From: Arcticibacter svalbardensis MN12-7
GTDB taxonomy: Bacteria; Bacteroidota; Bacteroidia; Sphingobacteriales; Sphingobacteriaceae
Assembly (NCBI RefSeq): GCF_000403135.1
Contig: NZ_AQPN01000103.1
Coordinates: 1 to 64,000, forward strand
Reading direction: 5' to 3'
Length of the DNA stretch: 64,000 bases
Shown here: positions 1 to 64,000 of the stretch, piece after piece
Layout: each line of letters begins with the position of its first letter
How positions within the stretch are numbered: position 1 is the stretch's first letter
Position numbers and translations under genes: made by a program
Notes under the pieces: generated by a model
Databases searched by the model: none
What the model was told of the DNA's origin: nothing
The model's input: only the letters and a program-made list of their open reading frames with translations

Positions 1-30
1 ATCGCAGGTAAATTACCTGCGATTTTTTTT
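1..30 (+). terminator. Rho-independent terminator at the left edge
   Basis: A perfect inverted repeat (ATCGCAGGTAA / TTACCTGCGAT) is followed by an eight-T run, so it is oriented to stop plus-strand transcription arriving from outside the window. It lies 20 bp beyond the stop of the minus-strand receptor gene and could also serve that gene if A-rich sequence precedes position 1, which cannot be seen. Confidence 0.8.
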
Positions 31-50
31 ATGAGATTGTTAGTTCCTTA

Positions 51-3000
51 TTAGAATGCATAACGGATACCAAGCTGAGCTTGATACGGGTTGCCGGATG
101 GTGTTACTATGCCTGAGTTATTTACACGGTAGTTAAATACTTTGTTAGCAGCATCAAAATTAGGTAATGCAGCTGTGCCTGTGGTTGCAGGAACACCTAA
201 TGCATATAGGGCTTGTGTACCCAGTGATTCATTCACTCCCCATTTCTTATTGAGTAAGTTGGCTACGTTAAATATATCGGCTGAGAACTCAACGCTCTGT
301 GTTTTGAAAATGTTTATCTTTTTGCTTACTCTTAAGTCAAAGATTCCGTAAAAACTATTTATACCTCCGTTTCTTTCGGCCATTTGTCCGGAGTATTTAA
401 GAATGTAATCTTTTAAACTCTGACTTGCATCAGGATTATCTAAAATGGCCTGTAAGCCTGTACGAATATTTTCTGGTACACTTTGATTGTCTTTATCAAA
501 GATATAAGCTAAATCATTTGTTCCTGCAACGAAATCAGCATTTGTATTACCTCCGGATAATAAAGAATATCTTGTCCCGCCAATACCTGAATAGCGAACG
601 CCTATGCTTACACCATAAAAAGTAGGTAATGTACCATAAAATACTACTTTATGTCTGAACTGATTATCTGAATAACTCATTTTGCTTAAGTCGCGCGGGT
701 CATCCTTCACTGGTAAAGATAATGTTGCTGTATTAGCGACGTTACCATTATAGGAAGTGTTATCTTTCGTATCATTCAGTGTATAGCTAATGGTAATTGC
801 GCCATCTTTTAAATACTGGTAAGTTCCGTCTACAACTACGGCAAACTGGTTTACCTTGCCCTTACTGTTCAATTCTAAAACACGACCTAGTTTTTGACTG
901 ATACGACCTTGTTGCCAGTCGCCTGCTCCATTTACTGGCATCGTACTTAAGGGTACATATACTCCGCGGTTATCCTCATTGGCAAGGGTAAAATAAGGAT
1001 CAACTGCCATGTTACGGTCCACATACATATAGTTATGACGTCCAAGGGTAGCATAACCAGTAATGCCTAGTTTAATACGGTCAGTGATAAACTGACTGTA
1101 AGATAAGTTGGCCTTGTAAATGACCGGGACTTGCGCATCGGTGGCGTTGGTATTAATAGTAGGTAATTGAAAGGCTTCTAAAGTAGGGGTGGTAGATGGA
1201 TCATTGCGATATCCGATAAAGTTTGGGGTAGGAACATTGGCACCCCTTACATCCACTGTGCCTAAGTGTTTACCGTCAAAAGTCAGGTTGTTAATGGTGA
1301 CATAATTATTGATATCTGATGCAAAAATCCCTGCTCCTAAACGTATAAAATCAGTGTGTCTTTCATTTACGTCCCAGGTAAATTGTAGACGGGGCTGAAT
1401 TAGGAATGATGTAAGTTTGTTATCGGTACGAATTCCTAATTCATCTAATACCAGCTGATTTAAAGGTGAAGTTGGATAATCACTATAATCAACGCGCAAT
1501 CCGCCAATCATATCTAGTCCTGTTGCCAGTGTAGTTTGCATCTGTCCGTAAAGTGCTGTATTTAAAATGCCTGCTTTTACACTTGGATCATCAACCAGGG
1601 GAACCTCTCTATAGTATCGGTATGGCGTCAGATTATCAAAATTTGTAAGGGCAGTAACGCCGGTTGAGTTTGTAAAATGGAAACGTCCGTTTACCTCACT
1701 GCCATACGTAGAATTTGCATGTGTATACATCAGGTCGAGACCAAAGGTGTACTTAATTTTATCGGTATTATAATAGATATTATCAACCAGCTGAATTACA
1801 TTATTAGTGAAACCTTCCTGAGCAAAGCGATGGCCTCCAAGTTCAATATTAGTTGATTTAGTCGTGCCGTCATTTATAACTGAAGATATACTTTCTACTA
1901 TTGCCCTTGGGATATTTGCTGCTGGCAATTGATCACCCGGACTGCTTTCCTGAAAGGTATACAAGTGTTGTAATTTTAATTCATTTGTAAATTTTGGATT
2001 TATTGATGTACGTAAGGTAGCTAAAAGACTGTTGTCTACATTTTTATCATTGGCATACGATTCATATAAGTTAATAGTGGTATTATCTTCCAATCCTAAT
2101 TTATTTCTATCATTGGTGTAATTATCGCGGATGGTTAGAAGGTTTTTATCGTTGATCTGCCAGTCCAAACGTGCGAATGCAGCATCAGAACCCCTGCTTT
2201 TATCAAAGGATCCAAATTGATCGGAACTGGCTACACCATATTTTTGGCGTGCAATGGTTAAAAAGTTATCCAGGGTAGACTGAGTAATGTTAAAGCGGCT
2301 TTCGTCTGTAGGAGATTGAACATCGGCAATAATTAATGGCCGGGAGTCTTGCTGATGGTCCCAAGCCATGAAAAAGTGTAACTTATCTTTAATAATAGGT
2401 CCTCCAAGGGAGAAGCCATATTGGTAAGTGGAATAATCAATATTACGTGTATTGCCTCTGATGTCATAAGGGCTTGCTAACCAATCGGCACGGCCATAAG
2501 TAAAAGCACTTCCGGTAAGCGTGTTTGTTCCCGCTTTGGTAACCGCACTTACAGTACCACCTCCGCTGCGTCCATATATAACGTCATATTGATTGGTTAC
2601 TACTTTGAATTCTCGAACAGCCTCGATGGATATTGAATATGGCGCACCGCTTCGGCTTGTTGTCGATCCAGCTGAAGTTGGGTTTTTAGCGTTCATCCCA
2701 TCAATTGTGTAATTTGTCGATGATCCTAGTTGTCCGGAAATATTTCCACCTCTGCTTAATGGAGAAAGTTCCATTAAAGATGTGAAGTTACGCCCGTTTA
2801 CTGGCAGTTTCGTAATGTCCCTTGCTGAAATTGCCGTTGCTGCACCTAAGTTCTCTGTTTTGTTTTTTAATCCTGATCCGATAACTTCAACTACAGCAAG
2901 GCTTTCTACTGCGTCACGGATAGTAAGGTTGACAGATAACGCATCGCCCTGATTGAGTGAATAACCTGTTCTTTTTTGTTGACCAAAACCAATGTATGTG

Positions 3001-3248
3001 ACGGATACAGTGTAAGGCGTTCCTAAAGGCAATTCCTTAAATGTGTAAACTCCTTTAGCATTGGAAGTGGTAGTGGTAGTAAAGCCGGTTGACTCATTTC
3101 GAACTTTTACCGATGCACCTGCAACCGGCTTATTTAAATGATCTGTAATTGTGCCGGAGATGGATGCCTGGGTGGTTTGAGCCTGCAGTTTGTTAGTTGT
3201 AAAACAAACTAATAGTACAAACATTGCTGAGTAAAGCAGTTGTTTCAT
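51..3248 (-). CDS. Oar-like TonB-dependent receptor with carboxypeptidase-regulatory-like N-terminus
   Basis: A 1065-residue outer-membrane receptor. It has a Sec signal peptide (residues 1-23, ending LQAQ), then a carboxypeptidase-regulatory-like beta-sandwich (about 27-115, with the GVYTFKELPLG and YIGFG hallmarks). A plug domain follows (about 120-240, including the NGRNFTSL and GGGTVSAVTKAGTN segments), then a long beta-barrel ending in an aromatic C-terminal strand (IRYAF). This is the Oar family layout: a TonB-dependent transporter without a SusD partner. It is a full-length paralogue of the receptor at 58143-61346; both share YNGNVANT and YSDNQFR in the barrel. No sigma/FecR gene is adjacent. 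The ligand is unknown. On the minus strand a TACTTTCG box, one base off the Bacteroidetes -7 consensus, lies about 25 bp upstream of the ATG. Confidence 0.93.
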   Translation of the reverse strand: MKQLLYSAMFVLLVCFTTNKLQAQTTQASISGTITDHLNKPVAGASVKVRNESTGFTTTTTSNAKGVYTFKELPLGTPYTVSVTYIGFGQQKRTGYSLNQGDALSVNLTIRDAVESLAVVEVIGSGLKNKTENLGAATAISARDITKLPVNGRNFTSLMELSPLSRGGNISGQLGSSTNYTIDGMNAKNPTSAGSTTSRSGAPYSISIEAVREFKVVTNQYDVIYGRSGGGTVSAVTKAGTNTLTGSAFTYGRADWLASPYDIRGNTRNIDYSTYQYGFSLGGPIIKDKLHFFMAWDHQQDSRPLIIADVQSPTDESRFNITQSTLDNFLTIARQKYGVASSDQFGSFDKSRGSDAAFARLDWQINDKNLLTIRDNYTNDRNKLGLEDNTTINLYESYANDKNVDNSLLATLRTSINPKFTNELKLQHLYTFQESSPGDQLPAANIPRAIVESISSVINDGTTKSTNIELGGHRFAQEGFTNNVIQLVDNIYYNTDKIKYTFGLDLMYTHANSTYGSEVNGRFHFTNSTGVTALTNFDNLTPYRYYREVPLVDDPSVKAGILNTALYGQMQTTLATGLDMIGGLRVDYSDYPTSPLNQLVLDELGIRTDNKLTSFLIQPRLQFTWDVNERHTDFIRLGAGIFASDINNYVTINNLTFDGKHLGTVDVRGANVPTPNFIGYRNDPSTTPTLEAFQLPTINTNATDAQVPVIYKANLSYSQFITDRIKLGITGYATLGRHNYMYVDRNMAVDPYFTLANEDNRGVYVPLSTMPVNGAGDWQQGRISQKLGRVLELNSKGKVNQFAVVVDGTYQYLKDGAITISYTLNDTKDNTSYNGNVANTATLSLPVKDDPRDLSKMSYSDNQFRHKVVFYGTLPTFYGVSIGVRYSGIGGTRYSLLSGGNTNADFVAGTNDLAYIFDKDNQSVPENIRTGLQAILDNPDASQSLKDYILKYSGQMAERNGGINSFYGIFDLRVSKKINIFKTQSVEFSADIFNVANLLNKKWGVNESLGTQALYALGVPATTGTAALPNFDAANKVFNYRVNNSGIVTPSGNPYQAQLGIRYAF

Positions 3249-3339
3249 AAGGTGTTTAGTTTTCGATCAGCGAAAGTAACGGCCTAATGTTATCTTACTT
3301 ATGTTTTAATATTAAGGAATGTTTAAGGACGGAGATAAA

Positions 3340-4620
3340 TCAGTGTAGCTCTTCATCTTCAAACAAATAGCCACTGTACGCAAGTCCTTGTGCTACACTT
3401 TTAAAGTTATCTCCAGAATTGATTTCTAGGTGTGGAAACGAAGTTTTGAAGAGATTTTGAACAGATGCTACCATGGAGGTTCCTCCTGTAAGAAACAGGC
3501 TGTTGATATCTTCTGTGCGTATCTGATTCGCCGCCATGAATTCGTTTAAGTACACACGGATCTTGTTGATATCCCTTTCGATGATTGCATTGTATTGTGA
3601 CAGGGAAACGACCTCGTTAATTTCAATATCCCTGTTGGAATAAAGAAAAGTAGAGCTCTGCTGACTGGAAAGATCAATCTTTGTTTTTTCAATGGACTGG
3701 AATACGGAATAGCCGAGGTTATGATCAATCAGCGTAATCAGGTTTTTGAATTTGCGGTTATTTTTGGAGAAGTAATAGTAATCATCAATGTCCTTCCTGA
3801 TTCTGCTGCCATTGAAAAAGTTCATTTTATCCCAAGAGCAGATATTGGCGAATAGTGAATTGGGGACGTTAAGGATCTTTCCTGGCGTGGCTTCATAGGG
3901 TGTATCTTTTCCAAAATAGGGTGTTCCTCTTTCCCACATGAAGGCTGAATCGAAGCTATCTCCTCCAATGTAAATTCCTCCTGTAGCAAGTAGGTTGTTT
4001 TTCCGGTCAATGCTGCCTACTTTTTCAGGGTCAAGTACCAGATAGGTGAAGTCTGTTGTTCCTCCTCCTAAATCGGCTACCAATACATTTTCTTTTTTAC
4101 GAAGCGTTTTCTCGTATGCATAGGCTGCTCCTATGGGTTCGAACTGAAAACGGACATGTTTAAATCCGGCGAGTTGAGCGGCTTTGGTGAGTCGGTTTTG
4201 TGCAAGGGTATCCTTTTGGGTGCTGTCATCATCAAAGAAAACAGGACGGCCTATAACTACCTTTTGGGCTTCTTGTCCTGTCATGGCATCTGCTCTGGCT
4301 TTTAGCTCTTTTAAAATGATAGCTACAAGGTCGGATGCGTCGTATGCTTTGTTTTGAATGCGTGTTTGGGTGAAGCTGCTTCTGGATAAGATTTGTTTGA
4401 CTGATTTAATGAACCGCCCTTTCATACCATCCTGCAGGTAGGCTGAAATGGCATTTTCTCCCACAACGTATTCTTCATTATTTGTGGTACTCCGGTCTTG
4501 TGGAAAATAAATCAGGGAAGGAATGATTAGGGTCGTGAGGATTTCTTGTTTCTCTTCATCGTAAATAGATAAAGCCGAATTTGTCGTTCCAAAATCTATT
4601 CCATACAAATATTTCTTCAT
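3340..4620 (-). CDS. Short Hsp70-family (YegD-like) ATPase
   Basis: A 426-residue protein of the Hsp70/actin ATPase fold. The phosphate-1 loop is at residues 9-15 (DFGTTNS), phosphate-2 at 183-190 (DLGGGTTD), and the adenosine-binding motif at about 377-382 (LTGGTS). It is much shorter than DnaK (about 640) and ends soon after the nucleotide-binding domain, so it lacks the peptide-binding domain and lid. That resembles E. coli YegD-type proteins. It has no signal peptide and is presumably cytoplasmic. Its client or function is unknown. It is transcribed toward the receptor gene with a 91-bp gap, so the two could be co-transcribed. A TATACTTTCG box lies about 50 bp upstream of the ATG on the minus strand. 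Confidence 0.88.
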   Translation of the reverse strand: MKKYLYGIDFGTTNSALSIYDEEKQEILTTLIIPSLIYFPQDRSTTNNEEYVVGENAISAYLQDGMKGRFIKSVKQILSRSSFTQTRIQNKAYDASDLVAIILKELKARADAMTGQEAQKVVIGRPVFFDDDSTQKDTLAQNRLTKAAQLAGFKHVRFQFEPIGAAYAYEKTLRKKENVLVADLGGGTTDFTYLVLDPEKVGSIDRKNNLLATGGIYIGGDSFDSAFMWERGTPYFGKDTPYEATPGKILNVPNSLFANICSWDKMNFFNGSRIRKDIDDYYYFSKNNRKFKNLITLIDHNLGYSVFQSIEKTKIDLSSQQSSTFLYSNRDIEINEVVSLSQYNAIIERDINKIRVYLNEFMAANQIRTEDINSLFLTGGTSMVASVQNLFKTSFPHLEINSGDNFKSVAQGLAYSGYLFEDEELH

Positions 4621-4840
4621 GGCAAATGGGAATAATTATTCAGCGATGTATAAACCAGAATAACCGGGCGGCGAAAGTATAAAAAAAATTTGAATTATCC
4701 TGATGCGTGACGGAGAAATATATTTATTGCAGAGCGCATTTTATTATGGAATATGACTGGTGTAATCACAAATGTGTATAAAAAGAGACGTAGCTATCCT
4801 GTTTTTTAGACCTTAAAAACTAACCTTAAAATTTAATAAA

Positions 4841-5449
4841 ATGGCAAAGTTAGATCTTTATAACCAAGAGTGGATTGACGTCATATTTACTGGTCGCAAC
4901 CAAGAGTACGGTGCTTATCAGTTAAGAAAGGATAATAGCAGGATGACTAATCTGGCTATGTTTTTAGGCGCACTATTTTTTACTTTGATCATAAGTGCTC
5001 CGTTGATTTCCAGATATATTAAAGGGACGGGTTCGAATGATAGAATTGTGGAAATTGTACCAACGGATTTAACCCCGATTGCTCCTTCTGCGGTTGATAA
5101 ACTGGCACCTCCTCCTCTTAAAGTAGTGGAGCCTCCTCAGACAAGGGAAAATCAGGTGAAATACCCTGGTGGGTTATCTAAATTCTATTTATATATCGGT
5201 AAAAATTACATTTATCCTGCTTCAGCAAGGGAAAGTGGTGTTTCTGGAAGAATAGTGATGAGTTTTATAGTGGAGAAAGATGGTAGTTTAACGGATATAA
5301 AGGTGCTGAAAGATATGGGTATGGGCACTGGTGAGGCAGCAATAAGACTGTTGGAAAAAACAATTAAGTGGCGTGCCGGAGTTCAAAATGGTAGAGCAGT
5401 ACGGGTTCAGTATACACTGCCGATCATGTTGAATTTAGAGGGACAGTAA
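4841..5449 (+). CDS. tonB: Energy transducer TonB
   Basis: A 202-residue Bacteroidetes-type TonB. A cytoplasmic N-terminal segment (about 1-35, NQEYGAYQLRKDNS) is followed by one transmembrane helix (about 40-60), a proline-containing periplasmic linker (about 75-105, APPPLKVVEPP) and a C-terminal TonB domain (about 115-200, YPASARESGVSGRIVMSF and the terminal YTLPIMLNL strand). It would couple the proton motive force to outer-membrane receptors such as those in this window. The linker is shorter than in proteobacterial TonB. The next gene starts within 35 bp, which suggests a two-gene transcript. No ExbB/ExbD genes are nearby. Confidence 0.92.
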   Translation: MAKLDLYNQEWIDVIFTGRNQEYGAYQLRKDNSRMTNLAMFLGALFFTLIISAPLISRYIKGTGSNDRIVEIVPTDLTPIAPSAVDKLAPPPLKVVEPPQTRENQVKYPGGLSKFYLYIGKNYIYPASARESGVSGRIVMSFIVEKDGSLTDIKVLKDMGMGTGEAAIRLLEKTIKWRAGVQNGRAVRVQYTLPIMLNLEGQ

Positions 5450-5482
5450 ATGATATTGCAGAAAAAGGGATACTTTTGTGTT

Positions 5483-6010
5483 ATGAAAAACTTGAGATTT
5501 ATATTTGCTGCTGCCGGAGTGCTGGCACTTTCTTCCTGTAGTCAGACTACGAGAACAACGGATAAGAATAAAGTAGTGGCGGATTCAGTGGCTCAAGAGA
5601 TAAATAGTCTTACTGCACAAAAGGCCCTTTTTGCTGAAATGGAAATTAAGGATACGATAAAAATAGGTGATTTAGTGCAACTGAAATTTACTGTTTATAA
5701 CAAGGCTGACAGCGTTATGCAATTTTGTAAATGGCATACTCCATTTGAACCTTTAATAAGTAAGTATCTGGATATTAAAAATGAAAGTGGAGAAGAAGTT
5801 GCTTATAAAGGTGCCATGGCTAAAAGAATAATGCCCCCTCCAGCAAGTAGTTATATGAAGTTGAATCCTCAGGATAGTGTTTCTATGGATGTTGATTTGT
5901 TAAAGGGCTATGCGATTAACGATGCTGGTAAATATACAATTAGCTATAACAGTGAGAATATGAGTGGACTAGTGGTGAGGGACAGTGTTTCGTTTGTTTA
6001 TATTAAATAG
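5483..6010 (+). CDS. Small lipoprotein resembling the M35-peptidase N-terminal domain
   Basis: The ATG at 5483 is preferred over the in-frame ATG at 5450, because it places a classic lipoprotein signal at the N-terminus (MKNLRFIFAAAGVLALSSC, lipidated Cys at residue 19). The mature part (about 155 residues) looks like an immunoglobulin-like beta-sandwich: an LKFTVYNKADSVMQFCKWHTPFE segment split by a conserved-looking Trp-His-Thr-Pro, GAMAKR, and YTISYN near the end. From memory this pattern matches the domain preceding the catalytic domain of M35-type peptidases and related secreted proteases. No HEXXH protease motif is present, so any role is non-catalytic (binding or inhibition). It follows tonB closely. 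Function is not assigned. Confidence 0.75.
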   Translation: MKNLRFIFAAAGVLALSSCSQTTRTTDKNKVVADSVAQEINSLTAQKALFAEMEIKDTIKIGDLVQLKFTVYNKADSVMQFCKWHTPFEPLISKYLDIKNESGEEVAYKGAMAKRIMPPPASSYMKLNPQDSVSMDVDLLKGYAINDAGKYTISYNSENMSGLVVRDSVSFVYIK

Positions 6011-6015
6011 GATTC

Positions 6016-6234
6016 TCAAACTTCATTGGGATGGTCGTCCTTTCCTGTGTCGGAAAAATGCTTTCTTTGTGCCCTGACAATGGCACTCAATTGTTCATGC
6101 ATGCTGATGATATCGCTGCGCATGATTCTTCTTACGGCATTCTTCTGTAACTCGCCAACTTCATTAATCCGGGTTAGAACTAACCAATAGTACTTTATCT
6201 GGCAGCTACTGAGATGCCAATGATGGAAAATGCA
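6016..6234 (-). pseudogene. Open minus-strand stretch, possible remnant or small gene
   Basis: The minus strand is open from a TAA at 6235-6237 to a TGA at 6016-6018. The encoded tail (ELQKNAVRRIMRSDIISMHE, then an Arg/Lys-rich and acidic end) has the charged, helical look of real protein. The only ATG lies at 6123 and would give 35 residues, so the fuller stretch lacks a good start. It converges on the lipoprotein stop with a 5-bp gap. It may be the 3-prime remnant of a decayed gene or a chance reading frame. Confidence 0.28.
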
Positions 6235-6237
6235 TTA

Positions 6238-6396
6238 TGTATAAATTTATAAAAAAACGAACAGATTAGAATAATTAATTGTCTTGTTTTTGAGATATTT
6301 ATTGGTTTAGCATGAATAATGTGTTGGTTGTTTTCGCTGGCATAGACTTTGTTAATTGATTGTTAAGCAATTTAAACATCTACCTAAAATTTAAGT
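6238..6396. other. A+T-rich intergenic stretch upstream of the 42-residue gene
   Basis: Together with the doubtful minus-strand stretch before it, this fills the gap from 6019 to 6396. It is A+T rich, has no convincing reading frame, and presumably carries the promoter of the small gene that starts at 6397. I could not identify a clear -33/-7 pair. Confidence 0.4.
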
Positions 6397-6525
6397 ATGG
6401 CTGAGAAAAATAATGATAAGGATCCCTGCTGGGACAAGTATGAGCAGGTAGGAATGAAAACTAAAAAAGGGAAGAAAGTACCGAATTGCGTCCCAAAGAA
6501 GGATTCTGGTACGAAGAAAAAGTGA
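6397..6525 (+). CDS. 42-residue lysine-rich small protein with Cys-Trp and Pro-Asn-Cys motifs
   Basis: ATG at 6397 to TGA at 6523-6525 encodes 42 residues. The core motif is DPCWDKYEQVGMKTKKGKKV followed by PNCVP, with a Lys-rich C-terminus. I recall similar PCWDxYExVGxKxKxGKxVPNCVP peptides annotated as hypothetical proteins in phages and bacteria, so this is probably a real gene despite its size. The two Cys residues flanking a basic hairpin could bind a metal or form a disulfide, which is inference. A strong hairpin terminator starts 3 bp after the stop, supporting an independent transcript. Function is unknown. Confidence 0.65.
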   Translation: MAEKNNDKDPCWDKYEQVGMKTKKGKKVPNCVPKKDSGTKKK

Positions 6526-6527
6526 TT

Positions 6528-6580
6528 TTAATAAGTAAACCCTGCGAAAATTATTTTACACGGTTTACTTATTAATTTTT
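6528..6580. terminator. Terminator between convergent small gene and GH16 gene
   Basis: A 14-bp perfect inverted repeat (TTAATAAGTAAACC at 6528-6541, GGTTTACTTATTAA at 6562-6575) with a 20-nt loop is followed by five T residues. It sits between two convergent genes and probably works in both directions. Confidence 0.75.
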
Positions 6581-6590
6581 CAGTAAGGAG

Positions 6591-7439
6591 TTATTTTTCT
6601 ATCATTTTGTACACGCGTGCATAGTCTACTTCCATCACTGCAGGGAAAGCTGTTGGATCCACACCCTCTTTTCCTCCCCAATTTCCACCTACAGCAACAT
6701 TCATTAAGATGTGAAACTTTTTATCGAAAGGCCACGCAGAGAAACCCTTTCCTTCATTTATGAAATTGAATATTTCCTGATCATCAATATATCCTCTTAC
6801 GGCATAAGGGGTCCAATCTAAGCGATAGATATGGAAGTCTGATGTTGCAGTTGGTATCGCTTTAGCATCACCCTTCTGTGTTCCAATCGCGCCATTGTAA
6901 GCATCTGTATGAACGGTGATGTGTACATTATTAGGGTCGTAACCGACATGTTCCATAATATCTATTTCTCCGGATTTTGGCCAGTCACCATAGGAGAAAT
7001 CAGTTGGCAGCATCCAGATGGCTGGCCAAGTGCCTTTGCCTGCTGGTAGTTTAGCTTTAAATACAAACCGACCATATAAAAAATCGCCTTTTCCTTTGGA
7101 TACCATCCGCGCAGATGTATATTCCTTTCCATTAAACGATTCTTTTACGGCGTTTATCTTTAATGTGCCGTTTGAAACTTCAGCGTTTTTTATGGTGTTG
7201 GTATAGTACTCCAATTCATTATTTCCCCATCCGCTACCGCCAATATCATAGCCCCATTTAGTAGCATCAGGCTGACCTGGTGTTTCGAATTCATCTGCCC
7301 ATATGGGTGTAGTTTCAAATGTCCAATTTTTATCAACAGGTGTTTGATCCGGTTTTTCAGGTAAGGGCTTAACATCTGCTTTATTTGAACATGATGTGCT
7401 AATAAATAGAAAGCAATTTAAAATGGTTATTAGAGACAT
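6591..7439 (-). CDS. GH16-family endo-beta-glucanase (laminarinase-like) lipoprotein
   Basis: A 282-residue secreted glycoside hydrolase. The lipobox STSC puts the lipidated Cys at residue 17, so the enzyme is likely anchored in a membrane and exposed outward or to the periplasm. A Pro-rich linker (about 22-38) precedes a GH16 jelly-roll domain. The family signature GEIDIMEHVG gives nucleophile Glu158, Asp160 and acid/base Glu163. Other GH16 hallmarks are WADEFETPG near 47, WPAIWMLP near 138 and the C-terminal MEVDYARVY. The EIDIME form is typical of laminarinase/beta-1,3(4)-glucanases, but the exact substrate cannot be read from sequence. It is a single-gene unit facing away from the regulator at 7727. 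Confidence 0.93.
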   Translation of the reverse strand: MSLITILNCFLFISTSCSNKADVKPLPEKPDQTPVDKNWTFETTPIWADEFETPGQPDATKWGYDIGGSGWGNNELEYYTNTIKNAEVSNGTLKINAVKESFNGKEYTSARMVSKGKGDFLYGRFVFKAKLPAGKGTWPAIWMLPTDFSYGDWPKSGEIDIMEHVGYDPNNVHITVHTDAYNGAIGTQKGDAKAIPTATSDFHIYRLDWTPYAVRGYIDDQEIFNFINEGKGFSAWPFDKKFHILMNVAVGGNWGGKEGVDPTAFPAVMEVDYARVYKMIEK

Positions 7440-7663
7440 AACATTGGGGTTATTGGGTTATAGAACAGGTTTCATTTTATTCAGGTTGTGCCAATGGATA
7501 GTATTAGCATCGCTAGACGGTTTAAAATCTTAAGACAAATATAGATACTCTACAAATGGAACCTGATTTGCCCTCTACAACAATACCTGAACGTGTACCT
7601 TGTTTATGTAAAAACAGTATAATTTTGGTACTACATTACTACTACCCAATGAGAATCATGTTG

Positions 7664-7671
7664 TATATTTG
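7664..7671 (+). promoter_or_regulatory. Candidate -7 box (TATATTTG) upstream of the sensor-regulator
   Basis: TATATTTG matches the Bacteroidetes sigma-ABfr -7 consensus TAnnTTTG and lies 55 bp before the chosen ATG at 7727. No TTTG -33 element is found at the usual spacing, so this is a weak call. Confidence 0.3.
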
Positions 7672-7726
7672 AATAATAAATGCCGTTTTTTTAACCAATA
7701 AACCTATTACGTATTTTAAATTGTTC

Positions 7727-10621
7727 ATGAGGCATATCTATCTAATCATTATTATTTTTTCTTTTTCAAAACTGTACGCTCAGAATTCTATTGGAATTCC
7801 TCAAATAAATACGTATAGTAATCTGGATTATAAAGGGGGTACGCAGAACTGGGATATTGACCAGGACAAGAATGGGATTCTGTACTTTGCAAATAATGAA
7901 GGTTTATTAAGCTTTGATGGCAGGCATTGGAAATTGTATGCTTTGCCACACCGCACTATAGTAAGATCTGTTAAAATCGATGCTTCTGGTAAGATATTTG
8001 TTGGTGCTCAGGATGAGTTGGGGTACTTCTTCCCTGATCAAAGCGGATCGCTTAAGTTTCATTCCTTAAAAAACAGGATACCGGCTAAAGACCGTCAGTT
8101 TTCGGATGTATGGGAGATCGTGATTATAAAGAATGAGGTATTTTTCCGTACCACAGATAAAATATTTCATTTAAGGGATGGCTCAATTAAAGTGTATAAA
8201 CCAGAAAGTTCATGGCAATTTATAGGTCAGGTTAACGGCAAACTGTATGCGCAGGATATGGCAAAGGGTCTGGTTGTATTCGAAAATAACAACTGGAAGT
8301 CTACCGTATTTAAAGCAAATCCCATTCATGATTACATTACATCTATTTTAAATTATAGTGCCGATACACTCCTGGTTACGACTTTAAAAAGTGGATTGTA
8401 TTTGATGGGTAAAAACTTTTTTATTCGAAAGCAAAGTCTCTACAATTTAGCATTTAAAAGTAATCGTATTTATAAGGCCATTACCGTTAATAACAATTGG
8501 TATGCAGTTGCCACGTCCGCGGCGGGTTGTTATATCATGGATAAAAAAGGAGAAATTATACAGCAATTTTCTTCTGCAGAAGGCTTGTATAAAAATAATC
8601 TCAGGAGTATTTTTATGGATAAAAACCGTAATCTGTGGTTAGGACTCGATGATGGTATCAATTTTATTGCGTTTAATAATGCTATAAAATACATTTATCC
8701 GGATAAAGAGAAGCAAACCAGCAGTTATTGTTCATTGATATTTGAAAATTCTTTATATGTAGGTACATCTAATGGTTTGTTCTATAATGACTTACAATCT
8801 AATAATAAGGATTTGAGTTTTTCGAGGCAGGACTTTAAGCAAGTTGGGAATACCACGGGCCAGGTGTGGAGTATGACGGAAATAAATAATAAACTACTCA
8901 TGGGACATGAAGATGGTGCCTTTGTGATTGAAAATAATAGTGCAAAACAGTTGTACGAATCACCGGGAACCTGGTTATTTGAACCGTTATCATCCAGCCG
9001 CCCTTCTTCAAGTATAATAGCTGGAACCTATACTGGTTTACAATCTATTGATTACAGTAATAACCAGTTTATTAATAAAGGCCAGGTTAAGGGGCTTAAT
9101 GAACCGCTACGCTTTCTTATTGCCTACAAAGGGGTATTATGGGCATCGCATCCTTATAGAGGCGTTTACAGAATGAAATTATCTTCAGACAGGAAGAGGA
9201 TAAGCGAGACTAAATTATTTACAGATAAAGATGGATTACCTTCATCCTTAGGGAATTACGCTGCAAAGATTAAAAACAGAATTGTCATAGCAACAACAAA
9301 GGGCATTTATGAATTCAACGATAAAACACAGCGGTTTGCTCCATCCTCCTTTCTTGGTCCTATTTTAAAGGATAATGTGTATCATTACCTGAAGGAAGAT
9401 AAAGTGGGAAACATTTGGTTTATCAGCTACAAGCGGGCAGGTGTTCTTGACTTTAAAAAGCCTTCCGGAAATAAGAATTATACCATTGTCTTTTTTCCTG
9501 AATTAAATGCACAGGTACTAGCTGGTTTTGAAAATATATATCCATTTGACGAAGAGAATGTATTTATTGGATCTACCCGTGGGCTGATTCATATCAACTA
9601 TAAAAAATACATCCAGAATATAAAACCTATAAATGTTACTCTTTCGCTGATTAAGGTTTCAGGTAAGAAAGACAGTATCATTTATGGAGGGTATTTTTTA
9701 GCGGATAATAAGATTCAGTCGCAGCAAAATACCAAAGAGAGTGTAGAGTTAACGCATGATAATAATTCACTGCATCTCGAATACTCCTCTACTTTATATG
9801 AGCAACAAAATAATATAGAGTTTAGCTATCAGCTGAGTGGCTTCGATCATGATTGGTCTGAATGGAGCTCTAAAAGCGAAAAGGATTATACCAATCTTCC
9901 GCGAGGTAACTACATTTTTAAAGTTAAGGCACGGAATAATCTGGGTAACGAATCGAGGACTGTTACTTATAGCTTTTCTATATTACCTGCATGGTATGAA
10001 TCTTATTGGGTTTACCTGTGTTATTTTTTAGTTGTAGCTGGAATAATCTACTTGTTGAGCCAATGGCAGAAAAGGAAACATGCGAAGGAACAAGAGTATA
10101 TTAAATACCAGTATCAGGTTGAAATTGAGCGGAACGAAAATGAAATAGTCAGGTTGAAAAATGAAAAGCTGGAATCAGAGGTAAACTTTAAAAACAAAGA
10201 ATTGGCCACGACAAGTATGCACCTGATCCAGAATAACAAATTGATATCAAAGATTAAGGAGGAATTGGCGCCTCTTCTAAGGGATGAGGAAAATGGTGCA
10301 GAGGAACTTAAAAAAGTAATTCGCCTGTTGAATGAAGCGGAAAAAAGTACGGCTGATTGGGAGCAGTTTGCTATACATTTTGACCATGTTCATTCCAATT
10401 TTATAAGTAAATTAAAAGCCAGGTTCCCAAACTTGAGTTCGAATGACTTAAAACTTTGTGCCTATCTGAAGATAAATTTGTCCTCTAAAGAGATGGCCCA
10501 GTTATTGAGCATCACGATCCGTGCTGTTGAAGTGAGTCGCTACAGGTTGAGAAAGAAATTGCAGATTTCCTCCGATATCAATTTATTCGATTATCTCATT
10601 CAGGTTACCAGTCAGAATTGA
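7727..10621 (+). CDS. Membrane sensor-regulator: beta-propeller, Y_Y_Y domain, coiled coil, LuxR-type HTH
   Basis: I chose the ATG at 7727 over a TTG two codons upstream; the protein is 964 residues. It has a signal peptide (1-19), a periplasmic two-component-regulator-type propeller (about 25-640, with repeats such as DKNRNLWLGLDDGINF and DKVGNIWFIS), and a Y_Y_Y domain (about 690-755, with FSYQLSGFDHDWSEW and LPRGNYIFKVKARN). One transmembrane helix follows (about 760-782), then a charged coiled coil and a C-terminal LuxR/GerE-like helix-turn-helix (about 900-955, LSSKEMAQLLSITIRAVEVS). This resembles hybrid two-component polysaccharide sensors, but it has no histidine kinase or receiver. 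It would bind a ligand outside and act on DNA from the membrane. It sits 200 bp before the exopolysaccharide genes, so regulation of that locus is a reasonable inference. Confidence 0.88.
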   Translation: MRHIYLIIIIFSFSKLYAQNSIGIPQINTYSNLDYKGGTQNWDIDQDKNGILYFANNEGLLSFDGRHWKLYALPHRTIVRSVKIDASGKIFVGAQDELGYFFPDQSGSLKFHSLKNRIPAKDRQFSDVWEIVIIKNEVFFRTTDKIFHLRDGSIKVYKPESSWQFIGQVNGKLYAQDMAKGLVVFENNNWKSTVFKANPIHDYITSILNYSADTLLVTTLKSGLYLMGKNFFIRKQSLYNLAFKSNRIYKAITVNNNWYAVATSAAGCYIMDKKGEIIQQFSSAEGLYKNNLRSIFMDKNRNLWLGLDDGINFIAFNNAIKYIYPDKEKQTSSYCSLIFENSLYVGTSNGLFYNDLQSNNKDLSFSRQDFKQVGNTTGQVWSMTEINNKLLMGHEDGAFVIENNSAKQLYESPGTWLFEPLSSSRPSSSIIAGTYTGLQSIDYSNNQFINKGQVKGLNEPLRFLIAYKGVLWASHPYRGVYRMKLSSDRKRISETKLFTDKDGLPSSLGNYAAKIKNRIVIATTKGIYEFNDKTQRFAPSSFLGPILKDNVYHYLKEDKVGNIWFISYKRAGVLDFKKPSGNKNYTIVFFPELNAQVLAGFENIYPFDEENVFIGSTRGLIHINYKKYIQNIKPINVTLSLIKVSGKKDSIIYGGYFLADNKIQSQQNTKESVELTHDNNSLHLEYSSTLYEQQNNIEFSYQLSGFDHDWSEWSSKSEKDYTNLPRGNYIFKVKARNNLGNESRTVTYSFSILPAWYESYWVYLCYFLVVAGIIYLLSQWQKRKHAKEQEYIKYQYQVEIERNENEIVRLKNEKLESEVNFKNKELATTSMHLIQNNKLISKIKEELAPLLRDEENGAEELKKVIRLLNEAEKSTADWEQFAIHFDHVHSNFISKLKARFPNLSSNDLKLCAYLKINLSSKEMAQLLSITIRAVEVSRYRLRKKLQISSDINLFDYLIQVTSQN

Positions 10622-10824
10622 TCTGCTTAATTTGTTTTTAAACCTGCTATTTTGTGATTTATTTGATTAATTAACCACATTGTCTATGCAAAAGTGTGCA
10701 TGTTTCGTTTAATGATAACACTTTTCTTTACAATCCATTAAAAGCAATCTTTTTTTTGAAATTTCGATATAGATTTACATACCAATTAGAAACAGTCGGC
10801 GATTATTAAGTAAAAATAAAATCC

Positions 10825-11589
10825 ATGTTCAAATTTTGTATGTATTGTTCGTTGATCTTAATTTTATTAAGTTCTTGTTCTCCCCGAAGGAATCTTGTCT
10901 ATTTTAGTGATCTAACCGGGAAATCAGGCGAAAGCCAGGTAATAACCAATGATATAGAACCTAGAATTCAAACCAATGATTTATTGAGTATAACAATCAA
11001 CACATTAAGCAGTGAGTCAAATGTTTTGTTTGCAGTGAATTCGAATAACATGAATAAAAACGGATATTCTGAAAAAGAAGGATTCCGCGTTAATAAACTA
11101 GGCAATGTAAACTTACCTGTCGCAGGGAACATCAACCTTCAGGGATTAACGATTGAGGAAGCACAGCAAACGGTGGTAAAAAGTTTGAATAACTATGTCA
11201 AAGATCCGATTGTAAATATTCAGTTCCTGAACTTTAGAATAACAGTAATCGGAGAGGTGAATCATCCTGCGACTTTTACCATGACCAATGAGAAGATGAA
11301 TTTATTAGAGGCTCTTGGTATGGCGGGTGATATGACTGCTTATGGTAAAAGGGAAAATGTTTTACTAATTAGAGAAATTGAAGGTAAACGTACAATTATT
11401 CACATGAACCTGAACAAGGGGGATATTCTTAATTCGCCTTACTTTTACTTGAAACAGAATGATATTGTATATGTAGAGCCGGATAAAGGTAAAGCAATAG
11501 ATATCAGTCCTAATAATCGCCTTATGCCGCTTCTTATAGCTACTATTTCAGCAGTAGCGGTATTGGCAACCACATTTCTCAATCGATAA
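10825..11589 (+). CDS. Wza-like polysaccharide export lipoprotein
   Basis: A 254-residue outer-membrane polysaccharide export protein. It has a lipoprotein signal with lipidated Cys18 (LLSSC), a Poly_export domain (about 40-130, with IQTNDLLSITI and GNINLQGLTIEEAQQ), an SLBB domain (about 135-215, FRITVIGEVNHPATFTM and AGDMTAYGKRENV), and a hydrophobic C-terminal segment (about 232-250) ending in FLNR. In the Wzx/Wzy pathway it forms the export channel with the Wzc-like kinase encoded 27 bp downstream. It is shorter than E. coli Wza (about 380), as is usual in Bacteroidetes. It opens the exopolysaccharide locus. Confidence 0.93.
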   Translation: MFKFCMYCSLILILLSSCSPRRNLVYFSDLTGKSGESQVITNDIEPRIQTNDLLSITINTLSSESNVLFAVNSNNMNKNGYSEKEGFRVNKLGNVNLPVAGNINLQGLTIEEAQQTVVKSLNNYVKDPIVNIQFLNFRITVIGEVNHPATFTMTNEKMNLLEALGMAGDMTAYGKRENVLLIREIEGKRTIIHMNLNKGDILNSPYFYLKQNDIVYVEPDKGKAIDISPNNRLMPLLIATISAVAVLATTFLNR

Positions 11590-11616
11590 TTAAACAATAA
11601 GTAAATAGTTGACACC

Positions 11617-13932
11617 GTGGCTTTAATTAATCAAAAACAACAATCTGCTTATCAAGTAAAAGGTGATTTACTTGATACTTCAATGAAGTATCTTAAAAAC
11701 TGGTATGTTTTTGTGTTATGTATTGGTTTGAGCTTAGGAGCAGCTTTCGCTTATTTGGAATATGCTACACCACAATATAAAGTTAGTAGTACTTTACTGA
11801 TACAGGACGACGTAAAAGGTGATGCAGGGGGCAAAGGAACTGCATTCAGTGATCTCAATATGTTTCATATCTCTAAAACAGTGGATAATGAAATGGAGGT
11901 CTTACGATCCAGAGACTTGATTTTTAATGTACTAAAAAGCTTGTCTATGGATACCCATTATATGGTGGAAGGGAAAATAAAAGATAAGGAATTATATGGT
12001 AAATCATTGCCAGTTCGCGTTGTGGTATACAAGTTGAATCCTGGTGCTTATGCTCAAATCCTGAAACTGGTTATTAAAGACAACTCTAGTTTTACTCTTG
12101 AAAGTAAAGGGAGAAGAGTGCTTTACAAATTTGATCAACTCATAAAAACGAATGATTACCTGGTTAAAGTTGAAAAGGGTCCTTCATTCAGCGCTAATTT
12201 TTCACCAGTGATTATACAGTTCAAGGATTTGTATAGAATGGCCGAATCGTATAGTCTTTCCGGGCTTACCGTATTACCTATTGTCAAAGATGCAAATACA
12301 ATTGTGCTAAGTCTCCTGGACCCGATTCCTGAAAGAGGGGTAGATATTCTGAACAAGCTGATTGAGGATTATAACAGGGAGAATGTGAATACGAAAAACA
12401 TTATGGCGAGTAATACGATCAGGTTCATTGATAACCGGTTGAAGTATCTTACTAATGATTTGTCGGTAGTAGAAGGTGATGTAGAAAAGTATAAAAAGCT
12501 GAATCGGGTAACCGATATTAATACAGATGCGCAGATGAATCTTCAGAATTCGGGTAATTACGACCAGCAGCTTTCGTCATCAAGCGTTCAATTGAATTTA
12601 ATACGGTCTCTGGAAAAGTATCTTAGCCAGGCTGATGGCAGGTATCAGTTGGTGCCTAGTACGCTTGGTTTAAAGGATCAGACGTTGAGTAACCTGATTG
12701 GTAAGTACAATGATCTTCAAGTGGAAAGACAGCGTTTGATGCGCTACAACAGGCCTAATAATCCTCTTGTTTTAAATATTAACGACCAGTTGGCCGGACT
12801 TAAAAGTAACATAAGAGAAAACTTAAAAAATGTACGCAGAGGATTGACCTTAGAGCGCAATAGCTTGCTGTCTAAATCTTCTCAATATGAGTCTGTTATC
12901 AGGAACGTTCCTGGTATTGAAAGGGGATTACAGGAGCGAAGCAGAGAACAAAGTGTAAAGGTGAGTTTGTATCAGTATTTATTACAGAAAAGAGAAGAAA
13001 CAGCATTGTCTTTATCTTCTACCATACCTACATCTCAAATTATAGACAGGCCAGCATACAATACTGCTCCAGCTAAACCTAAAACAACATTAATTTATAT
13101 CTGCTCTCTTTTGGGTGGATTTTTATTGCCCTTCTCTGTGTTATATGTGAAGGATAAATTGAATACCAAAGTGCAGGACATTAGTGATGTGGAGCTCTCT
13201 TTTGGAACACGGATTCTTGGGGAACTTAGTCATAATGAAGAACGCAAGACTAGTATTGTCGTTCAAAAAGGCAGTCGTACTACGATATCCGAATTGTTCC
13301 GGTATATCAGGTCAAACCTGGGATTAATGAATGATACCGTTAAGAACCAGGTCCTGCTGATTACTTCAGGAATGAAGGGGGAGGGGAAGACCTTCTTTTG
13401 TATCAATCTGGGTATCACGCTAGCTATGGTAGACAAAAAGGTGGTCATATTGGAATTTGATCTTCGTAAGCCTGATTTATTAAAGGATATGAACATTAAA
13501 CAGGAAAAGGGATTAACTGATTACCTGAATGATCCTGATATAGAACTGAGTCAAGTAATTAAACCTTCTAATCTTGCTCCTAATCTATTTGTAATAGGAT
13601 GTGGAACGCTACCTGATAATCCATCTGAATTATTGATGAGTTACAAAATAGGGCTCCTGTTTGAAAGATTAAGAAAAGAGTTTGATTATATTATTGTGGA
13701 TACTTCACCTGTTGGGCAGGTAGCGGATGCTTTTAGTATTGCGCCATATACGGATGCCGGTATTTATCTGATCAGATATAACTATACAGAAAAAATGCAA
13801 TTGGGGATTCTTGAGGATATTTCTGAAAACAAAAAGCTTAAGAATCTAATGCTTGTGTTTAACGATGCAAGGAAGGAAAACCGTAAAGCTTATGTTTATG
13901 GTGGCTATGGTTTACAGGAAATGAAAGCTTAA
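11617..13932 (+). CDS. Wzc-like polysaccharide co-polymerase and tyrosine autokinase
   Basis: A 771-residue protein starting at GTG; no nearby ATG fits better. It has an N-terminal Wzz domain with a first transmembrane helix (about 30-50), a large periplasmic coiled-coil region (about 60-480), a second helix (about 490-510), and a C-terminal BY-kinase domain. Walker A is near 584-591 (GMKGEGKT), Walker A-prime follows (VVILEFDLRKPDL), and Walker B is near 689 (FDYIIVDTSPV). The C-terminal tyrosine cluster is short (YVYGGYG). It controls chain length and export with the Wza-like protein. No Wzb-type tyrosine phosphatase gene is found in the window, so dephosphorylation must come from elsewhere. 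Confidence 0.94.
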   Translation: MALINQKQQSAYQVKGDLLDTSMKYLKNWYVFVLCIGLSLGAAFAYLEYATPQYKVSSTLLIQDDVKGDAGGKGTAFSDLNMFHISKTVDNEMEVLRSRDLIFNVLKSLSMDTHYMVEGKIKDKELYGKSLPVRVVVYKLNPGAYAQILKLVIKDNSSFTLESKGRRVLYKFDQLIKTNDYLVKVEKGPSFSANFSPVIIQFKDLYRMAESYSLSGLTVLPIVKDANTIVLSLLDPIPERGVDILNKLIEDYNRENVNTKNIMASNTIRFIDNRLKYLTNDLSVVEGDVEKYKKLNRVTDINTDAQMNLQNSGNYDQQLSSSSVQLNLIRSLEKYLSQADGRYQLVPSTLGLKDQTLSNLIGKYNDLQVERQRLMRYNRPNNPLVLNINDQLAGLKSNIRENLKNVRRGLTLERNSLLSKSSQYESVIRNVPGIERGLQERSREQSVKVSLYQYLLQKREETALSLSSTIPTSQIIDRPAYNTAPAKPKTTLIYICSLLGGFLLPFSVLYVKDKLNTKVQDISDVELSFGTRILGELSHNEERKTSIVVQKGSRTTISELFRYIRSNLGLMNDTVKNQVLLITSGMKGEGKTFFCINLGITLAMVDKKVVILEFDLRKPDLLKDMNIKQEKGLTDYLNDPDIELSQVIKPSNLAPNLFVIGCGTLPDNPSELLMSYKIGLLFERLRKEFDYIIVDTSPVGQVADAFSIAPYTDAGIYLIRYNYTEKMQLGILEDISENKKLKNLMLVFNDARKENRKAYVYGGYGLQEMKA

Positions 13933-14204
13933 ATTTTTATATAATTTGTTGTTCTATATTAAACCAATTTACAATATAATAAACCAGTCAAATATTTTAA
14001 GTACATAACGTCTACTCTAGAATTGATATCGAATTGGTCTTAAAAGATTAATGAAGATATGTTATAAACCAATGTGTCCTGATTTTTTAATAAATCAAAT
14101 TTCTAAAGCTCTATTTAACACTATTTCAAATTAATCATGGGAGTGAGTTAGCGAAGCTATGTTTGCCTTACAGAGAAATTAAATCCTACCTATTCAATCA
14201 TCTT
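13933..14204. other. Leader region upstream of the UpxY-like gene
   Basis: About 270 bp of A+T-rich DNA separate the wzc-like gene from the antiterminator. It contains no strong terminator and no inverted repeats flanking a promoter, so an invertible-promoter arrangement as in Bacteroides capsule loci is not seen. A seven-codon ATG reading frame at 14159-14182 overlaps the upstream edge of the next gene; I see no evidence that it is translated. Confidence 0.4.
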
Positions 14205-14738
14205 ATGGAAACCCGAACATTTTTAGACAATGAAATCAAACGGAAATGGTTTGTGATCTATACCCGTGCGCGATGGGAAAAAAAAGTTGATCAGCTGTTG
14301 AATCAACAAGGAATCGAGTCTTTTTGCCCGTTAAGAACGGTAACGAGCCAATGGTCTGACCGGAAGAAGACGGTAGAATTACCTCTGTTCAGTTCCTATG
14401 TATTTGTGCATGTCAATTTGAAAGAGGAGCTGGTAGTACGGCAAACTTATGGGGTACTCAATTTTATTTACTACATGGGTAAGCCCGCGATAATCAGGGA
14501 TACAGAGCTCCATAAAATTAAAGAACTATTGATGGCACATCCTGATGCAGAAGTAGTAAGCTCTCATACTGTTTCGGTAGGAGATAAGGTATTGTTAAAA
14601 CAAGGGGTTTTTAGTAGTCATGAGGGCAAGGTAATTAAGATTTGCGGCAAAACGGTACTCATGTTATTTGATAATCTGGAATGTGCTATGGTCACCAGAA
14701 TCGCCGTTTCAGATCTTTGTCTGGTTCCTGCACGTTAG
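14205..14738 (+). CDS. UpxY/NusG-like (RfaH-type) transcription antiterminator
   Basis: The ATG at 14205 gives 177 residues starting METRTFLDNE. An in-frame TTG at 14163 would add 14 residues that do not look conserved. The N-terminal NGN domain (about 10-110) has the family start KRKWFVIYTRARWEKKVDQL, LPLFSSYVFVH in the middle, and TYGVLNFIYYMGKPA. A KOW domain (about 120-175) carries GDKVLLKQGVFSSHEGKVIK. Proteins of this family are recruited to RNA polymerase and let it read through long capsule or EPS operons. Its position early in a roughly 28-kb co-directional locus fits that role exactly. Confidence 0.9.
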   Translation: METRTFLDNEIKRKWFVIYTRARWEKKVDQLLNQQGIESFCPLRTVTSQWSDRKKTVELPLFSSYVFVHVNLKEELVVRQTYGVLNFIYYMGKPAIIRDTELHKIKELLMAHPDAEVVSSHTVSVGDKVLLKQGVFSSHEGKVIKICGKTVLMLFDNLECAMVTRIAVSDLCLVPAR

Positions 14739-14791
14739 GAATAGATTTCCCTACGAAATTATAAGTTAATACCGCAGTCCTTCCAATAGTT

Positions 14792-15805
14792 ATGACTCGT
14801 TTAAAAGAACTGGATGTTTTGAGAGGCTTTGCTGCTCTGAATGTGGTTTTGTTTCATTATACAAGCCGGTTCAGGGAAGTTTATGGACACTCTTATCCTG
14901 TTAAGTACGACTGGATCTATGGACATTATGGTGTTGAACTCTTTTTTGTGATTAGCGGATTTGTAATTTACATGACTTTGCAAAACGTGAACAATGTGAA
15001 AGAGTTTGCGTTTAAGCGATTTACCCGATTATACCCTACCTATTGGATTTGTTTACTCATTACCCTCTCTATCATTTCTCTGTGGAAGCTGCCTGGAAAG
15101 GAAGGTTTTTCCATTTACGAAATAATAATGAATTGGAGTATGATTCAGGGTGTATTTGAAGTGCGAAATATAGATGGTGCCTACTGGTCTCTTTTACCAG
15201 AATTGTTTTTCTATACGGCAATGGCCTTTATTTATTATTTGGGTTGGCTTCCGAAGGTTAAAATACTTGCCATTACCTGGCTTTTATTGATGTTATTTAA
15301 TAGACAGGGACTATTTCCTTTTGGCGCTTATTTCTTGAATTTTAAGTATGGGATGTTCTTTCTTGCTGGAATATTGTTTTACAACCTCAAATTCAATAAT
15401 GGAGGATTGACTGATCATTTATTGATTGCCGCTTGTTTGGGTACTGGGATTTGGGTTCATCAGAGTGCTGGATGTGTTTATGCATTTACCGGTATTTTCT
15501 TCCTCTTTTATTTGTTTGTTTATAATAAGCTGAAGGTTCTGAATATCAAGCCACTTGTATTCCTTGGGTATGTTTCTTATCCGCTATATCTGCTTCATCA
15601 AAATATTGGTTTTATCCTGATGAAGACATTGAAGCAGTATATATCAAATGAATTTGTGGTAATCTTTTTGTGTGTCATGGTACTTATTAGCCTTGCTTGG
15701 CTGGTAGCAAGATACCTGGAAAAACCTATCCTGTACTTTCTTAGGAATCTGCATTTTTCAAGGAAACAGTATCCTGAAAAAGTAGTAGAATCCTTAATTC
15801 AATAA
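14792..15805 (+). CDS. Acyltransferase family 3 (OafA/YrhL-like) membrane O-acyltransferase
   Basis: A 337-residue integral membrane protein with about ten hydrophobic segments. It starts with the family signature LDVLRGFAALNVVLFHYTSR, where the His near residue 22 is the conserved AT3 catalytic residue. FFVISGFVIY follows near residue 51 and FKRFTRLYPTYW near 78, all typical of the family. The C-terminal SGNH domain of full OafA is absent. It probably transfers an acetyl group from acyl-CoA to a hydroxyl of the exopolysaccharide repeat unit across the inner membrane. It is 53 bp after the antiterminator and 19 bp before the flippase gene. Confidence 0.92.
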   Translation: MTRLKELDVLRGFAALNVVLFHYTSRFREVYGHSYPVKYDWIYGHYGVELFFVISGFVIYMTLQNVNNVKEFAFKRFTRLYPTYWICLLITLSIISLWKLPGKEGFSIYEIIMNWSMIQGVFEVRNIDGAYWSLLPELFFYTAMAFIYYLGWLPKVKILAITWLLLMLFNRQGLFPFGAYFLNFKYGMFFLAGILFYNLKFNNGGLTDHLLIAACLGTGIWVHQSAGCVYAFTGIFFLFYLFVYNKLKVLNIKPLVFLGYVSYPLYLLHQNIGFILMKTLKQYISNEFVVIFLCVMVLISLAWLVARYLEKPILYFLRNLHFSRKQYPEKVVESLIQ

Positions 15806-15824
15806 TTCCGATTAGTTAAGCTTT

Positions 15825-17270
15825 ATGAGCAGTTTAAGGAAAACAACATTATCAGGATTGGTGTGGACGTTTAGTCAGCAGTTTGGCGTTCAGTTAATTA
15901 GTTTTGGTATTACGATTATTCTTGCCAGACTATTAGCACCATCTGAATTTGGTTTAATTGCGATGTTAACTGTTTTCATGGCTGCAGGAAGTGTTTTAGT
16001 GGATGGTGGTTTATCTTCCTCTTTAATCAGGTCAGATGATGTTACTCAACGGGATTACTCGACCGTGTTCTTCTTTAACTTAGTAGGAAGTATAGTCATA
16101 TATGCCCTGGTTTATTCACTGGCACCCTATATCGCACATTTTTATAAACAGGAAATTTTAATATCCGTGATTAGGGTATATGCAATCATATTTGTGATAA
16201 ATGCATTTTATGAAATTCAAAATGCCAGGTTAACAAAGGCCATGAATTTCAAAACCCAAACAATCATACAAGTACCTGCTGTTTTAGCTGGCGGACTGTT
16301 AGGCGTCATCATGGCTATGAACGGTTATGGCGTTTGGAGTCTGGTATGGATGAATATCCTACAATCATTTCTTACTACTGTTTTTCATTGGATATTATCG
16401 GGCTGGCGGCCTTCGCTGATCTTCGATAAGTCGAGTTTTAAGACTCATTTTAATTTTGGTTATAAAATGACTTTATCCGGTCTTCTGGAAATTATATACA
16501 AAAATATATATGTGCTTATTATAGGTAAGAATTATTCGGCTACACAACTGGGCTATTATTCCAGGGCAGATTCCCTTAGCCAGCTTCCTACAGGTAATAT
16601 AGCTACTGCGATGAATAAAGTAACCTATCCTATGTTTGCTTCCATTTCGCAGGATAACATCAGGTTAAAGATGGTATATAAGAAATTGATGCAGCAAGTG
16701 ATCTTTTGGAATGCAGCATGTCTGGTTTTGTTATATGTAATTGCGGAGCCCCTTTTCAGGTTCCTTATTACCGCAAGATGGTTGCCGGCAGTGCCCTATT
16801 TTAAGATTCTGTGTATTGCTGGAATACTTTACCCGCTCCATGCATATAATCTTAATATTCTGAAGGTAAAGGGCAGGAGTGACCTTCTTTTGAAATTGGA
16901 GGGTATTAAAAAAACGATCAGTATAGCAGGCATTTTTTGCGTAATCCCATTTGGGATCTATGGCTTACTGTATTTCCAGCTTTTATTCAATATAGTCGCT
17001 TGTTATATCAATTCTTTTTACAGTGGTAAAATGATTAATTATCCGGTTAAGGAGCAGCTTAAAGACATTTTTCCAACGTTGATTCTGTCTGCCGCTACCG
17101 GTATAGTATGTCATTATTTAGATAATTTTCTAGCGCATAGTTTACATCTTCCTGATCTTGGGAGACTCCTTATTGACTCATTTACCTTCTTTACTGTTTA
17201 CCTGGGCTTTAGTCACCTGGCCCAACTCGATGCTATATACGATTTTAAACAACTAATCTTAAGAAGATGA
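15825..17270 (+). CDS. Wzx-like oligosaccharide flippase (MOP superfamily)
   Basis: A 481-residue protein with 12-14 predicted membrane segments along its length. The start SSLRKTTLSGLVWTFSQQFG followed by IILARLLAPSEFGLIA is the typical beginning of the Polysacc_synt/MurJ-like flippases of the WzxC group. It would move the undecaprenyl-diphosphate-linked repeat unit from the cytoplasmic to the periplasmic face for polymerisation. Its stop overlaps the next gene by 4 bp (ATGA), so translation is probably coupled. Confidence 0.93.
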   Translation: MSSLRKTTLSGLVWTFSQQFGVQLISFGITIILARLLAPSEFGLIAMLTVFMAAGSVLVDGGLSSSLIRSDDVTQRDYSTVFFFNLVGSIVIYALVYSLAPYIAHFYKQEILISVIRVYAIIFVINAFYEIQNARLTKAMNFKTQTIIQVPAVLAGGLLGVIMAMNGYGVWSLVWMNILQSFLTTVFHWILSGWRPSLIFDKSSFKTHFNFGYKMTLSGLLEIIYKNIYVLIIGKNYSATQLGYYSRADSLSQLPTGNIATAMNKVTYPMFASISQDNIRLKMVYKKLMQQVIFWNAACLVLLYVIAEPLFRFLITARWLPAVPYFKILCIAGILYPLHAYNLNILKVKGRSDLLLKLEGIKKTISIAGIFCVIPFGIYGLLYFQLLFNIVACYINSFYSGKMINYPVKEQLKDIFPTLILSAATGIVCHYLDNFLAHSLHLPDLGRLLIDSFTFFTVYLGFSHLAQLDAIYDFKQLILRR

Positions 17271-18433
17271 TACCAGTTACAAAACCCTTTCTTCCTAAAG
17301 TAAAAGAATACGATGATTACGTAAATAGCATTTGGGAACGTCAATGGCTCACAAATAATGGCCCATTGGTGAATGAATTAGAGCTAAAATTGAAGGAGTA
17401 TCTTGATGTTAAACATCTACTCTATGTGTCGAATGGTACGATGGCTCTTCAGCTAGCGATAAAAGCCTTGGGATTGACGGGAGAAATTATTACCACTCCG
17501 TTTTCTTTTGTAGCGACTACCAGCAGTATTGTATGGCAGGGATGTACACCGGTTTTTACTGATATTGATCCGGAGACTTTTAACATTGATCCCCGAAAAA
17601 TAGAAGAAGCGATTACACCGGAAACATCCGCTATAGTGGCTACACATGTATATGGCAATCCATGTGATATTGATGCCATCCAAGCTATTGCGTCGCGGCA
17701 TAATATAAAAGTGATTTATGATGCGGCGCATTGTTTTGGCACCAAATATAAAAACAGGTCTGTGTATGAGTATGGCGATATCAGTACCACTAGTTTTCAT
17801 GCTACTAAGTTGTTTCATAGTATTGAAGGGGGAGCTGTGTTTACTCAATGTCCTGAGTTACTAAAGAAAATGGCTTTTATGCGAAATTTCGGACATAATG
17901 GTCCCAACGAGTTTACTGAGTTAGGCATCAATGCTAAAAATTCAGAATTCCATGCCGCTATGGGGTTATGTAACTTAAAACATGTGGATGAAATATTAGA
18001 AAAAAGGAAAAAGTTGTCTTTGTATTATTGGCAAAAGTTACAGTATCTGCAAGCAAAGTATCCCCGTCTTAATAATGATCTTGATTACAACTATGCTTAT
18101 TTCCCTGTGCTTTTTGATACAAAGGAGTTGATGCAACAGTGTTTAACCGCTTTAGAGGGCGAAAAGATTTATTGCCGCCGATATTTCTACCCTTCATTGG
18201 CATCCTTGCCTTACGTAAATTATACCTTTTTGCCTGTTTGTGAGTCTGTTGTAGAACGAATACTCTGTTTGCCGCTTTATCATACACTGACGTTTTCTGA
18301 CCTGGACCTCATTACAAGAATCATATTAAGGGTTCAGAATTACTTGCCTGATCAAACTATAAAGGAAGAAGTTCCGATTGCTATTGCACAAGAGATAGTC
18401 AGAATGTTATATACTGTAAATGGAAAAGTTTAA
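17267..18433 (+). CDS. DegT/DnrJ/EryC1/StrS-family sugar aminotransferase
   Basis: A 388-residue fold-type-I PLP enzyme. Substrate/PLP features include SNGTMALQLAIKALG near 57, ITTPFSFVATTSS near 80, YDAAHCFG near 163 (the Asp that pairs with the pyridine nitrogen) and the Schiff-base lysine in FHATKLFHSIEGG near 186. Family members transaminate nucleotide-linked 4-keto-6-deoxysugars (for example VioA/FdtB types on dTDP-sugars). No dTDP-rhamnose-type genes are in the window, while a UDP-GlcNAc 4,6-dehydratase-like gene is at 40332, so the donor may be UDP-linked. The start overlaps the flippase gene by 4 bp. Exact sugar unknown. Confidence 0.9.
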   Translation: MIPVTKPFLPKVKEYDDYVNSIWERQWLTNNGPLVNELELKLKEYLDVKHLLYVSNGTMALQLAIKALGLTGEIITTPFSFVATTSSIVWQGCTPVFTDIDPETFNIDPRKIEEAITPETSAIVATHVYGNPCDIDAIQAIASRHNIKVIYDAAHCFGTKYKNRSVYEYGDISTTSFHATKLFHSIEGGAVFTQCPELLKKMAFMRNFGHNGPNEFTELGINAKNSEFHAAMGLCNLKHVDEILEKRKKLSLYYWQKLQYLQAKYPRLNNDLDYNYAYFPVLFDTKELMQQCLTALEGEKIYCRRYFYPSLASLPYVNYTFLPVCESVVERILCLPLYHTLTFSDLDLITRIILRVQNYLPDQTIKEEVPIAIAQEIVRMLYTVNGKV

Positions 18434-18472
18434 TAAATAGGGTGCCCCTTTGGTTGTCATAAAGGAAATAAA

Positions 18473-19330
18473 ATGAAGAATTTTGAAATAGTGATGAGTA
18501 TATGTTGTATCTCATATAATCATGAAAAATACATCAAACAGGCATTAGATAGTTTTCTAATGCAGATTACCGATTTTAAGTTTGAAATAATTATTGGAGA
18601 AGATTGTTCTACGGACCAGACCAGGGCTATTATAGAATCATATTGCCAAAGATATCCCGATATCATCCATCTTTTAGTTAGCGATAGCAATGTTGGAGCA
18701 ATAAAAAACCAGGTGAGAGTTATTAATAAAGCAAAAGGGAAATATATTGCAATGTGTGACGGCGATGATTATTGGAGTGACCCTTTAAAGTTGCAAAAAC
18801 AGGTTGATTTTATGGAAAGTCACCCGCAACATGCGATTTGCTGCCATTATACTAAAGTTATAGATGAGCAAGGGAAGCTTGTATATGTAAATACAAAACC
18901 TGAAGTACTGGAGTTTGCTTTTGAAGATGTTTTATTAGGGAAAAAGGAAGAAACAAGGATCTGTTCCCTGGTGGCTAGAAATAACGGCTGGGTAAAAGAA
19001 ATCGGTATGGAAGATTGGTACTATAAGACCTTCGGAACAGACACGCTTTTTAAACTGTATATCATGGCCTGGACAAATGGAAAGATCTATGTATTACCTG
19101 AAGTGATGGCTGTGTATCGTTTACATCGGGGAGGTATATGGAGCCTGATAGATGGGAAAGTTAGAAAGGGCAGAATGATTAGTGACTTTAATGTAATAAT
19201 CAACAACTTTCGTTATTCATCCATTTCTAAAAAGGAATTGCTAAAAATGTACATTTCCCAGTATCTGCTATTTGATATGTGGAATTTAAATATATCGAAG
19301 GCATACCATACGTTGACCAAGCTAATCTAG
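18473..19330 (+). CDS. Family 2 (GT-A) glycosyltransferase
   Basis: A 285-residue inverting glycosyltransferase. The N-terminal Rossmann-like nucleotide-sugar domain reads VMSICCISYNHEKYIKQALD, then FEIIIGEDCSTDQT. The metal-binding DXD-type motif is MCDGDDYWSDP near 97. DWYYKTFGTDT near 180 is a common feature of this subgroup. No membrane segment is seen, so it acts at the cytoplasmic face on the lipid-linked repeat unit. Donor and acceptor cannot be deduced. Confidence 0.92.
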   Translation: MKNFEIVMSICCISYNHEKYIKQALDSFLMQITDFKFEIIIGEDCSTDQTRAIIESYCQRYPDIIHLLVSDSNVGAIKNQVRVINKAKGKYIAMCDGDDYWSDPLKLQKQVDFMESHPQHAICCHYTKVIDEQGKLVYVNTKPEVLEFAFEDVLLGKKEETRICSLVARNNGWVKEIGMEDWYYKTFGTDTLFKLYIMAWTNGKIYVLPEVMAVYRLHRGGIWSLIDGKVRKGRMISDFNVIINNFRYSSISKKELLKMYISQYLLFDMWNLNISKAYHTLTKLI

Positions 19331-19372
19331 GAGAACAAACCCTTGACAGATTATTAATTCTCAAATGTAGAA

Positions 19373-20467
19373 ATGAAAGGCAAGCTGTTTTTTGTGATCA
19401 ATACGTTGCAAGGTGGAGGAGCAGAGCGTGTTGTAAGTACGCTTGCGGGTAATTTACAACAGCGTAACTTTGCTGTTCATATCATTTGCCTTAACTATGC
19501 TGAATCATCTTATAAAATCCCTCCGGAAATTAAAGTTGTTTATTTGGTAAGCCGAAGGGGGGAGAGTGTGTTTTACAGGTTGTATTATGCGGGACTTACT
19601 GGGTTTAAATTAGTAAACCTCTTAATTACTGAAAAACCAAATACTGTGATTTCTTTTATGACCAGTGCTAATTTGTGGACCGGAATTACATGCCTTTTGA
19701 CACGCACTCCTTATATTGTATCAGAAAGAACAACTCCTGACCATACGCTTAACCAATTTGGAAGGTTTCTTAAATGCGCCACTTTTGTTATTTACAGTAA
19801 GGCTAAAGCCGTAGTGCTTCCTTCCCGAGGGATAGCATTAGCATTGAAAAAGATTAAAGCATTTCAACATCTTACTAATTTAGTAGTCATAAAAAATCCG
19901 GTTACTAGTTTTACGTCTTTTTCCAAACAAAGAGTTCATTCCTCGAAATTTATATTAGGAGTTGGCCGGTTATCATACGAAAAAGGCTTTGACCAGTTAA
20001 TTGAGGCTTATGCAAATATAAAGTCAACCGATACCGATTTACTGATCGCTGGGGAAGGGATAGAATTAGAATCGCTTCGGAAACAGGTTGATTTGCTTCA
20101 ATTGGGTGCCAGCGTGCAATTGATAGGATCAAAGTCAAATTTACAAGATTATTATCATCAGGCAGAAGTGTTTGTCCTGCCATCAAGAGAAGAAGGCTAT
20201 CCAAATGCATTAATTGAAGCGATGAGCGTAGGTTGCCCCAGTATCGCAATGGACTGTGAATTTGGCCCCTCAGAAATCATTAATCATGGCAAAAATGGTT
20301 TATTGATCCAGGATAAGAATATAAAAAAAATGTCGGAATCTATTTTTAAGGTGTTATCTGACCCTGTTCTGAAAGCTAAATTAGCTGCTAACGCCCGATT
20401 AATTAATCATACCAATGCGCTGGATATTATTTCCGCTAAATGGGAAAAAATAATCGTGGATCTATAA
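19373..20467 (+). CDS. Family 4 (GT-B) glycosyltransferase
   Basis: A 364-residue retaining glycosyltransferase. The N-terminal domain begins LFFVINTLQGGGAERVVSTL, a motif typical of GT4 enzymes. The C-terminal GT1-type domain has GVGRLSYEKGFDQLIEAYA near 197 and the EX7E donor-binding motif in EEGYPNALIEAMSVG near 272. It resembles N-acetylgalactosaminyl/glucosaminyl transferases of the PglH/PglJ kind, but specificity is only a guess. Confidence 0.92.
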   Translation: MKGKLFFVINTLQGGGAERVVSTLAGNLQQRNFAVHIICLNYAESSYKIPPEIKVVYLVSRRGESVFYRLYYAGLTGFKLVNLLITEKPNTVISFMTSANLWTGITCLLTRTPYIVSERTTPDHTLNQFGRFLKCATFVIYSKAKAVVLPSRGIALALKKIKAFQHLTNLVVIKNPVTSFTSFSKQRVHSSKFILGVGRLSYEKGFDQLIEAYANIKSTDTDLLIAGEGIELESLRKQVDLLQLGASVQLIGSKSNLQDYYHQAEVFVLPSREEGYPNALIEAMSVGCPSIAMDCEFGPSEIINHGKNGLLIQDKNIKKMSESIFKVLSDPVLKAKLAANARLINHTNALDIISAKWEKIIVDL

Positions 20468-20606
20468 ATCCTAAAATGCAAACTTTTCTAATCTGTTTAA
20501 AACCTGTACAATAGACTGGCCCTCGTCATTTATTTGAATAGTTACCGAGAGAATACTGATCGTGAGTGCAGTATCAAGTATTGTGGAATCTACAAAAATC
20601 AACCCT

Positions 20607-21848
20607 ATGAATATTCCCTTTTCTCCACCATTTATTGATCAATCCGTGATTGATCAGGTAGTTGATACGCTCCATTCAAAATGGATCACTTCGGGACCGA
20701 AAGTTAAGGCTCTGGAAACAGAGATTATGAACTTGACCGGTTCTAAGGCAGCGGTATGTGTAAATTCCTGGACTTCAGGCGCAATCATGATGTTGAAATG
20801 GTTTGGTGTGAAAGAAGGAGATGAAGTAATTGTTCCTGCTTATTCTTATTGTGCGACTGCTTTATGCGTTTTGAACTGCGGAGCAACACCTGTAATGGTG
20901 GATGTACTGGACGATTTTACAATAGATCCCAAAAAGATAAAAAAGGCCATAACAAGTAAAACGAAGGCCATTTTAGCTGTCGATATTGCTGGATGGCCTT
21001 GTCACTACGATAGTATCAATAAACTGATCAGAGATCCTGATATTAATAAACTGTTTGTTCCTGAGTCTGAAAAACAAGCAGCTATGGGCAGAATAATTTT
21101 GATTGCTGATGCTGCTCATTCCATTGGAGCTATCTATAAAGGCGTCCCTTCGGCTCAAAAAAGCGATATTGCTATTTTTTCTTTCCATGCTGTGAAAAAT
21201 ATTACTACAGCTGAAGGTGGATGCATCTGTCTGAATCTTCCTGTTATCTTTAATAATAAAGATGAATACAATTTTCTAAAGATCTTTTCCCTCAACGGAC
21301 AGAATAGAGATGCCTTCGCTAAAGCAATGGGTGCCAACTGGAGATACGACATCTTGTTTAAAGGTCTAAAAATCAATATGCCAGACATTTGTGCGGCAGT
21401 AGGACTCGCTCAGATTAGGCAATATCCAACACTTTTATTGCCGCTCAGAAAAAAAATTGCCATGAAGTATTGCCGCATGTTTAGCATGTTTCCCTGGTTT
21501 ATCCCTCCTGCATTGAAAGATCGAAATAGAGAATCCTCTTATCATTTGTTTCCTTTAAGGGTTAAAGGTATTACTGAAGCCGAAAGGGATGAGATAATTG
21601 ACTTCTTATTAAGTAAAGGCATAGTGGTGAATGTGCATTTTATACCCATGCCCATGCTTACGTACTTTAAAAGTATTGGATATGATATTGAAGATTATCC
21701 GAATAGCTACAAGCAATATTCATGCGAAATATCATTGCCCATTTATCCGCAGTTAACGAATGTGGAGGTTGATTATATTATAGAAAATACGATAGAAGCG
21801 GTTCAACTGCATTTGGAGAAAAGTAATTTAATAGAAATTGCATCTTAA
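20607..21848 (+). CDS. DegT/DnrJ/EryC1/StrS-family aminotransferase (PglE/WbpE-like)
   Basis: The ATG at 20607 (MNIPFSPPFIDQ) matches the usual start of the family and is preferred over a GTG 15 codons upstream at 20562. It encodes 413 residues. Features are GWITSGP-like KWITSGPKVKALE, VIVPAYSYCATALC, IADAAHSIG (pyridine-binding Asp) and the Schiff-base lysine in FSFHAVKNITTAEGG. Relatives convert UDP-4-keto-6-deoxy-sugars to 4-amino sugars (PglE) or 3-keto sugars to 3-amino sugars (WbpE). With the PglF-like dehydratase at 40332 and the GNAT at 38692 it could make a UDP-4-amino-6-deoxysugar. It abuts the initiating transferase gene without a gap, which supports its making that enzyme's substrate. 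Confidence 0.9.
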   Translation: MNIPFSPPFIDQSVIDQVVDTLHSKWITSGPKVKALETEIMNLTGSKAAVCVNSWTSGAIMMLKWFGVKEGDEVIVPAYSYCATALCVLNCGATPVMVDVLDDFTIDPKKIKKAITSKTKAILAVDIAGWPCHYDSINKLIRDPDINKLFVPESEKQAAMGRIILIADAAHSIGAIYKGVPSAQKSDIAIFSFHAVKNITTAEGGCICLNLPVIFNNKDEYNFLKIFSLNGQNRDAFAKAMGANWRYDILFKGLKINMPDICAAVGLAQIRQYPTLLLPLRKKIAMKYCRMFSMFPWFIPPALKDRNRESSYHLFPLRVKGITEAERDEIIDFLLSKGIVVNVHFIPMPMLTYFKSIGYDIEDYPNSYKQYSCEISLPIYPQLTNVEVDYIIENTIEAVQLHLEKSNLIEIAS

Positions 21849-22457
21849 ATGAAAGTCATGAGTAGTAAAAGAGTTTTTGATGTGCTGTTTTCGTTGTTAG
21901 GAATCATGTTGCTGATCCCTTTATTTGTACTGGTATCAATCTGTATCATGATAGATTCAAAAGGAGGGGTCCTGTATCGTCAAACCAGAATTGGACGCAA
22001 TAATGCAGCCTTCAGCTTATTGAAATTCAGGACTATGCGAATAGGTGCTGATCAGGCAGGAGAGTTGACAATCGGTCTCCGTGATAGTAGAATTACCCCA
22101 TTCGGATATTTTTTAAGAAAATACAAGATTGATGAACTGCCTCAATTGTTTAATATTTTAATCGGAGAAATGAGTTTTGTAGGGCCAAGGCCTGAGGTAA
22201 GCAAATATGTAAACCTATACGATGTACAGCAACAGCGGGTTTTAAGTGTAAAGCCGGGAATAACAGACTGGGCCTCTATTACTTATATAAATGAAAATCA
22301 GCTATTAGCAACATCAGCAAATCCTGAAACCTTCTATATCGAACAGGTGATCCCTGATAAGATTAAACAAAATTTAAAATATGTTGACCATCATAATTTT
22401 TGGATAGATATGAAGATCATCCTGTTAACTCTAAAGAATATTATGTTTAACCGCTAA
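21849..22457 (+). CDS. Initiating phosphoglycosyltransferase (PglC/WbaP-type sugar transferase)
   Basis: A 202-residue bacterial sugar transferase of the monotopic PGT class. It has a single hydrophobic re-entrant segment (about 11-33), the catalytic region GVLYRQTRIGRNNAAFSLLK then FRTM, DELPQLFNILIGEMSFVGPR and PEV. Its short length matches PglC rather than the longer WbaP or WcaJ forms with extra membrane helices. It transfers a phospho-sugar (likely a di-N-acetylated or 4-amino-6-deoxy sugar) to undecaprenyl phosphate to start the repeat unit. Its ATG directly follows the aminotransferase stop codon, with an internal ATG four codons later. Confidence 0.93.
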   Translation: MKVMSSKRVFDVLFSLLGIMLLIPLFVLVSICIMIDSKGGVLYRQTRIGRNNAAFSLLKFRTMRIGADQAGELTIGLRDSRITPFGYFLRKYKIDELPQLFNILIGEMSFVGPRPEVSKYVNLYDVQQQRVLSVKPGITDWASITYINENQLLATSANPETFYIEQVIPDKIKQNLKYVDHHNFWIDMKIILLTLKNIMFNR

Positions 22458-22491
22458 TTGTTTAGAAAATTCTATTGTACTGAACTGCTTT

Positions 22492-23568
22492 ATGAAAAAA
22501 ATTAAAATATTAGATTGGCCAGCCCAGCGGTTTTACTGCGAAACACATCCCTTTTATCGTTGGAAAGAACAACTTAAGGAAAGAGGATATGAGGTAAAAT
22601 GCTATCATAATCACTTACATAAAGAGTTGAAAGAAGCTGATTATTTAATTCTACATTCCCGTTATTTTAATCCCGGATGGCAAAGTATTCATGATCGTAA
22701 TCAGCAAAATGAAGAAGAGCTGATTGCATATCTTCTTCAAATAAAAAAGGCGAATGGAAAGCTGATCTGGTTTGATGCTGCAGACTCTTCTGGTTCAAGT
22801 GATTTTCCAATTATTCCTTTTATCGATGTCTTTTTAAAAAAGCAAATTCTAAAAGACAAGGAATATTATACAGTCCCTCATGTAAATAATAATTTGAGAA
22901 TATGGATTGATCGTGATGAGTTTGGCACTTCATCGTTTCAGCCATGCCCTGTAAACCAGCTTCATAAAATAAAAGTGGGATGGAATTTAGGATTGAATGA
23001 CTATCGTTATTTTGGTTACAAGATGAGCAGGTTAAGCAATTATTTAAATTACAGCTTATACCCGATTAAGTTTAGTCAGGTTGCCGAAACCAGACCTTTG
23101 GATTTAACCTTTAGAGGTACCATTCACTATGAAAAAAGCGGACCAGACAGGGTATCAGAACAACGAAACAAAGTGCTGACCTATCTGAAGAATGTGAGCA
23201 TGAAGGTTGCAAGCGGACCAGTAATACCAAAAAAAAGCTATTGGAAAGAGTTACGAAACTCAAAGTTATGTATTAGTCCTTTTGGATGGGGAGAAGTTTG
23301 TTACCGTGACTTTGAATCATTTATTTCAGGAGCATTGCTTATTAAACCATCTATGGATCATTTGATTACTTATCCGGATATGTACGTTCCTAATGAAACT
23401 TATATTTCTGTTAAATGGAATCTGGACGATTTGCCTGAAAAACTAGAACATATTAAAAATAATTTTTCAGACTACAAGCACATTGCCATCCATGGACAGG
23501 AAAGGTATAAAAAAGTGGTGAATGATCCTGAAACATTCATTAATACGCTCTTAAGCGCTATCAATTGA
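22492..23568 (+). CDS. Divergent glycosyltransferase (GT-B-like, Glyco_trans_1_2 type)
   Basis: A 358-residue soluble protein. I do not recognise a close family. The C-terminal third carries LCISPFGWGEVCYRDFESFI then SGALLIKP, which resembles the donor-binding region of family-1/exostosin-like transferases, where an acidic residue (here Glu) contacts the nucleotide sugar. The N-terminal half begins KIKILDWPAQRFYCETHPFY and contains YLILHSRYF. No membrane segment or signal peptide is seen. The neighbours (initiating transferase and polymerase) support a role as a repeat-unit transferase. Confidence 0.7.
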   Translation: MKKIKILDWPAQRFYCETHPFYRWKEQLKERGYEVKCYHNHLHKELKEADYLILHSRYFNPGWQSIHDRNQQNEEELIAYLLQIKKANGKLIWFDAADSSGSSDFPIIPFIDVFLKKQILKDKEYYTVPHVNNNLRIWIDRDEFGTSSFQPCPVNQLHKIKVGWNLGLNDYRYFGYKMSRLSNYLNYSLYPIKFSQVAETRPLDLTFRGTIHYEKSGPDRVSEQRNKVLTYLKNVSMKVASGPVIPKKSYWKELRNSKLCISPFGWGEVCYRDFESFISGALLIKPSMDHLITYPDMYVPNETYISVKWNLDDLPEKLEHIKNNFSDYKHIAIHGQERYKKVVNDPETFINTLLSAIN

Positions 23569-23616
23569 ACCTCTTAATTAGAAACACTTCTATTTAATTG
23601 ACTTATTAACATTGTA

Positions 23617-24816
23617 ATGAAACTATTGGTTATACTCATGATTTTTTATCTGTATGCATTAACATACGGAGTTTTCATGACTGAAATTTTTAGAATACCA
23701 GCTCCTTTACTGTTTTGCTTTCCCCTTATCATTTTGTATAAAGAGAAAAGTGATCATTTTTACTATTGGAAAGAACTGTTTGTTTTAATTGCTTCAGTTT
23801 TTTGCTACTATATCATAGGGTCATCAGACTATAGGACTTTTATTGCAACCTTTATCAGCATGGTTATTTGTGTTTGTTATTTTAATTATTTTGTAAATAC
23901 GAACAAGAGCCGGTTTAATTATTCCATACTCATCTTTTACCTGCTTCTTACATTCTCTGCTGTAGTAATGGTTTTGAATCATTTTTATCCTCAGATGAAT
24001 AATGTGAGGGAGTTAATTATGAATGAAATGGTGTTACAAAGTCCTTCGGGTATTGCCATTTCACAATTTACTTTTGGATATCAGCTAGCCGCTTTAGTAT
24101 CATTTGCTGTGATCTATACAATCGTTTTCCATCAGCCATTCTATATCAAGATATTCGTTTTTCTAACATGTCTGTTATTTATTTATTTGGGCATGCAACG
24201 CTCTGTTTTTATCACTTTTGCCTGTTCTATTACACTTTTTTCATTGCTGTATTATCGCTACAAAGCTATTTTTATCATTGGAATTGCTATTTGTACCAGC
24301 CTTTTATTTTATAATTATGTATTGAAAGACAGTTCGGATAATAAGAATAATATCCTAAGTAAAAATGAGAATAATGACCCTGAGTTTAACCGTTCCGGAC
24401 TGGTTGCAGAGAACCTCAGGATTTACGCAGATTATCCCTTAGGCTTGGTGTTTTATGGTAAAAGCTGGGGTGACGTAATATATAGGAACCGAGTGTTTTC
24501 ATCTGGTATCACCTCACACAACGCCTATCTGATGTTTATCACTTACCTGGGGCCTTTCTTAGGATTAGCGCTATTATTAGCCGTATACAGCAAAATTGTG
24601 CGAATAGGTTTTGCTGCTTTAAAGCAAATTCGGCTAAAGGAAAATGCGATGCTCATATGTTTATGCTTTTCATTTCTGGCAATTTCAATTAATGCGCTAT
24701 CTCATAATGCCTGGTTGATCAGTGCAGATGGACCTACTTTATTTTTATACATCAGTATTCTTCATCTCAACAAGATTATGCCTTTGGAAAAGGAGCAAGC
24801 TAAATTGGAAATTTAA
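23617..24816 (+). CDS. Wzy-like O-antigen/EPS polymerase
   Basis: A 399-residue integral membrane protein with about ten hydrophobic segments and a larger polar loop (about 225-300) before the last helices. The motif SHNAYLMFITYLG near 304 and the loop containing AENLRIYADYPLGLVFYGKS fit the Wzy_C/O-antigen ligase superfamily. Such sequences are poorly conserved, so the call rests on topology and context: one flippase, one Wzc, one initiating transferase and this one polymerase-like gene in the same locus. It would join flipped repeat units in the periplasm. Confidence 0.82.
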   Translation: MKLLVILMIFYLYALTYGVFMTEIFRIPAPLLFCFPLIILYKEKSDHFYYWKELFVLIASVFCYYIIGSSDYRTFIATFISMVICVCYFNYFVNTNKSRFNYSILIFYLLLTFSAVVMVLNHFYPQMNNVRELIMNEMVLQSPSGIAISQFTFGYQLAALVSFAVIYTIVFHQPFYIKIFVFLTCLLFIYLGMQRSVFITFACSITLFSLLYYRYKAIFIIGIAICTSLLFYNYVLKDSSDNKNNILSKNENNDPEFNRSGLVAENLRIYADYPLGLVFYGKSWGDVIYRNRVFSSGITSHNAYLMFITYLGPFLGLALLLAVYSKIVRIGFAALKQIRLKENAMLICLCFSFLAISINALSHNAWLISADGPTLFLYISILHLNKIMPLEKEQAKLEI

Positions 24817-24826
24817 ATCTTAATAT

Positions 24827-25615
24827 ATGCTATTTTCATTTGTTATACCAACCTATAATCGTGCTTTGAAAGTAAGCAGGGCAATTGAAAGTATCCTGAA
24901 TCAACCAGAATGGGCACTAACATCTGAGATCGTAGTAGTTGATGATGGTTCTACCGATAATACAGAAACATTACTTCAGAAATACATATTAAATAACCAG
25001 TTACGCTTAATTAAACACCCCTCTAACCGGGGAGTTGCAAATGCAAAAAATACAGGTATTTTAAATGCAAAGCATGAATATGTGGTCTTATTAGATTCAG
25101 ATGATCTATTGGAAGTTAATGGACTGAAATATTTAAACCAATTGATTTTGAATAACAGGTATGACATCGTTTTTTGTGGCACTAAGGTGTTGAAAAATAA
25201 TGCTTTGATGTATGATCCTGCCTTTTGGGGCATCAAGTCCTATACCGATATGCTGATTAACCCTGTTGGCGAATATTTGCCGGTATGCAAAACGCAATTG
25301 ATGCAAAAGAATTTACTTCGAAACCTGAGGGGTTATGAAAGTATTACCTGGCTAAGCATGGCAAAAGATGGATGTAAGGTCTATTATGATAAGGAGCCCC
25401 TTGTGCTTGTTGATGATCAGGGCGACGACCGTATTTCTGTACGTTTAAGCGGCATGAAAAATTCGGCACAAATGAGTGAGGGATATGCATTGTACTTAAA
25501 AGAATTTGGAGCAGACCTTAAACGACTTCATTATATGCTTTACCTGAAAATTAATTTCAAAATGATTTGTTACTCCTTAATGCGCTTTTACTTCCAAAAG
25601 AAAAACCAAAATTAA
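24827..25615 (+). CDS. Family 2 (GT-A) glycosyltransferase
   Basis: A 262-residue GT2 enzyme beginning at its catalytic domain: FSFVIPTYNRALKVSRAIES, then EIVVVDDGSTDNTETLL and the DXD-type VLLDSDDLLE near 87-96. It starts only 10 bp after the polymerase gene. It has no membrane helix and acts in the cytoplasm. The sugar transferred is unknown. Confidence 0.92.
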   Translation: MLFSFVIPTYNRALKVSRAIESILNQPEWALTSEIVVVDDGSTDNTETLLQKYILNNQLRLIKHPSNRGVANAKNTGILNAKHEYVVLLDSDDLLEVNGLKYLNQLILNNRYDIVFCGTKVLKNNALMYDPAFWGIKSYTDMLINPVGEYLPVCKTQLMQKNLLRNLRGYESITWLSMAKDGCKVYYDKEPLVLVDDQGDDRISVRLSGMKNSAQMSEGYALYLKEFGADLKRLHYMLYLKINFKMICYSLMRFYFQKKNQN

Positions 25616-25636
25616 AAAAATAGGATTCAAATTATA

Positions 25637-26692
25637 ATGAAAAAAAAGGTATTTTTTATTGTAAGTCATTTAGGAGCAGGAGGATCTGAAAGAGTATTCT
25701 GGCTTTTATCGCAATATTTTGATAAGTCATTTTATGAGGTAAGTTTGGTACTGCTCGACTCTAGAAATCCTTTTTTTTCCGCCGATATTGATGGTGTTAA
25801 TGTTATTAATCTAAATTCAATCCGCGCTTCCAATTCTTTTTTTAAACTACGAAGCTTAATAAAGGCAGTAAGACCTTATGCCATTTTCACAACAGGAGGC
25901 CATATTAACACATTACTTTCCTTTGTTTCTCTATTTGCACCTGTTCCTGTACTCATTGGCCGTGAATCAAATGTGATGAACATGACGGCTAAGCTAGGGG
26001 GACCAAAAGAGAAATTCTGGGACCTCTTTGTCCGGCTTACCTATTATAGGTTTAAAGTTGCCGTTTGCCAATCGAATGAAATTCATGATGCAATGGCCAA
26101 TTTGTATCATATTCCCATGCATAAGTTGGTGGTGATTCCAAATCCTGTCGTGTTAACCAGCCTTCAAAAAGTAGAAAAGGTCAGAGCAGGTAAAAAGCTT
26201 ATTCTGGTTGCCCGTTTGGCTATTGAGAAAGGAATAATCAGACTGCTTCATATTATAAAAAAGCTACCGGCAGATTATTCACTTACCATTGCAGGTGAAG
26301 GCCCTATGAAGGACGCCATTAAAAAAGAGATCAGTTTACTTCAACTCAGCGAGCGGGTACATGTGGTAGGCCTGATACCAGATATTTTAAATACGATCGT
26401 TAATCATGACCTGATGGTATTAACCTCTTTAACAGAAGGCTTCCCCAATGTGGTACTTGAATCTTTATCAGTAGGGATCCCTGTTGTCGCTTTTAGGGTA
26501 AGTGGCATTTCCGAAATGCTTCGCAACGATTTTAACGGGTATATCATCAACCAGGACGACCTGGATTCTTTTGCATCTCACATTGTTAAAGCCTGCAATA
26601 GAAAATGGGATTCTTTAGCTATTAAGGAAGATGTGAACAGCCGTTTTGGAGTTGAAAAAGTGGTTAAACAATATGAAGAATTGCTTGCATAA
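25637..26692 (+). CDS. Family 4 (GT-B) glycosyltransferase
   Basis: A 351-residue GT4 enzyme: FFIVSHLGAGGSERVFWLLS at the N-terminus, LILVARLAIEKGIIRLLHII near 190, and the EX7E motif TEGFPNVVLESLSVG near 277. It precedes an asparagine-synthase-like gene, and the same pairing is repeated downstream (28596 with 29703), giving two GT4-amidotransferase units in tandem. Confidence 0.92.
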   Translation: MKKKVFFIVSHLGAGGSERVFWLLSQYFDKSFYEVSLVLLDSRNPFFSADIDGVNVINLNSIRASNSFFKLRSLIKAVRPYAIFTTGGHINTLLSFVSLFAPVPVLIGRESNVMNMTAKLGGPKEKFWDLFVRLTYYRFKVAVCQSNEIHDAMANLYHIPMHKLVVIPNPVVLTSLQKVEKVRAGKKLILVARLAIEKGIIRLLHIIKKLPADYSLTIAGEGPMKDAIKKEISLLQLSERVHVVGLIPDILNTIVNHDLMVLTSLTEGFPNVVLESLSVGIPVVAFRVSGISEMLRNDFNGYIINQDDLDSFASHIVKACNRKWDSLAIKEDVNSRFGVEKVVKQYEELLA

Positions 26693-26736
26693 CTCCCTTT
26701 TGTAAAAATTGTCATCTTTTAAAATCATATAAGTGT

Positions 26737-28575
26737 ATGTGTGGTATCTACGGTTCTACAATTAAGTACAGCGATGATATAATACGGGCAAAATTGTCTC
26801 TGGCAAACCATAGAGGGCCCGATTATTCTGCATTTGAGCACACAGGGGAGGTTATATTGGGTCATAACAGGCTTGCTATACTGGACCTGGATTCACGTTC
26901 AAATCAACCCTTTACTTATTTGCACCTTAAAATAGTATTTAATGGGGAGATCTATAATTACTTGTCTTTAAAAGCGAAGCTTGAAAAGAAGGGTTATAAC
27001 TTCAGCACCACATCAGATACTGAAGTCATCTGTGCGGCTTACCTTGAATATGGTGATGAATGTGTAAACAATTTTAATGGCATGTTCTCCTTTGTGATTT
27101 ATGACATCAGGGAAAATAAACTGTTCGGAGCAAGGGACCGATTAGGTAAAAAACCCTTTTATTATTGCCACACCGGTTATTCATTTGAATTTGCCAGCCA
27201 GTCATCCCAACTTAAAATTGAAAGAAATTTTACTTTAGATCAGCAGGCCGTTAATGAATACTTTTTCTGGGGATATATCCCCGAACCCAAGTCTATCTGG
27301 CAAGAGGTAAATCAACTTCCTGCAGGGAACAGATTTACATATCAGCTTAGTTCAGGTTCTTTAAGTATTGATAAATATTGGGATCTCGATTATAATAGGA
27401 CGAACAAATTTACGGGGGGCTATATAGAGGCAAAGCGTACCCTTAAAGAATTATTACAGGATGCCGTTGCCATTCGAATGCATGCAGATGTTCCATTGGG
27501 CGTTTTCCTTTCGGGAGGTATAGACTCTTCCCTGATTGCTGCTCTTGCCTCCAGAAAAGTAAATCATGTCAAAACGTTCTCCATAAAGTTTAATGAAAAG
27601 GGTTTTGATGAAAGCTCATATGCACGTCTGGTGGCTTCCTATCTTCGAACCGAACACCAAACTATTGAATGTAATTATAATGAAGGCATCGGTCTGATTA
27701 ATGATTTTTCTCAATATTACGACGAGCCATTTGCAGATTCAAGTGCTATTCCAACCATGTTATTGAGTAAGTACACCCGTAAAAAGGTTACAGTAGCATT
27801 AAGTGGAGATGGTGGAGATGAAGCCTTTATAGGCTATTCGAGATATCGATGGATTAAATTGGTAAATAACCTGTTTAAATTGCCTTTGCCCGTTCGTAAG
27901 TCTTTGGGATCTATAGTTAACCTTTCTCCCAATTATGTCCATAAGCTTATTGCCATGGGTATTTCTATAAAGGATATTGAAGTGCTCTATATCCGGATGT
28001 TTGGGGGCATGGAAAATTCATGGATTGCAGAACCGGAAAAAGGTATGGGGAATCCATTCCGATCTATTTTTAATGATAAATCAAAAAATCTGTTAGAGAC
28101 ATTGTCTGATTTTGACATTAAAATGTATTTAAATGGTGACATTAACACGAAAGTTGATCGGGCTTCTATGGCATTTTCTCTGGAATCCAGGGCACCTTTA
28201 ATGGATTATCGCATCATTGAATTTACCCGCAGTTTGCCCACTAATTTTAAATATTACCAGGGAAATCAAAAGCGGATCTTGAAAGATGTACTATACGATT
28301 ACTTACCTCCCGATCTGTTTAACAGACCAAAGGCAGGGTTCACAATGCCCTTTAAGGAATGGTTCAGAAAGGAACTTAAGGAGTATGTGATGGATAACTT
28401 ATCTAAAAAGGAGCTGGAAAAGATTCCTGGTATTAATGTGAAAAGAACTCAGGAAATTATTCAGGAGCACATGACTGGTAAATGGAATCGTTACCCTCAA
28501 ATATGGAAGATCCTCGTGTTTTCTCAATGGCTTAAAAAGCAAGTAAGCAGTCCTGTTTTTGAAGCCTTCGAATAA
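26737..28575 (+). CDS. asnB: Asparagine-synthase-type glutamine amidotransferase (intact copy)
   Basis: A 612-residue protein with an N-terminal Ntn glutaminase domain (nucleophile Cys2 in MCGIYG, HRGPD near 28, FNGEIYNY near 70) and a C-terminal synthetase domain with the ATP pyrophosphatase loop LSGGIDSS near 258-265. ALSGDGGDEAF and FNRPKAGFTMPFKEW are further AsnB hallmarks. All key motifs are present, so the enzyme should be active. In polysaccharide loci such proteins often amidate a uronic acid on the nucleotide sugar or repeat unit rather than make asparagine. The UDP-glucuronate epimerase at 31633 supports that reading here. Confidence 0.92.
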   Translation: MCGIYGSTIKYSDDIIRAKLSLANHRGPDYSAFEHTGEVILGHNRLAILDLDSRSNQPFTYLHLKIVFNGEIYNYLSLKAKLEKKGYNFSTTSDTEVICAAYLEYGDECVNNFNGMFSFVIYDIRENKLFGARDRLGKKPFYYCHTGYSFEFASQSSQLKIERNFTLDQQAVNEYFFWGYIPEPKSIWQEVNQLPAGNRFTYQLSSGSLSIDKYWDLDYNRTNKFTGGYIEAKRTLKELLQDAVAIRMHADVPLGVFLSGGIDSSLIAALASRKVNHVKTFSIKFNEKGFDESSYARLVASYLRTEHQTIECNYNEGIGLINDFSQYYDEPFADSSAIPTMLLSKYTRKKVTVALSGDGGDEAFIGYSRYRWIKLVNNLFKLPLPVRKSLGSIVNLSPNYVHKLIAMGISIKDIEVLYIRMFGGMENSWIAEPEKGMGNPFRSIFNDKSKNLLETLSDFDIKMYLNGDINTKVDRASMAFSLESRAPLMDYRIIEFTRSLPTNFKYYQGNQKRILKDVLYDYLPPDLFNRPKAGFTMPFKEWFRKELKEYVMDNLSKKELEKIPGINVKRTQEIIQEHMTGKWNRYPQIWKILVFSQWLKKQVSSPVFEAFE

Positions 28576-28595
28576 GCCACTACATCATTAAAAAC

Positions 28596-29693
28596 ATGTG
28601 TATGAATGCCAAAGTCCTATTTATAACATCAGGAATGTGCAAGGGGGGAGCTGAAACACAATTGATTAAAGTGGCCTTATTTCTCAAATCACTTGATTAT
28701 ACCGTACTCATTATCTCCTTAACCCCTATTAATGAATTTGATCTTGATTATGAAAAGAAAGGAATCCCGGTACACTTTTTAAAAAGATGGAGGCAACATC
28801 CTTTTTCAAACTGTAATTCATTGTACCAAACGGTAAAGTCTTATAAACCGGATGTCGTGATTGCCTTTATGTTCATTGCCATTATTTTTGCAAGGCTGCT
28901 TAAGAAAATCTTAAACTTTCCATTAATATCTACTATTCGGATAGGCGTATTACCTCGGAAATGGTACATTCCCTTTTTAATTACTTCCGGTTTAGATGAC
29001 CAGATTGTTTATAATTCCAGGGCCTCTATGAATAAATTCGAGGAGCTAAAACTGGTGGATAAAACCGGATCAGTCATTAATAACAGTATTACAATCCCTT
29101 CATTAATAGAAAAGAACCCTGCATGCCGTCACGATGATTTGTTTCATTGGGTATGCATAGCGCATTTCCGTTGGAACAAAGATTATATGACACTCTTCAA
29201 GGCAGTAGCGCTCCTTAGGGGAATGAACTTCAGACTGGATATCATAGGTGAACTCAATGCGCAAACCTGGCCATTTCAGGTGATTGAAGAATTATATATA
29301 AAGGAACATATCCGCATCCTTGGATTTCAGAAAAATGCAAGTGATTATTTACAAGATGCAGATGCTTTTGTCTTGTCGTCGTTTTCTGAAGGTATGCCAA
29401 ATGCACTATTGGAAGCTATGTCTTATGCTAAACCAGTAGTGGTAACTGATATTGATTGCAATAAGGAATTGCTTGGGCAAGCATCCTGTGGTCTTCTTTC
29501 CAGGAAAGAGGATGGACACGACCTTTCGGCAAAGATGTTGCAAATGATGCAAATGACGGCAGATGAAAGAGCTGGATTAGGCAGGAGAGGAAGGATTCAT
29601 ATTATGAATCATTTCGCTGAAGATAAAGTGATGAATCATTGGTTAGCTCTTGTCAGTCCCTATTCCTTAGTAAAAGAACAGGTTCATTACTAA
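28596..29693 (+). CDS. Family 4 (GT-B) glycosyltransferase
   Basis: A 365-residue GT4 enzyme. Start ATG 28596 (MCMNAK); ATG 28602 is an equally likely start two codons in. The N-terminus reads VLFITSGMCKGGAETQLIKV. The donor motif is SEGMPNALLEAMSYAKPVVV near 267. Compared with other GT4 proteins in the locus it has a shorter linker and a less typical N-terminal domain. It lies 20 bp after the intact amidotransferase gene and 9 bp before the frameshifted one. Confidence 0.9.
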   Translation: MCMNAKVLFITSGMCKGGAETQLIKVALFLKSLDYTVLIISLTPINEFDLDYEKKGIPVHFLKRWRQHPFSNCNSLYQTVKSYKPDVVIAFMFIAIIFARLLKKILNFPLISTIRIGVLPRKWYIPFLITSGLDDQIVYNSRASMNKFEELKLVDKTGSVINNSITIPSLIEKNPACRHDDLFHWVCIAHFRWNKDYMTLFKAVALLRGMNFRLDIIGELNAQTWPFQVIEELYIKEHIRILGFQKNASDYLQDADAFVLSSFSEGMPNALLEAMSYAKPVVVTDIDCNKELLGQASCGLLSRKEDGHDLSAKMLQMMQMTADERAGLGRRGRIHIMNHFAEDKVMNHWLALVSPYSLVKEQVHY

Positions 29694-29702
29694 ATTTATT
29701 TT

Positions 29703-31591
29703 ATGTGTGGGATATTTGGATCATTAAATATTGGAATCGCTGATCAAGCGGATGAGGTATTTAAAGGGCTCTTTCATCGGGGGCCTGATGAGCAAGGCTT
29801 TGTCATCAAAGATAATCTGGAGCTCTATCATACCCGGTTGGCCATACAGGATCTAAGTAAATCCGGACAGCAACCCATGTTTCATCAACATCTATCCATT
29901 GTTTTCAATGGTGAGATATACAATCATCTGGAGCTTAGGGAAAAATACAATCTCTACTCTGAGTCTAATTCAGATACAAAAACATTGTTGCTGCTTTATG
30001 AACTTCTGGGTATTAGCATGCTGGAAGAACTTGATGGCATGTTTGCCTTTGCTTTATATGACCAACGGCAGCACCAGCTTATTCTTGCTCGTGATCGGGC
30101 AGGTAAAAAACCCTTGTATGTTTATAACAAGGGAAATGCACTGGCTTTTTCATCCGAATTGAATGTTCTATCTCAACTCTTTGCTCCTGAAGTAAACTAC
30201 TCTTCACTTGCAGCCTACCTCTATCTTGGCTATCATTACAGGAAGGCAACACCATATCAGGGAGTAACTGAATTACAGAACGGTCATTACTTGAAAATAG
30301 ACACTCAAACTACAGAGCAAACCCTTGTCAAATGGTTTGATATAGGCGCCTGTTACCTGAATAAAAATAAACTGTCCTATGCCGATACTCTTCAGGAGTT
30401 GGATGCACGATTACAGCTTGTTGTTAAAAGAAGAATAGAAACCTCAGATCGTGATGTTGGCTCTTTTTTGAGTGGAGGAATAGACAGTGGTTTAATCACA
30501 GCTATCGCTGCAGCCCATACCCACGAATTGAAAACCTTTACTGTAAGGGTGGAAGGTGCTTACGATGAATCTTTATTTGCCGAAAAGTAGCAAAGCGATA
30601 TCATACGAATCATACCGTTGTCGATATCTCATTTTCTGATCTCCAGTACGATATAGAAAAGATCCTGATTAATTATGGTGAGCCATTTTGCGATAATTCA
30701 GCTATCCCAAGCTATTATGTGGCAAAAGCGGCAAGCGAGCATATTACAGTCGTATTAAATGGTGATGGAGCTGATGAGCTGTTTGGAGGATACCGGCGAT
30801 ATGTACCATTTAAACAATTTGACTTCTTTAAGTCAGGCTCTCTCACTAAAGTTGCTGCCCGCGGATTAGCGGGCCTATTACCAATTGCCAACGAAAAGAA
30901 AAGTAATTACAATTATATCTACCGTTTATTAAAACTAGCCGGTTACAGTGATATCCTGCAACAATATAGCTCTGCATCATCTGATTTACTTGTTGGCTTT
31001 GAAAGTCAGTTTCTGATTCAACCAGATCTGAATGACATTCGTATTGATTTAACGGAGATTAATAAAATGCCCTTATCCTCTGTAAACAGATTACTGTTAA
31101 TGGACTTCCAAACCATTTTGTTTAGTGGGCTATTACCAAAGATCGACATTGCGACAATGGCACATTCACTAGAGGCAAGAAGTCCATTCCTCGCCAAAGA
31201 AATTCTTGAATTTGCACCAGGCTTAAGGGATAATCTCAAAATTAAAGGACTCAGTACTAAATTTATTCTACGCGATTTGGCTAAGAAATATCTGCCGGCA
31301 GAGCTAATCGGGCAACCTAAAAGAGGTTTTGAAATTCCTCTTAAGAATTGGGTCAATCATCATCTGAAAGAAATTATAGCCGATTATATATTTTCTGCAG
31401 ATGCACTTTATCCTATGTTTATCAAAAAGAAGTTCATTGTAGACTTAATGAATAGAAAAGTAAGTATCTCGGAAGAAAGAAGAGCTAAAATTATTTTTAA
31501 TGTTTTTGCACTTGAAGTCTGGTATAAAAACCGAAACAAAGCAACTTCTGCATTTTTGAATCCTGAAGCATTTCAATACACTCAAAAATAA
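29703..31591 (+). pseudogene. Second asparagine-synthase-type amidotransferase, interrupted by a single-base frameshift
   Basis: Two frames together encode a complete AsnB-like protein of about 629 residues. The first part (29703-30590) has Cys2 (MCGIFG), HRGPDE, FNGEIYNH and the LSGGIDSG loop, then stops at TAG 30588-30590. Reading continues in the -1 frame from the A-run at 30583-30586, giving AEK-VAKRYHTNHTVVDISF with no further stop to 31591. That part includes NGDGADELFGGYRRY and the C-terminal PKRGFEIPLKNW. One added A in the run restores the frame. So it is either a recent inactivating deletion or a sequencing error. Both halves look otherwise well conserved, which favours a very recent event or an artefact. 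Confidence 0.88.
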
Positions 31592-31632
31592 CGGCTTAAA
31601 TCTAAATTAGTCACAATCTAAATTGTTCCATC

Positions 31633-32706
31633 ATGAAAATATTAGTTACTGGTAGTGCGGGTTTTATTGGTTTTCATTTAGTGAAAAGCCTGATAAGGAG
31701 AGGTGATGAAGTGATTGGCATTGATAATATAAATGATTATTATGATGTAAACTTGAAATTTGACCGATTGGCAGAGACTGGAATAGATAGATCGGAAATA
31801 AGCTATGGGAAGGAGATACGTAGTATAAAGTATGTCAACTATAAATTTATAAAGCTTGATTTAACAGATCAGGATGGTTTAAAAACAATGTTCGAAGCGT
31901 ATAAATTTGACGTTGTATGCAATCTTGCAGCACAAGCAGGAGTGAGGTACAGTTTAGAAAACCCAAGTGCTTATATCGAATCAAATATTAAGGGCTTTTT
32001 AAATATTCTTGAATGTTGCCGGAATCAGCATATTGAACATTTGATTTATGCAAGCTCATCCAGTGTATATGGGTTAAACAGGGTGATGCCTTTTTCCGTA
32101 AACCACAATGTAGATCATCCGGTATCCCTGTATGCCGCGTCAAAAAAAAGCAACGAATTGATGGCACACGCATATAGCTATTTGTTTGGCCTTCCCACAA
32201 CGGCATTGCGCTTTTTTACTGTATATGGACCTTGGGGAAGACCTGATATGGCTTTATTCCTTTTTTCTAAGGCTATTTTAGAGAATAAACCCATCCGGAT
32301 CTTTAATAACGGGATGATGAAGAGAGACTTTACTTATGTTGATGATATTGTGCAGGGGATTTTGAAGGTAATTGATAAGTCTCCTTCTGGTAATTTAAAA
32401 TGGGATGGTTTAAATCCAGATCCATCAAGTTCAAAAGCTCCATACCGTGTTTTAAATATTGGAAGAGGGCATTCAGTGAAATTGCTGGACTTTGTTTCTG
32501 CAATAGAAAAGAATCTGGGGACCACTGCAGAAAAAGTCTATTGTCCTCTGCAAGAAGGAGATGTGGTAGATACTTGGGCAGATATTAGTAAAATGAAGGA
32601 CGAATTTAATTACCTGCCTCGGGTAGATATTGAAGAAGGAATCGCTGCATTTTTAGATTGGTACAGAGTGTACTATTCTTATTGCAATCAGGAAGTTGTT
32701 GCTTAA
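31633..32706 (+). CDS. UDP-glucuronate 4-epimerase-like SDR enzyme
   Basis: A 357-residue extended short-chain dehydrogenase. The NAD-binding motif is GSAGFIG at residues 7-13, the catalytic Tyr-Lys pair is Tyr167/Lys171 (YAASK), and SSSVYG supplies the Ser. The segment NLAAQAGVRYSLENPSAYIE followed by SNIKGFLNILE, and RDFTYVDDIV, are diagnostic for the CapI/LpsL group that interconverts UDP-glucuronate and UDP-galacturonate. It would provide galacturonic acid for the exopolysaccharide. No UDP-glucose dehydrogenase gene is in the window, so UDP-glucuronate must come from elsewhere on the chromosome. Confidence 0.9.
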   Translation: MKILVTGSAGFIGFHLVKSLIRRGDEVIGIDNINDYYDVNLKFDRLAETGIDRSEISYGKEIRSIKYVNYKFIKLDLTDQDGLKTMFEAYKFDVVCNLAAQAGVRYSLENPSAYIESNIKGFLNILECCRNQHIEHLIYASSSSVYGLNRVMPFSVNHNVDHPVSLYAASKKSNELMAHAYSYLFGLPTTALRFFTVYGPWGRPDMALFLFSKAILENKPIRIFNNGMMKRDFTYVDDIVQGILKVIDKSPSGNLKWDGLNPDPSSSKAPYRVLNIGRGHSVKLLDFVSAIEKNLGTTAEKVYCPLQEGDVVDTWADISKMKDEFNYLPRVDIEEGIAAFLDWYRVYYSYCNQEVVA

Positions 32707-33102
32707 ATACGTATTTTATGAATTTGCATTTCAAAATATGACAGAAAAATTACATTTTCAAGCTGAAATTCAATTATTTATATTAGAATCTCCCTTTATA
32801 AATACAATAAATTTATTTATTTTATATAATTTAATTTTTTTTTAACAGTTTTTAACAAGAAACAATTTTTCCAATTGTTTAGTAACAATATTAATACCCC
32901 AATTTTGTTTAATTAAAGCCATTTAAAAATTACATAGATGATAATTTAATTTCTATGCAAATGAAAATTTAGTTTAACTTAATTGCAATTTTCATATTTA
33001 ATACGAGTTTCTTTAACAAAATTGCTGTTTTTTCCTATTTTTTTTGATGTAACTGTTGCTCTTTATAATTCGTTAAAGAGGCATACATTAATTAAAGATC
33101 AG
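32707..33102. other. 396-bp very A+T-rich leader before the lyase gene
   Basis: This gap is far richer in A+T than its surroundings, with runs of T and A around 32831-32845. It contains a small hairpin (AAACAATT at 32860-32867, AATTGTTT at 32873-32880) but no terminator T-run after it and no convincing gene. A TTG-initiated extension of the lyase frame reaches 32983 but reads low-complexity sequence. The stretch probably holds an independent promoter and a long 5-prime leader for the lyase gene. Confidence 0.45.
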
Positions 33103-34470
33103 ATGAAACCGGAGAACAGCTTAAAAAGAAAAGTTAAAATGTCCACGCTATTACTAGCAATTATTCTATTTACTCAATGTCATAAAAGTAACGAAGATCA
33201 GTTAGTTGCAAATGTTAATGAAATCAGTGCAACCTCTACTGCAACTGCTGAAGTTGCAAAAACTTTAGTCCTGTCAAGCGCAACAAAAGACGCTGGGTAT
33301 GCTTACTATTTGGAACCCAAACTTACAATAACAGGAGACAGCCCTACAAAACCTTCAAATTCTACACTTAAAATATATGAAAACGGAAAACTACTAGGAG
33401 CCGCACATTCTTTACATAGAGATATCAGAAATGTAGGAAAAGGTAAATTCAGCCATTGGGATACTGGTTTATACTTCTCATCATCTGACAATAGTGATCC
33501 TCGAACTAACGGTAGGACCTATACCTATACCACTGGAACCACAACTGCAGTAGCTGCTCCGGTAGCACAAACACCTCCTGCATCATCAACAGGCAGCTCC
33601 CCAATAGGTTTTGCTTCTGTTGATGGATCAACAACAGGTGGTAAAGCTGGCAAAACCATTACGGTGAGTAATTTGAACGATCTTAAAAGGGCTGCTGTAT
33701 CTTCCGATCCTTTGGTAATTCAAATATCTGGAAGTATTACAGGTACGGGTATGATTGAGGTTAAATCAAATAAAACTTTTATTGGCTTAGAAGGAGCTGT
33801 TCTTAACGGAACAGGATTGTCTATCTGGGGTGTAAGCAATGTTATTGTTAAAAACCTAAAGATCAATAAAGTGGTTGGTGCCGACTGTATCACTATTAAA
33901 GGTGGTTCAAACCATGTTTGGGTAGACCATTGTGAACTTTGGCAAGACAGAACGCATGGATGGGATTATTATGATGAATTGCTTGAAGTAACCGATCGGT
34001 CTGATTATGTAACAATCTCCTGGAATGAATTCCATGATACGAACATTGCGCTGCTCATTGGTAGTGGAGATCAACAAACCACAGATATTGGCCATCTTCG
34101 GGTAACACTATACGGGAATTATTTCAAAAACATATCTGAAAGACAACCCTGCACACGGTTCGGTTACATGCATTGCTTCAATAATTATCTTGCCAATGGT
34201 AGTGGATATGGAATTGGGGTAACGATGAATGCAACGGTAAGAACCGATAATAACTATTTCGAAGGGCAGCATATCCCGATTTACACCGAATTTAATGCAA
34301 AACCAGGTGTAGTCAGTGGAGCAAGTACCAACATTTATAAAAATTGCGGACCTAATATTATATCAACAAGCGCATCAAGCTGGGTGCCTTCTTACGAATA
34401 TAAATCTGTACTTATTGCTGCTGCTGATGTACCAGCAAAGGTGCTCAGTGAGGCAGGTCCCAATTACTAA
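33103..34470 (+). CDS. Polysaccharide lyase family 1 (pectate-lyase-like) lipoprotein
   Basis: The ATG at 33103 is chosen because it yields a lipoprotein signal (lipidated Cys26 in LFTQC); the upstream TTG adds 40 residues of poor quality. The protein has 455 residues. An N-terminal beta-rich module of unknown type (about 50-140) is followed by a Thr/Pro/Ser linker (about 140-165) and a right-handed beta-helix lyase domain (about 165-455). Family motifs include HVWVDHCEL, DEYYDELLEV-like DYYDELLEVTDRSDYVTISW, and RQPCTRFGYMHCFNNY with the catalytic Arg region. It should cleave polygalacturonate-like polymers by beta-elimination at the cell surface. Located among EPS genes, it may trim or release the polymer made here. 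Confidence 0.9.
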   Translation: MKPENSLKRKVKMSTLLLAIILFTQCHKSNEDQLVANVNEISATSTATAEVAKTLVLSSATKDAGYAYYLEPKLTITGDSPTKPSNSTLKIYENGKLLGAAHSLHRDIRNVGKGKFSHWDTGLYFSSSDNSDPRTNGRTYTYTTGTTTAVAAPVAQTPPASSTGSSPIGFASVDGSTTGGKAGKTITVSNLNDLKRAAVSSDPLVIQISGSITGTGMIEVKSNKTFIGLEGAVLNGTGLSIWGVSNVIVKNLKINKVVGADCITIKGGSNHVWVDHCELWQDRTHGWDYYDELLEVTDRSDYVTISWNEFHDTNIALLIGSGDQQTTDIGHLRVTLYGNYFKNISERQPCTRFGYMHCFNNYLANGSGYGIGVTMNATVRTDNNYFEGQHIPIYTEFNAKPGVVSGASTNIYKNCGPNIISTSASSWVPSYEYKSVLIAAADVPAKVLSEAGPNY

Positions 34471-34497
34471 AGTATAAAGTAGAAGAATTTATGGAAC

Positions 34498-34530
34498 AAA
34501 AAACATTACACGTAAAGTGTAGTGTTTTTT
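34498..34530 (+). terminator. Terminator after the lyase gene
   Basis: The arms AAAAACATTACAC and GTGTAGTGTTTTT (one G-T pair) flank a GTAAA loop and run into T residues. It ends the lyase transcript 28 bp after the stop codon, so the lyase is probably a separate transcription unit inside the locus. Confidence 0.78.
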
Positions 34531-34581
34531 GCTATATAATCATCAACCTCCAAAACGTACACTTACTTTAACCAATATACC

Positions 34582-35742
34582 TTGAAACCAAAACGAAATA
34601 AGATCCTGATTGCTTGCGACTCTTCGCGCTCTTTGCTTGATTTCAGAGGAAAGCTCATGGAAGAGTTATTAGTGAACCATGATGTATGTGTATTTACTCC
34701 AAAAATCCATCAAAGCCATGTCAGAAATACACTTGAGCGCTTGGGCATTTCCATCTATGAAAACGATCTGAACGGAAGTAATGTTTCCCTTTTTTCAGAT
34801 CTCGCTTATATCATTAAGCTGTTCAAATTGATGCGCTCTTTGAAGCCTGATGTATTTTTCCCATATACCTTTAAACCGGTGATCTATGGCACCCTGGTAG
34901 CAAACTTTTTCCATGTAAACCGTATCGCTCCCATGCTTACAGGTTTAGGCTATAGCTTTTTGAATACTAATAATAAGAAGCAAATAATCAAGCTAATAAC
35001 CAAGACCTTGTTAAGGATTAGTTTAAAAGCAAATAACCGAACTTCGCTTATCCTTCAAAACAAAGATGATTATAACACGCTGATTCAGGCTGGAATTATT
35101 AACGCAAATCACGCTGCACATATAGTCAATGGCTCTGGTGTCGATCTCTCTCATTATGACTATTCAGAACCTGAACCCAGCAATTTGAACTTTTTAATGA
35201 TATCCCGATTGATCAATGCAAAAGGAGTGAACGAATATTATGAAGCTGCAACAATAATCCTTCAAGACCACCCCAATGTTCAATTTACATTAATTGGCGC
35301 TTACGATCCTAATGTAGATGCCATTGATGCCGTGCTATACAATAAGATCATAAAGGGGAATGTGATCGATTATAAGGGTGAGGTGGACGATGTGAGACCT
35401 TTTATCAAGGCCTGTTCTGTTGTCGTTTTACCTTCCTTCTATGGCGAAGGCGTACCTCGATGTATTCTTGAAGGAATGGCGATGGGAAGAGCTGTCATTA
35501 CCAGTGATTCGGTAGGATGCAGAGAAACGATCAATCTTTCATCCGATCAGCCAAGTGGCTTTTTGGTGCCCATAAAAAATGCAACTTGCTTAGCCGAAAA
35601 AATGCTTCATTTTATTCTGAATCCATCACATATCATTTTTTACGGGAAAAATGGAAGAGCATATGCCTTTGAGAAATTTGATGTCCATAAAGTAAACCGC
35701 AAAATGCTTCAAATACTGGAAGGTCCTGCTGTTTTTGCCTGA
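34582..35742 (+). CDS. Family 4 (GT-B) glycosyltransferase (PglA/CapM-like)
   Basis: A 386-residue GT4 enzyme starting at TTG; there is no in-frame ATG before the conserved N-terminus (NKILIACDSSRSLLDFRGKL). MLTGLGYSFLN near 113 and the donor region GEGVPRCILEGMAMGRAVIT then SDSVGCRE near 294 match transferases that add the second sugar to a bacillosamine- or QuiNAc-type initiating residue. This is consistent with the PglC-like and PglF-like genes in the locus, though the match is by pattern only. It follows the terminator of the lyase gene and therefore needs its own promoter or antitermination by the UpxY protein. Confidence 0.88.
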   Translation: MKPKRNKILIACDSSRSLLDFRGKLMEELLVNHDVCVFTPKIHQSHVRNTLERLGISIYENDLNGSNVSLFSDLAYIIKLFKLMRSLKPDVFFPYTFKPVIYGTLVANFFHVNRIAPMLTGLGYSFLNTNNKKQIIKLITKTLLRISLKANNRTSLILQNKDDYNTLIQAGIINANHAAHIVNGSGVDLSHYDYSEPEPSNLNFLMISRLINAKGVNEYYEAATIILQDHPNVQFTLIGAYDPNVDAIDAVLYNKIIKGNVIDYKGEVDDVRPFIKACSVVVLPSFYGEGVPRCILEGMAMGRAVITSDSVGCRETINLSSDQPSGFLVPIKNATCLAEKMLHFILNPSHIIFYGKNGRAYAFEKFDVHKVNRKMLQILEGPAVFA

Positions 35743-35779
35743 AAAACCAGGACTAATTTATATTTCCTGATTTTATAAA

Positions 35780-36814
35780 ATGCGTATAATGACTAATTCC
35801 GTTATTACACAAAAAGAGGAGTGGACAAATTATCTAAACAAATCTTATACTTATGACTTTTGTCATACCTGGCATTACCACTCGCTCAGCAAAATAGGGT
35901 ATCCTTTGCTCTTTGTTTATCATCAACAGGATGACTTTATTGCTGTGCCCTTGCTCAAGAGATCCATAAAAAGCACTGATCTATTTGATTTAACATCTGT
36001 TTATGGTTATTCAGGTCCTGTCTCGAATAAATCATTTAATGCTATTCAAGAAGAGATGATGCTAAATTTCGAGCATTCCTTTAAAGAATTTATGAAGGCT
36101 GAGCGTTGCATCTGTGTGTTTTCAAGGTTAAATCCATTTATTGGCCAATCGGCTTTGCTGCAGCGAATTGGGTCTGTTTGCTGTAATGGTAAAACCATAT
36201 ACATGGATCTTCAACAGTCGCTAGAAGAACAAAGAGCTAAATATAATAAGCGATTACTGCGTCAGATCAGGCAGCTAAGAAAAGAAAATTACGAAATAAA
36301 AGAGCACGATAGTCAACATGAAATAAAGGTTTTTACCCGGATGTATAAGGAAAATATGGATCGTTTATCCGCATCAAAGGACTACTATTTCGATGAAGAC
36401 TACTTTTTCAAAATACTTCAAACCAAGGAATTCAACAGTAAACTAGTGCTGGTATATCATGGAACGGAAATGATCTGCGGGGCAGTAATCATATGCTCCA
36501 TGAATGTGATTCGAAATCATCTATCCGCCACAAACAAAGATTATCTGAAAGAATCGCCAAGTAAACTACTCACAGATGAAATTAGTGTAGTAGGCCGTCA
36601 AATGGGAATGAAATACTTTCATCTTGGCGGAGGAGTAGGAGGCAAGGAAGATTCCCTGTTCGCCTTCAAAGCATCTTTCTCCAATCTTTATCTAGACGAT
36701 CATCTCTGGTGTTTAATTGCTGATCAGGAAGCATACCAATTCTTAGTGAACAAAGGGAAAATAGAAGTCGATAACGGTTATTTCCCTTTGTATCGTACAG
36801 TACCCATTTATTAA
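35780..36814 (+). CDS. FemAB-like/GNAT-fold acyltransferase, copy 1
   Basis: A 344-residue protein with the double-GNAT layout of FemABX-like transferases. The N-terminal half has FCHTWHYHSLSKIG and DFIAVPLLKR. The middle has KYNKRLLRQIRQLRKEN (helical, basic). The C-terminal half carries the core SKLLTDEISVVGRQMGMKYF and LGGGVGGKEDSLFAFKASFS. A second ATG at 35789 aligns better with the start of copy 2 at 39253. Classical Fem proteins transfer amino acids from aminoacyl-tRNA; relatives use acyl-CoA. In this EPS locus a role in N-acylation or amino-acylation of an amino sugar is inferred. Copy 2 is clearly paralogous along its whole length. Confidence 0.78.
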   Translation: MRIMTNSVITQKEEWTNYLNKSYTYDFCHTWHYHSLSKIGYPLLFVYHQQDDFIAVPLLKRSIKSTDLFDLTSVYGYSGPVSNKSFNAIQEEMMLNFEHSFKEFMKAERCICVFSRLNPFIGQSALLQRIGSVCCNGKTIYMDLQQSLEEQRAKYNKRLLRQIRQLRKENYEIKEHDSQHEIKVFTRMYKENMDRLSASKDYYFDEDYFFKILQTKEFNSKLVLVYHGTEMICGAVIICSMNVIRNHLSATNKDYLKESPSKLLTDEISVVGRQMGMKYFHLGGGVGGKEDSLFAFKASFSNLYLDDHLWCLIADQEAYQFLVNKGKIEVDNGYFPLYRTVPIY

Positions 36815-36908
36815 ACCAACAACAAGCCTGATTCATATTATAATGCTCATCTAAGAGCACTGATTTATTGCTGCATAATTTCGCTAACCTGCTTAAATTT
36901 TAATCGTA

Positions 36909-37712
36909 ATGGAAAATAAATTTGACTACTCCCAGTCTTCTGTTCCATCCTTTATGCAATCTATTGATGGTTTTGGATGGGTTATTTACGAAAACGTATT
37001 AGAGCCCAAATTTATCGATGAGATCAACGATTCACTTGAAGAGGCTTATGAAAAAAGAAGGCAAATTCAGGTAAATAATGGGATTCATAGTAATATGGAA
37101 GGCACCCTTCACCATCTCCTGGAAAAGGATAATTTCGGATCCCGCTTTTTAGAAAAAATGTATTTCGATGAAGAGATGAAGGCTTTTCTTGGAGGCAACT
37201 ATATCTTAAATTCTTTTGGAGGTGTGATGAATTCTAAAAATACAAAACCTTATGTGCAGAACATCCACCGAGATGTCAGGAGCTTTTGGGAAAAGGAAAA
37301 AATGATGATTCAGATGATGGTTCTGCTGGACGATTTTACACTGGCTAACGGTGCTACCTATATGTTATCCGGTTCGCATAAAACAGGAGAAAAGCCGGAT
37401 GAGGAAAAATTCTATCAACATGCCGATAGGGCAGTCGCCAAAAGGGGAAGCATCATTTTATTCGATTCCAATCTATGGCATGCCGCAGGCAAAAATACCA
37501 CCGAAGGTAACCGGAGAGTTTTAACTCTTGGTTTTACACGTCCTTATTTTAAACAGCAAATGGACTATCCCCGCAGTCTGGGATACGAATATGGAGAAAG
37601 TCTGAGTGACAACTTAAGGCAAGTAATAGGCTATAAATCAAGGATACCCGAAAATCTTTATGAGTTTTATCAACCATTAGAAAAACGCATGTATCAACCC
37701 GGACAAGGATAA
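36909..37712 (+). CDS. PhyH-family Fe(II)/2-oxoglutarate-dependent dioxygenase
   Basis: A 267-residue phytanoyl-CoA-dioxygenase-like protein. The iron ligands are visible: HRD near 120-122 and the distal His in FDSNLWHAAGKN near 190, with the 2-oxoglutarate-binding Arg following in GNRRVLTLGF. The N-terminus (GFGWVIYENVLEPKFIDEIN) is typical of the family. It would hydroxylate a small molecule or a sugar-linked acyl group. Position between two FemAB-like acyltransferases suggests the substrate may be the acyl/aminoacyl group or its nucleotide-sugar carrier; this is inference. It lies 94 bp after copy 1 and 11 bp before the next gene. Confidence 0.9.
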   Translation: MENKFDYSQSSVPSFMQSIDGFGWVIYENVLEPKFIDEINDSLEEAYEKRRQIQVNNGIHSNMEGTLHHLLEKDNFGSRFLEKMYFDEEMKAFLGGNYILNSFGGVMNSKNTKPYVQNIHRDVRSFWEKEKMMIQMMVLLDDFTLANGATYMLSGSHKTGEKPDEEKFYQHADRAVAKRGSIILFDSNLWHAAGKNTTEGNRRVLTLGFTRPYFKQQMDYPRSLGYEYGESLSDNLRQVIGYKSRIPENLYEFYQPLEKRMYQPGQG

Positions 37713-37723
37713 TAATCATCTTC

Positions 37724-38695
37724 ATGCGAACTCATCCGAAACGATCAAAGGCAATTGGTGGCTACTTAGAAATGCAACTTCCTAAAGGGGAAGAGTACTA
37801 CCCATCATTAATTAAGTTAAATACGGGAAGAAATGCCCTGGAATATATATTAAAAGTGAATAAATATTCTTTAATATATATCCCTTATTACACCTGTGAA
37901 GTGTTGCTTGAACCAATTAAAAAAAGCAGGATTCCCTATAGCTTCTATACCATTGATCAAAACCTGGATCCTGTAATCGATTTCTATATTGCCCCTACAG
38001 AGTGTTTTTTATATACCAATTACTTCGGAATTAAACAGTTAACCGTTCAAAGATTAAGCGGGCAAATGCAAAATCTGGTAATTGATAATTCGCAGGCTTT
38101 TTTTTCAGAACCACTAGCCGGTATTGATACCTTTTATTCCTGCAGGAAATTCTTTGGCGTTCCCGATGGCGCCTATTTGCAGAGCAATACCATCAGTAAT
38201 CTGAAATTTGAAAGAGATGTTTCCTATAACAGAGTGTCACATCTGGTAAAAAGTATTGATTTGGATATAGAGGACGGGTATGAGGACTTTATTGAAAACA
38301 ATATGGTTCTTACTAACAATCCAATTAAAACGATGTCAGTTCTTACACAATCCATCTTATCCGGGATCGACTATGAAGATTGTGCACGAATCCGAAATCG
38401 AAATTTTCGCATTTTACATCAAGCACTTTCTGGAAAAAACAAACTGGTATTAAATCCCGATGACAGTTACGCTCCAATGTCTTATCCGTTTTTAATAGAA
38501 AAAAATACGGTACAAAAAAAGCTAATCAACAAAAGAATCTATATCCCAACTTATTGGCCCAATGTCTTAAAGTGGACCACTCCTAAGATGTTCGAAAATT
38601 ATCTATGTATCCATCTACTTGCGTTACCTATAGATCACCGACTTAATGACAATGATATGAATCGAATAATCAGCTATATAAACCTACTTATATGA
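37724..38695 (+). CDS. Short, divergent DegT-like PLP-dependent protein
   Basis: A 323-residue protein whose layout follows fold-type-I PLP enzymes but with little family identity. LNTGRNALEYILKVN corresponds to the substrate-binding N-terminus, IYIPYYTCEVLLEPI to the TPFxF region, LVIDNSQAFFSEP to the Asp-containing strand that pairs with the PLP ring, and FYSCRKFFGVPDGAYL to the Schiff-base lysine loop. Those two key residues (Asp and Lys) are present, so it may be active. It is about 60-80 residues shorter than ordinary DegT proteins. The next gene overlaps by 4 bp and encodes a GNAT acetyltransferase, suggesting a two-step amino-sugar modification. Confidence 0.72.
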   Translation: MRTHPKRSKAIGGYLEMQLPKGEEYYPSLIKLNTGRNALEYILKVNKYSLIYIPYYTCEVLLEPIKKSRIPYSFYTIDQNLDPVIDFYIAPTECFLYTNYFGIKQLTVQRLSGQMQNLVIDNSQAFFSEPLAGIDTFYSCRKFFGVPDGAYLQSNTISNLKFERDVSYNRVSHLVKSIDLDIEDGYEDFIENNMVLTNNPIKTMSVLTQSILSGIDYEDCARIRNRNFRILHQALSGKNKLVLNPDDSYAPMSYPFLIEKNTVQKKLINKRIYIPTYWPNVLKWTTPKMFENYLCIHLLALPIDHRLNDNDMNRIISYINLLI

Positions 38696-39219
38696 ACAAT
38701 TTAATCTACTTGAGAGCACTCCACCAGGATGATGCTAAAACTTCTTATGCCTGGCGCAATAACCCTTTAATATGGGAATTTACCAAGTTTCGAGCGGCAC
38801 GACACATTACATTTGAGATCGAAAGCGCATGGATCAAAAATGTAATCAATAAGGACAATGAGTACAGGTTTGCAATTTGTATGAAAGAAGACGGACGTTA
38901 TATAGGAAACGTACAACTCATTGATTTAAAAGAGCACTCAGCGGAATTTCATCTTTTTATTGGCGATGTATCCTATTGGGGAAAGGGTATTGGAAAAGAA
39001 GCTACCGATCTGATCCTTCAATACGGGTTTATAAATCTTGGCCTTAAATTTATCTATCTTCAAGTTCATAGAGAAAATTTACCAGCAATGTCTATTTATA
39101 AGAAGATTGGTTTTGTAGTGGTTAACAATACCGAAGAGTTTATAGATATGGAAATTCAACGAGAAAGTTATCAAACAGTGATTATTCCCAACGACTTAAG
39201 CGATGTTTCAGCCGCTTAA
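38692..39219 (+). CDS. GNAT N-acetyltransferase (RimJ/PseH-like)
   Basis: A 175-residue acetyltransferase: LRALHQDDAKTSYAWRNNPL at the start, GDVSYWGKGIGKEATDLILQ for the acetyl-CoA pyrophosphate loop, and the terminal LQVHRENLPAMSIYKKIGF typical of the family. Members such as PseH acetylate 4-amino groups of UDP-amino-sugars, which fits the adjacent PLP protein (4-bp overlap) and the dehydratase two genes on. Amino-acid acetylation cannot be excluded. Confidence 0.9.
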   Translation: MNNLIYLRALHQDDAKTSYAWRNNPLIWEFTKFRAARHITFEIESAWIKNVINKDNEYRFAICMKEDGRYIGNVQLIDLKEHSAEFHLFIGDVSYWGKGIGKEATDLILQYGFINLGLKFIYLQVHRENLPAMSIYKKIGFVVVNNTEEFIDMEIQRESYQTVIIPNDLSDVSAA

Positions 39220-39252
39220 TAGCATTCCAAAGCACAAACCATATATAACCAT

Positions 39253-40302
39253 ATGATTTCTTTAATTACTGTTTTCCAAAAGAGGGATTGGACAAATTAT
39301 GTTCAACAATCACTACAGTATGATTTTTACCATACCTGGTATTATCATTCTCTGATCAAAGACGACGAGCCAATCTTATTTGTCTTACATGAAGGAGATG
39401 ATTTTATAGCCTTTCCTCTGCTAAAAAGGAAGATTCCGAATTCTGATCTCTACGATCTTACTTGTGTTTATGGTTATACCGGCCCTATCTCAAATAGACG
39501 GCTTGATGATCTGCCAGCTCAGATGATGGATGATTTTAAATCTGAATTTTTGCACTATCTAAAGGGGGAAAAGATTGTTTCCGTCTTCTCACGCCTGCAC
39601 CCGTTTTTTCATCAGATTCCCTTAATGAAACATTTTGAAGGCGTTTGCGATAACGGAAAAGTGGTTATTCTCGATCTGCAGTTGCCTTTGGAAGAGCAAC
39701 GATCAAAATATCAAAAAAGGGTATTAGAAAAAATCAGACAATTGAGAAGGCATGGCTTTGAAGTAAAAGAAGCACACAGTCAACACGATATTAGTGCATT
39801 TGTAGCGATTTATACGGAAAATATGATTCGCATAGGAGCGACTGATTTTTACCTCTTTAATGAGGAATACTTCGAAGATCTACTAAGCTCAACTGAATTC
39901 GATAGTAAATTACTCATGGTGTACCACAACGGCGAACCTGTATGTGGCTCTGTTATAATATGTACACAAAATATCGTACAAGCACATCTTTTAGGCACAC
40001 GAACAGACTATTTTAGGGACTCTCCAGCAAAATTACTTACTGATGAAATTAGCATTATAGGTCGCCAGTTGGGCATGCATTACTTCAATCTTGGCGGAGG
40101 AGTAGGATTTAAAGAAGACTCTTTGTTTTTATGGAAGTCCGCTTTCTCCAGTAAGTCCCTTGATTTTAAAAGCTGGCGCTATATTGCTGATTTAGAAAAG
40201 TACAACGCCTTAGTCAATGAAGCAAACATAGATCCCGAATTAAATGTAGATTATTTCCCCTTATACCGTTATCACAACCCACAGGCAAAACTCTATTCCT
40301 GA
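39253..40302 (+). CDS. FemAB-like/GNAT-fold acyltransferase, copy 2
   Basis: A 349-residue paralogue of the protein at 35780-36814, aligned from the first strand to the end: FYHTWYYHSLIKDD, FIAFPLLKRK, YGYTGPISNRR, RVLEKIRQLRRHGFEVKEAH and the near-identical AKLLTDEISIIGRQLGMHYF followed by LGGGVGFKEDSLF. The nucleotide sequences also remain recognisably alike, but many substitutions have accumulated, so the duplication is not recent. The two copies bracket the PhyH, PLP and GNAT genes. Distinct acyl groups or acceptor positions for the two copies are a plausible reason for their retention. Confidence 0.78.
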   Translation: MISLITVFQKRDWTNYVQQSLQYDFYHTWYYHSLIKDDEPILFVLHEGDDFIAFPLLKRKIPNSDLYDLTCVYGYTGPISNRRLDDLPAQMMDDFKSEFLHYLKGEKIVSVFSRLHPFFHQIPLMKHFEGVCDNGKVVILDLQLPLEEQRSKYQKRVLEKIRQLRRHGFEVKEAHSQHDISAFVAIYTENMIRIGATDFYLFNEEYFEDLLSSTEFDSKLLMVYHNGEPVCGSVIICTQNIVQAHLLGTRTDYFRDSPAKLLTDEISIIGRQLGMHYFNLGGGVGFKEDSLFLWKSAFSSKSLDFKSWRYIADLEKYNALVNEANIDPELNVDYFPLYRYHNPQAKLYS

Positions 40303-40331
40303 GGTCAATTTATGTCGTTTATCTTATCGTT

Positions 40332-42281
40332 ATGAAGAAAGTATTATTTTGCGAAAAGGCCTATTCCCGGTGGCTTATTCTATTTATTGATCTTTTTATT
40401 ATTAACTGGGCATTTTCACTCTCCTATTTCATCACCTATAAATTTCAATACAATGAAATATTTCAGGATGGATTTATTCGTATGCTGGCCTTTTACAATA
40501 TCGTTTCCTTAATGGTGTTTTTATCCTTGCGTATTCACACTGGAATCATCCGGTATTCGAATACAGAGGACATCTTCCGGATCTTTAAAGCCTTAATGAT
40601 CAGTAGCGTTTTGTTTTGGGCAGCCAGCAAATTATTCATCATCCCTTATCTGACTCCCGAACTAAAGGTAATTGATGTCATCACTATCCTTAACTTTTTT
40701 ACCGCTACCTCCTTGCTGATCATTTTAAGGACAGTGGTGAAAGGAATGTTTGCCTACCTCAAGGAGCTGGAATTAGAGAATTGTGAAAATGTATTAATCT
40801 ATGGATCAGATAAAAAGGCCCTTTTAATTAAACAAGCGTTTGAGTTTTCTCCTGTGAAACATTATCGAATTTTAGGCTTTATTGATAACAACGAAGATCG
40901 AATCGATAAATACATTGAGCAGAAAAAAGTCTATTCGCCGCACTCTATTGAGTCACTCCGTCGCAAGTTTGGTATCGAAAAAATGGTGATCATGAACGAC
41001 TCATTAAATCAGGAGAGTCAGAAGATGGCAGTTGAAACCTGTATCAAACTGGGCATAAAAGTAATCGCTGTTCCCCCATCAACCGAGTGGGTGAATGGAA
41101 GACTCAGTTTAAATCAAATCAGGGATCTTAAAATAGAAGATCTTTTGCAACGTGATCCTATCATTCTTCAAAAGGATAATGTTTCCAGGGAGCTTTCAGG
41201 CAAACGGATCTTAGTTACCGGAGCAGCAGGCTCTATCGGAGCAGAAATAGTCAGGCAGCTTTTTAGCTATAACCCCGCTTCATTAATTCTCTGCGACCAG
41301 GCAGAAACCCCTTTACATGAATTGCAATTGGATATAGAAGATCATTTTCCAGGTCTTAAAGCTACTATCTGCATGGTGAATATCCAAAATGAAAAACGTC
41401 TGAGACACCTGTTTTCGACTTATAATCCTCAAATTGTGTTCCATGCCGCCGCATTTAAACATGTGCCCATGATGGAAGGTAATCCTTCAGAAGCCATATT
41501 AACCAATGTACTAGGAACAAAAAACCTGGCCGATCTCGCAGTAGAATTTAAAGTGGAAAAGTTTATCATGATCTCTACCGATAAAGCAGTAAACCCTACC
41601 AATGTGATGGGTGCGTCAAAATGCCTTGCGGAGATGTATATTCAATCGTTGAATTTCTACCAGTTAAGGACCCATCCTATTGAAGAAATTCTTCAGACAC
41701 CCGGCTATCAAGCCTCAGCAACCAAGTTTATTACCACCAGATTTGGTAATGTTTTAGGCTCTAATGGATCAGTGGTGCCACGTTTTAAAGAGCAAATAGA
41801 AAGGGGCGGACCTGTCACCGTTACCCACCCTGAAATTACCCGGTTTTTCATGACTATACCCGAATCCGTGCAGCTAGTACTCGAAGCATCAGCTATGGGA
41901 AAAGGAGGGGAGATTTTTATATTTGATATGGGAAAACCAATCCGGATAGTGGATATGGCGATAAAAATGATTCGCCTTGCAGGCCTATCACCCGATCAGG
42001 ATATTAAAATTGTATATACCGGTTTAAGGCCGGGAGAGAAACTTTACGAAGAACTTCTGAATAAAGAAGAGCTCGTGATGCCAACTTATCATGCCAAGAT
42101 TAAAATATCAAAAGGGATGCACTGCCAATTCTCATTTGTAAAGAAATCCATTGACGAATTACTGGTAATAAATCATATGGGTGATGATGTAGCGATGGTA
42201 AAAAAGATGAAGGAAATTGTTCCAGGATTTAAAAGCAATAATTCCGTCTACCATGAACTGGATAACCTGGTACTGAATTAA
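40332..42281 (+). CDS. Membrane nucleotide-sugar 4,6-dehydratase (PglF/CapD/WbpM-like)
   Basis: A 649-residue protein with four N-terminal membrane helices (about 10-130), a first Rossmann domain (about 150-250, VLIYGSDKKALLIKQAFE) and a C-terminal catalytic SDR domain (about 285-580) starting ILVTGAAGSIGAEIVRQL. AAFKHVPMMEGNP, STDKAVNPTNVMGASK and RFGNVLGSNGSVVP are diagnostic for UDP-GlcNAc 4,6-dehydratases of this group. The active-site Tyr is replaced by Met (NVMGASK), as is usual in the membrane PglF/WbpM class. It makes UDP-4-keto-6-deoxy-GlcNAc, the likely substrate of the aminotransferases in the locus. It is the last gene of the EPS block. Confidence 0.92.
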   Translation: MKKVLFCEKAYSRWLILFIDLFIINWAFSLSYFITYKFQYNEIFQDGFIRMLAFYNIVSLMVFLSLRIHTGIIRYSNTEDIFRIFKALMISSVLFWAASKLFIIPYLTPELKVIDVITILNFFTATSLLIILRTVVKGMFAYLKELELENCENVLIYGSDKKALLIKQAFEFSPVKHYRILGFIDNNEDRIDKYIEQKKVYSPHSIESLRRKFGIEKMVIMNDSLNQESQKMAVETCIKLGIKVIAVPPSTEWVNGRLSLNQIRDLKIEDLLQRDPIILQKDNVSRELSGKRILVTGAAGSIGAEIVRQLFSYNPASLILCDQAETPLHELQLDIEDHFPGLKATICMVNIQNEKRLRHLFSTYNPQIVFHAAAFKHVPMMEGNPSEAILTNVLGTKNLADLAVEFKVEKFIMISTDKAVNPTNVMGASKCLAEMYIQSLNFYQLRTHPIEEILQTPGYQASATKFITTRFGNVLGSNGSVVPRFKEQIERGGPVTVTHPEITRFFMTIPESVQLVLEASAMGKGGEIFIFDMGKPIRIVDMAIKMIRLAGLSPDQDIKIVYTGLRPGEKLYEELLNKEELVMPTYHAKIKISKGMHCQFSFVKKSIDELLVINHMGDDVAMVKKMKEIVPGFKSNNSVYHELDNLVLN

Positions 42282-42633
42282 AGCATTAAAGATCCCTGTA
42301 GAGTTGTATCTGGAATAGATTTAAAATAAGGGTTTACCCAAAGTTTGCAGGACGCACACAAGTCTGATTTTAAAGTAGGATATTTCTTCTACAAAGAATT
42401 GACATATTTGGCATTTATATTTTGAGCGTTAAGTCCTAAAGGAATGATTAGAAAGATCCATAAAAGCCAGCTAAGTGTTTTTTAAGCATGAGGAACGTTT
42501 TAGTGTCAAGGAATAAGTTTTACAAATTTCACAAATGTTTCCAACAATAGAAAAAATACACTTTGTTTTTATAGAACTAACCTGATTTTAATATGCTAAA
42601 TTTATTTTTGCATTTAGTATTTTAAATAGCATA
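42282..42633. other. 352-bp intergenic region between the EPS locus and the PI-PLC gene
   Basis: No open frame of note and no clear terminator is visible after the dehydratase. A hairpin-forming repeat (ATGCTAAAT / ATTTAGTAT with one G-T pair) lies at about 42593-42620, just before the PI-PLC ATG, and may be a regulatory element. A promoter for that gene must lie here but I cannot pick a consensus box. Confidence 0.4.
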
Positions 42634-43719
42634 ATGAAAACAGGTACTTCAGCAATTCTCATTCTTTTAACAGCTTGCTCTTTACAGGCACAAACAAAGG
42701 CACCAGACGATAGCTTTAAGCTCAATCAGATTCAAGTGATTGGATCCCATAACAGTTATAAACAGGCTATTGAACCTGCATTATTCAAACTTATCCAGGC
42801 TAAAGATTCAACTAACCGTTTAGGTGGATTACAGTATGAGCATATTGCCATTACTGAGCAGCTTAATATGGGTCTGCGAAACTTGGAAATCGATGTCTAT
42901 GCTGACAGTAAAGGTGGTAAATATGCACATCCAAAGGGACTGGACTTAGTTAAGCCAGACCAACCCTATGACACAGCAGGTGTGATGAACCAACCCGGAT
43001 TTAAAGTATTACACGTCCCCGATATTGATTTCAGAAGTTCAAGTCTTACATTTGATGACTGCCTCCAGAAATTGAAGAACTGGTCGAACTCAAATCCAGG
43101 CCACATCCCTGTATTTATTACATTAGAACCCAAGGATGGCGAGAAAAACCGTTTTGGAACCACACCCGAAGCTTTTACACCAGCACTATTCGATGAGCTA
43201 GACGCCGTAATCCGTGAAAAGTTAGGTATAGATAAACTCATTACACCAGATATGGTAAGAGGCAATTTTAAAACTTTGGAAGAAGCGGTATTAAACGGTA
43301 ACTGGCCTAATCTTAAACAAGCCAAAGGTAAATTCTTATTTATTCTGGATAACAGTGATAAAAAGCGCGATCTCTATATGCAGGACCATCCCTCATTAAA
43401 AGGACGATTAATATTTGTCAATGCTGAACCAGGAAAACCCGAAGCCGCTACACTCTTCAGGAATAATTCAGCAGATCCGACCATTCCAGAACTAGTCACA
43501 AAAGGATATATTATCCGTACACGTGCAGATTCAGATACTAAGGAAGCCCGTGCCAATGATTACACCCACTTTAAACAAGCACAAAATTCAGGTGCACAAA
43601 TTATCACGACTGACTATTATAAGCCAAGTGCTTTTTTCCATTCTCCTTATCATATCATTTTTGAGGATGGTTCTTATGTGCGAAAAAATCATTTATTTGA
43701 AAAACTTAACATCAAGTAG
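42634..43719 (+). CDS. Secreted Ca2+-dependent phosphoinositide phospholipase C-like protein
   Basis: A 361-residue exported protein (signal peptide 1-20, ending SLQAQ). The catalytic-domain start QIQVIGSHNSYKQ supplies the first catalytic His39. GLRNLEIDVYAD gives the calcium-binding Glu/Asp cluster, and PGFKVLHVPDIDFRSSS follows. The layout fits the Ca2+-dependent PI-PLC-C1 family of secreted bacterial proteins, not the cytoplasmic glycerophosphodiester phosphodiesterases. Substrates could be phosphatidylinositol-type or other glycerophospholipids. It runs convergent to the metallophosphoesterase at 43725, with 5 bp between stops, and together they suggest phosphate or head-group release. 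Confidence 0.85.
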   Translation: MKTGTSAILILLTACSLQAQTKAPDDSFKLNQIQVIGSHNSYKQAIEPALFKLIQAKDSTNRLGGLQYEHIAITEQLNMGLRNLEIDVYADSKGGKYAHPKGLDLVKPDQPYDTAGVMNQPGFKVLHVPDIDFRSSSLTFDDCLQKLKNWSNSNPGHIPVFITLEPKDGEKNRFGTTPEAFTPALFDELDAVIREKLGIDKLITPDMVRGNFKTLEEAVLNGNWPNLKQAKGKFLFILDNSDKKRDLYMQDHPSLKGRLIFVNAEPGKPEAATLFRNNSADPTIPELVTKGYIIRTRADSDTKEARANDYTHFKQAQNSGAQIITTDYYKPSAFFHSPYHIIFEDGSYVRKNHLFEKLNIK

Positions 43720-43724
43720 GTTAA

Positions 43725-45614
43725 TTAATTAGAACTGATATCCTGCACTTTTCCTGTATCTAAATGAATTAGGAAATGATCAGCAGGAGCATCGTGTAGA
43801 AACTTATCCAGGATCTTAAAAAACAGACCCAGCTTCTTTTGGAGCGGGTCTTTTTTTTGCCACTCTGGGTGATTTTCAAAGAAGCATTTCGAAAGTATCT
43901 GGTATTGCCTAACACGATCTACCCCAATATCGGCAAGGGCTAATTGATCCGCATTACGAATCCTGTAAAAGTCAGTAATCAGATCTAACCCATTCCACTT
44001 CTTAAAAGCAGAGCTTTTTAAACCGAGCTTCATTAACTTGGAATCAACTGTTTTCTCAGCCTTATTCCAAGCTTGTTTATAACGTTCCTTATGCTTTAAT
44101 ATCGTATCAAAAGAAACTGAAAGGTTCATAGTTGCAAGCACCAGCAGGTCATCACCCGAAACAGGCAAGAGGAAATCTTTAAGCACCGGAGGCCAGTCGT
44201 CCGGAAGGAAACGCAACCGTACCAGTTCCCTGAGATGGAAATCGGTAAAATCATGATAACTTTTTGTTTGCAGGATGGTGCTATCCCAGATGCCCTGCGC
44301 ATGCTGACTCTCCAAAAATCGATGCTCCATTCTATAGAGATCAAAAAGATCATCAAACCGTGGTACTTGTGCAATCACGACAGTCTCAACCTCTAAAACC
44401 TGATGAGGTCGAATAGTAAGCAATTTGTAGGCAGGAATATAAGCCGCTAAAGAAGGCGTTTGGATGTTAACCAAAGTATTGCCTTTTTGAGAGGTGTAAA
44501 CACCCGTATCATTAATATGCATATGACCACCAAAATGAACCTTGATCCCCGCATCGGCAAAAGCAAGAGCAACTTCTTGCCTTGGAACACGATCCAGTTG
44601 CCATTTACCTGCACCCATCATTTCCTTTATTTCTGGTGATGCCCCATCATTGAAGTCAACCATTGGGTAATGGCTAAAAGCAATTAAAGTCTTACCTTGT
44701 TTCCGCGCTTCAGCAGCTATTTTCTGCGTCCATTCAACCAGATGTTTTTTATGCAGCAGCACATTGTTATAACCTAAGTCTGCCTTCGGATAAACATTCC
44801 CATCTAATGCCAAAAGCCAAAGACCCTTAACCGGTTCCACTACATAACTCACATCAGGCAATGTACGGCCGGGAGCGACCTCATAAACCCTTTTTTCTAA
44901 TCCAGCAGCCTGTTTTGCTTTTTCATAGCTATAATCCAACGACGTATAACCACTAAAAGGAGTCGCCCAAAACAGATATTCAGATTTAGGATAAAATCCA
45001 AATTCCCGTAACTGATCTGTGATGCCCAGATAGCCCATTTTAGCCAAATCTGGACTTACCACCACAGGAAGTTCATTTAGGCCAGGAATCTCAAACATCC
45101 CCATTTTACTATAAATCGCTTGTTTCCTGCCACCCTCACCTAAAAAATCAGATTTCCCTGCATCCTGAGAAAACGGACCAGAAGGATCATGATTGCCAGT
45201 AGTGATAAAAAATTCAATCCCATACTTTTCGCTGTACTCTTTCAAAATACCTTTCAGACCCCTGATATGTAGCGGTTGCCCATCATCACTGTAATCACCA
45301 GGAAGTGCAACATAATGAATGCCCCGTTTGGCAATATCATCAAGCGCTGCCAGAAAAGCAAAATAATTCTCATTATAGATCCTGGTTGAATGTAACTGTG
45401 CATCCATCGTTCTCAGCAGCGTGTACTTTCCGGTTTTAGGATTAAGTACCCCTTTGAAGTCGCTGCCTTTCAGTTCGCCATACAAATCCTGTAAATGAAC
45501 GTCAGCCAAAAAAGCCACCTGCAGGGGCGCAGGAGCTGTCTGTGCTTGCAATGATGAACAAAACAAGCCAAGCACTATAAAGAGATAACCAAAAATATAG
45601 TTCATGTACTGCAA
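43725..45614 (-). CDS. Secreted metallophosphoesterase
   Basis: A 629-residue exported protein with a signal peptide (about 1-24, ending SLQAQ). The calcineurin-like domain occupies about 30-400, with all five metal-binding motifs: FLADVHLQD near 34, LPGDYSDDG near 103, TTGNHDPSG near 138, FSHYPMVD near 312 and FGGHMHIND near 358. The C-terminal 200 residues are helical, charged and unassigned. It would hydrolyse a phosphomono- or diester in the periplasm or outside. It is divergent from the sigma factor gene with a 163-bp shared upstream region. Confidence 0.9.
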   Translation of the reverse strand: MQYMNYIFGYLFIVLGLFCSSLQAQTAPAPLQVAFLADVHLQDLYGELKGSDFKGVLNPKTGKYTLLRTMDAQLHSTRIYNENYFAFLAALDDIAKRGIHYVALPGDYSDDGQPLHIRGLKGILKEYSEKYGIEFFITTGNHDPSGPFSQDAGKSDFLGEGGRKQAIYSKMGMFEIPGLNELPVVVSPDLAKMGYLGITDQLREFGFYPKSEYLFWATPFSGYTSLDYSYEKAKQAAGLEKRVYEVAPGRTLPDVSYVVEPVKGLWLLALDGNVYPKADLGYNNVLLHKKHLVEWTQKIAAEARKQGKTLIAFSHYPMVDFNDGASPEIKEMMGAGKWQLDRVPRQEVALAFADAGIKVHFGGHMHINDTGVYTSQKGNTLVNIQTPSLAAYIPAYKLLTIRPHQVLEVETVVIAQVPRFDDLFDLYRMEHRFLESQHAQGIWDSTILQTKSYHDFTDFHLRELVRLRFLPDDWPPVLKDFLLPVSGDDLLVLATMNLSVSFDTILKHKERYKQAWNKAEKTVDSKLMKLGLKSSAFKKWNGLDLITDFYRIRNADQLALADIGVDRVRQYQILSKCFFENHPEWQKKDPLQKKLGLFFKILDKFLHDAPADHFLIHLDTGKVQDISSN

Positions 45615-45777
45615 AAATGCCTAAAATTAACTAAAATCGGATTATTTCTTTGTTAACTGAACATAATGCTTATCGATATGCACATAAACTCATTGAATAT
45701 TTAATTTAAACATAACCTTCAACTAACATCCAGGCTACATCTCTTTTATTTCTTTATGGCATAAAATCCTACCTTTA

Positions 45778-46290
45778 ATGAGAGATAATAAATTCAAGAT
45801 CATATATACTCAGTATTGGGAAAAATTATATGCCTTTTGTTTTAAAATGACGCATGACGAACATCTTTCTCAAAACATTGTGCAGGATGTTTTTACCGAT
45901 CTTTGGGAAAGAATCAACGATCTTCAGATCTTATCCATAGAAAGCTATTTATTCAGGGCAGTAAAAAATCAGGTGTTTAAAGAGTATAGGAAAAAACAGT
46001 TTGATACCACTACAATTGACACTGAATTTGAAGATTACCTGATTGAAAACCTAACGGCCATCGATACTGAACTCGTGGACAAGCTCTATAACCTACTAGA
46101 TAAACTCCCTGCAAAAAGGAAAGAGATCTTGATGATGAACAAGCTGGATGAAATGGATATTGATCAGATAGCCAACAAACTTAATCTCTCTAAACAAACC
46201 GTCAAGAACCAGATTACATCAGGATTAAAGCAGTTAAAGGTCCATGCCGGAGAAATCATACTCATGTTTTTGTTTATCGATTCTTTATGA
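45778..46290 (+). CDS. ECF-type RNA polymerase sigma factor (detached from its FecR)
   Basis: A 170-residue sigma-70 group 4 protein. Region 2 spans about 8-75 (YTQYWEKLYAFCFKMTHDEH, QNIVQDVFTDLWERI). Region 4 spans about 105-160 (LLDKLPAKRKEILMMNKLDE then DIDQIANKLNLSKQTVKNQI). In Bacteroidetes such genes normally sit directly upstream of fecR and susC. Here the next plus-strand gene, fecR, starts 3.6 kb away, past gene remnants and two minus-strand lipoprotein genes. The gene itself looks intact. Confidence 0.92.
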   Translation: MRDNKFKIIYTQYWEKLYAFCFKMTHDEHLSQNIVQDVFTDLWERINDLQILSIESYLFRAVKNQVFKEYRKKQFDTTTIDTEFEDYLIENLTAIDTELVDKLYNLLDKLPAKRKEILMMNKLDEMDIDQIANKLNLSKQTVKNQITSGLKQLKVHAGEIILMFLFIDSL

Positions 46291-46487
46291 ATATCATAGA
46301 AGCTTACAATTCCGCTAGCAAACATGGTCAACGACCCATCTTCAAGTTTTGGCCACAATTCCTTTGGTCTATCCCCGTACAACTCTACACCGTTATTATC
46401 AGGGTCTCCCAAATACAGCGCTTCTGATACGCCTTGATCAGAAGCACCTATATTCGGATATTTTGCATCCAGTAACCTCTCACACCA
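46291..46487 (-). pseudogene. VOC/glyoxalase-family gene remnant
   Basis: The minus strand encodes the C-terminal half of a VOC (glyoxalase-like) protein: ERLLDAKYPNIGASDQGVSE, then ALYLGDPDNNGVELYGDRPK and ELWPK. GVSEALYLxDPDxNGVELYxDRP is a typical VOC C-terminal signature. A TAG at 46488-46490 closes the frame upstream, the N-terminal half is missing, and the frame runs antisense into the sigma gene. So it is a fragment, not a functional gene. Confidence 0.72.
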
Positions 46488-46625
46488 CTAGTAAGCGGAT
46501 CGCCACCAACTCCAAAATCCACACGGTTAATAAATCCGCTAAGTGTAAATCCTGCTGCTGGTTTTTTCATTGCAGAGATCGCTGTACCAATGAGTATCAA
46601 ATCTGGTAGATCTATATTACTATAA
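46488..46625 (-). pseudogene. YceI-family gene remnant
   Basis: On the minus strand, reading MKKPAAGFTLSGFINRVDFG and then VGGDPLTSGV resembles the distal part of YceI-like lipid-binding proteins (KKPxAGFTxSGxIxRxDFGxG). The start and the end of the family are missing and the frame then breaks into the VOC fragment. A remnant of a separate gene, with moderate confidence from pattern alone. Confidence 0.5.
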
Positions 46626-46754
46626 CAAAATCCTTAATTCATGTAGTTTTCATGTTGATATAATTGGTGGTTACAGGACGGTCAGCTGCTTCATATTTGT
46701 TACTTTTTTCATAATAAGAGTTTTTGCTGCTTACTTAATATAGATTGGACCTTC
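46626..46754. other. Non-coding remainder of the sigma-lipoprotein gap
   Basis: Completes the 464-bp gap between the sigma gene and the first lipoprotein stop. A+T rich, no recognisable frame or terminator. Together with the two remnants before it, this looks like decayed sequence at a rearrangement boundary. Confidence 0.4.
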
Positions 46755-48206
46755 TCATTTGCTGATTATAATATAATCTTCACCTACAAATGGAATTGAA
46801 CCATAAAGCGGTAATAGCTTGCCGGTTAAGGTCACTTTAATGCACTGTTTATTCTGAACTGTCCCTAGCGTCTTCAATAACTGCTGGTTATCAAATAGAA
46901 ACTCCAGATCTTTACTTCCGTCCGGTGGAAGGGTAGAGCATGTACTGCAATCGGTAACAGTGCCTGCATAAGGAGCTGTTTTGTCAATTATCCTTGATTT
47001 TTTAAAAGAAATCCCATTCAGCTTCACAGAAGAAAGATCAACCTGATTAATATCGAAAGTTGATGTACCCAAGATGGCAGCTTCTTCCGCACCAGTACTT
47101 GAAGCCAGGAGCGTATTCGGGCAACGAAGCGGTCTGTAATCAAAATTCACTTTAATTGGAGAAGGAGGAAGGACTACCCCTCTGGGAAAATTGAATGCCG
47201 CAACTACAAGGCTATAACAATCTTCAAAATCTGAAGAAGCCACGTTAATATAACTTATACCCCGACTAAGTGAAGGAGTTATGTCAATAGGTACTACATC
47301 CCAGTACAAACCTCCGGGAACTGATTTTCCATCAAATAAATGTGAAGTTACCTGCGCCCCTGGTAGCCCTATTCCATTTATAACCAAAGGGCCGTCCTCA
47401 GCAGGTTGCCCATCAGCTACATGTAATGACATCATTACTTTTCCTGAGGTGTAATTTATACCGGATAATGTAAAATTCCAACCTGTAGCATCCACGGGCG
47501 CATTCGGAATTCTAGGATATCCGGGGAAATATGTAAGGGCATCATTCCCTTCAAATAAAATAATATCCCGGTTGTTGCTGCTGTTTCCATCTGAATAAAA
47601 CAGGATTAATGAAGCTCCGTTTGGATTCAGGTCACTTAAAGGCTGAGCATTGAACGTGAAAGTTCGTGAACTTGCCGATTTGACGATATTCGTCACATCG
47701 GCACGATGGGACTGACTTTGGTAATATGGCCAGCAATTGGACGATGATATACCGATAGGGGTTCCAACAACTCCGGTTGAATTAAAGGTAACTTTTGAGG
47801 TCCATATCGGTTTATCTACCTCCGTAGAATTTGATAACCCGTTCCAATAAAGATAAGCCTTGGTCACATTAACTAGTGGAAAAGTTCCGGTTACCCGGAT
47901 TTGTCCGTTACCCACATCTCTTAATCCTCCAACACCTACAGATAAATAATCGGTATTATAAAAAGTATTGAAGTAATGTATGGGTCCGTTATCCGCGTTA
48001 ATCTGAGCTTTACTCTGCGTCCTGTTTTTAATCTCACAATCGACACATCCAGACTTTGTTCCATATCCGTTAGCAAGCTTAATTTTCTTTTCCACAGATG
48101 AAACAGAATCAACACTATTTGCGTCTTTCGTTTTTTTACAGCCGAAGATGAGTAAACCTGAGAAGATCAGGATGGTTAGCTGTTTTGTAATTTGTCTTGT
48201 TTTCAT
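46755..48206 (-). CDS. Surface lipoprotein of unknown function, tandem copy B
   Basis: A 483-residue lipoprotein (lipidated Cys23 in LIFGCKK). The first two-thirds is a beta-rich module with FYNTDYLSVGVGGLRDVGNG, VTKAYLYWNGL, GASLILFYSDGNSSNNRDII and SGKVMMSLHVADGQPAEDGP. From memory this resembles DUF3344-type surface modules. A Cys pair CSTCSTLPPDG and a C-terminal strand segment (GKLLPLYGSIPFVGEDYIII) form the last part. It is a paralogue of the gene 11 bp upstream in transcription order, sharing most of these motifs. No enzymatic motif is seen. An adhesin or glycan-binding role is only a possibility. Confidence 0.75.
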   Translation of the reverse strand: MKTRQITKQLTILIFSGLLIFGCKKTKDANSVDSVSSVEKKIKLANGYGTKSGCVDCEIKNRTQSKAQINADNGPIHYFNTFYNTDYLSVGVGGLRDVGNGQIRVTGTFPLVNVTKAYLYWNGLSNSTEVDKPIWTSKVTFNSTGVVGTPIGISSSNCWPYYQSQSHRADVTNIVKSASSRTFTFNAQPLSDLNPNGASLILFYSDGNSSNNRDIILFEGNDALTYFPGYPRIPNAPVDATGWNFTLSGINYTSGKVMMSLHVADGQPAEDGPLVINGIGLPGAQVTSHLFDGKSVPGGLYWDVVPIDITPSLSRGISYINVASSDFEDCYSLVVAAFNFPRGVVLPPSPIKVNFDYRPLRCPNTLLASSTGAEEAAILGTSTFDINQVDLSSVKLNGISFKKSRIIDKTAPYAGTVTDCSTCSTLPPDGSKDLEFLFDNQQLLKTLGTVQNKQCIKVTLTGKLLPLYGSIPFVGEDYIIISK

Positions 48207-48217
48207 GTTAATTAGAA

Positions 48218-49627
48218 TTAAAATGCACCCATTTGCATGAAATCTACGCCCTCAATTGGAGTGGATCCATATTGTGGTAGCAATTTGCCCGTTAAAGTCA
48301 ATTTAAAGCAATCTGTACCATCCTGCGGAGAATATGATCCAAGCTTTTTTGGCTGGTCAATTACCAATTCCAAATCTTTAATTCCATCTGCCGGAAAGCT
48401 GGAACAGGTACTGCAATTTGAAACCGTACCGCTATAAGGAGCTGCCACATCTCGTATAGTTGTCGTTTTAATAGGCAAGCCGTTTAGCTCAAGGCTTGAA
48501 CGGTCTATTTGATTCACATTAAATGTCCCCGTACCCAGAATGGCCGCTTTCTGAGTGCCCGGATAATCAAACGATTGTTTATTAGGGCAGCTAACGGGTT
48601 TGAAGTCAAATGGAACATTAATTATATTGGCTGGTGCTGCTCCTTTTGGGAGATTGAATACCACGGCAACAAGGTTCAGCTTATCCGTCATCTGAGAATA
48701 ATTCAGCAATGTTAAACGTATGGGATGTATTCCCTGACGGAGGTATGCTGACACTTCTATGGGTACTATATCATAACGCACTGACATGGGTGTAACTTCC
48801 CCAGGAACCGAACGCCCTCTAAAAAGGTTACGCAAATTCGCGCCGCCGTTTACTTGTACTATGCCCTCTTCTGCATCCTGACCGTCAGCCACATGCATTG
48901 AAATATTAACTTTTCCCGATGTGTAGTTTACTCCAGGTAAAACCACATCCCAACCCTTAAGATCCAGGGCTGCTTTAGGATTGAGCGGGTATCTCCGAAA
49001 TGTTTTAAAATTTGAATCGTTTCCGTTGAATAAAACAATGTCCCGATTATTGTTACTATTCCCATCTTGATAGAACAGAATCAATGAGGCTCCGTCAGCA
49101 TTTAACCGTCCAAATTCTCGTATTTTAAAAGTTCGCCCAATTGTTTCTTTTACTCGATCTGTTACATCCAAGCGATAGGTGAGGGATTGAACTTGAACAG
49201 GAAAAGGAGGATAGTCTGGTCCATCATTTATACTTGTTACACCGATACACGTTCCTCTGAAGTTGTCTTCATCAAAATATATAACATCCCCAACGTTCTT
49301 TGTCTCTGTTACCCGGGATTCACCGTGCCAATAGAGATACGCTTTAGTGACACTAGATAAAGGAAAAGTTCCTGTAACTCTAATTTCTCCAGCGCCATCG
49401 GTCAATCCTCCGGTTCCTACTGATAAGTAATCTGTATTATATACCGTAGTAAACCGGGTCATGGATCCGGGAAAGTCATCAGTAGCAAGGCTAACCTGGT
49501 TCTGTGTTGTTGCGGAAACTGCGCCTGATTCGGTAGTAACTTGATCCGTGGTTTTTTTACAGCCCAAAATTAAGATCCCTGACAGGATCAGGACGGTTAG
49601 CTGCTTAGTAAATGGGTTGGTTTTCAT
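48218..49627 (-). CDS. Surface lipoprotein of unknown function, tandem copy A
   Basis: A 469-residue lipoprotein (lipidated Cys23 in LILGCKK), first of a two-gene minus-strand unit. It shares VYNTDYLSVGTGGLTDGAGE, VTKAYLYWHGES, GASLILFYQDGNSNNNRDIV, SGKVNISMHVADGQDAEEGI, the CSTCSSFPADG pair and GKLLPQYGSTPIEGVDFM with copy B, but has an extra stretch (NVGDVIYFDEDNFRGTCIGV) and lacks the CVDCEIKNRTQ insert of copy B. The signal peptides are also near-identical (TKQLT-ILI/VLI), as expected for a tandem duplication. Function unknown. Confidence 0.75.
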   Translation of the reverse strand: MKTNPFTKQLTVLILSGILILGCKKTTDQVTTESGAVSATTQNQVSLATDDFPGSMTRFTTVYNTDYLSVGTGGLTDGAGEIRVTGTFPLSSVTKAYLYWHGESRVTETKNVGDVIYFDEDNFRGTCIGVTSINDGPDYPPFPVQVQSLTYRLDVTDRVKETIGRTFKIREFGRLNADGASLILFYQDGNSNNNRDIVLFNGNDSNFKTFRRYPLNPKAALDLKGWDVVLPGVNYTSGKVNISMHVADGQDAEEGIVQVNGGANLRNLFRGRSVPGEVTPMSVRYDIVPIEVSAYLRQGIHPIRLTLLNYSQMTDKLNLVAVVFNLPKGAAPANIINVPFDFKPVSCPNKQSFDYPGTQKAAILGTGTFNVNQIDRSSLELNGLPIKTTTIRDVAAPYSGTVSNCSTCSSFPADGIKDLELVIDQPKKLGSYSPQDGTDCFKLTLTGKLLPQYGSTPIEGVDFMQMGAF

Positions 49628-49937
49628 AATAATTATAATTGGTTATTTTTCTTACTGAGTATCAATTGTTGAATCCCTATTGCTGTTTTATTATCAATAC
49701 ATACAAGACACCAAACTCATTATCAGGGGTTAAAAGAAATTTAAAATTTTTTCAAAGATTAGTTTAGGAGTAGAATTGATAAAAAAAAGTGTTTTTCTAA
49801 GTCTTGATTTGTCAAAACAAAATCTACACCTTCAATATAGGCCTCCCAAACGGCTTAATAATTTCTTAACGGTTTAATAACAAGTTGTGATAGTACTTTC
49901 CTACCCTCTTTGGTACTTATAGCTGAATAAAGGGATT
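49628..49937. other. 310-bp divergent intergenic region
   Basis: This A+T-rich gap should contain the promoters of the lipoprotein pair (minus) and fecR (plus). A near-perfect 13-bp direct repeat, AACGGCTTAATAA at 49849-49861 and AACGGTTTAATAA at 49868-49880 (19-bp offset), lies 58 bp before the fecR ATG and could be a protein-binding site. No gene seen. Confidence 0.4.
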
Positions 49938-50864
49938 ATGGTAAACAGGACTAAAGGCTACCTTCAGTATTTAATTGATAAGGTTGAGGAAAATACAATT
50001 TCAGCAGGCGAAAAGAAACTGCTAGACGATTACATGCAATATGAATATGATCAGGCTGAATGGGATGCAGCAAAAATGGGTTCCAAAGAAAAAGTCTCTG
50101 CCTCTATATATCAGCAGATCTCTACACCCACTCAACATAAGAAATCAGTACGCCAATACTATAAATACGCTATCGCCGCAAGCATAGCATTGTTGGTGTG
50201 TTTAGGAATTGAACTAAAACTCCAAAGCAGTGCAAGCAAAATCTATAGCCTGAGTACCTCATCTTCCTTAGACTCGGTAGTGTTAAACGATGGCTCCACG
50301 GTTTATCTGGCAGCTCATTCCATCTTAAATTACCCTGCTCAATTTGAAGGTCAAACCAGAGAGGTTTCCTTAATTAAAGGGAATGCCTTTTTTAAAGTAA
50401 CGAAAGACCCGGCACATCCATTTATTATTACCTCCGGTAACATCAAAACGAAGGTCCTGGGCACATCCTTCCATATCAGTTTGGAAAAGGACAGAAGCAG
50501 CGTGACTGTAGTTACCGGACTTGTACATGTTTCCTCCAAAAAGCAGGTGGTCATTTTAAAGCCTAATGAAGAAGTGGTCGCCACAAAAGCAGGATTCAAA
50601 AAGCTGAAAGTAACCGATACCTATCTGTATCACTGGTATGAAAAAGACATCGAGTTAAATAATGTATCGCTGGACAAAGTATTTACCCTGCTAAAATTCA
50701 AGTATGGCATTCAGTTTAATCCTGAAAATAAACGGATCCTGGACACCAGGCTAACCCTCTACATCAAAGGCGATTTACCGCTCCAAAAGATCTTAAGTCA
50801 AATTAATTATATCACAAACTTAAAATTCAAAACATATGAAAACAGCGTAGTCGTAAATGAATAA
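49938..50864 (+). CDS. FecR-family anti-sigma factor/signal transducer
   Basis: A 308-residue protein with a short cytoplasmic N-terminal anti-sigma region (about 1-72), one membrane helix (about 76-95), a FecR domain (about 110-205, LDSVVLNDGSTVYLAAHSIL, RTF-like KVLGTSFHIS) and a C-terminal DUF4974 domain (about 235-305, LNNVSLDKVFTLLKFKYGIQ). It receives a signal from the STN domain of the SusC protein encoded next and controls an ECF sigma factor. The expected sigma gene is not adjacent; the nearest is at 45778. Confidence 0.92.
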   Translation: MVNRTKGYLQYLIDKVEENTISAGEKKLLDDYMQYEYDQAEWDAAKMGSKEKVSASIYQQISTPTQHKKSVRQYYKYAIAASIALLVCLGIELKLQSSASKIYSLSTSSSLDSVVLNDGSTVYLAAHSILNYPAQFEGQTREVSLIKGNAFFKVTKDPAHPFIITSGNIKTKVLGTSFHISLEKDRSSVTVVTGLVHVSSKKQVVILKPNEEVVATKAGFKKLKVTDTYLYHWYEKDIELNNVSLDKVFTLLKFKYGIQFNPENKRILDTRLTLYIKGDLPLQKILSQINYITNLKFKTYENSVVVNE

Positions 50865-50869
50865 AAAAA

Positions 50870-50894
50870 CCGCCGTTGCTTCGAACAACCGCGG
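50870..50894 (+). other. Hairpin between fecR and susC
   Basis: CCGCCGTTG at 50870-50878 pairs with CAACCGCGG at 50886-50894 (one C-C mismatch, loop CTTCGAA). No T-run follows, so it is not a standard terminator; it may tune expression between fecR and the much more abundant receptor. Confidence 0.55.
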
Positions 50895-50921
50895 CATAAT
50901 TAAACATAATAATATATAAAA

Positions 50922-53900
50922 ATGAATCATAAAATTACTCAAATAATTCTAAAAAGCCTCTGCCTTTTAGTGGTCCTTTTTCTGGTAATACCAACCGGAC
51001 AGGCAACAACACCAGTCAGTAAGTCTTATAATGAATCGGCAAATGCCACATTAGTAAGCATTTTTACCCGGCTAAGCAAGCAAACCAACTATAAATTCAG
51101 TTATAGTGAAGCAGTTATCAAGGACAAAAACACCTATGTACTCACAGACTCAAAAGTGTTTGAAGTTGTACTAAAAGATCTCGCTCAAAAGGCAGGATTT
51201 ACTTACTCAATTGTTGATCATCAGGTATTAATTAACAAGGAAAACAAAACTCAATCGCAATTAAGCTCCCGTCAACAAGCCATAAAAGGAACTGTACTGG
51301 ACGAAACAGGACAACCACTTCCCGGTGCTACAGTGAAAGAATCAGGCACAAAAAACGGAGTGGTAACCAATGTTAATGGACAATTTACCATCAACGCATC
51401 GCTTGGAAAAACATTAGAGGTATCATTCCTTGGTTATAAAACTAAAACAATAACCATCGATGCCAATACCTTAAAGATTCAACTGGAAGCAGATGCAGCC
51501 AGTCTGAATGAAGTAATGGTAGTGGGTTATGGAAAGCAAATCAAACGCGACGTAACCGGTTCAGTGACACAGCTTAGTGAAACTAACTTCAGACAAGGTG
51601 TTGTTGTTTCCGCAGATAATCTATTACAAGGTAAAGTTGCCGGAGTACGGGTTATTGGTGGCAGTGGCGAACCGGGAGGAGGTGTCGACGTAATGATCAG
51701 AGGAGTAGGTTCAATCAGAAGCGGAAGTACACCCCTTTTCGTAGTTGATGGAGTACCATTGGCGAATGATGAAGTTAGTCCGGGAGGACAAGATGTAGGT
51801 TTTGGTTCTTCCAGAGCAAAAAATCCACTTAACTTTTTAAATACCAGTGATATCGAGTCGATCACCGTTCTAAAAGATGCCTCTGCCGCAGCCATATATG
51901 GAGCCAGAGGATCAAACGGAGTAGTTATCGTGACCACTAAAAAAGGAAGAAAAGGCGACGCAACTTTTACTGCCGACTCTTACTTTGGTTTATCAACCGT
52001 AGCGCATAAATTAGATGTACTTACAGCAGATGAATACAGAAGTGCAACCACTGACGTGGCCTTTGATCACGGTGGCAATACCGATTGGCAGGATGTTATA
52101 TACAGACAAGCAAAAACAACAAACAATTCCCTGGCGTTTTCCAAACAAACTACATCAGGCAATTACTACGCCTCTGTAGCCAATATGGATCAGGAAGGGA
52201 TCGTTCATAACAGCGGTTTTAAACGAACTTCAGGAAGAATCAACGCTTCCGAATCCTTCTTAGATAACCAACGTTTGAAGATCGGGATGAACCTAACCGC
52301 CAGTGAAACAAAAGACGATGGCGTTCCAACCAGTGATGACGGAGGTTCTAACGGACAGCTGATCATTCATACCTTAATGTCAAACCCAACCCGTAACGTT
52401 TTTGATGAAGAAGGCAAGTACACCAACTTCAATATGAACGCACATTACAATCCTGCTTACCTGCTAAGTGTTTACAACGATAATACACGCACATTACGGG
52501 CACTTGGTAATATGGACGTTTCATTCCGCATCTTAAAGGGCCTGGAATATAAACTGAACGTAGGGATTGACCGATCAACGGCAGAAAGGAACACGACTAT
52601 TTATCCGAATCTAACGGACATAAGTACAACCGGACGTTATGTGCAGTATAATCTGGATTCAAAAAATTCTCTTTTAGAGCATTATTTAAATTACAACCTG
52701 CTGGCTAACAAACATAAAGTGGAGCTTCTTGCCGGATTTTCTTATCAAAAGTTTGAACGCTCAGGTACCAGCTTTAGCCTGATGGGAATAAGCCCTGCCA
52801 GTGCAGGAGTTAAACCCGAAAACAATCCTAACTTTTCAGGCACTCAAAATGGTGTAACCGGATTTGCACAGGAAAACGAATTGCAATCATTTTTTACCAG
52901 AGCTAATTACTCGTATAACAATAAGTACCTGTTAACCGCTTCCTTGCGTGCAGATGGTTCTACCCGTTTTGGTGATAATAATAAATATGGCTTATTTCCT
53001 TCTTTTGCATTGGGATGGAACCTTGCAGAAGAGAACTTCTTAAAAGATTATGGTGTCGTTCAGGACCTGAAGCTAAGGGCTAGTTGGGGAGAAACAGGAA
53101 ACCAGGAAGTTCAGAATAAATTAACTAAAGCAAGTTATGCGCTTTCAGGTGCCGACGGTTATTATCTGAATGATGATCTGGCCTTAGTAAATGGGATTTC
53201 TGTAACCAGAACGCCAAACCCAGATTTGAAATGGGAAGTTGTTACCCAATACAACGTAGGTCTGGACTTTGAGCTTTTCAGTGGAAAACTCTATGGAACA
53301 TTAGATTATTTCAATAAGACTACAACTGACGCTATCTTGAATATCCCATCACAAGTTTTAAGTCCTACACCTAACGTATGGGTAAACATCGATGGCAAGA
53401 TTGTGAATAAAGGTTTTGAATTTATGCTCGGAACCCGATTAGTGAACAAAGAGAACTTTTCATGGTCTATAGACGCTAACGGAGCAACACTTTCCAATAA
53501 GATTGAAAAGCTTCCTATCTCCGAAATCTTATCTGGTACGATCTCCGGACCTGGTCAATCAGGCGTATATGCCAACATCTATAAAAGTGGCTATGCCGCA
53601 GGATCCTTTTATCTGCTGGAGCATATTGGCTTTGATGAAAAAGGTGGCAATATTTTCATGGATAAAAATGGTGACGGTGTGATCAATGCCAGTGACCGGA
53701 GTATCATTGAAGGTGCTATCCCTAAATTTACCTATGGTGTGAATAACCAGATGACCTTTAAGGATTTTGATTTTTCATTCTCAGTGATCGGACAAACTGG
53801 AGGTTATTTAGTCAATAATACAGGTTTAAACGCATTGAATATCAATAACCTGGCTTCCGACAGAAATGTAGCTTCCGGTTATTACGAATCAGGCGCAAAT

Positions 53901-54188
53901 CCTACAAATTCACCTATACTATCCACCCTGTTCTTAGAAAAGTCTGATTTTATAAGACTTAACTCTGTACGTCTGGGTTATAACTTTAAGATTAACAGTC
54001 TGAAATGGCTTCAAGGTTTAGGCCTTTATGTTACAGGTCAAAACTTATTAACCATTACCAATTACACTGGTTATGACCCTTTGATCAACAGTCCTAAATC
54101 AAGTGGAGGTAATCAGTCTCTGGGGATCGATTACGCCAGTTACCCATCTTCCAGGACGTTTATTTTCGGAGCAACAATAAAATTATAA
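50922..54188 (+). CDS. SusC/RagA-family TonB-dependent receptor with STN domain
   Basis: A 1088-residue outer-membrane transporter. It has a signal peptide (1-28), an STN/secretin-type signalling domain (about 40-108) that communicates with FecR, a carboxypeptidase-regulatory-like domain (about 120-195, KGTVLDETGQPLPGATVKES), a TonB box-like NEVMVVGYGKQ near 195, a plug (about 205-335, DNLLQGKVAGVRVI, AIYGARGSNGVVIVTTKKG) and a barrel of about 700 residues. With the SusD lipoprotein encoded 2 bp downstream it forms a nutrient-uptake complex, typically for oligosaccharides or other large substrates. The STN domain marks it as the sensor of its own regulon. Confidence 0.96.
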   Translation: MNHKITQIILKSLCLLVVLFLVIPTGQATTPVSKSYNESANATLVSIFTRLSKQTNYKFSYSEAVIKDKNTYVLTDSKVFEVVLKDLAQKAGFTYSIVDHQVLINKENKTQSQLSSRQQAIKGTVLDETGQPLPGATVKESGTKNGVVTNVNGQFTINASLGKTLEVSFLGYKTKTITIDANTLKIQLEADAASLNEVMVVGYGKQIKRDVTGSVTQLSETNFRQGVVVSADNLLQGKVAGVRVIGGSGEPGGGVDVMIRGVGSIRSGSTPLFVVDGVPLANDEVSPGGQDVGFGSSRAKNPLNFLNTSDIESITVLKDASAAAIYGARGSNGVVIVTTKKGRKGDATFTADSYFGLSTVAHKLDVLTADEYRSATTDVAFDHGGNTDWQDVIYRQAKTTNNSLAFSKQTTSGNYYASVANMDQEGIVHNSGFKRTSGRINASESFLDNQRLKIGMNLTASETKDDGVPTSDDGGSNGQLIIHTLMSNPTRNVFDEEGKYTNFNMNAHYNPAYLLSVYNDNTRTLRALGNMDVSFRILKGLEYKLNVGIDRSTAERNTTIYPNLTDISTTGRYVQYNLDSKNSLLEHYLNYNLLANKHKVELLAGFSYQKFERSGTSFSLMGISPASAGVKPENNPNFSGTQNGVTGFAQENELQSFFTRANYSYNNKYLLTASLRADGSTRFGDNNKYGLFPSFALGWNLAEENFLKDYGVVQDLKLRASWGETGNQEVQNKLTKASYALSGADGYYLNDDLALVNGISVTRTPNPDLKWEVVTQYNVGLDFELFSGKLYGTLDYFNKTTTDAILNIPSQVLSPTPNVWVNIDGKIVNKGFEFMLGTRLVNKENFSWSIDANGATLSNKIEKLPISEILSGTISGPGQSGVYANIYKSGYAAGSFYLLEHIGFDEKGGNIFMDKNGDGVINASDRSIIEGAIPKFTYGVNNQMTFKDFDFSFSVIGQTGGYLVNNTGLNALNINNLASDRNVASGYYESGANPTNSPILSTLFLEKSDFIRLNSVRLGYNFKINSLKWLQGLGLYVTGQNLLTITNYTGYDPLINSPKSSGGNQSLGIDYASYPSSRTFIFGATIKL

Positions 54189-54190
54189 AA

Positions 54191-55951
54191 ATGAAAAGGA
54201 ATAACATATTTAGAATTAAAAATATTCTGGTTTTGTTAACAGTGCTGTGTTTTACAGGTTGCACAAAATTAGATGAAGTAGTATTGGATGAAGTACTAGG
54301 AGCAGACGCATCAAATCCCGCAGGAGCATTAGCAGCAGCTTATGACCGTTTAGGCGACAGAACCTTTGTCGATAACGGATGCGTATTTTCCTTACAGGAA
54401 TATACAACAGACGAAGCCATGCTCCCTACCCGTGGAAGTGACTGGGGTGATGGAGGCAAGTGGCGCTCCATGCATGAATTTACCTGGGCAGCCGATAATT
54501 CAATAGTTACCGATAACTGGAATCTGCTTACCAATGGCATCACCAGATCGTTAACAGCTATTAACGCCATAAGCAACAGTGACCTTGCAGAGAAAACATT
54601 ATATCTCGCAGAAGCAAAAGGCCTGTTAGCCTACTATACATTCTCAACGCTGGATTTATTCAACCAGTCACCTTACAGGGATCCAAGTGATCCAAAAGCG
54701 CCTCTTGAAATCAAACAGGCCCCAACTGCTATAGACGAACTGATCGTTGAAGTGGAAGGCTTAATACCCGATCTGGCCAAGCTCGGCGAGCAATCTACCC
54801 ATAATGGAAGGTTTACTAAAGAAGCCGCCTATGGATTGCTTGCAAACATGTATTTAAACCGTGCGGTATTTAAAAACAGATATGCAGCGACGTTTAACTT
54901 TACAGAAGCAGCAGTAAGTGGCAGCGAGACTGATATGGATAAAGTGATCTATTATACCACTTTATTGATCAACAACCCTAAGTTTAAGTTGAACACGAAT
55001 TACTTTGACAACTTTGCCATTACGAACTCAGGTGGATCAGAGTTGATCTTTGCCATCGTTCAAAAGATCGATAATGTCCGGAATGGAGATAATGATTTCG
55101 CCTATACCTGTATGGAGCGTAATCAAAGAGCATCACCAGCAAATCGTGGAACGAATGCATCCTGTACCACACCCGAATTTTATTACAGTTGGAATGGTCA
55201 TCACGAAGATCCCCGATTTACGAGAAATTACCAGTACAGTGACGGAACCTGGTTCATGAACAATGCCGTGGGAAGCGTTCCAGCAACCTCTATCGTTGCG
55301 AATAGTAATAATCTTCCTTGGTTTCATTTCAACAGAGGCATGATAGCCGGTCCGCAATACGGACCTAAATTAACAGCAGCAGGAGGGTTTGAAATGACTT
55401 CAGATGGCCGGATCAAAGTTTCGGAGCTATATATGGAAAAAAGCAGCACCACAAAAATGGACTTTACACCTGAGCTGAACTTTGATATTCCGGGACAGTC
55501 TGTATTTGCTCAAAACCAAATCAACCAGGGCGTGCGCGTATTCAAGTATGAATTTGATCCTGAAGAAGGCAATGGCTCGAGTAATGTAGATATTCCTTTA
55601 TTCCGTTTAGGAGGGATTTATACCATGAGGGCAGAAGCCAACTTCCGTAAGGGACTAACTGCTGCTGCATTGGCGGATATCAATATCCTGCGTACTTCAA
55701 GAACAAGAGAATCCTTATATGCCAATGCTCCTGGAGTAGCATTGGCATCTCTTGATGAAGCTACCCTTTATAGGGAAATTGGTTTTGAATTATACTGGGA
55801 AATGTACAGGAGACAACAGATGATCCGTTTTGGAAAGTTTGACTTAGCGTATACCGCCAAGCCTGTTTCTGATCCGTTTAGAAGGGTTTTCCCTATTCCA
55901 CAGACGACTATTGATGTAACGAAGGATTTCGTACAGAATAAGGGGTATTAA
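54191..55951 (+). CDS. SusD/RagB-family nutrient-binding lipoprotein
   Basis: A 586-residue lipoprotein (lipidated Cys24 in CFTGC). The N-terminal region has the TPR-like helices seen in SusD (SNPAGALAAAYDRLGDRTFV, AEAKGLLAYYTFSTLDLFNQ). The C-terminal RagB/SusD part contains FRLGGIYTMRAEANFRKGLT near 472 and REIGFELYWEMYRRQQMIRF near 530. It caps the SusC pore and binds the ligand. No dedicated degradative enzyme follows in the same operon; a terminator lies about 30 bp after the stop, so the substrate cannot be deduced from the gene set. Confidence 0.95.
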   Translation: MKRNNIFRIKNILVLLTVLCFTGCTKLDEVVLDEVLGADASNPAGALAAAYDRLGDRTFVDNGCVFSLQEYTTDEAMLPTRGSDWGDGGKWRSMHEFTWAADNSIVTDNWNLLTNGITRSLTAINAISNSDLAEKTLYLAEAKGLLAYYTFSTLDLFNQSPYRDPSDPKAPLEIKQAPTAIDELIVEVEGLIPDLAKLGEQSTHNGRFTKEAAYGLLANMYLNRAVFKNRYAATFNFTEAAVSGSETDMDKVIYYTTLLINNPKFKLNTNYFDNFAITNSGGSELIFAIVQKIDNVRNGDNDFAYTCMERNQRASPANRGTNASCTTPEFYYSWNGHHEDPRFTRNYQYSDGTWFMNNAVGSVPATSIVANSNNLPWFHFNRGMIAGPQYGPKLTAAGGFEMTSDGRIKVSELYMEKSSTTKMDFTPELNFDIPGQSVFAQNQINQGVRVFKYEFDPEEGNGSSNVDIPLFRLGGIYTMRAEANFRKGLTAAALADINILRTSRTRESLYANAPGVALASLDEATLYREIGFELYWEMYRRQQMIRFGKFDLAYTAKPVSDPFRRVFPIPQTTIDVTKDFVQNKGY

Positions 55952-55982
55952 GTCAAGTTTTAAAATAGCACTCAAATAATTT

Positions 55983-56019
55983 AAAAGCCTGCAAACTTAA
56001 CGGTTAGCAGGCTTTTTTT
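55983..56019 (+). terminator. Terminator of the fecR-susC-susD operon
   Basis: A perfect 10-bp stem (AAAAGCCTGC at 55983-55992, GCAGGCTTTT at 56007-56016) runs straight into a T tract. It ends the operon 31 bp after susD. Confidence 0.9.
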
Positions 56020-56301
56020 GCATTAAGTATAACTATATCTATTTACTGCAAAGCAAATAATGTAAATCAAAATCTCACTCGTCCTTCAAACGATTTTACC
56101 AGTTATCCATCTGGCGTGTCAGAATTTGAAAGCTGCGGCTTTAAAGCGTATTACATTGACGGCTTTAAAGCGCCTTTTGTTAAACAATCTAATGTTCGTA
56201 TAGGACTTGAACTAGGCGAAGTTATCGATATGAAAGTGAACGGAACTACGTACTGCCTGCCTCAACTTGTCGGCCGTCTAGATCTACCATCAATTTATTA
56301 A
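56020..56301 (+). pseudogene. Possible gene fragment after the terminator
   Basis: The frame that ends at TAA 56299-56301 stays open upstream into the terminator, with no ATG. It reads NLTRPSNDFTSYPSGVSEFE, SCGFKAYYIDGFKAPFVKQS and VRIGLELGEVIDMKVNG, which has protein-like composition, with a GTG at 56116 as the only plausible start (61 residues). I do not recognise a family. It may be the 3-prime end of a decayed gene or chance. Confidence 0.3.
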
Positions 56302-56334
56302 TCCTAACCTAACATAAACTTCAATTGCCGGAAA

Positions 56335-56342
56335 TATCTTTG
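56335..56342 (+). promoter_or_regulatory. Candidate -7 box (TATCTTTG) of the second sigma-fecR operon
   Basis: TATCTTTG fits the TAnnTTTG consensus exactly and lies 25 bp before the sigma ATG. I see no good TTTG -33 element at the expected spacing. Confidence 0.42.
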
Positions 56343-56367
56343 AAGAATTCTATCTACCATTTACTAT

Positions 56368-56955
56368 ATGATTGAATTATCTGATAAAGAACTGCTTTTG
56401 CGTTTATCTTTAGGAGATGAGCAAGCCTTCAAGACACTATTTGACAGATATTGGAAGAGCCTTTTTACCTTCGTGTACCGTTTTACCAAAAACGAAACTG
56501 AAACCAAAGATATAATACAGGACGTTTTCCTTTATGTTTGGAATAATAAAGACACCATCTATGTCAAGGATTCCTTATTGCCTTATTTGAAGACAGTAGC
56601 CAGGAATAACGTCATGACCGCATTTCGTAAAGACAAGATCAGGCTGGAGGGTGTGGATATACTCGTAGAAAGAATAGAGACATATACCGCCAGTGATGAC
56701 CAGCTGCTCTATAAAGAAGCTAAAAAAACAGTTGACTCTGAGTTATCAAAAATGCATTTCAATATGAGGTCGTGTTTCCAGCTTAGCCGGTTTGAAGATA
56801 AATCTATCCGGGAGATCTCAAAAGAACTGCAACTCTCTGAGCAAACCGTCCGGAATAATATCTCTGAAGCTTTGCGCAGGTTACGGATCTGTATACATCA
56901 CAGTTCATCCATCAATCTATACCTTCTCCTGGCTTTTATGATGTTTAAAAGTTAA
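56368..56955 (+). CDS. ECF-type RNA polymerase sigma factor
   Basis: A 195-residue sigma factor. Region 2 (about 14-85) has LSLGDEQAFKTLFDRYWKSL and TKDIIQDVFLYVWNNKD. Region 4 (about 130-180) has MHFNMRSCFQLSRFEDKSIR and LQLSEQTVRNNISEALRRLR. It is followed after 58 bp by a fecR gene and then an Oar-like receptor, the standard cell-surface signalling arrangement. The other sigma factor of the window (45778) is similar in layout but lacks this context. Confidence 0.94.
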   Translation: MIELSDKELLLRLSLGDEQAFKTLFDRYWKSLFTFVYRFTKNETETKDIIQDVFLYVWNNKDTIYVKDSLLPYLKTVARNNVMTAFRKDKIRLEGVDILVERIETYTASDDQLLYKEAKKTVDSELSKMHFNMRSCFQLSRFEDKSIREISKELQLSEQTVRNNISEALRRLRICIHHSSSINLYLLLAFMMFKS

Positions 56956-57013
56956 TATAACGTTAACCTGTTCTTAAAGTACATTTTAGCTTCTCAAACG
57001 CTAATGCTTATGT

Positions 57014-58030
57014 ATGAAGAGCAAAAAATCTCAATTAGTAAAAAGGCTTTTTGAGCAATATCAGGATCGTTCGATTCCCCAACATCAGAAAGAGATCATC
57101 GATGAATGGTTTGAAAACCATAAAAGCGAAGGGAACGAAGATATTTTTGATCAACCTGAAACGGAAGAGCTGATCTACCAGGAATTAAGTCTGCGTATAA
57201 TGGATTCTATAAAACCTACACCGGTACACCGCATGTGGCCGATTCCGCTATGGATCCAGGTGGCTTGCTCCATATGCGCGATTTTTCTAATCGCTGGCCT
57301 GTATTTTTATACAAAAAACACTTCAGCAACCCGTATTGAGGAAACAATGAATGCGGTAACTACGAAAAACGGAGAGGTTAAGCAGATCACACTCGACGAT
57401 GGCACGCATATCTGGCTCAATTCAGCTACCCTGATAAGGGTTCCTGCATCTTTTAAAAAATCAAAAAATAGAATCGTTTATCTGGACAAAGGAGAAGCCT
57501 TTTTTGACGTAAAACATGATCCTGCCCATCCATTTAGTGTTGTTTCCGGCAATTTAGAAACCAAAGATATTGGCACCTCTTTTTCCATAAGAGCATACCA
57601 TCCTGATCGGGAGTACCGGGTTGGAGTAGCTTCAGGGATCGTAGATGTTTATTCCATAGACGGCTCCGGTAAACGGAGTCCGCTGAGTAGAGGGATCTCC
57701 CAAGGGCAGGTATTACTTTACAAGCCAATAAGTAAGAAAGTAACGCTGACTGAAAAGAACCTTGCGCTTATGAACAGCTGGAAAACAGACGGCTCAATAT
57801 ACTTCGATGCCATGAACCTCGTGCAGATAGGCGAGGAACTCGAACGTCATTTCAATATTAAAGTGATTATATCCGATCCTGAACTCGACACAAATACCTA
57901 TAACATCAAACTGGATAACCTCAGCCTGAATGAGATGCTGCAACAGCTGACGGCGATAACAAGCTTCAGCTACAAGCTGGAAAATACTAGTTTAACCATT
58001 CACCCTTCAAATAAAACGAAAATGAAATAA
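57014..58030 (+). CDS. FecR-family anti-sigma factor/signal transducer
   Basis: A 338-residue protein: cytoplasmic N-terminal region (about 1-75), one membrane helix (about 80-98), FecR domain (about 110-220, ITLDDGTHIWLNSATLIRVP, DIGTSFSIRAY) and C-terminal DUF4974 (about 258-332, YFDAMNLVQIGEELERHFNI, LDNLSLNEMLQQLTAITSFS). It should control the sigma factor encoded just upstream. The downstream receptor has no obvious STN domain at its N-terminus, so the signal source is less clear than in the SusC operon. Confidence 0.92.
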   Translation: MKSKKSQLVKRLFEQYQDRSIPQHQKEIIDEWFENHKSEGNEDIFDQPETEELIYQELSLRIMDSIKPTPVHRMWPIPLWIQVACSICAIFLIAGLYFYTKNTSATRIEETMNAVTTKNGEVKQITLDDGTHIWLNSATLIRVPASFKKSKNRIVYLDKGEAFFDVKHDPAHPFSVVSGNLETKDIGTSFSIRAYHPDREYRVGVASGIVDVYSIDGSGKRSPLSRGISQGQVLLYKPISKKVTLTEKNLALMNSWKTDGSIYFDAMNLVQIGEELERHFNIKVIISDPELDTNTYNIKLDNLSLNEMLQQLTAITSFSYKLENTSLTIHPSNKTKMK

Positions 58031-58049
58031 AGGAAAGATACAAAATAGC

Positions 58050-58101
58050 CGGAAGTGCGGGAACACTTCCGACTATAAAACCTGGGCTGTAGCAGCCTGG
58101 C
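58050..58101 (+). other. Paired hairpins between fecR and the Oar-like receptor gene
   Basis: CGGAAGTG at 58050-58057 pairs perfectly with CACTTCCG at 58064-58071 (6-nt loop). A second, weaker stem (GGGCTG / CAGCCT with wobble pairs) follows at about 58081-58100. No T-run follows either. The position mirrors the hairpin after the other fecR gene. Confidence 0.5.
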
Positions 58102-58142
58102 TTATTCAATTAACTCTACAAAAATTAATTAATTAACTAAAT

Positions 58143-61100
58143 ATGCAGTTTTTTATTCATTTATTAAAAAAGGGTAACAAAAGAAATTCTTTTAACCTCT
58201 TCTTATTTATTTTCTTATTGCTAGCTGCAATAGGTAATACGACTTACGCGCAATCCACGGATGCGTCAATATCCGGACAGGTAAAAGATGATAAAGGTGA
58301 TCCTCTGCCTGGAGTTAACATTTCTATTCAGAACTCTTCAAATGGATTTCGTTCTTCAAGTACAACCAATGTGGAAGGCAGATATAGCTTTCGACAATTG
58401 CCTTTAGGCAGGCAATATTTTGTTGAGGCATCTTACATTGGATTTAACAAACAAGTAAAAAATGGATTATCAATTAACCAGGGCGACCGACTCATTGTTG
58501 ATATTACCATGTCCGGAAATGCGACAGGTTTAAATGAAGTCGTAGTACAAGGTACTGTTTTAAGTAGCCGGAATGATCGTCTTGGTGGAAGTACATCCAT
58601 CAATGCACGTACCATTCAGCAGATTCCAGCGCTAAACCGGAACTTTACAAGTCTCCTTTCCTTAGCGCCAACTGCTAATGGTGGTTCAGTAAGCGGCCAG
58701 TTGCCCTCATCTACCAATTATCTGATTGATGGTACCAGTGCGCGTAGCAACTTAACATCAGGTGCAGTGGGTAGTGGACCTTACTCTTTATCACTCGAAG
58801 CCATTCGTGAGTTTGAAGTATCAACCAACATTTATGATGTATCTCAGGGACGTGCCGGTGGTGGTACTGTAAGCGCGGTAACCAAATCAGGAACCAATAC
58901 CTTTACCGGATCGGCATTTGATTATTACCGTTCGGATGATCTAGCGAGTCCTTATGATATCCGTGGAAATAAACGTGTGCAAAACTTCACTACCAATCAG
59001 TATGGTTTTAGTTTAGGAGGCCCAATTATAAAGGATAAATTATTCTTCTTTACTGCGTTTGACCGTCAAAATCAGGCAGCACCTTTTAACATTGCGGATA
59101 TCCGTTCTGATGAAGATGCCATATCGTTGCGGATCAGCAAAGGTATGCTGGATAGTGTAATCCAGATCGGACGTGATAAATATGGATTAAGCAGTAGTGC
59201 TCAGGTTGGCGAATTTCCTAGAAATACGGTCGCTAATACTTTTTTTGCTCGTATTGACTGGCAGATCAACGACAAAAATCGCTTAACAATCAGAAACAAC
59301 TATAGCGACTGGAACAATCCCAATAGTACCGATGATAACTCAAACATCAACTTATTTGAGGTATACGGCGATTTCAAATCCAGGGAAAATACAACACTAG
59401 CATCATTGCGTACGCAGTTTAGTCCTAATTTTCTGAATGAGCTGAAGGTACAATACCAGAGTGCCAAACGTGATTATTTACCCAACAGCCAATTGCCAGT
59501 TGAAAATATTCCTCGTGCTATTGTAACGGTAAGATCAACTTTGCCGAACGGTACATTAGGGAGCACCTCCGTTCAACTAGGTGGTCAGCGTTTTACTCCG
59601 GAGAGTGATCTGGAAAACCAACTGCAACTGGTCAATACGAGTTATCTAACCAAAGGTAAATACAACTTTACATTTGGTACGGATAACACCTTAACCTACC
59701 TGGATACCTATATTTCTAATGAGCAAAATGGAAGGTTCATTTTTAACAGCATAGAAGAGTTTAATGACTTAAACCCCACCCGGTTTGTCCGTGAAGTACC
59801 TATTGACGGGATCCCTTCTGTACAACAGTACGTTTTGAACCTTTCTGCTTTTGGTCAGGTACAATTTGAACCGGTATCAAATGTAAGTGCTAGTTTTGGA
59901 CTCCGTTGGGATTTAACCAGCTATCTGACTAAAGGAGAATACAATCCGGTTGTGGAAAGTACTTTAGGATTAAGAACAGATGCAAATCCTACAGACTGGA
60001 ATAATTTTCAACCAAGAGTACAGTTTTCATGGGATGTCAAAGGTAAAAAGACCGATATCATCCGCCTGGGTGGAGGGATCTTCTCTTCAAATCCCATTAA
60101 CTATGCACAGGTTAATAATATCCAAAACACCGGAACTAAGGTAGCGTCCATCGATGTTACGCGTCCGAACACGGGTATAAACCTGGTCCCTGTACCTGAT
60201 TTTCCCGCGTATCGTGTAGATCCATCTACGGCACCTGGTTTAATTGCTGGAGCACCTACGGTGTCTACTATCAATTTAAATGACCCTAATCTTCAGATCC
60301 CCTCCATTTATAAGGCCAATTTAAGCTATAACCATCTCTTTGGCGACTGGTTGCGTTTAGGTATTAACCTTTTGGTTAGCCATACGAGTAATAACTATGT
60401 TTACCTTGATCGGAATATGGTTGATCAGCCGTATTTTACTCTTGCCAATGAGGCAAATCGTGGTGTATTTGTTCCAGCGAATACCATTTCAACATCTGGT
60501 GTTACCAACAACGTGCAAGGCAGAAAAACACAGTCAGTGGGTCGTACCCTGGAGTTAACAAATGGTGCTAAACTCAATCAAAAAGCCTTTGTTTTCGATG
60601 GTGACTACCGTTATTATAAAGATGGATTCTTATCGTTCAGTTATACCTGGAATGATACGAAGGACAATACCTCTTACAATGGAAACGTAGCCAATACCTC
60701 TACTTTCCGTCCTATAAAATCAGACCCAAGGGATTTAACTGAAATAAATTATTCCGATAATCAGTTCAGAAATAAGCTGGTTTTATATGGATCAACACCA
60801 ACATTTAAAGGATTCTCTTTCAGTGGCCGGTTTACAGGTAGCGGTGGTACACGCTTTTCCCTGACCGTTGACTCAGACATAAATGGTGACTTCGTAGGTG
60901 GACCAAGTACAGATAATGACCTGGCCTTTGTTTTTGACCCGAACGATCCAAACACCAATGCAGATGTCAAAGCCTCTATGGAAAAAGTGCTGAGTAATCC
61001 AGATAATCGCGCTAAAAAGTATCTTCAAAACAGTTTGGGTAAAATTGCAGATCGTAACGGTGGAAGCAACCCTTTTTCAGGCACGTTTGATGTACGTCTT

Positions 61101-61346
61101 TCCAAAAGCATTAAAACGTACGGAAGTCAGGCACTTACCATCACTGCCGATGTATTCAACTTTGCCAATTTGCTAAACAAGCACAAGGGAGTCAATTATA
61201 ACCTGGGACAACAAACGCTGTATACAGTGACCGGTTTTAACCAGGCTACCCAACAGTACAACTATCGTGTAAATGAGAACGTAGGGGTAACCACTGCAAA
61301 TGGTACACCTTATCAAATTCAATTAGGTGCACGGTATTCATTTTAA
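58143..61346 (+). CDS. Oar-like TonB-dependent receptor with carboxypeptidase-regulatory-like N-terminus
   Basis: A 1067-residue outer-membrane receptor. It has a long signal peptide (about 1-37, ending TTYAQ), a carboxypeptidase-regulatory-like domain (about 43-130, SGQVKDDKGDPLPGVNISIQ, YIGFNKQVKNG), a plug (about 135-260, NRNFTSLLSLAP, GGGTVSAVTKSGTN) and a barrel ending GARYSF. It is a full-length paralogue of the first gene in the window. There is no SusD gene. It is preceded by sigma-fecR and followed after 12 bp by a phosphodiesterase gene, so uptake of a phosphorylated or phosphodiesterase-released compound is a reasonable inference. Confidence 0.93.
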   Translation: MQFFIHLLKKGNKRNSFNLFLFIFLLLAAIGNTTYAQSTDASISGQVKDDKGDPLPGVNISIQNSSNGFRSSSTTNVEGRYSFRQLPLGRQYFVEASYIGFNKQVKNGLSINQGDRLIVDITMSGNATGLNEVVVQGTVLSSRNDRLGGSTSINARTIQQIPALNRNFTSLLSLAPTANGGSVSGQLPSSTNYLIDGTSARSNLTSGAVGSGPYSLSLEAIREFEVSTNIYDVSQGRAGGGTVSAVTKSGTNTFTGSAFDYYRSDDLASPYDIRGNKRVQNFTTNQYGFSLGGPIIKDKLFFFTAFDRQNQAAPFNIADIRSDEDAISLRISKGMLDSVIQIGRDKYGLSSSAQVGEFPRNTVANTFFARIDWQINDKNRLTIRNNYSDWNNPNSTDDNSNINLFEVYGDFKSRENTTLASLRTQFSPNFLNELKVQYQSAKRDYLPNSQLPVENIPRAIVTVRSTLPNGTLGSTSVQLGGQRFTPESDLENQLQLVNTSYLTKGKYNFTFGTDNTLTYLDTYISNEQNGRFIFNSIEEFNDLNPTRFVREVPIDGIPSVQQYVLNLSAFGQVQFEPVSNVSASFGLRWDLTSYLTKGEYNPVVESTLGLRTDANPTDWNNFQPRVQFSWDVKGKKTDIIRLGGGIFSSNPINYAQVNNIQNTGTKVASIDVTRPNTGINLVPVPDFPAYRVDPSTAPGLIAGAPTVSTINLNDPNLQIPSIYKANLSYNHLFGDWLRLGINLLVSHTSNNYVYLDRNMVDQPYFTLANEANRGVFVPANTISTSGVTNNVQGRKTQSVGRTLELTNGAKLNQKAFVFDGDYRYYKDGFLSFSYTWNDTKDNTSYNGNVANTSTFRPIKSDPRDLTEINYSDNQFRNKLVLYGSTPTFKGFSFSGRFTGSGGTRFSLTVDSDINGDFVGGPSTDNDLAFVFDPNDPNTNADVKASMEKVLSNPDNRAKKYLQNSLGKIADRNGGSNPFSGTFDVRLSKSIKTYGSQALTITADVFNFANLLNKHKGVNYNLGQQTLYTVTGFNQATQQYNYRVNENVGVTTANGTPYQIQLGARYSF

Positions 61347-61358
61347 TAAACAAATTTC

Positions 61359-62699
61359 ATGAGAAAGTTATTTTTAGTCCTCTTTTTAGTACCTCTATCC
61401 GTTCAACTTTCAGCACAGCAAGTTAAACATGTTATTATCATCAGCATTGATGGGTTCAGGCCTGATTTTTACAGGGAAGACACATGGGCCACGCCAACGC
61501 TACATAAAATGGTAGAAGAAGGCGTGTCGGCAGACGGAGTAAGGGGTGTGTTTCCAAGCGTTACCTACCCCTCACACACGACCATTATTACCGGAGCCAA
61601 ACCATTAAAACATGGGATCTACTACAATTCACCCTTTGAGGCAGAAGGATCAACCGGTAGATGGTACTGGGAAACCAGCCTGATAAAAGTACCCACATTA
61701 TGGGATGCAGCCGGAAAGGCCGGACTTAAAACAGCCTCTGTTTACTGGCCGGTATCATCAGGAGCGAAAATAGATTACAATATTCCGGAAGTTTGGACTT
61801 TGGATACCAATGTGGATCGTGTAGCACCAGTAAGAGCGTTATCCACTCCAAAAGGACTCTTCGAGGAGATTGAATTGAACGCTACCGGAAAACTGGATGC
61901 ACAGAAACTAAGCAGCGACTTTTCATCAGCCGATGAAAATGGAAGCAGGATGGTGGCTTACCTGATTGGTAAATACAAACCAAACCTGCTTACATTTCAC
62001 ATCTTTGCCGTTGATCATGCAGAGCATAACGATGGGCGGGATGGCGACCACGTACGGACAGCGGTAGCAGGTGCAGACCATGCCGTGAATAATATCCTGG
62101 AAGCCATTGAGCAGGCAGGCATAAAGGACAGTACGACTGTTATCGTAACTGGAGATCATGGTTTTGTGAATGTACACACTTCTGTGTCCCCGAATGTTTG
62201 GCTAGCACAAAATGGCTTGTATACCAGAACAAACGGGAAGCTGAATTGGAAAGCACAGTTCCATACATCAGGAGCTGCCGCTTTTTTGATGCTCAAGGAT
62301 CCAAAAGACGTAAAGACGCTGGCACAGGTACAGCAAATACTGAATGCTTTGCCTGAATCTCAGAAGAAGCTGTTCCGTGTTGTAAATCGTGCTGAACTGG
62401 ACAAAGTGGGCAGTGATCCAAATGCAGCTCTCGCTTTAGCACCTATTGAGGGCATTTCCATGAGTTCTTCCCTAACAGGAAATGCTCTTAAACCGGCTTC
62501 TGGTGGTACACATGGTTTCTATCCTGACTTTCAGCATATCCAAACCGGCTTTATTGTGTCTGGCGCAGGAGTCAAAAAGAATGTAACGCTCCCTTTGATC
62601 GGTCTTGAAGATATCGCTCCATTGGCAGCTAAACTATTGGGAATTAATTTTGATGCACCCGATGGTATTTTGTACCCGGGAATACTGGTAAAAAAATAA
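61359..62699 (+). CDS. Exported nucleotide pyrophosphatase/phosphodiesterase (NPP/ENPP-like)
   Basis: A 446-residue alkaline-phosphatase-superfamily enzyme with a signal peptide (1-19, ending LSAQ). The metal-binding Asp31 lies in IISIDGFRPDF, and the nucleophile Thr69 in PSVTYPSHTTI. Further metal ligands lie in FAVDHAEHNDGRDGDH near 210, TGDHGF near 265 and the late His in GGTHGFYPDF near 383. These are the hallmark residues of the type I phosphodiesterase family. It cleaves phosphodiester or pyrophosphate bonds in nucleotides or other head groups in the periplasm. Tight linkage to the upstream Oar-like receptor suggests a joint scavenging role. Confidence 0.94.
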   Translation: MRKLFLVLFLVPLSVQLSAQQVKHVIIISIDGFRPDFYREDTWATPTLHKMVEEGVSADGVRGVFPSVTYPSHTTIITGAKPLKHGIYYNSPFEAEGSTGRWYWETSLIKVPTLWDAAGKAGLKTASVYWPVSSGAKIDYNIPEVWTLDTNVDRVAPVRALSTPKGLFEEIELNATGKLDAQKLSSDFSSADENGSRMVAYLIGKYKPNLLTFHIFAVDHAEHNDGRDGDHVRTAVAGADHAVNNILEAIEQAGIKDSTTVIVTGDHGFVNVHTSVSPNVWLAQNGLYTRTNGKLNWKAQFHTSGAAAFLMLKDPKDVKTLAQVQQILNALPESQKKLFRVVNRAELDKVGSDPNAALALAPIEGISMSSSLTGNALKPASGGTHGFYPDFQHIQTGFIVSGAGVKKNVTLPLIGLEDIAPLAAKLLGINFDAPDGILYPGILVKK

Positions 62700-62718
62700 C
62701 AAATAGTATAAATAGAGA

Positions 62719-62760
62719 ACATCAAAAAACAGGCAGGGTAACTTGTCTGTTTTTTGATGT
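62719..62760 (+). terminator. Strong terminator after the phosphodiesterase gene
   Basis: A 19-bp stem (62719-62737 with 62742-62760, a few G-T pairs, GTAA loop) contains an internal run of six T residues in the right arm. It ends the sigma-fecR-receptor-phosphodiesterase transcript before the next receptor. Confidence 0.85.
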
Positions 62761-62778
62761 ATACTAGTTTGAGTATAC
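62759..62778 (+). promoter_or_regulatory. Inverted repeat upstream of the last receptor gene
   Basis: GTATACT at 62759-62765 and AGTATAC at 62772-62778 form a perfect 7-bp inverted repeat with a 6-bp spacer, 28 bp before the ATG at 62807. It could be an operator or promoter element. Confidence 0.35.
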
Positions 62779-62806
62779 GCGAAATTCTAAATAGGGCATT
62801 TGATTG

Positions 62807-64000
62807 ATGAAGTACGGATTTCTTTTATTTTGCATGGTATTCACGATCCCGCATTTACTTGTTGGGCAAACAACGAAAAGTACGTTGTCGGGGATAATCT
62901 ATGATCAAAATAAAATGTTGGTTCAGGGAGCAATAGTACGCTTGTTTTATCAACCCACCCAAACCCAATACGGTTGTTCCAGTAATGAATCAGGTCGGTT
63001 TTATCTGCCCGATTTAAAACCAGGTGGCCTTTACGAGATTGAGGTGATGGCTACGGGATATCCTACCTATCATCAAAAAGATTTTTATCTGCGATTCGAT
63101 GAACCCGAGCAGATTCAGATTACACTAAAAAACGCTGGAATTGAACTTCCGGAAGTAGTGATCAATTTAGCCATACCGGGTAAAACACAAATAAGCACAC
63201 AGCAAACCGGACTGTCTACCCAGATCGATCAAAAAATCTTTGGCAGTTTACCTGCTATAAAAAGAAGTATTCAGGATTATGTACGTTTAAATCCGCTCTC
63301 ATTCGGTCCATCCATTGCAGGGGGAAATTACAGACAGAACTTCATTACCATTGATGGTTCTGAATTTAATAACAACTTTGGTGTAGGCGAAAATTTACCG
63401 GGAAACGGAACGCAACCGGTATCACTTGACGCTATTGACCAGCTTTCAGTGAATGTCGCCCCCTTTAATGCCATTTGGGAATCTGGCTTTATCGGAAGTA
63501 CCATCAATATTATCACCCGGTCGGGGAGTAATAAAACGCAGGCCTCGGCTTACCGGTTTTTTCGTAATCAGAATAGTTACGGGAACCAGGTAGCTGACCA
63601 ATCTTTTGAAAAAGGAAAAATGTTTTATCATCAGGACGGCATCCGAATAGGAGGGCCTATTCTGCCAAATGAATTATTCTATTTTTTTAGTCTGGAAACA
63701 GAAAATGAGCAATATAACCCGCAACCGTATATTGCGGCTACCGCTGAAGCCCCCTATGGACGAAGTACAAACATCTCCAGGCCGCAAGCCACAGAGCTGA
63801 ATGAGATTGACAGTTACCTACGCAATACCTACCAATATGATCCGGGCAGCTATAGTAATTATGATTTTCAAAATAAGAGTACCAAAATACTGGGAAGAAT
63901 CGACTGGAACATATCTGCTAATAATACCTTCAGCATCCGATATAACCAATTAAAAAGTCTGCGGCCAGAACTGCTCAACGGATCAAGAAGCCCTTTAACC
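62807..64000 (+). CDS. Oar-like TonB-dependent receptor, truncated by the window end
   Basis: The frame from ATG 62807 stays open to the last base (398 codons, 3-prime end missing). It has a signal peptide (about 1-21, ending LLVGQ), a carboxypeptidase-regulatory-like domain (about 25-115, SGIIYDQNKMLVQGAIVRLF and SGRFYLPDLKPGG), and a plug start (IKRSIQDYVRLNPLSFGPSI, NFITIDGSEFNNNFGVGENL, then TINIITRSGSNKTQASAYRF). IRIGGPILPNELFYFFSLET resembles the IxGGPIxxKLFFF block of the other Oar-like receptors here. It is a different subgroup from the two complete ones, and a terminator separates it from the phosphodiesterase operon. Confidence 0.9.
   Translation, partial: MKYGFLLFCMVFTIPHLLVGQTTKSTLSGIIYDQNKMLVQGAIVRLFYQPTQTQYGCSSNESGRFYLPDLKPGGLYEIEVMATGYPTYHQKDFYLRFDEPEQIQITLKNAGIELPEVVINLAIPGKTQISTQQTGLSTQIDQKIFGSLPAIKRSIQDYVRLNPLSFGPSIAGGNYRQNFITIDGSEFNNNFGVGENLPGNGTQPVSLDAIDQLSVNVAPFNAIWESGFIGSTINIITRSGSNKTQASAYRFFRNQNSYGNQVADQSFEKGKMFYHQDGIRIGGPILPNELFYFFSLETENEQYNPQPYIAATAEAPYGRSTNISRPQATELNEIDSYLRNTYQYDPGSYSNYDFQNKSTKILGRIDWNISANNTFSIRYNQLKSLRPELLNGSRSPLT

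Follow-up and report, generated by a model that had tools for sequence, protein, structure and literature searches.

The locus studied here raises the question of what two full-length FemAB-like acyltransferases do among genes for exopolysaccharide (EPS) synthesis, and from which donor, acyl or aminoacyl, they draw. The window, i.e., the whole analyzed stretch of 64,000 nt, comes from an Arcticibacter-like genome of the Sphingobacteriaceae. As a result of the analysis, we propose that the module probably uses tRNA-bound amino acids and attaches them, sometimes in hydroxylated form, to an amino sugar of the EPS.

Organization of the locus

Checking of the open reading frames confirmed the arrangement given in a preliminary description, namely two full-length FemAB-like paralogues flanking a PhyH/PLP/GNAT cassette. 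The five same-strand genes (35780-40302) are all intact and close-packed in the order FEM1-PhyH-PLP-GNAT-FEM2, with the GNAT start overlapping the stop of the PLP gene by 4 bp. They are placed, as also described, inside an EPS locus, near the end of a complete Wza/Wzc/Wzx/Wzy-type gene set (10825-42281). The module and the associated genes of this locus are as follows:

17267-18433, + strand: DegT1, sugar C-4-type aminotransferase; adjoins the PLP gene in other Bacteroidota
20562-21848, + strand: DegT2, PseC-like aminotransferase; in the same EPS locus as the module
21849-22457, + strand: bacterial sugar transferase (Pfam), PglC/WcaJ-type initiating phosphoglycosyl transferase
34582-35742, + strand: GT4 glycosyltransferase; immediately upstream of the module, position conserved
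35780-36814, + strand: FEM1, FemX-fold (double GNAT) transferase; predicted aminoacyl-tRNA:amino-sugar transferase
36909-37712, + strand: PhyH-family Fe(II)/2-oxoglutarate hydroxylase; HxD...H present, coupled to FEM1
37724-38695, + strand: short PLP-like protein, predicted divergent DegT-fold PLP enzyme; Lys142 invariant
38692-39219, + strand: PseH-like GNAT N-acetyltransferase; CoA loop WGKGIG
39253-40302, + strand: FEM2, FEM1 paralogue from a different, ancient clade; forms the module core with the PLP protein
40332-42281, + strand: CapD/PglF-like UDP-sugar 4,6-dehydratase; directly downstream of FEM2, position conserved

No tRNA gene lies within the window, and a tRNA gene as a local part of the system was rejected on this ground.

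The FEM proteins and their predicted donor

FEM1 and FEM2 share 53% identity over 332 residues; a search of the genome at E<=0.001 gave no third copy. In the phylogenetic tree, FEM1 forms a clade by itself with a support of 100/100, and another clade contains FEM2; the two proteins are members of separate old clades, and a recent duplication in this genome was rejected. Both match the Pfam family Acetyltransf_6. Since FEM2 scores 12.5 bits against the gathering score of 24 for Pfam FemAB (PF02388), and FEM1 is not listed for this family, both were filed as FemX-fold relatives rather than as FemAB proper. The cut-off of the XrtA/PEP-CTERM FemAB family (TIGR03019) was missed as well (24 bits vs. 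260).

The structure model of FEM1 (pLDDT 94.9) has a tandem GNAT fold that matches FemX/FemA/Sbb17 with Z 23.6-26.1 over 275-308 residues. The top folds, FemX (6snr, Z 26.1), Sbb17/Sba18 (Z 24.1), and FemA (Z 23.9), are all aminoacyl-tRNA-dependent, and lower matches include MprF (Z 19) and the CoA-dependent tandem GNAT VipF (Z 16.3). A sequence profile separately recovers FemX (E 1.5e-5). K297 of FEM1, invariant in 55/55 FEMs, aligns with Lys305, the catalytic lysine of FemX (PMC12945691). The CoA pyrophosphate loop motif, scored by a regular-expression test near the SPxK site, is present in 0/55 FEMs vs. 43/47 neighboring GNATs. The position of FemX Arg211, which we take to be a ligand of the UDP phosphates in UDP-MurNAc-pentapeptide binding, is variable in the FEM alignment, which counts against UDP-MurNAc-pentapeptide as an acceptor, not against the chemistry.

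Of the two donors considered in the preliminary description, aminoacyl-tRNA is thus favored over acyl-CoA as the predicted donor by the structural neighbors, by conservation of the catalytic lysine of FemX, and by the lack of a CoA loop. It is unlikely, in our estimate, that FEM1 and FEM2 are instead acyl-CoA- or acyl-ACP-dependent N-acyltransferases that place a (hydroxylated) fatty acyl group on the amino sugar, with PhyH hydroxylating the acyl chain. Members of the PhyH family do hydroxylate acyl-CoAs, and KAS III and SDR enzymes, which serve short acyl chains, are encoded in other loci with the PLP gene; however, these KAS III/SDR loci are without FEM, KAS III stands next to the PLP gene in no FEM locus viewed, and a wide Z gap sets the aminoacyl-tRNA enzymes nearest to FEM1 in fold, in line with the missing loop. 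Further points on the side of an acyl donor are the 3,5-dihydroxyhexanoyl group on Qui2NAc4N of the Flavobacterium psychrophilum O-antigen (PMC6519341) and the FemX-like HfsK of Caulobacter crescentus, which is called an N-acetyltransferase of unknown donor and acceptor (PMC5362036).

Partner enzymes and sugar supply

The PLP-like protein is divergent and only 323 aa long; it has no match in Pfam or NCBIfam, including the DegT family PF01041, and its profile found no credible sequence match in the PDB, so its identity came from the fold only. The model (pLDDT 93.3) aligns with DegT sugar aminotransferases at Z about 22-23.5 over 263-274 residues. K142, D121, and Q124 are invariant in 48/48 PLP proteins, the roles of K142 (Schiff-base lysine) and D121 (PLP aspartate) being assigned from the family motif. 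The short divergent PLP protein of the preliminary description can thereby be specified, on the strength of the model, as a divergent DegT (DegT/DnrJ/EryC1/StrS) sugar-aminotransferase fold.

PhyH is recognized by Pfam (E=1e-22, 81.7 bits vs. a cut-off of 22), and its iron triad and distal arginine are conserved (H120 in 41/42, D122 in 42/42, H191 in 40/42, and R202/R203 in 42/42 proteins). Its closest PDB match is DhiD, and its relatives gave no clue to the amino acid modified. The GNAT belongs to Acetyltransf_3 (E=2.5e-22) and is called PseH-like only, since it scores 60.4 bits against the PseH equivalog (TIGR03585) cut-off of 93.1. The dehydratase, the DegT2 aminotransferase, and the initiating sugar transferase have Pfam matches that remain below equivalog cut-offs, and the sugar identity drawn from such aminotransferase and dehydratase similarity is a guess. 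No Pfam match to a PglD-type hexapeptide acetyltransferase occurred among the EPS-locus ORFs scanned.

Conservation and distribution of the module

Among 201 genomes of the Sphingobacteriaceae, the PLP gene is present in 26 and FEM in 32, with both found in 22 genomes and adjacent in all 22 (Fisher 6e-18, a statistic that ignores phylogeny). The exact five-gene order recurs in 11/80 named species loci and the order PHYH-PLP-GNAT-FEM in 42/80; together with the co-occurrence statistic, this conserved order rejects chance clustering. Each FEM1 examined stands directly upstream of PhyH, and in some genomes this pair is located at other sites. Two FEMs do flank the cassette, but they do not form the one symmetric bracket initially described: the module is a PLP+FEM2 core with a separable FEM1+PhyH pair.

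At the level of the phylum, FEM occurs in 17/395 genomes. Almost every Bacteroidota FEM locus examined lies inside a polysaccharide locus, none was seen among peptidoglycan genes, and a location away from EPS loci was not the rule for the genes in this phylum, which supports the earlier proposal that the FemAB-like pair acts on an EPS amino sugar. Orphan PLP-FEM pairs (L080/L149, L155) are the exceptions to this location; in addition, the context is unclear for a few distant relatives, e.g., in Azospirillum. FEM genes with no adjoining PLP gene are often located beside a sugar transferase, DegT, and CapD; outside the phylum (Fusobacteriota, Bacillota, and Deinococcota), FEM adjoins a CapD dehydratase, an aminotransferase, and a PglC-like transferase. 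In Priestia, and likewise in other families of the Bacteroidota, a distant PLP homolog adjoins FEM.

The neighbors of the PLP gene in other loci are WbqC, ATP-grasp, formyltransferase, KAS III with SDR, and GNAT, the last four groups including known amide-forming or acyl-supplying functions. FEM and WbqC never occur in one locus (0/56 vs. 13/24 loci), in agreement with the family genomes, and the WbqC and FEM loci are partly divided by clade. The DegT-WbqC-PLP modules of other Bacteroidota and of a Proteus record share the homologous short DegT protein, DegT1, and often a GNAT with the present module, whereas WbqC or ATP-grasp replaces FEM, and the Bacteroidota loci have neither PhyH nor an adjacent CapD. 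Because a biochemical function of WbqC was not found in the literature search, its replacement by FEM as an equivalent is only suggestive. WbqC had no credible sequence match in the PDB, and nothing usable came from the literature, be it for WbqC, for O-antigen or capsule clusters with FemAB, or for Qui4N-glycine loci.

Alternatively, WbqC, ATP-grasp, and FEM may not be equivalent in function; FEM and the short DegT protein would then work on different sugars and be neighbors only through a shared EPS gene set. The relocated FEM1+PhyH pairs and the 10/32 family genomes carrying FEM without PLP agree with such an arrangement, which we nonetheless regard as improbable in view of the invariable adjacency in co-carrying genomes, the orphan pairs outside EPS loci, and the Priestia-type neighborhoods. 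A role in peptidoglycan stem peptide synthesis like that of classical FemABX, with which the FEMs share the FemX fold and the catalytic lysine, was rejected as highly improbable on the basis of the genomic context, the variable Arg211 position, and the patchy presence of FEM in the family and phylum.

Proposed pathway and comparison with known systems

We consider it reasonably probable that the module makes and decorates an EPS amino sugar that is N-aminoacylated in a tRNA-dependent manner, capped with acetyl, and hydroxylated; the donor, the sugar acceptor, the amino acid, and the order of steps are those that we infer from the evidence above. The CapD/PglF-like dehydratase would feed DegT1/DegT2 and the short DegT-fold protein, which would provide a nucleotide-activated 4-amino-4,6-dideoxy (or 2,4-diamino) sugar. 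FEM2 would transfer an amino acid from aminoacyl-tRNA to the amino group of the 4-amino sugar, thus standing where the PglD acetyltransferase acts in the diacetylbacillosamine pathway. The PseH-like GNAT may cap a free amine, either that of the sugar or that of the new aminoacyl group. FEM1 would add a second aminoacyl group or modify a second amino sugar, and PhyH would hydroxylate its product; should aminoacyl-tRNA be the donor, the hydroxylation step would most likely come after the transfer. Counting against this scheme, the PLP gene is far from DegT1 in the Sphingobacteriaceae.

FEM resembles FemX/FemA in its double-GNAT fold (Z 24-26), the retained lysine, and the missing CoA loop, and differs in its EPS context, the non-conserved Arg211 position, and its score below the FemAB cut-off. 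By analogy, the closest functional counterpart of the proposed FEM reaction is tRNA-dependent streptothrisamine aminoacylation by Orf11/Sbb17/Sba18, which share the fold and accept an amino sugar compound; Sbb17/Sba18 structures were solved with streptothrisamine, whose modification by a FemX-like enzyme has been reviewed (PMC12945691). These enzymes belong to an actinomycete natural-product pathway, have about 14-15% identity, and act on an acceptor that is neither a nucleotide- nor a lipid-linked sugar. HfsK is likewise thought to modify an extracellular polysaccharide, but it serves c-di-GMP-controlled holdfast biogenesis, and the available part of its description mentions no PLP/PhyH/GNAT partners (PMC5362036). 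The PglF-PglE-PglD-PglC pathway and the F. psychrophilum Qui2NAc4NR O-antigen, with its variable N-acyl group on C-4 (PMC6519341), involve the dehydratase, aminotransferase, and initiating transferase found beside FEM; there, PglD homologs transfer the acyl group, whereas the module has FEM instead, plus the short DegT protein and PhyH.

N-aminoacyl amino sugars, some of them N-acetylated, occur in bacterial glycans, including many O-antigens and capsules (PMC10609480). No EPS structure for carrier strains and no enzyme family amide-linking amino acids to surface amino sugars turned up in the literature searched. More tentatively, FemX-fold and short DegT-fold enzymes may constitute a broad, previously undescribed aminoacyl-tRNA route into surface polysaccharides that N-aminoacylates the precursor amino sugar, with WbqC and ATP-grasp exchanged for FEM as amide-forming equivalents and the second FEM-PhyH pair of the Sphingobacteriaceae adding hydroxylated amino acids. 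The chemistry is already seen in surface sugars, with few of its enzymes identified; the module provides a concrete, widely distributed candidate family for it, together with a specific donor prediction and a testable idea for WbqC. If true, the tRNA pool would be linked to slime and capsule chemistry.

Gene content of the module and the surrounding EPS locus

The five genes recognized in the preliminary description are all present, uninterrupted and on the same strand: two FemAB-like paralogues (FEM1 and FEM2) enclosing a 2-oxoglutarate hydroxylase (PhyH), a short divergent PLP protein and a GNAT. They are packed as in an operon, with intergenic gaps of 11-94 bp and a 4-bp overlap between the PLP and GNAT genes.

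Immediate surroundings of the module
directly upstream side of the module: GT4 glycosyltransferase
35780-40302, + strand: the module, FEM1-PhyH-PLP-GNAT-FEM2
40332-42281, downstream of the module: CapD/PglF-like 4,6-dehydratase

The wider exopolysaccharide (EPS) locus encodes the export proteins Wza and Wzc, NusG, a flippase, and a Wzy-like protein. It also contains several glycosyltransferase genes and one for an initiating sugar transferase, along with genes for two DegT aminotransferases, an epimerase, and asparagine-synthase-like amidotransferases. The nearest named relative is Arcticibacter eurypsychrophilus, whose PLP protein is 92% identical. The second asparagine-synthase-like gene, AsnB2 (29703-31591), is read as two ORFs, with one A missing from an A run; its frame is open in A. 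eurypsychrophilus (locus L100), and the split may be a sequencing or assembly error, or the gene may be genuinely broken. A pectate-lyase-like beta-helix protein (32983-34470), possibly a dedicated EPS lyase, occupies a slot filled by a similar-length protein in most relatives. The gene separating the initiating transferase from the Wzy-like gene (22492-23568) encodes a 358-aa protein without Pfam or NCBIfam matches that is kept in another family member (L099), and a Ca2+-dependent phosphoinositide phospholipase C-like protein (42634-43719) follows the EPS locus.

Conservation of the module

Full-length PLP matches were found in 26 of 201 Sphingobacteriaceae genomes, the family of this genome, and FEM in 32; the 22 genomes carrying both have them adjacent in every case (Fisher 6e-18 for co-occurrence, uncorrected for relatedness of the genomes). 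FEM lies beside PLP in 56 of 80 named species loci, and these 56 contain PhyH (51), CapD (51), and GNAT (45). The exact five-gene order occurs in 11/80 loci, PhyH-PLP-GNAT-FEM being observed in 42/80 and FEM-CapD in 53/80. Since PLP-FEM pairs also occur as orphans lacking the remaining module genes (L080/L149 in Pedobacter quisquiliarum, and L155), PLP and FEM2 constitute the module core.

The PLP protein has no Pfam match, and its model (pLDDT 93.3) has the DegT sugar aminotransferase fold (Z ~22-23.5 against ArnB, DesV, WecE, PglE, and others). The PLP lysine, the aspartate, and one glutamine are invariant (48/48), and the protein has 323 residues versus ~360-370 in most solved relatives. 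The aminotransferase DegT1 shares a locus with PLP in 24 of the 25 genomes having it, at a distance of ~14-20 kb in most genomes and <1 kb in others.

Fold, predicted donor and history of the FEM proteins

The FEM sequence profile matches FemX at E 1.5e-5, with Sbb17 as a weaker hit. The FEM1 AlphaFold model (pLDDT 94.9) resembles FemX, FemA, and Sbb17/Sba18 (Z 23.6-26.1) more closely than MprF and related synthases (Z ~16-19) or CoA-dependent tandem GNATs (Z ~15-16). FEM1 K297, invariant in 55/55 FEM proteins, aligns with the catalytic Lys305 of FemX (PMC12945691). The CoA pyrophosphate loop motif is present at the expected site in 0/55 FEM versus 43/47 neighbouring GNATs. The FemX-like fold, K297, and the missing CoA loop favour aminoacyl-tRNA as the predicted donor; the earlier proposal of acyl or aminoacyl transfer to an amino sugar is supported overall and sharpened in this respect. 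The position of FemX Arg211, which we take to be a UDP-phosphate ligand, is variable among FEM, consistent with an acceptor other than that of FemX.

In a tree of 105 FEM proteins, one branch (support 100/100) unites all FEM1-type proteins (those encoded directly upstream of PhyH), and a separate, well supported group holds the FEM2-type proteins. The FEM1-PhyH pair is also found at other genomic places (L096-L099, L118), and FEM1-adjacent PhyH proteins make up almost a single clade, with one exception (FastTree, midpoint root). FEM1 and FEM2 are therefore old, specialised paralogues, FEM1 being tied to the hydroxylase.

CapD-type dehydratase, aminotransferase, and sugar transferase genes adjoin FEM relatives in Cetobacterium, Priestia, and Deinococcus and recur as FEM neighbours in distant Bacteroidota, so the association of FEM with a bacillosamine-type pathway probably predates the Sphingobacteriaceae arrangement. 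The PLP profile picks up a 365-residue hypothetical protein encoded between GNAT and FEM in Priestia (E 1.4e-26) and, weakly, a 320-residue DegT adjoining FEM in Deinococcus. The gene context of the Azospirillum relative differs. An 889-aa ORF (L213:9548-12214), in which a FEM-like domain is fused to an FAD/NAD(P)-binding one, adjoins PglD-like and sugar transferase genes.

Proposed exchange of FEM with WbqC and ATP-grasp proteins

Outside Sphingobacteriaceae-type loci, PLP occurs in the order DegT1-WbqC-PLP-(GNAT, formyltransferase, or KAS III + SDR)-GT2. In gut Bacteroidales, ATP-grasp ligases replace WbqC and GNAT (DegT-ATP-grasp-PLP-ATP-grasp; L172:8787-12210, L173, and relatives). WbqC adjoins PLP in 0/56 FEM loci versus 13/24 non-FEM loci, and its matches above 200 bits in the family sample are confined to the four FEM-less PLP genomes. 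This exclusion is partly due to lineage; FEM-type and WbqC-type loci both occur within genera g17 and g21. We infer that FEM stands in for WbqC or ATP-grasp, and, because ATP-grasp and formyltransferase enzymes form amides, the exchange suggests that an amide is formed on an amino sugar. As a lead only, the wbqC name presumably derives from an O-antigen with N-acylglycyl Qui4N. A Proteus mirabilis record (L224:6124-9966) has DegT-GT2-WbqC-PLP in a gammaproteobacterial polysaccharide locus.

Proposed pathway

Qui4N with N-acetylated aminoacyl groups is known chemistry, e.g., in V. cholerae O43 (PMC10609480). The F. psychrophilum O-antigen, with its variable C-4 N-acyl group, is a precedent within Bacteroidota, although acylation there involves PglD homologues (PMC6519341). 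The pathway proposed here builds on the folds, catalytic residues, gene order, and co-inheritance, together with the finding that none of the EPS-locus ORFs scanned is a PglD-type gene. The dehydratase and aminotransferases would produce a 4-amino (or 2,4-diamino) 6-deoxy sugar, an identity suggested by below-cut-off similarities. FEM2 would aminoacylate this sugar from aminoacyl-tRNA, and the GNAT would place an acetyl group on an amine. FEM1 may attach a further aminoacyl group, with hydroxylation by PhyH probably coming after transfer.
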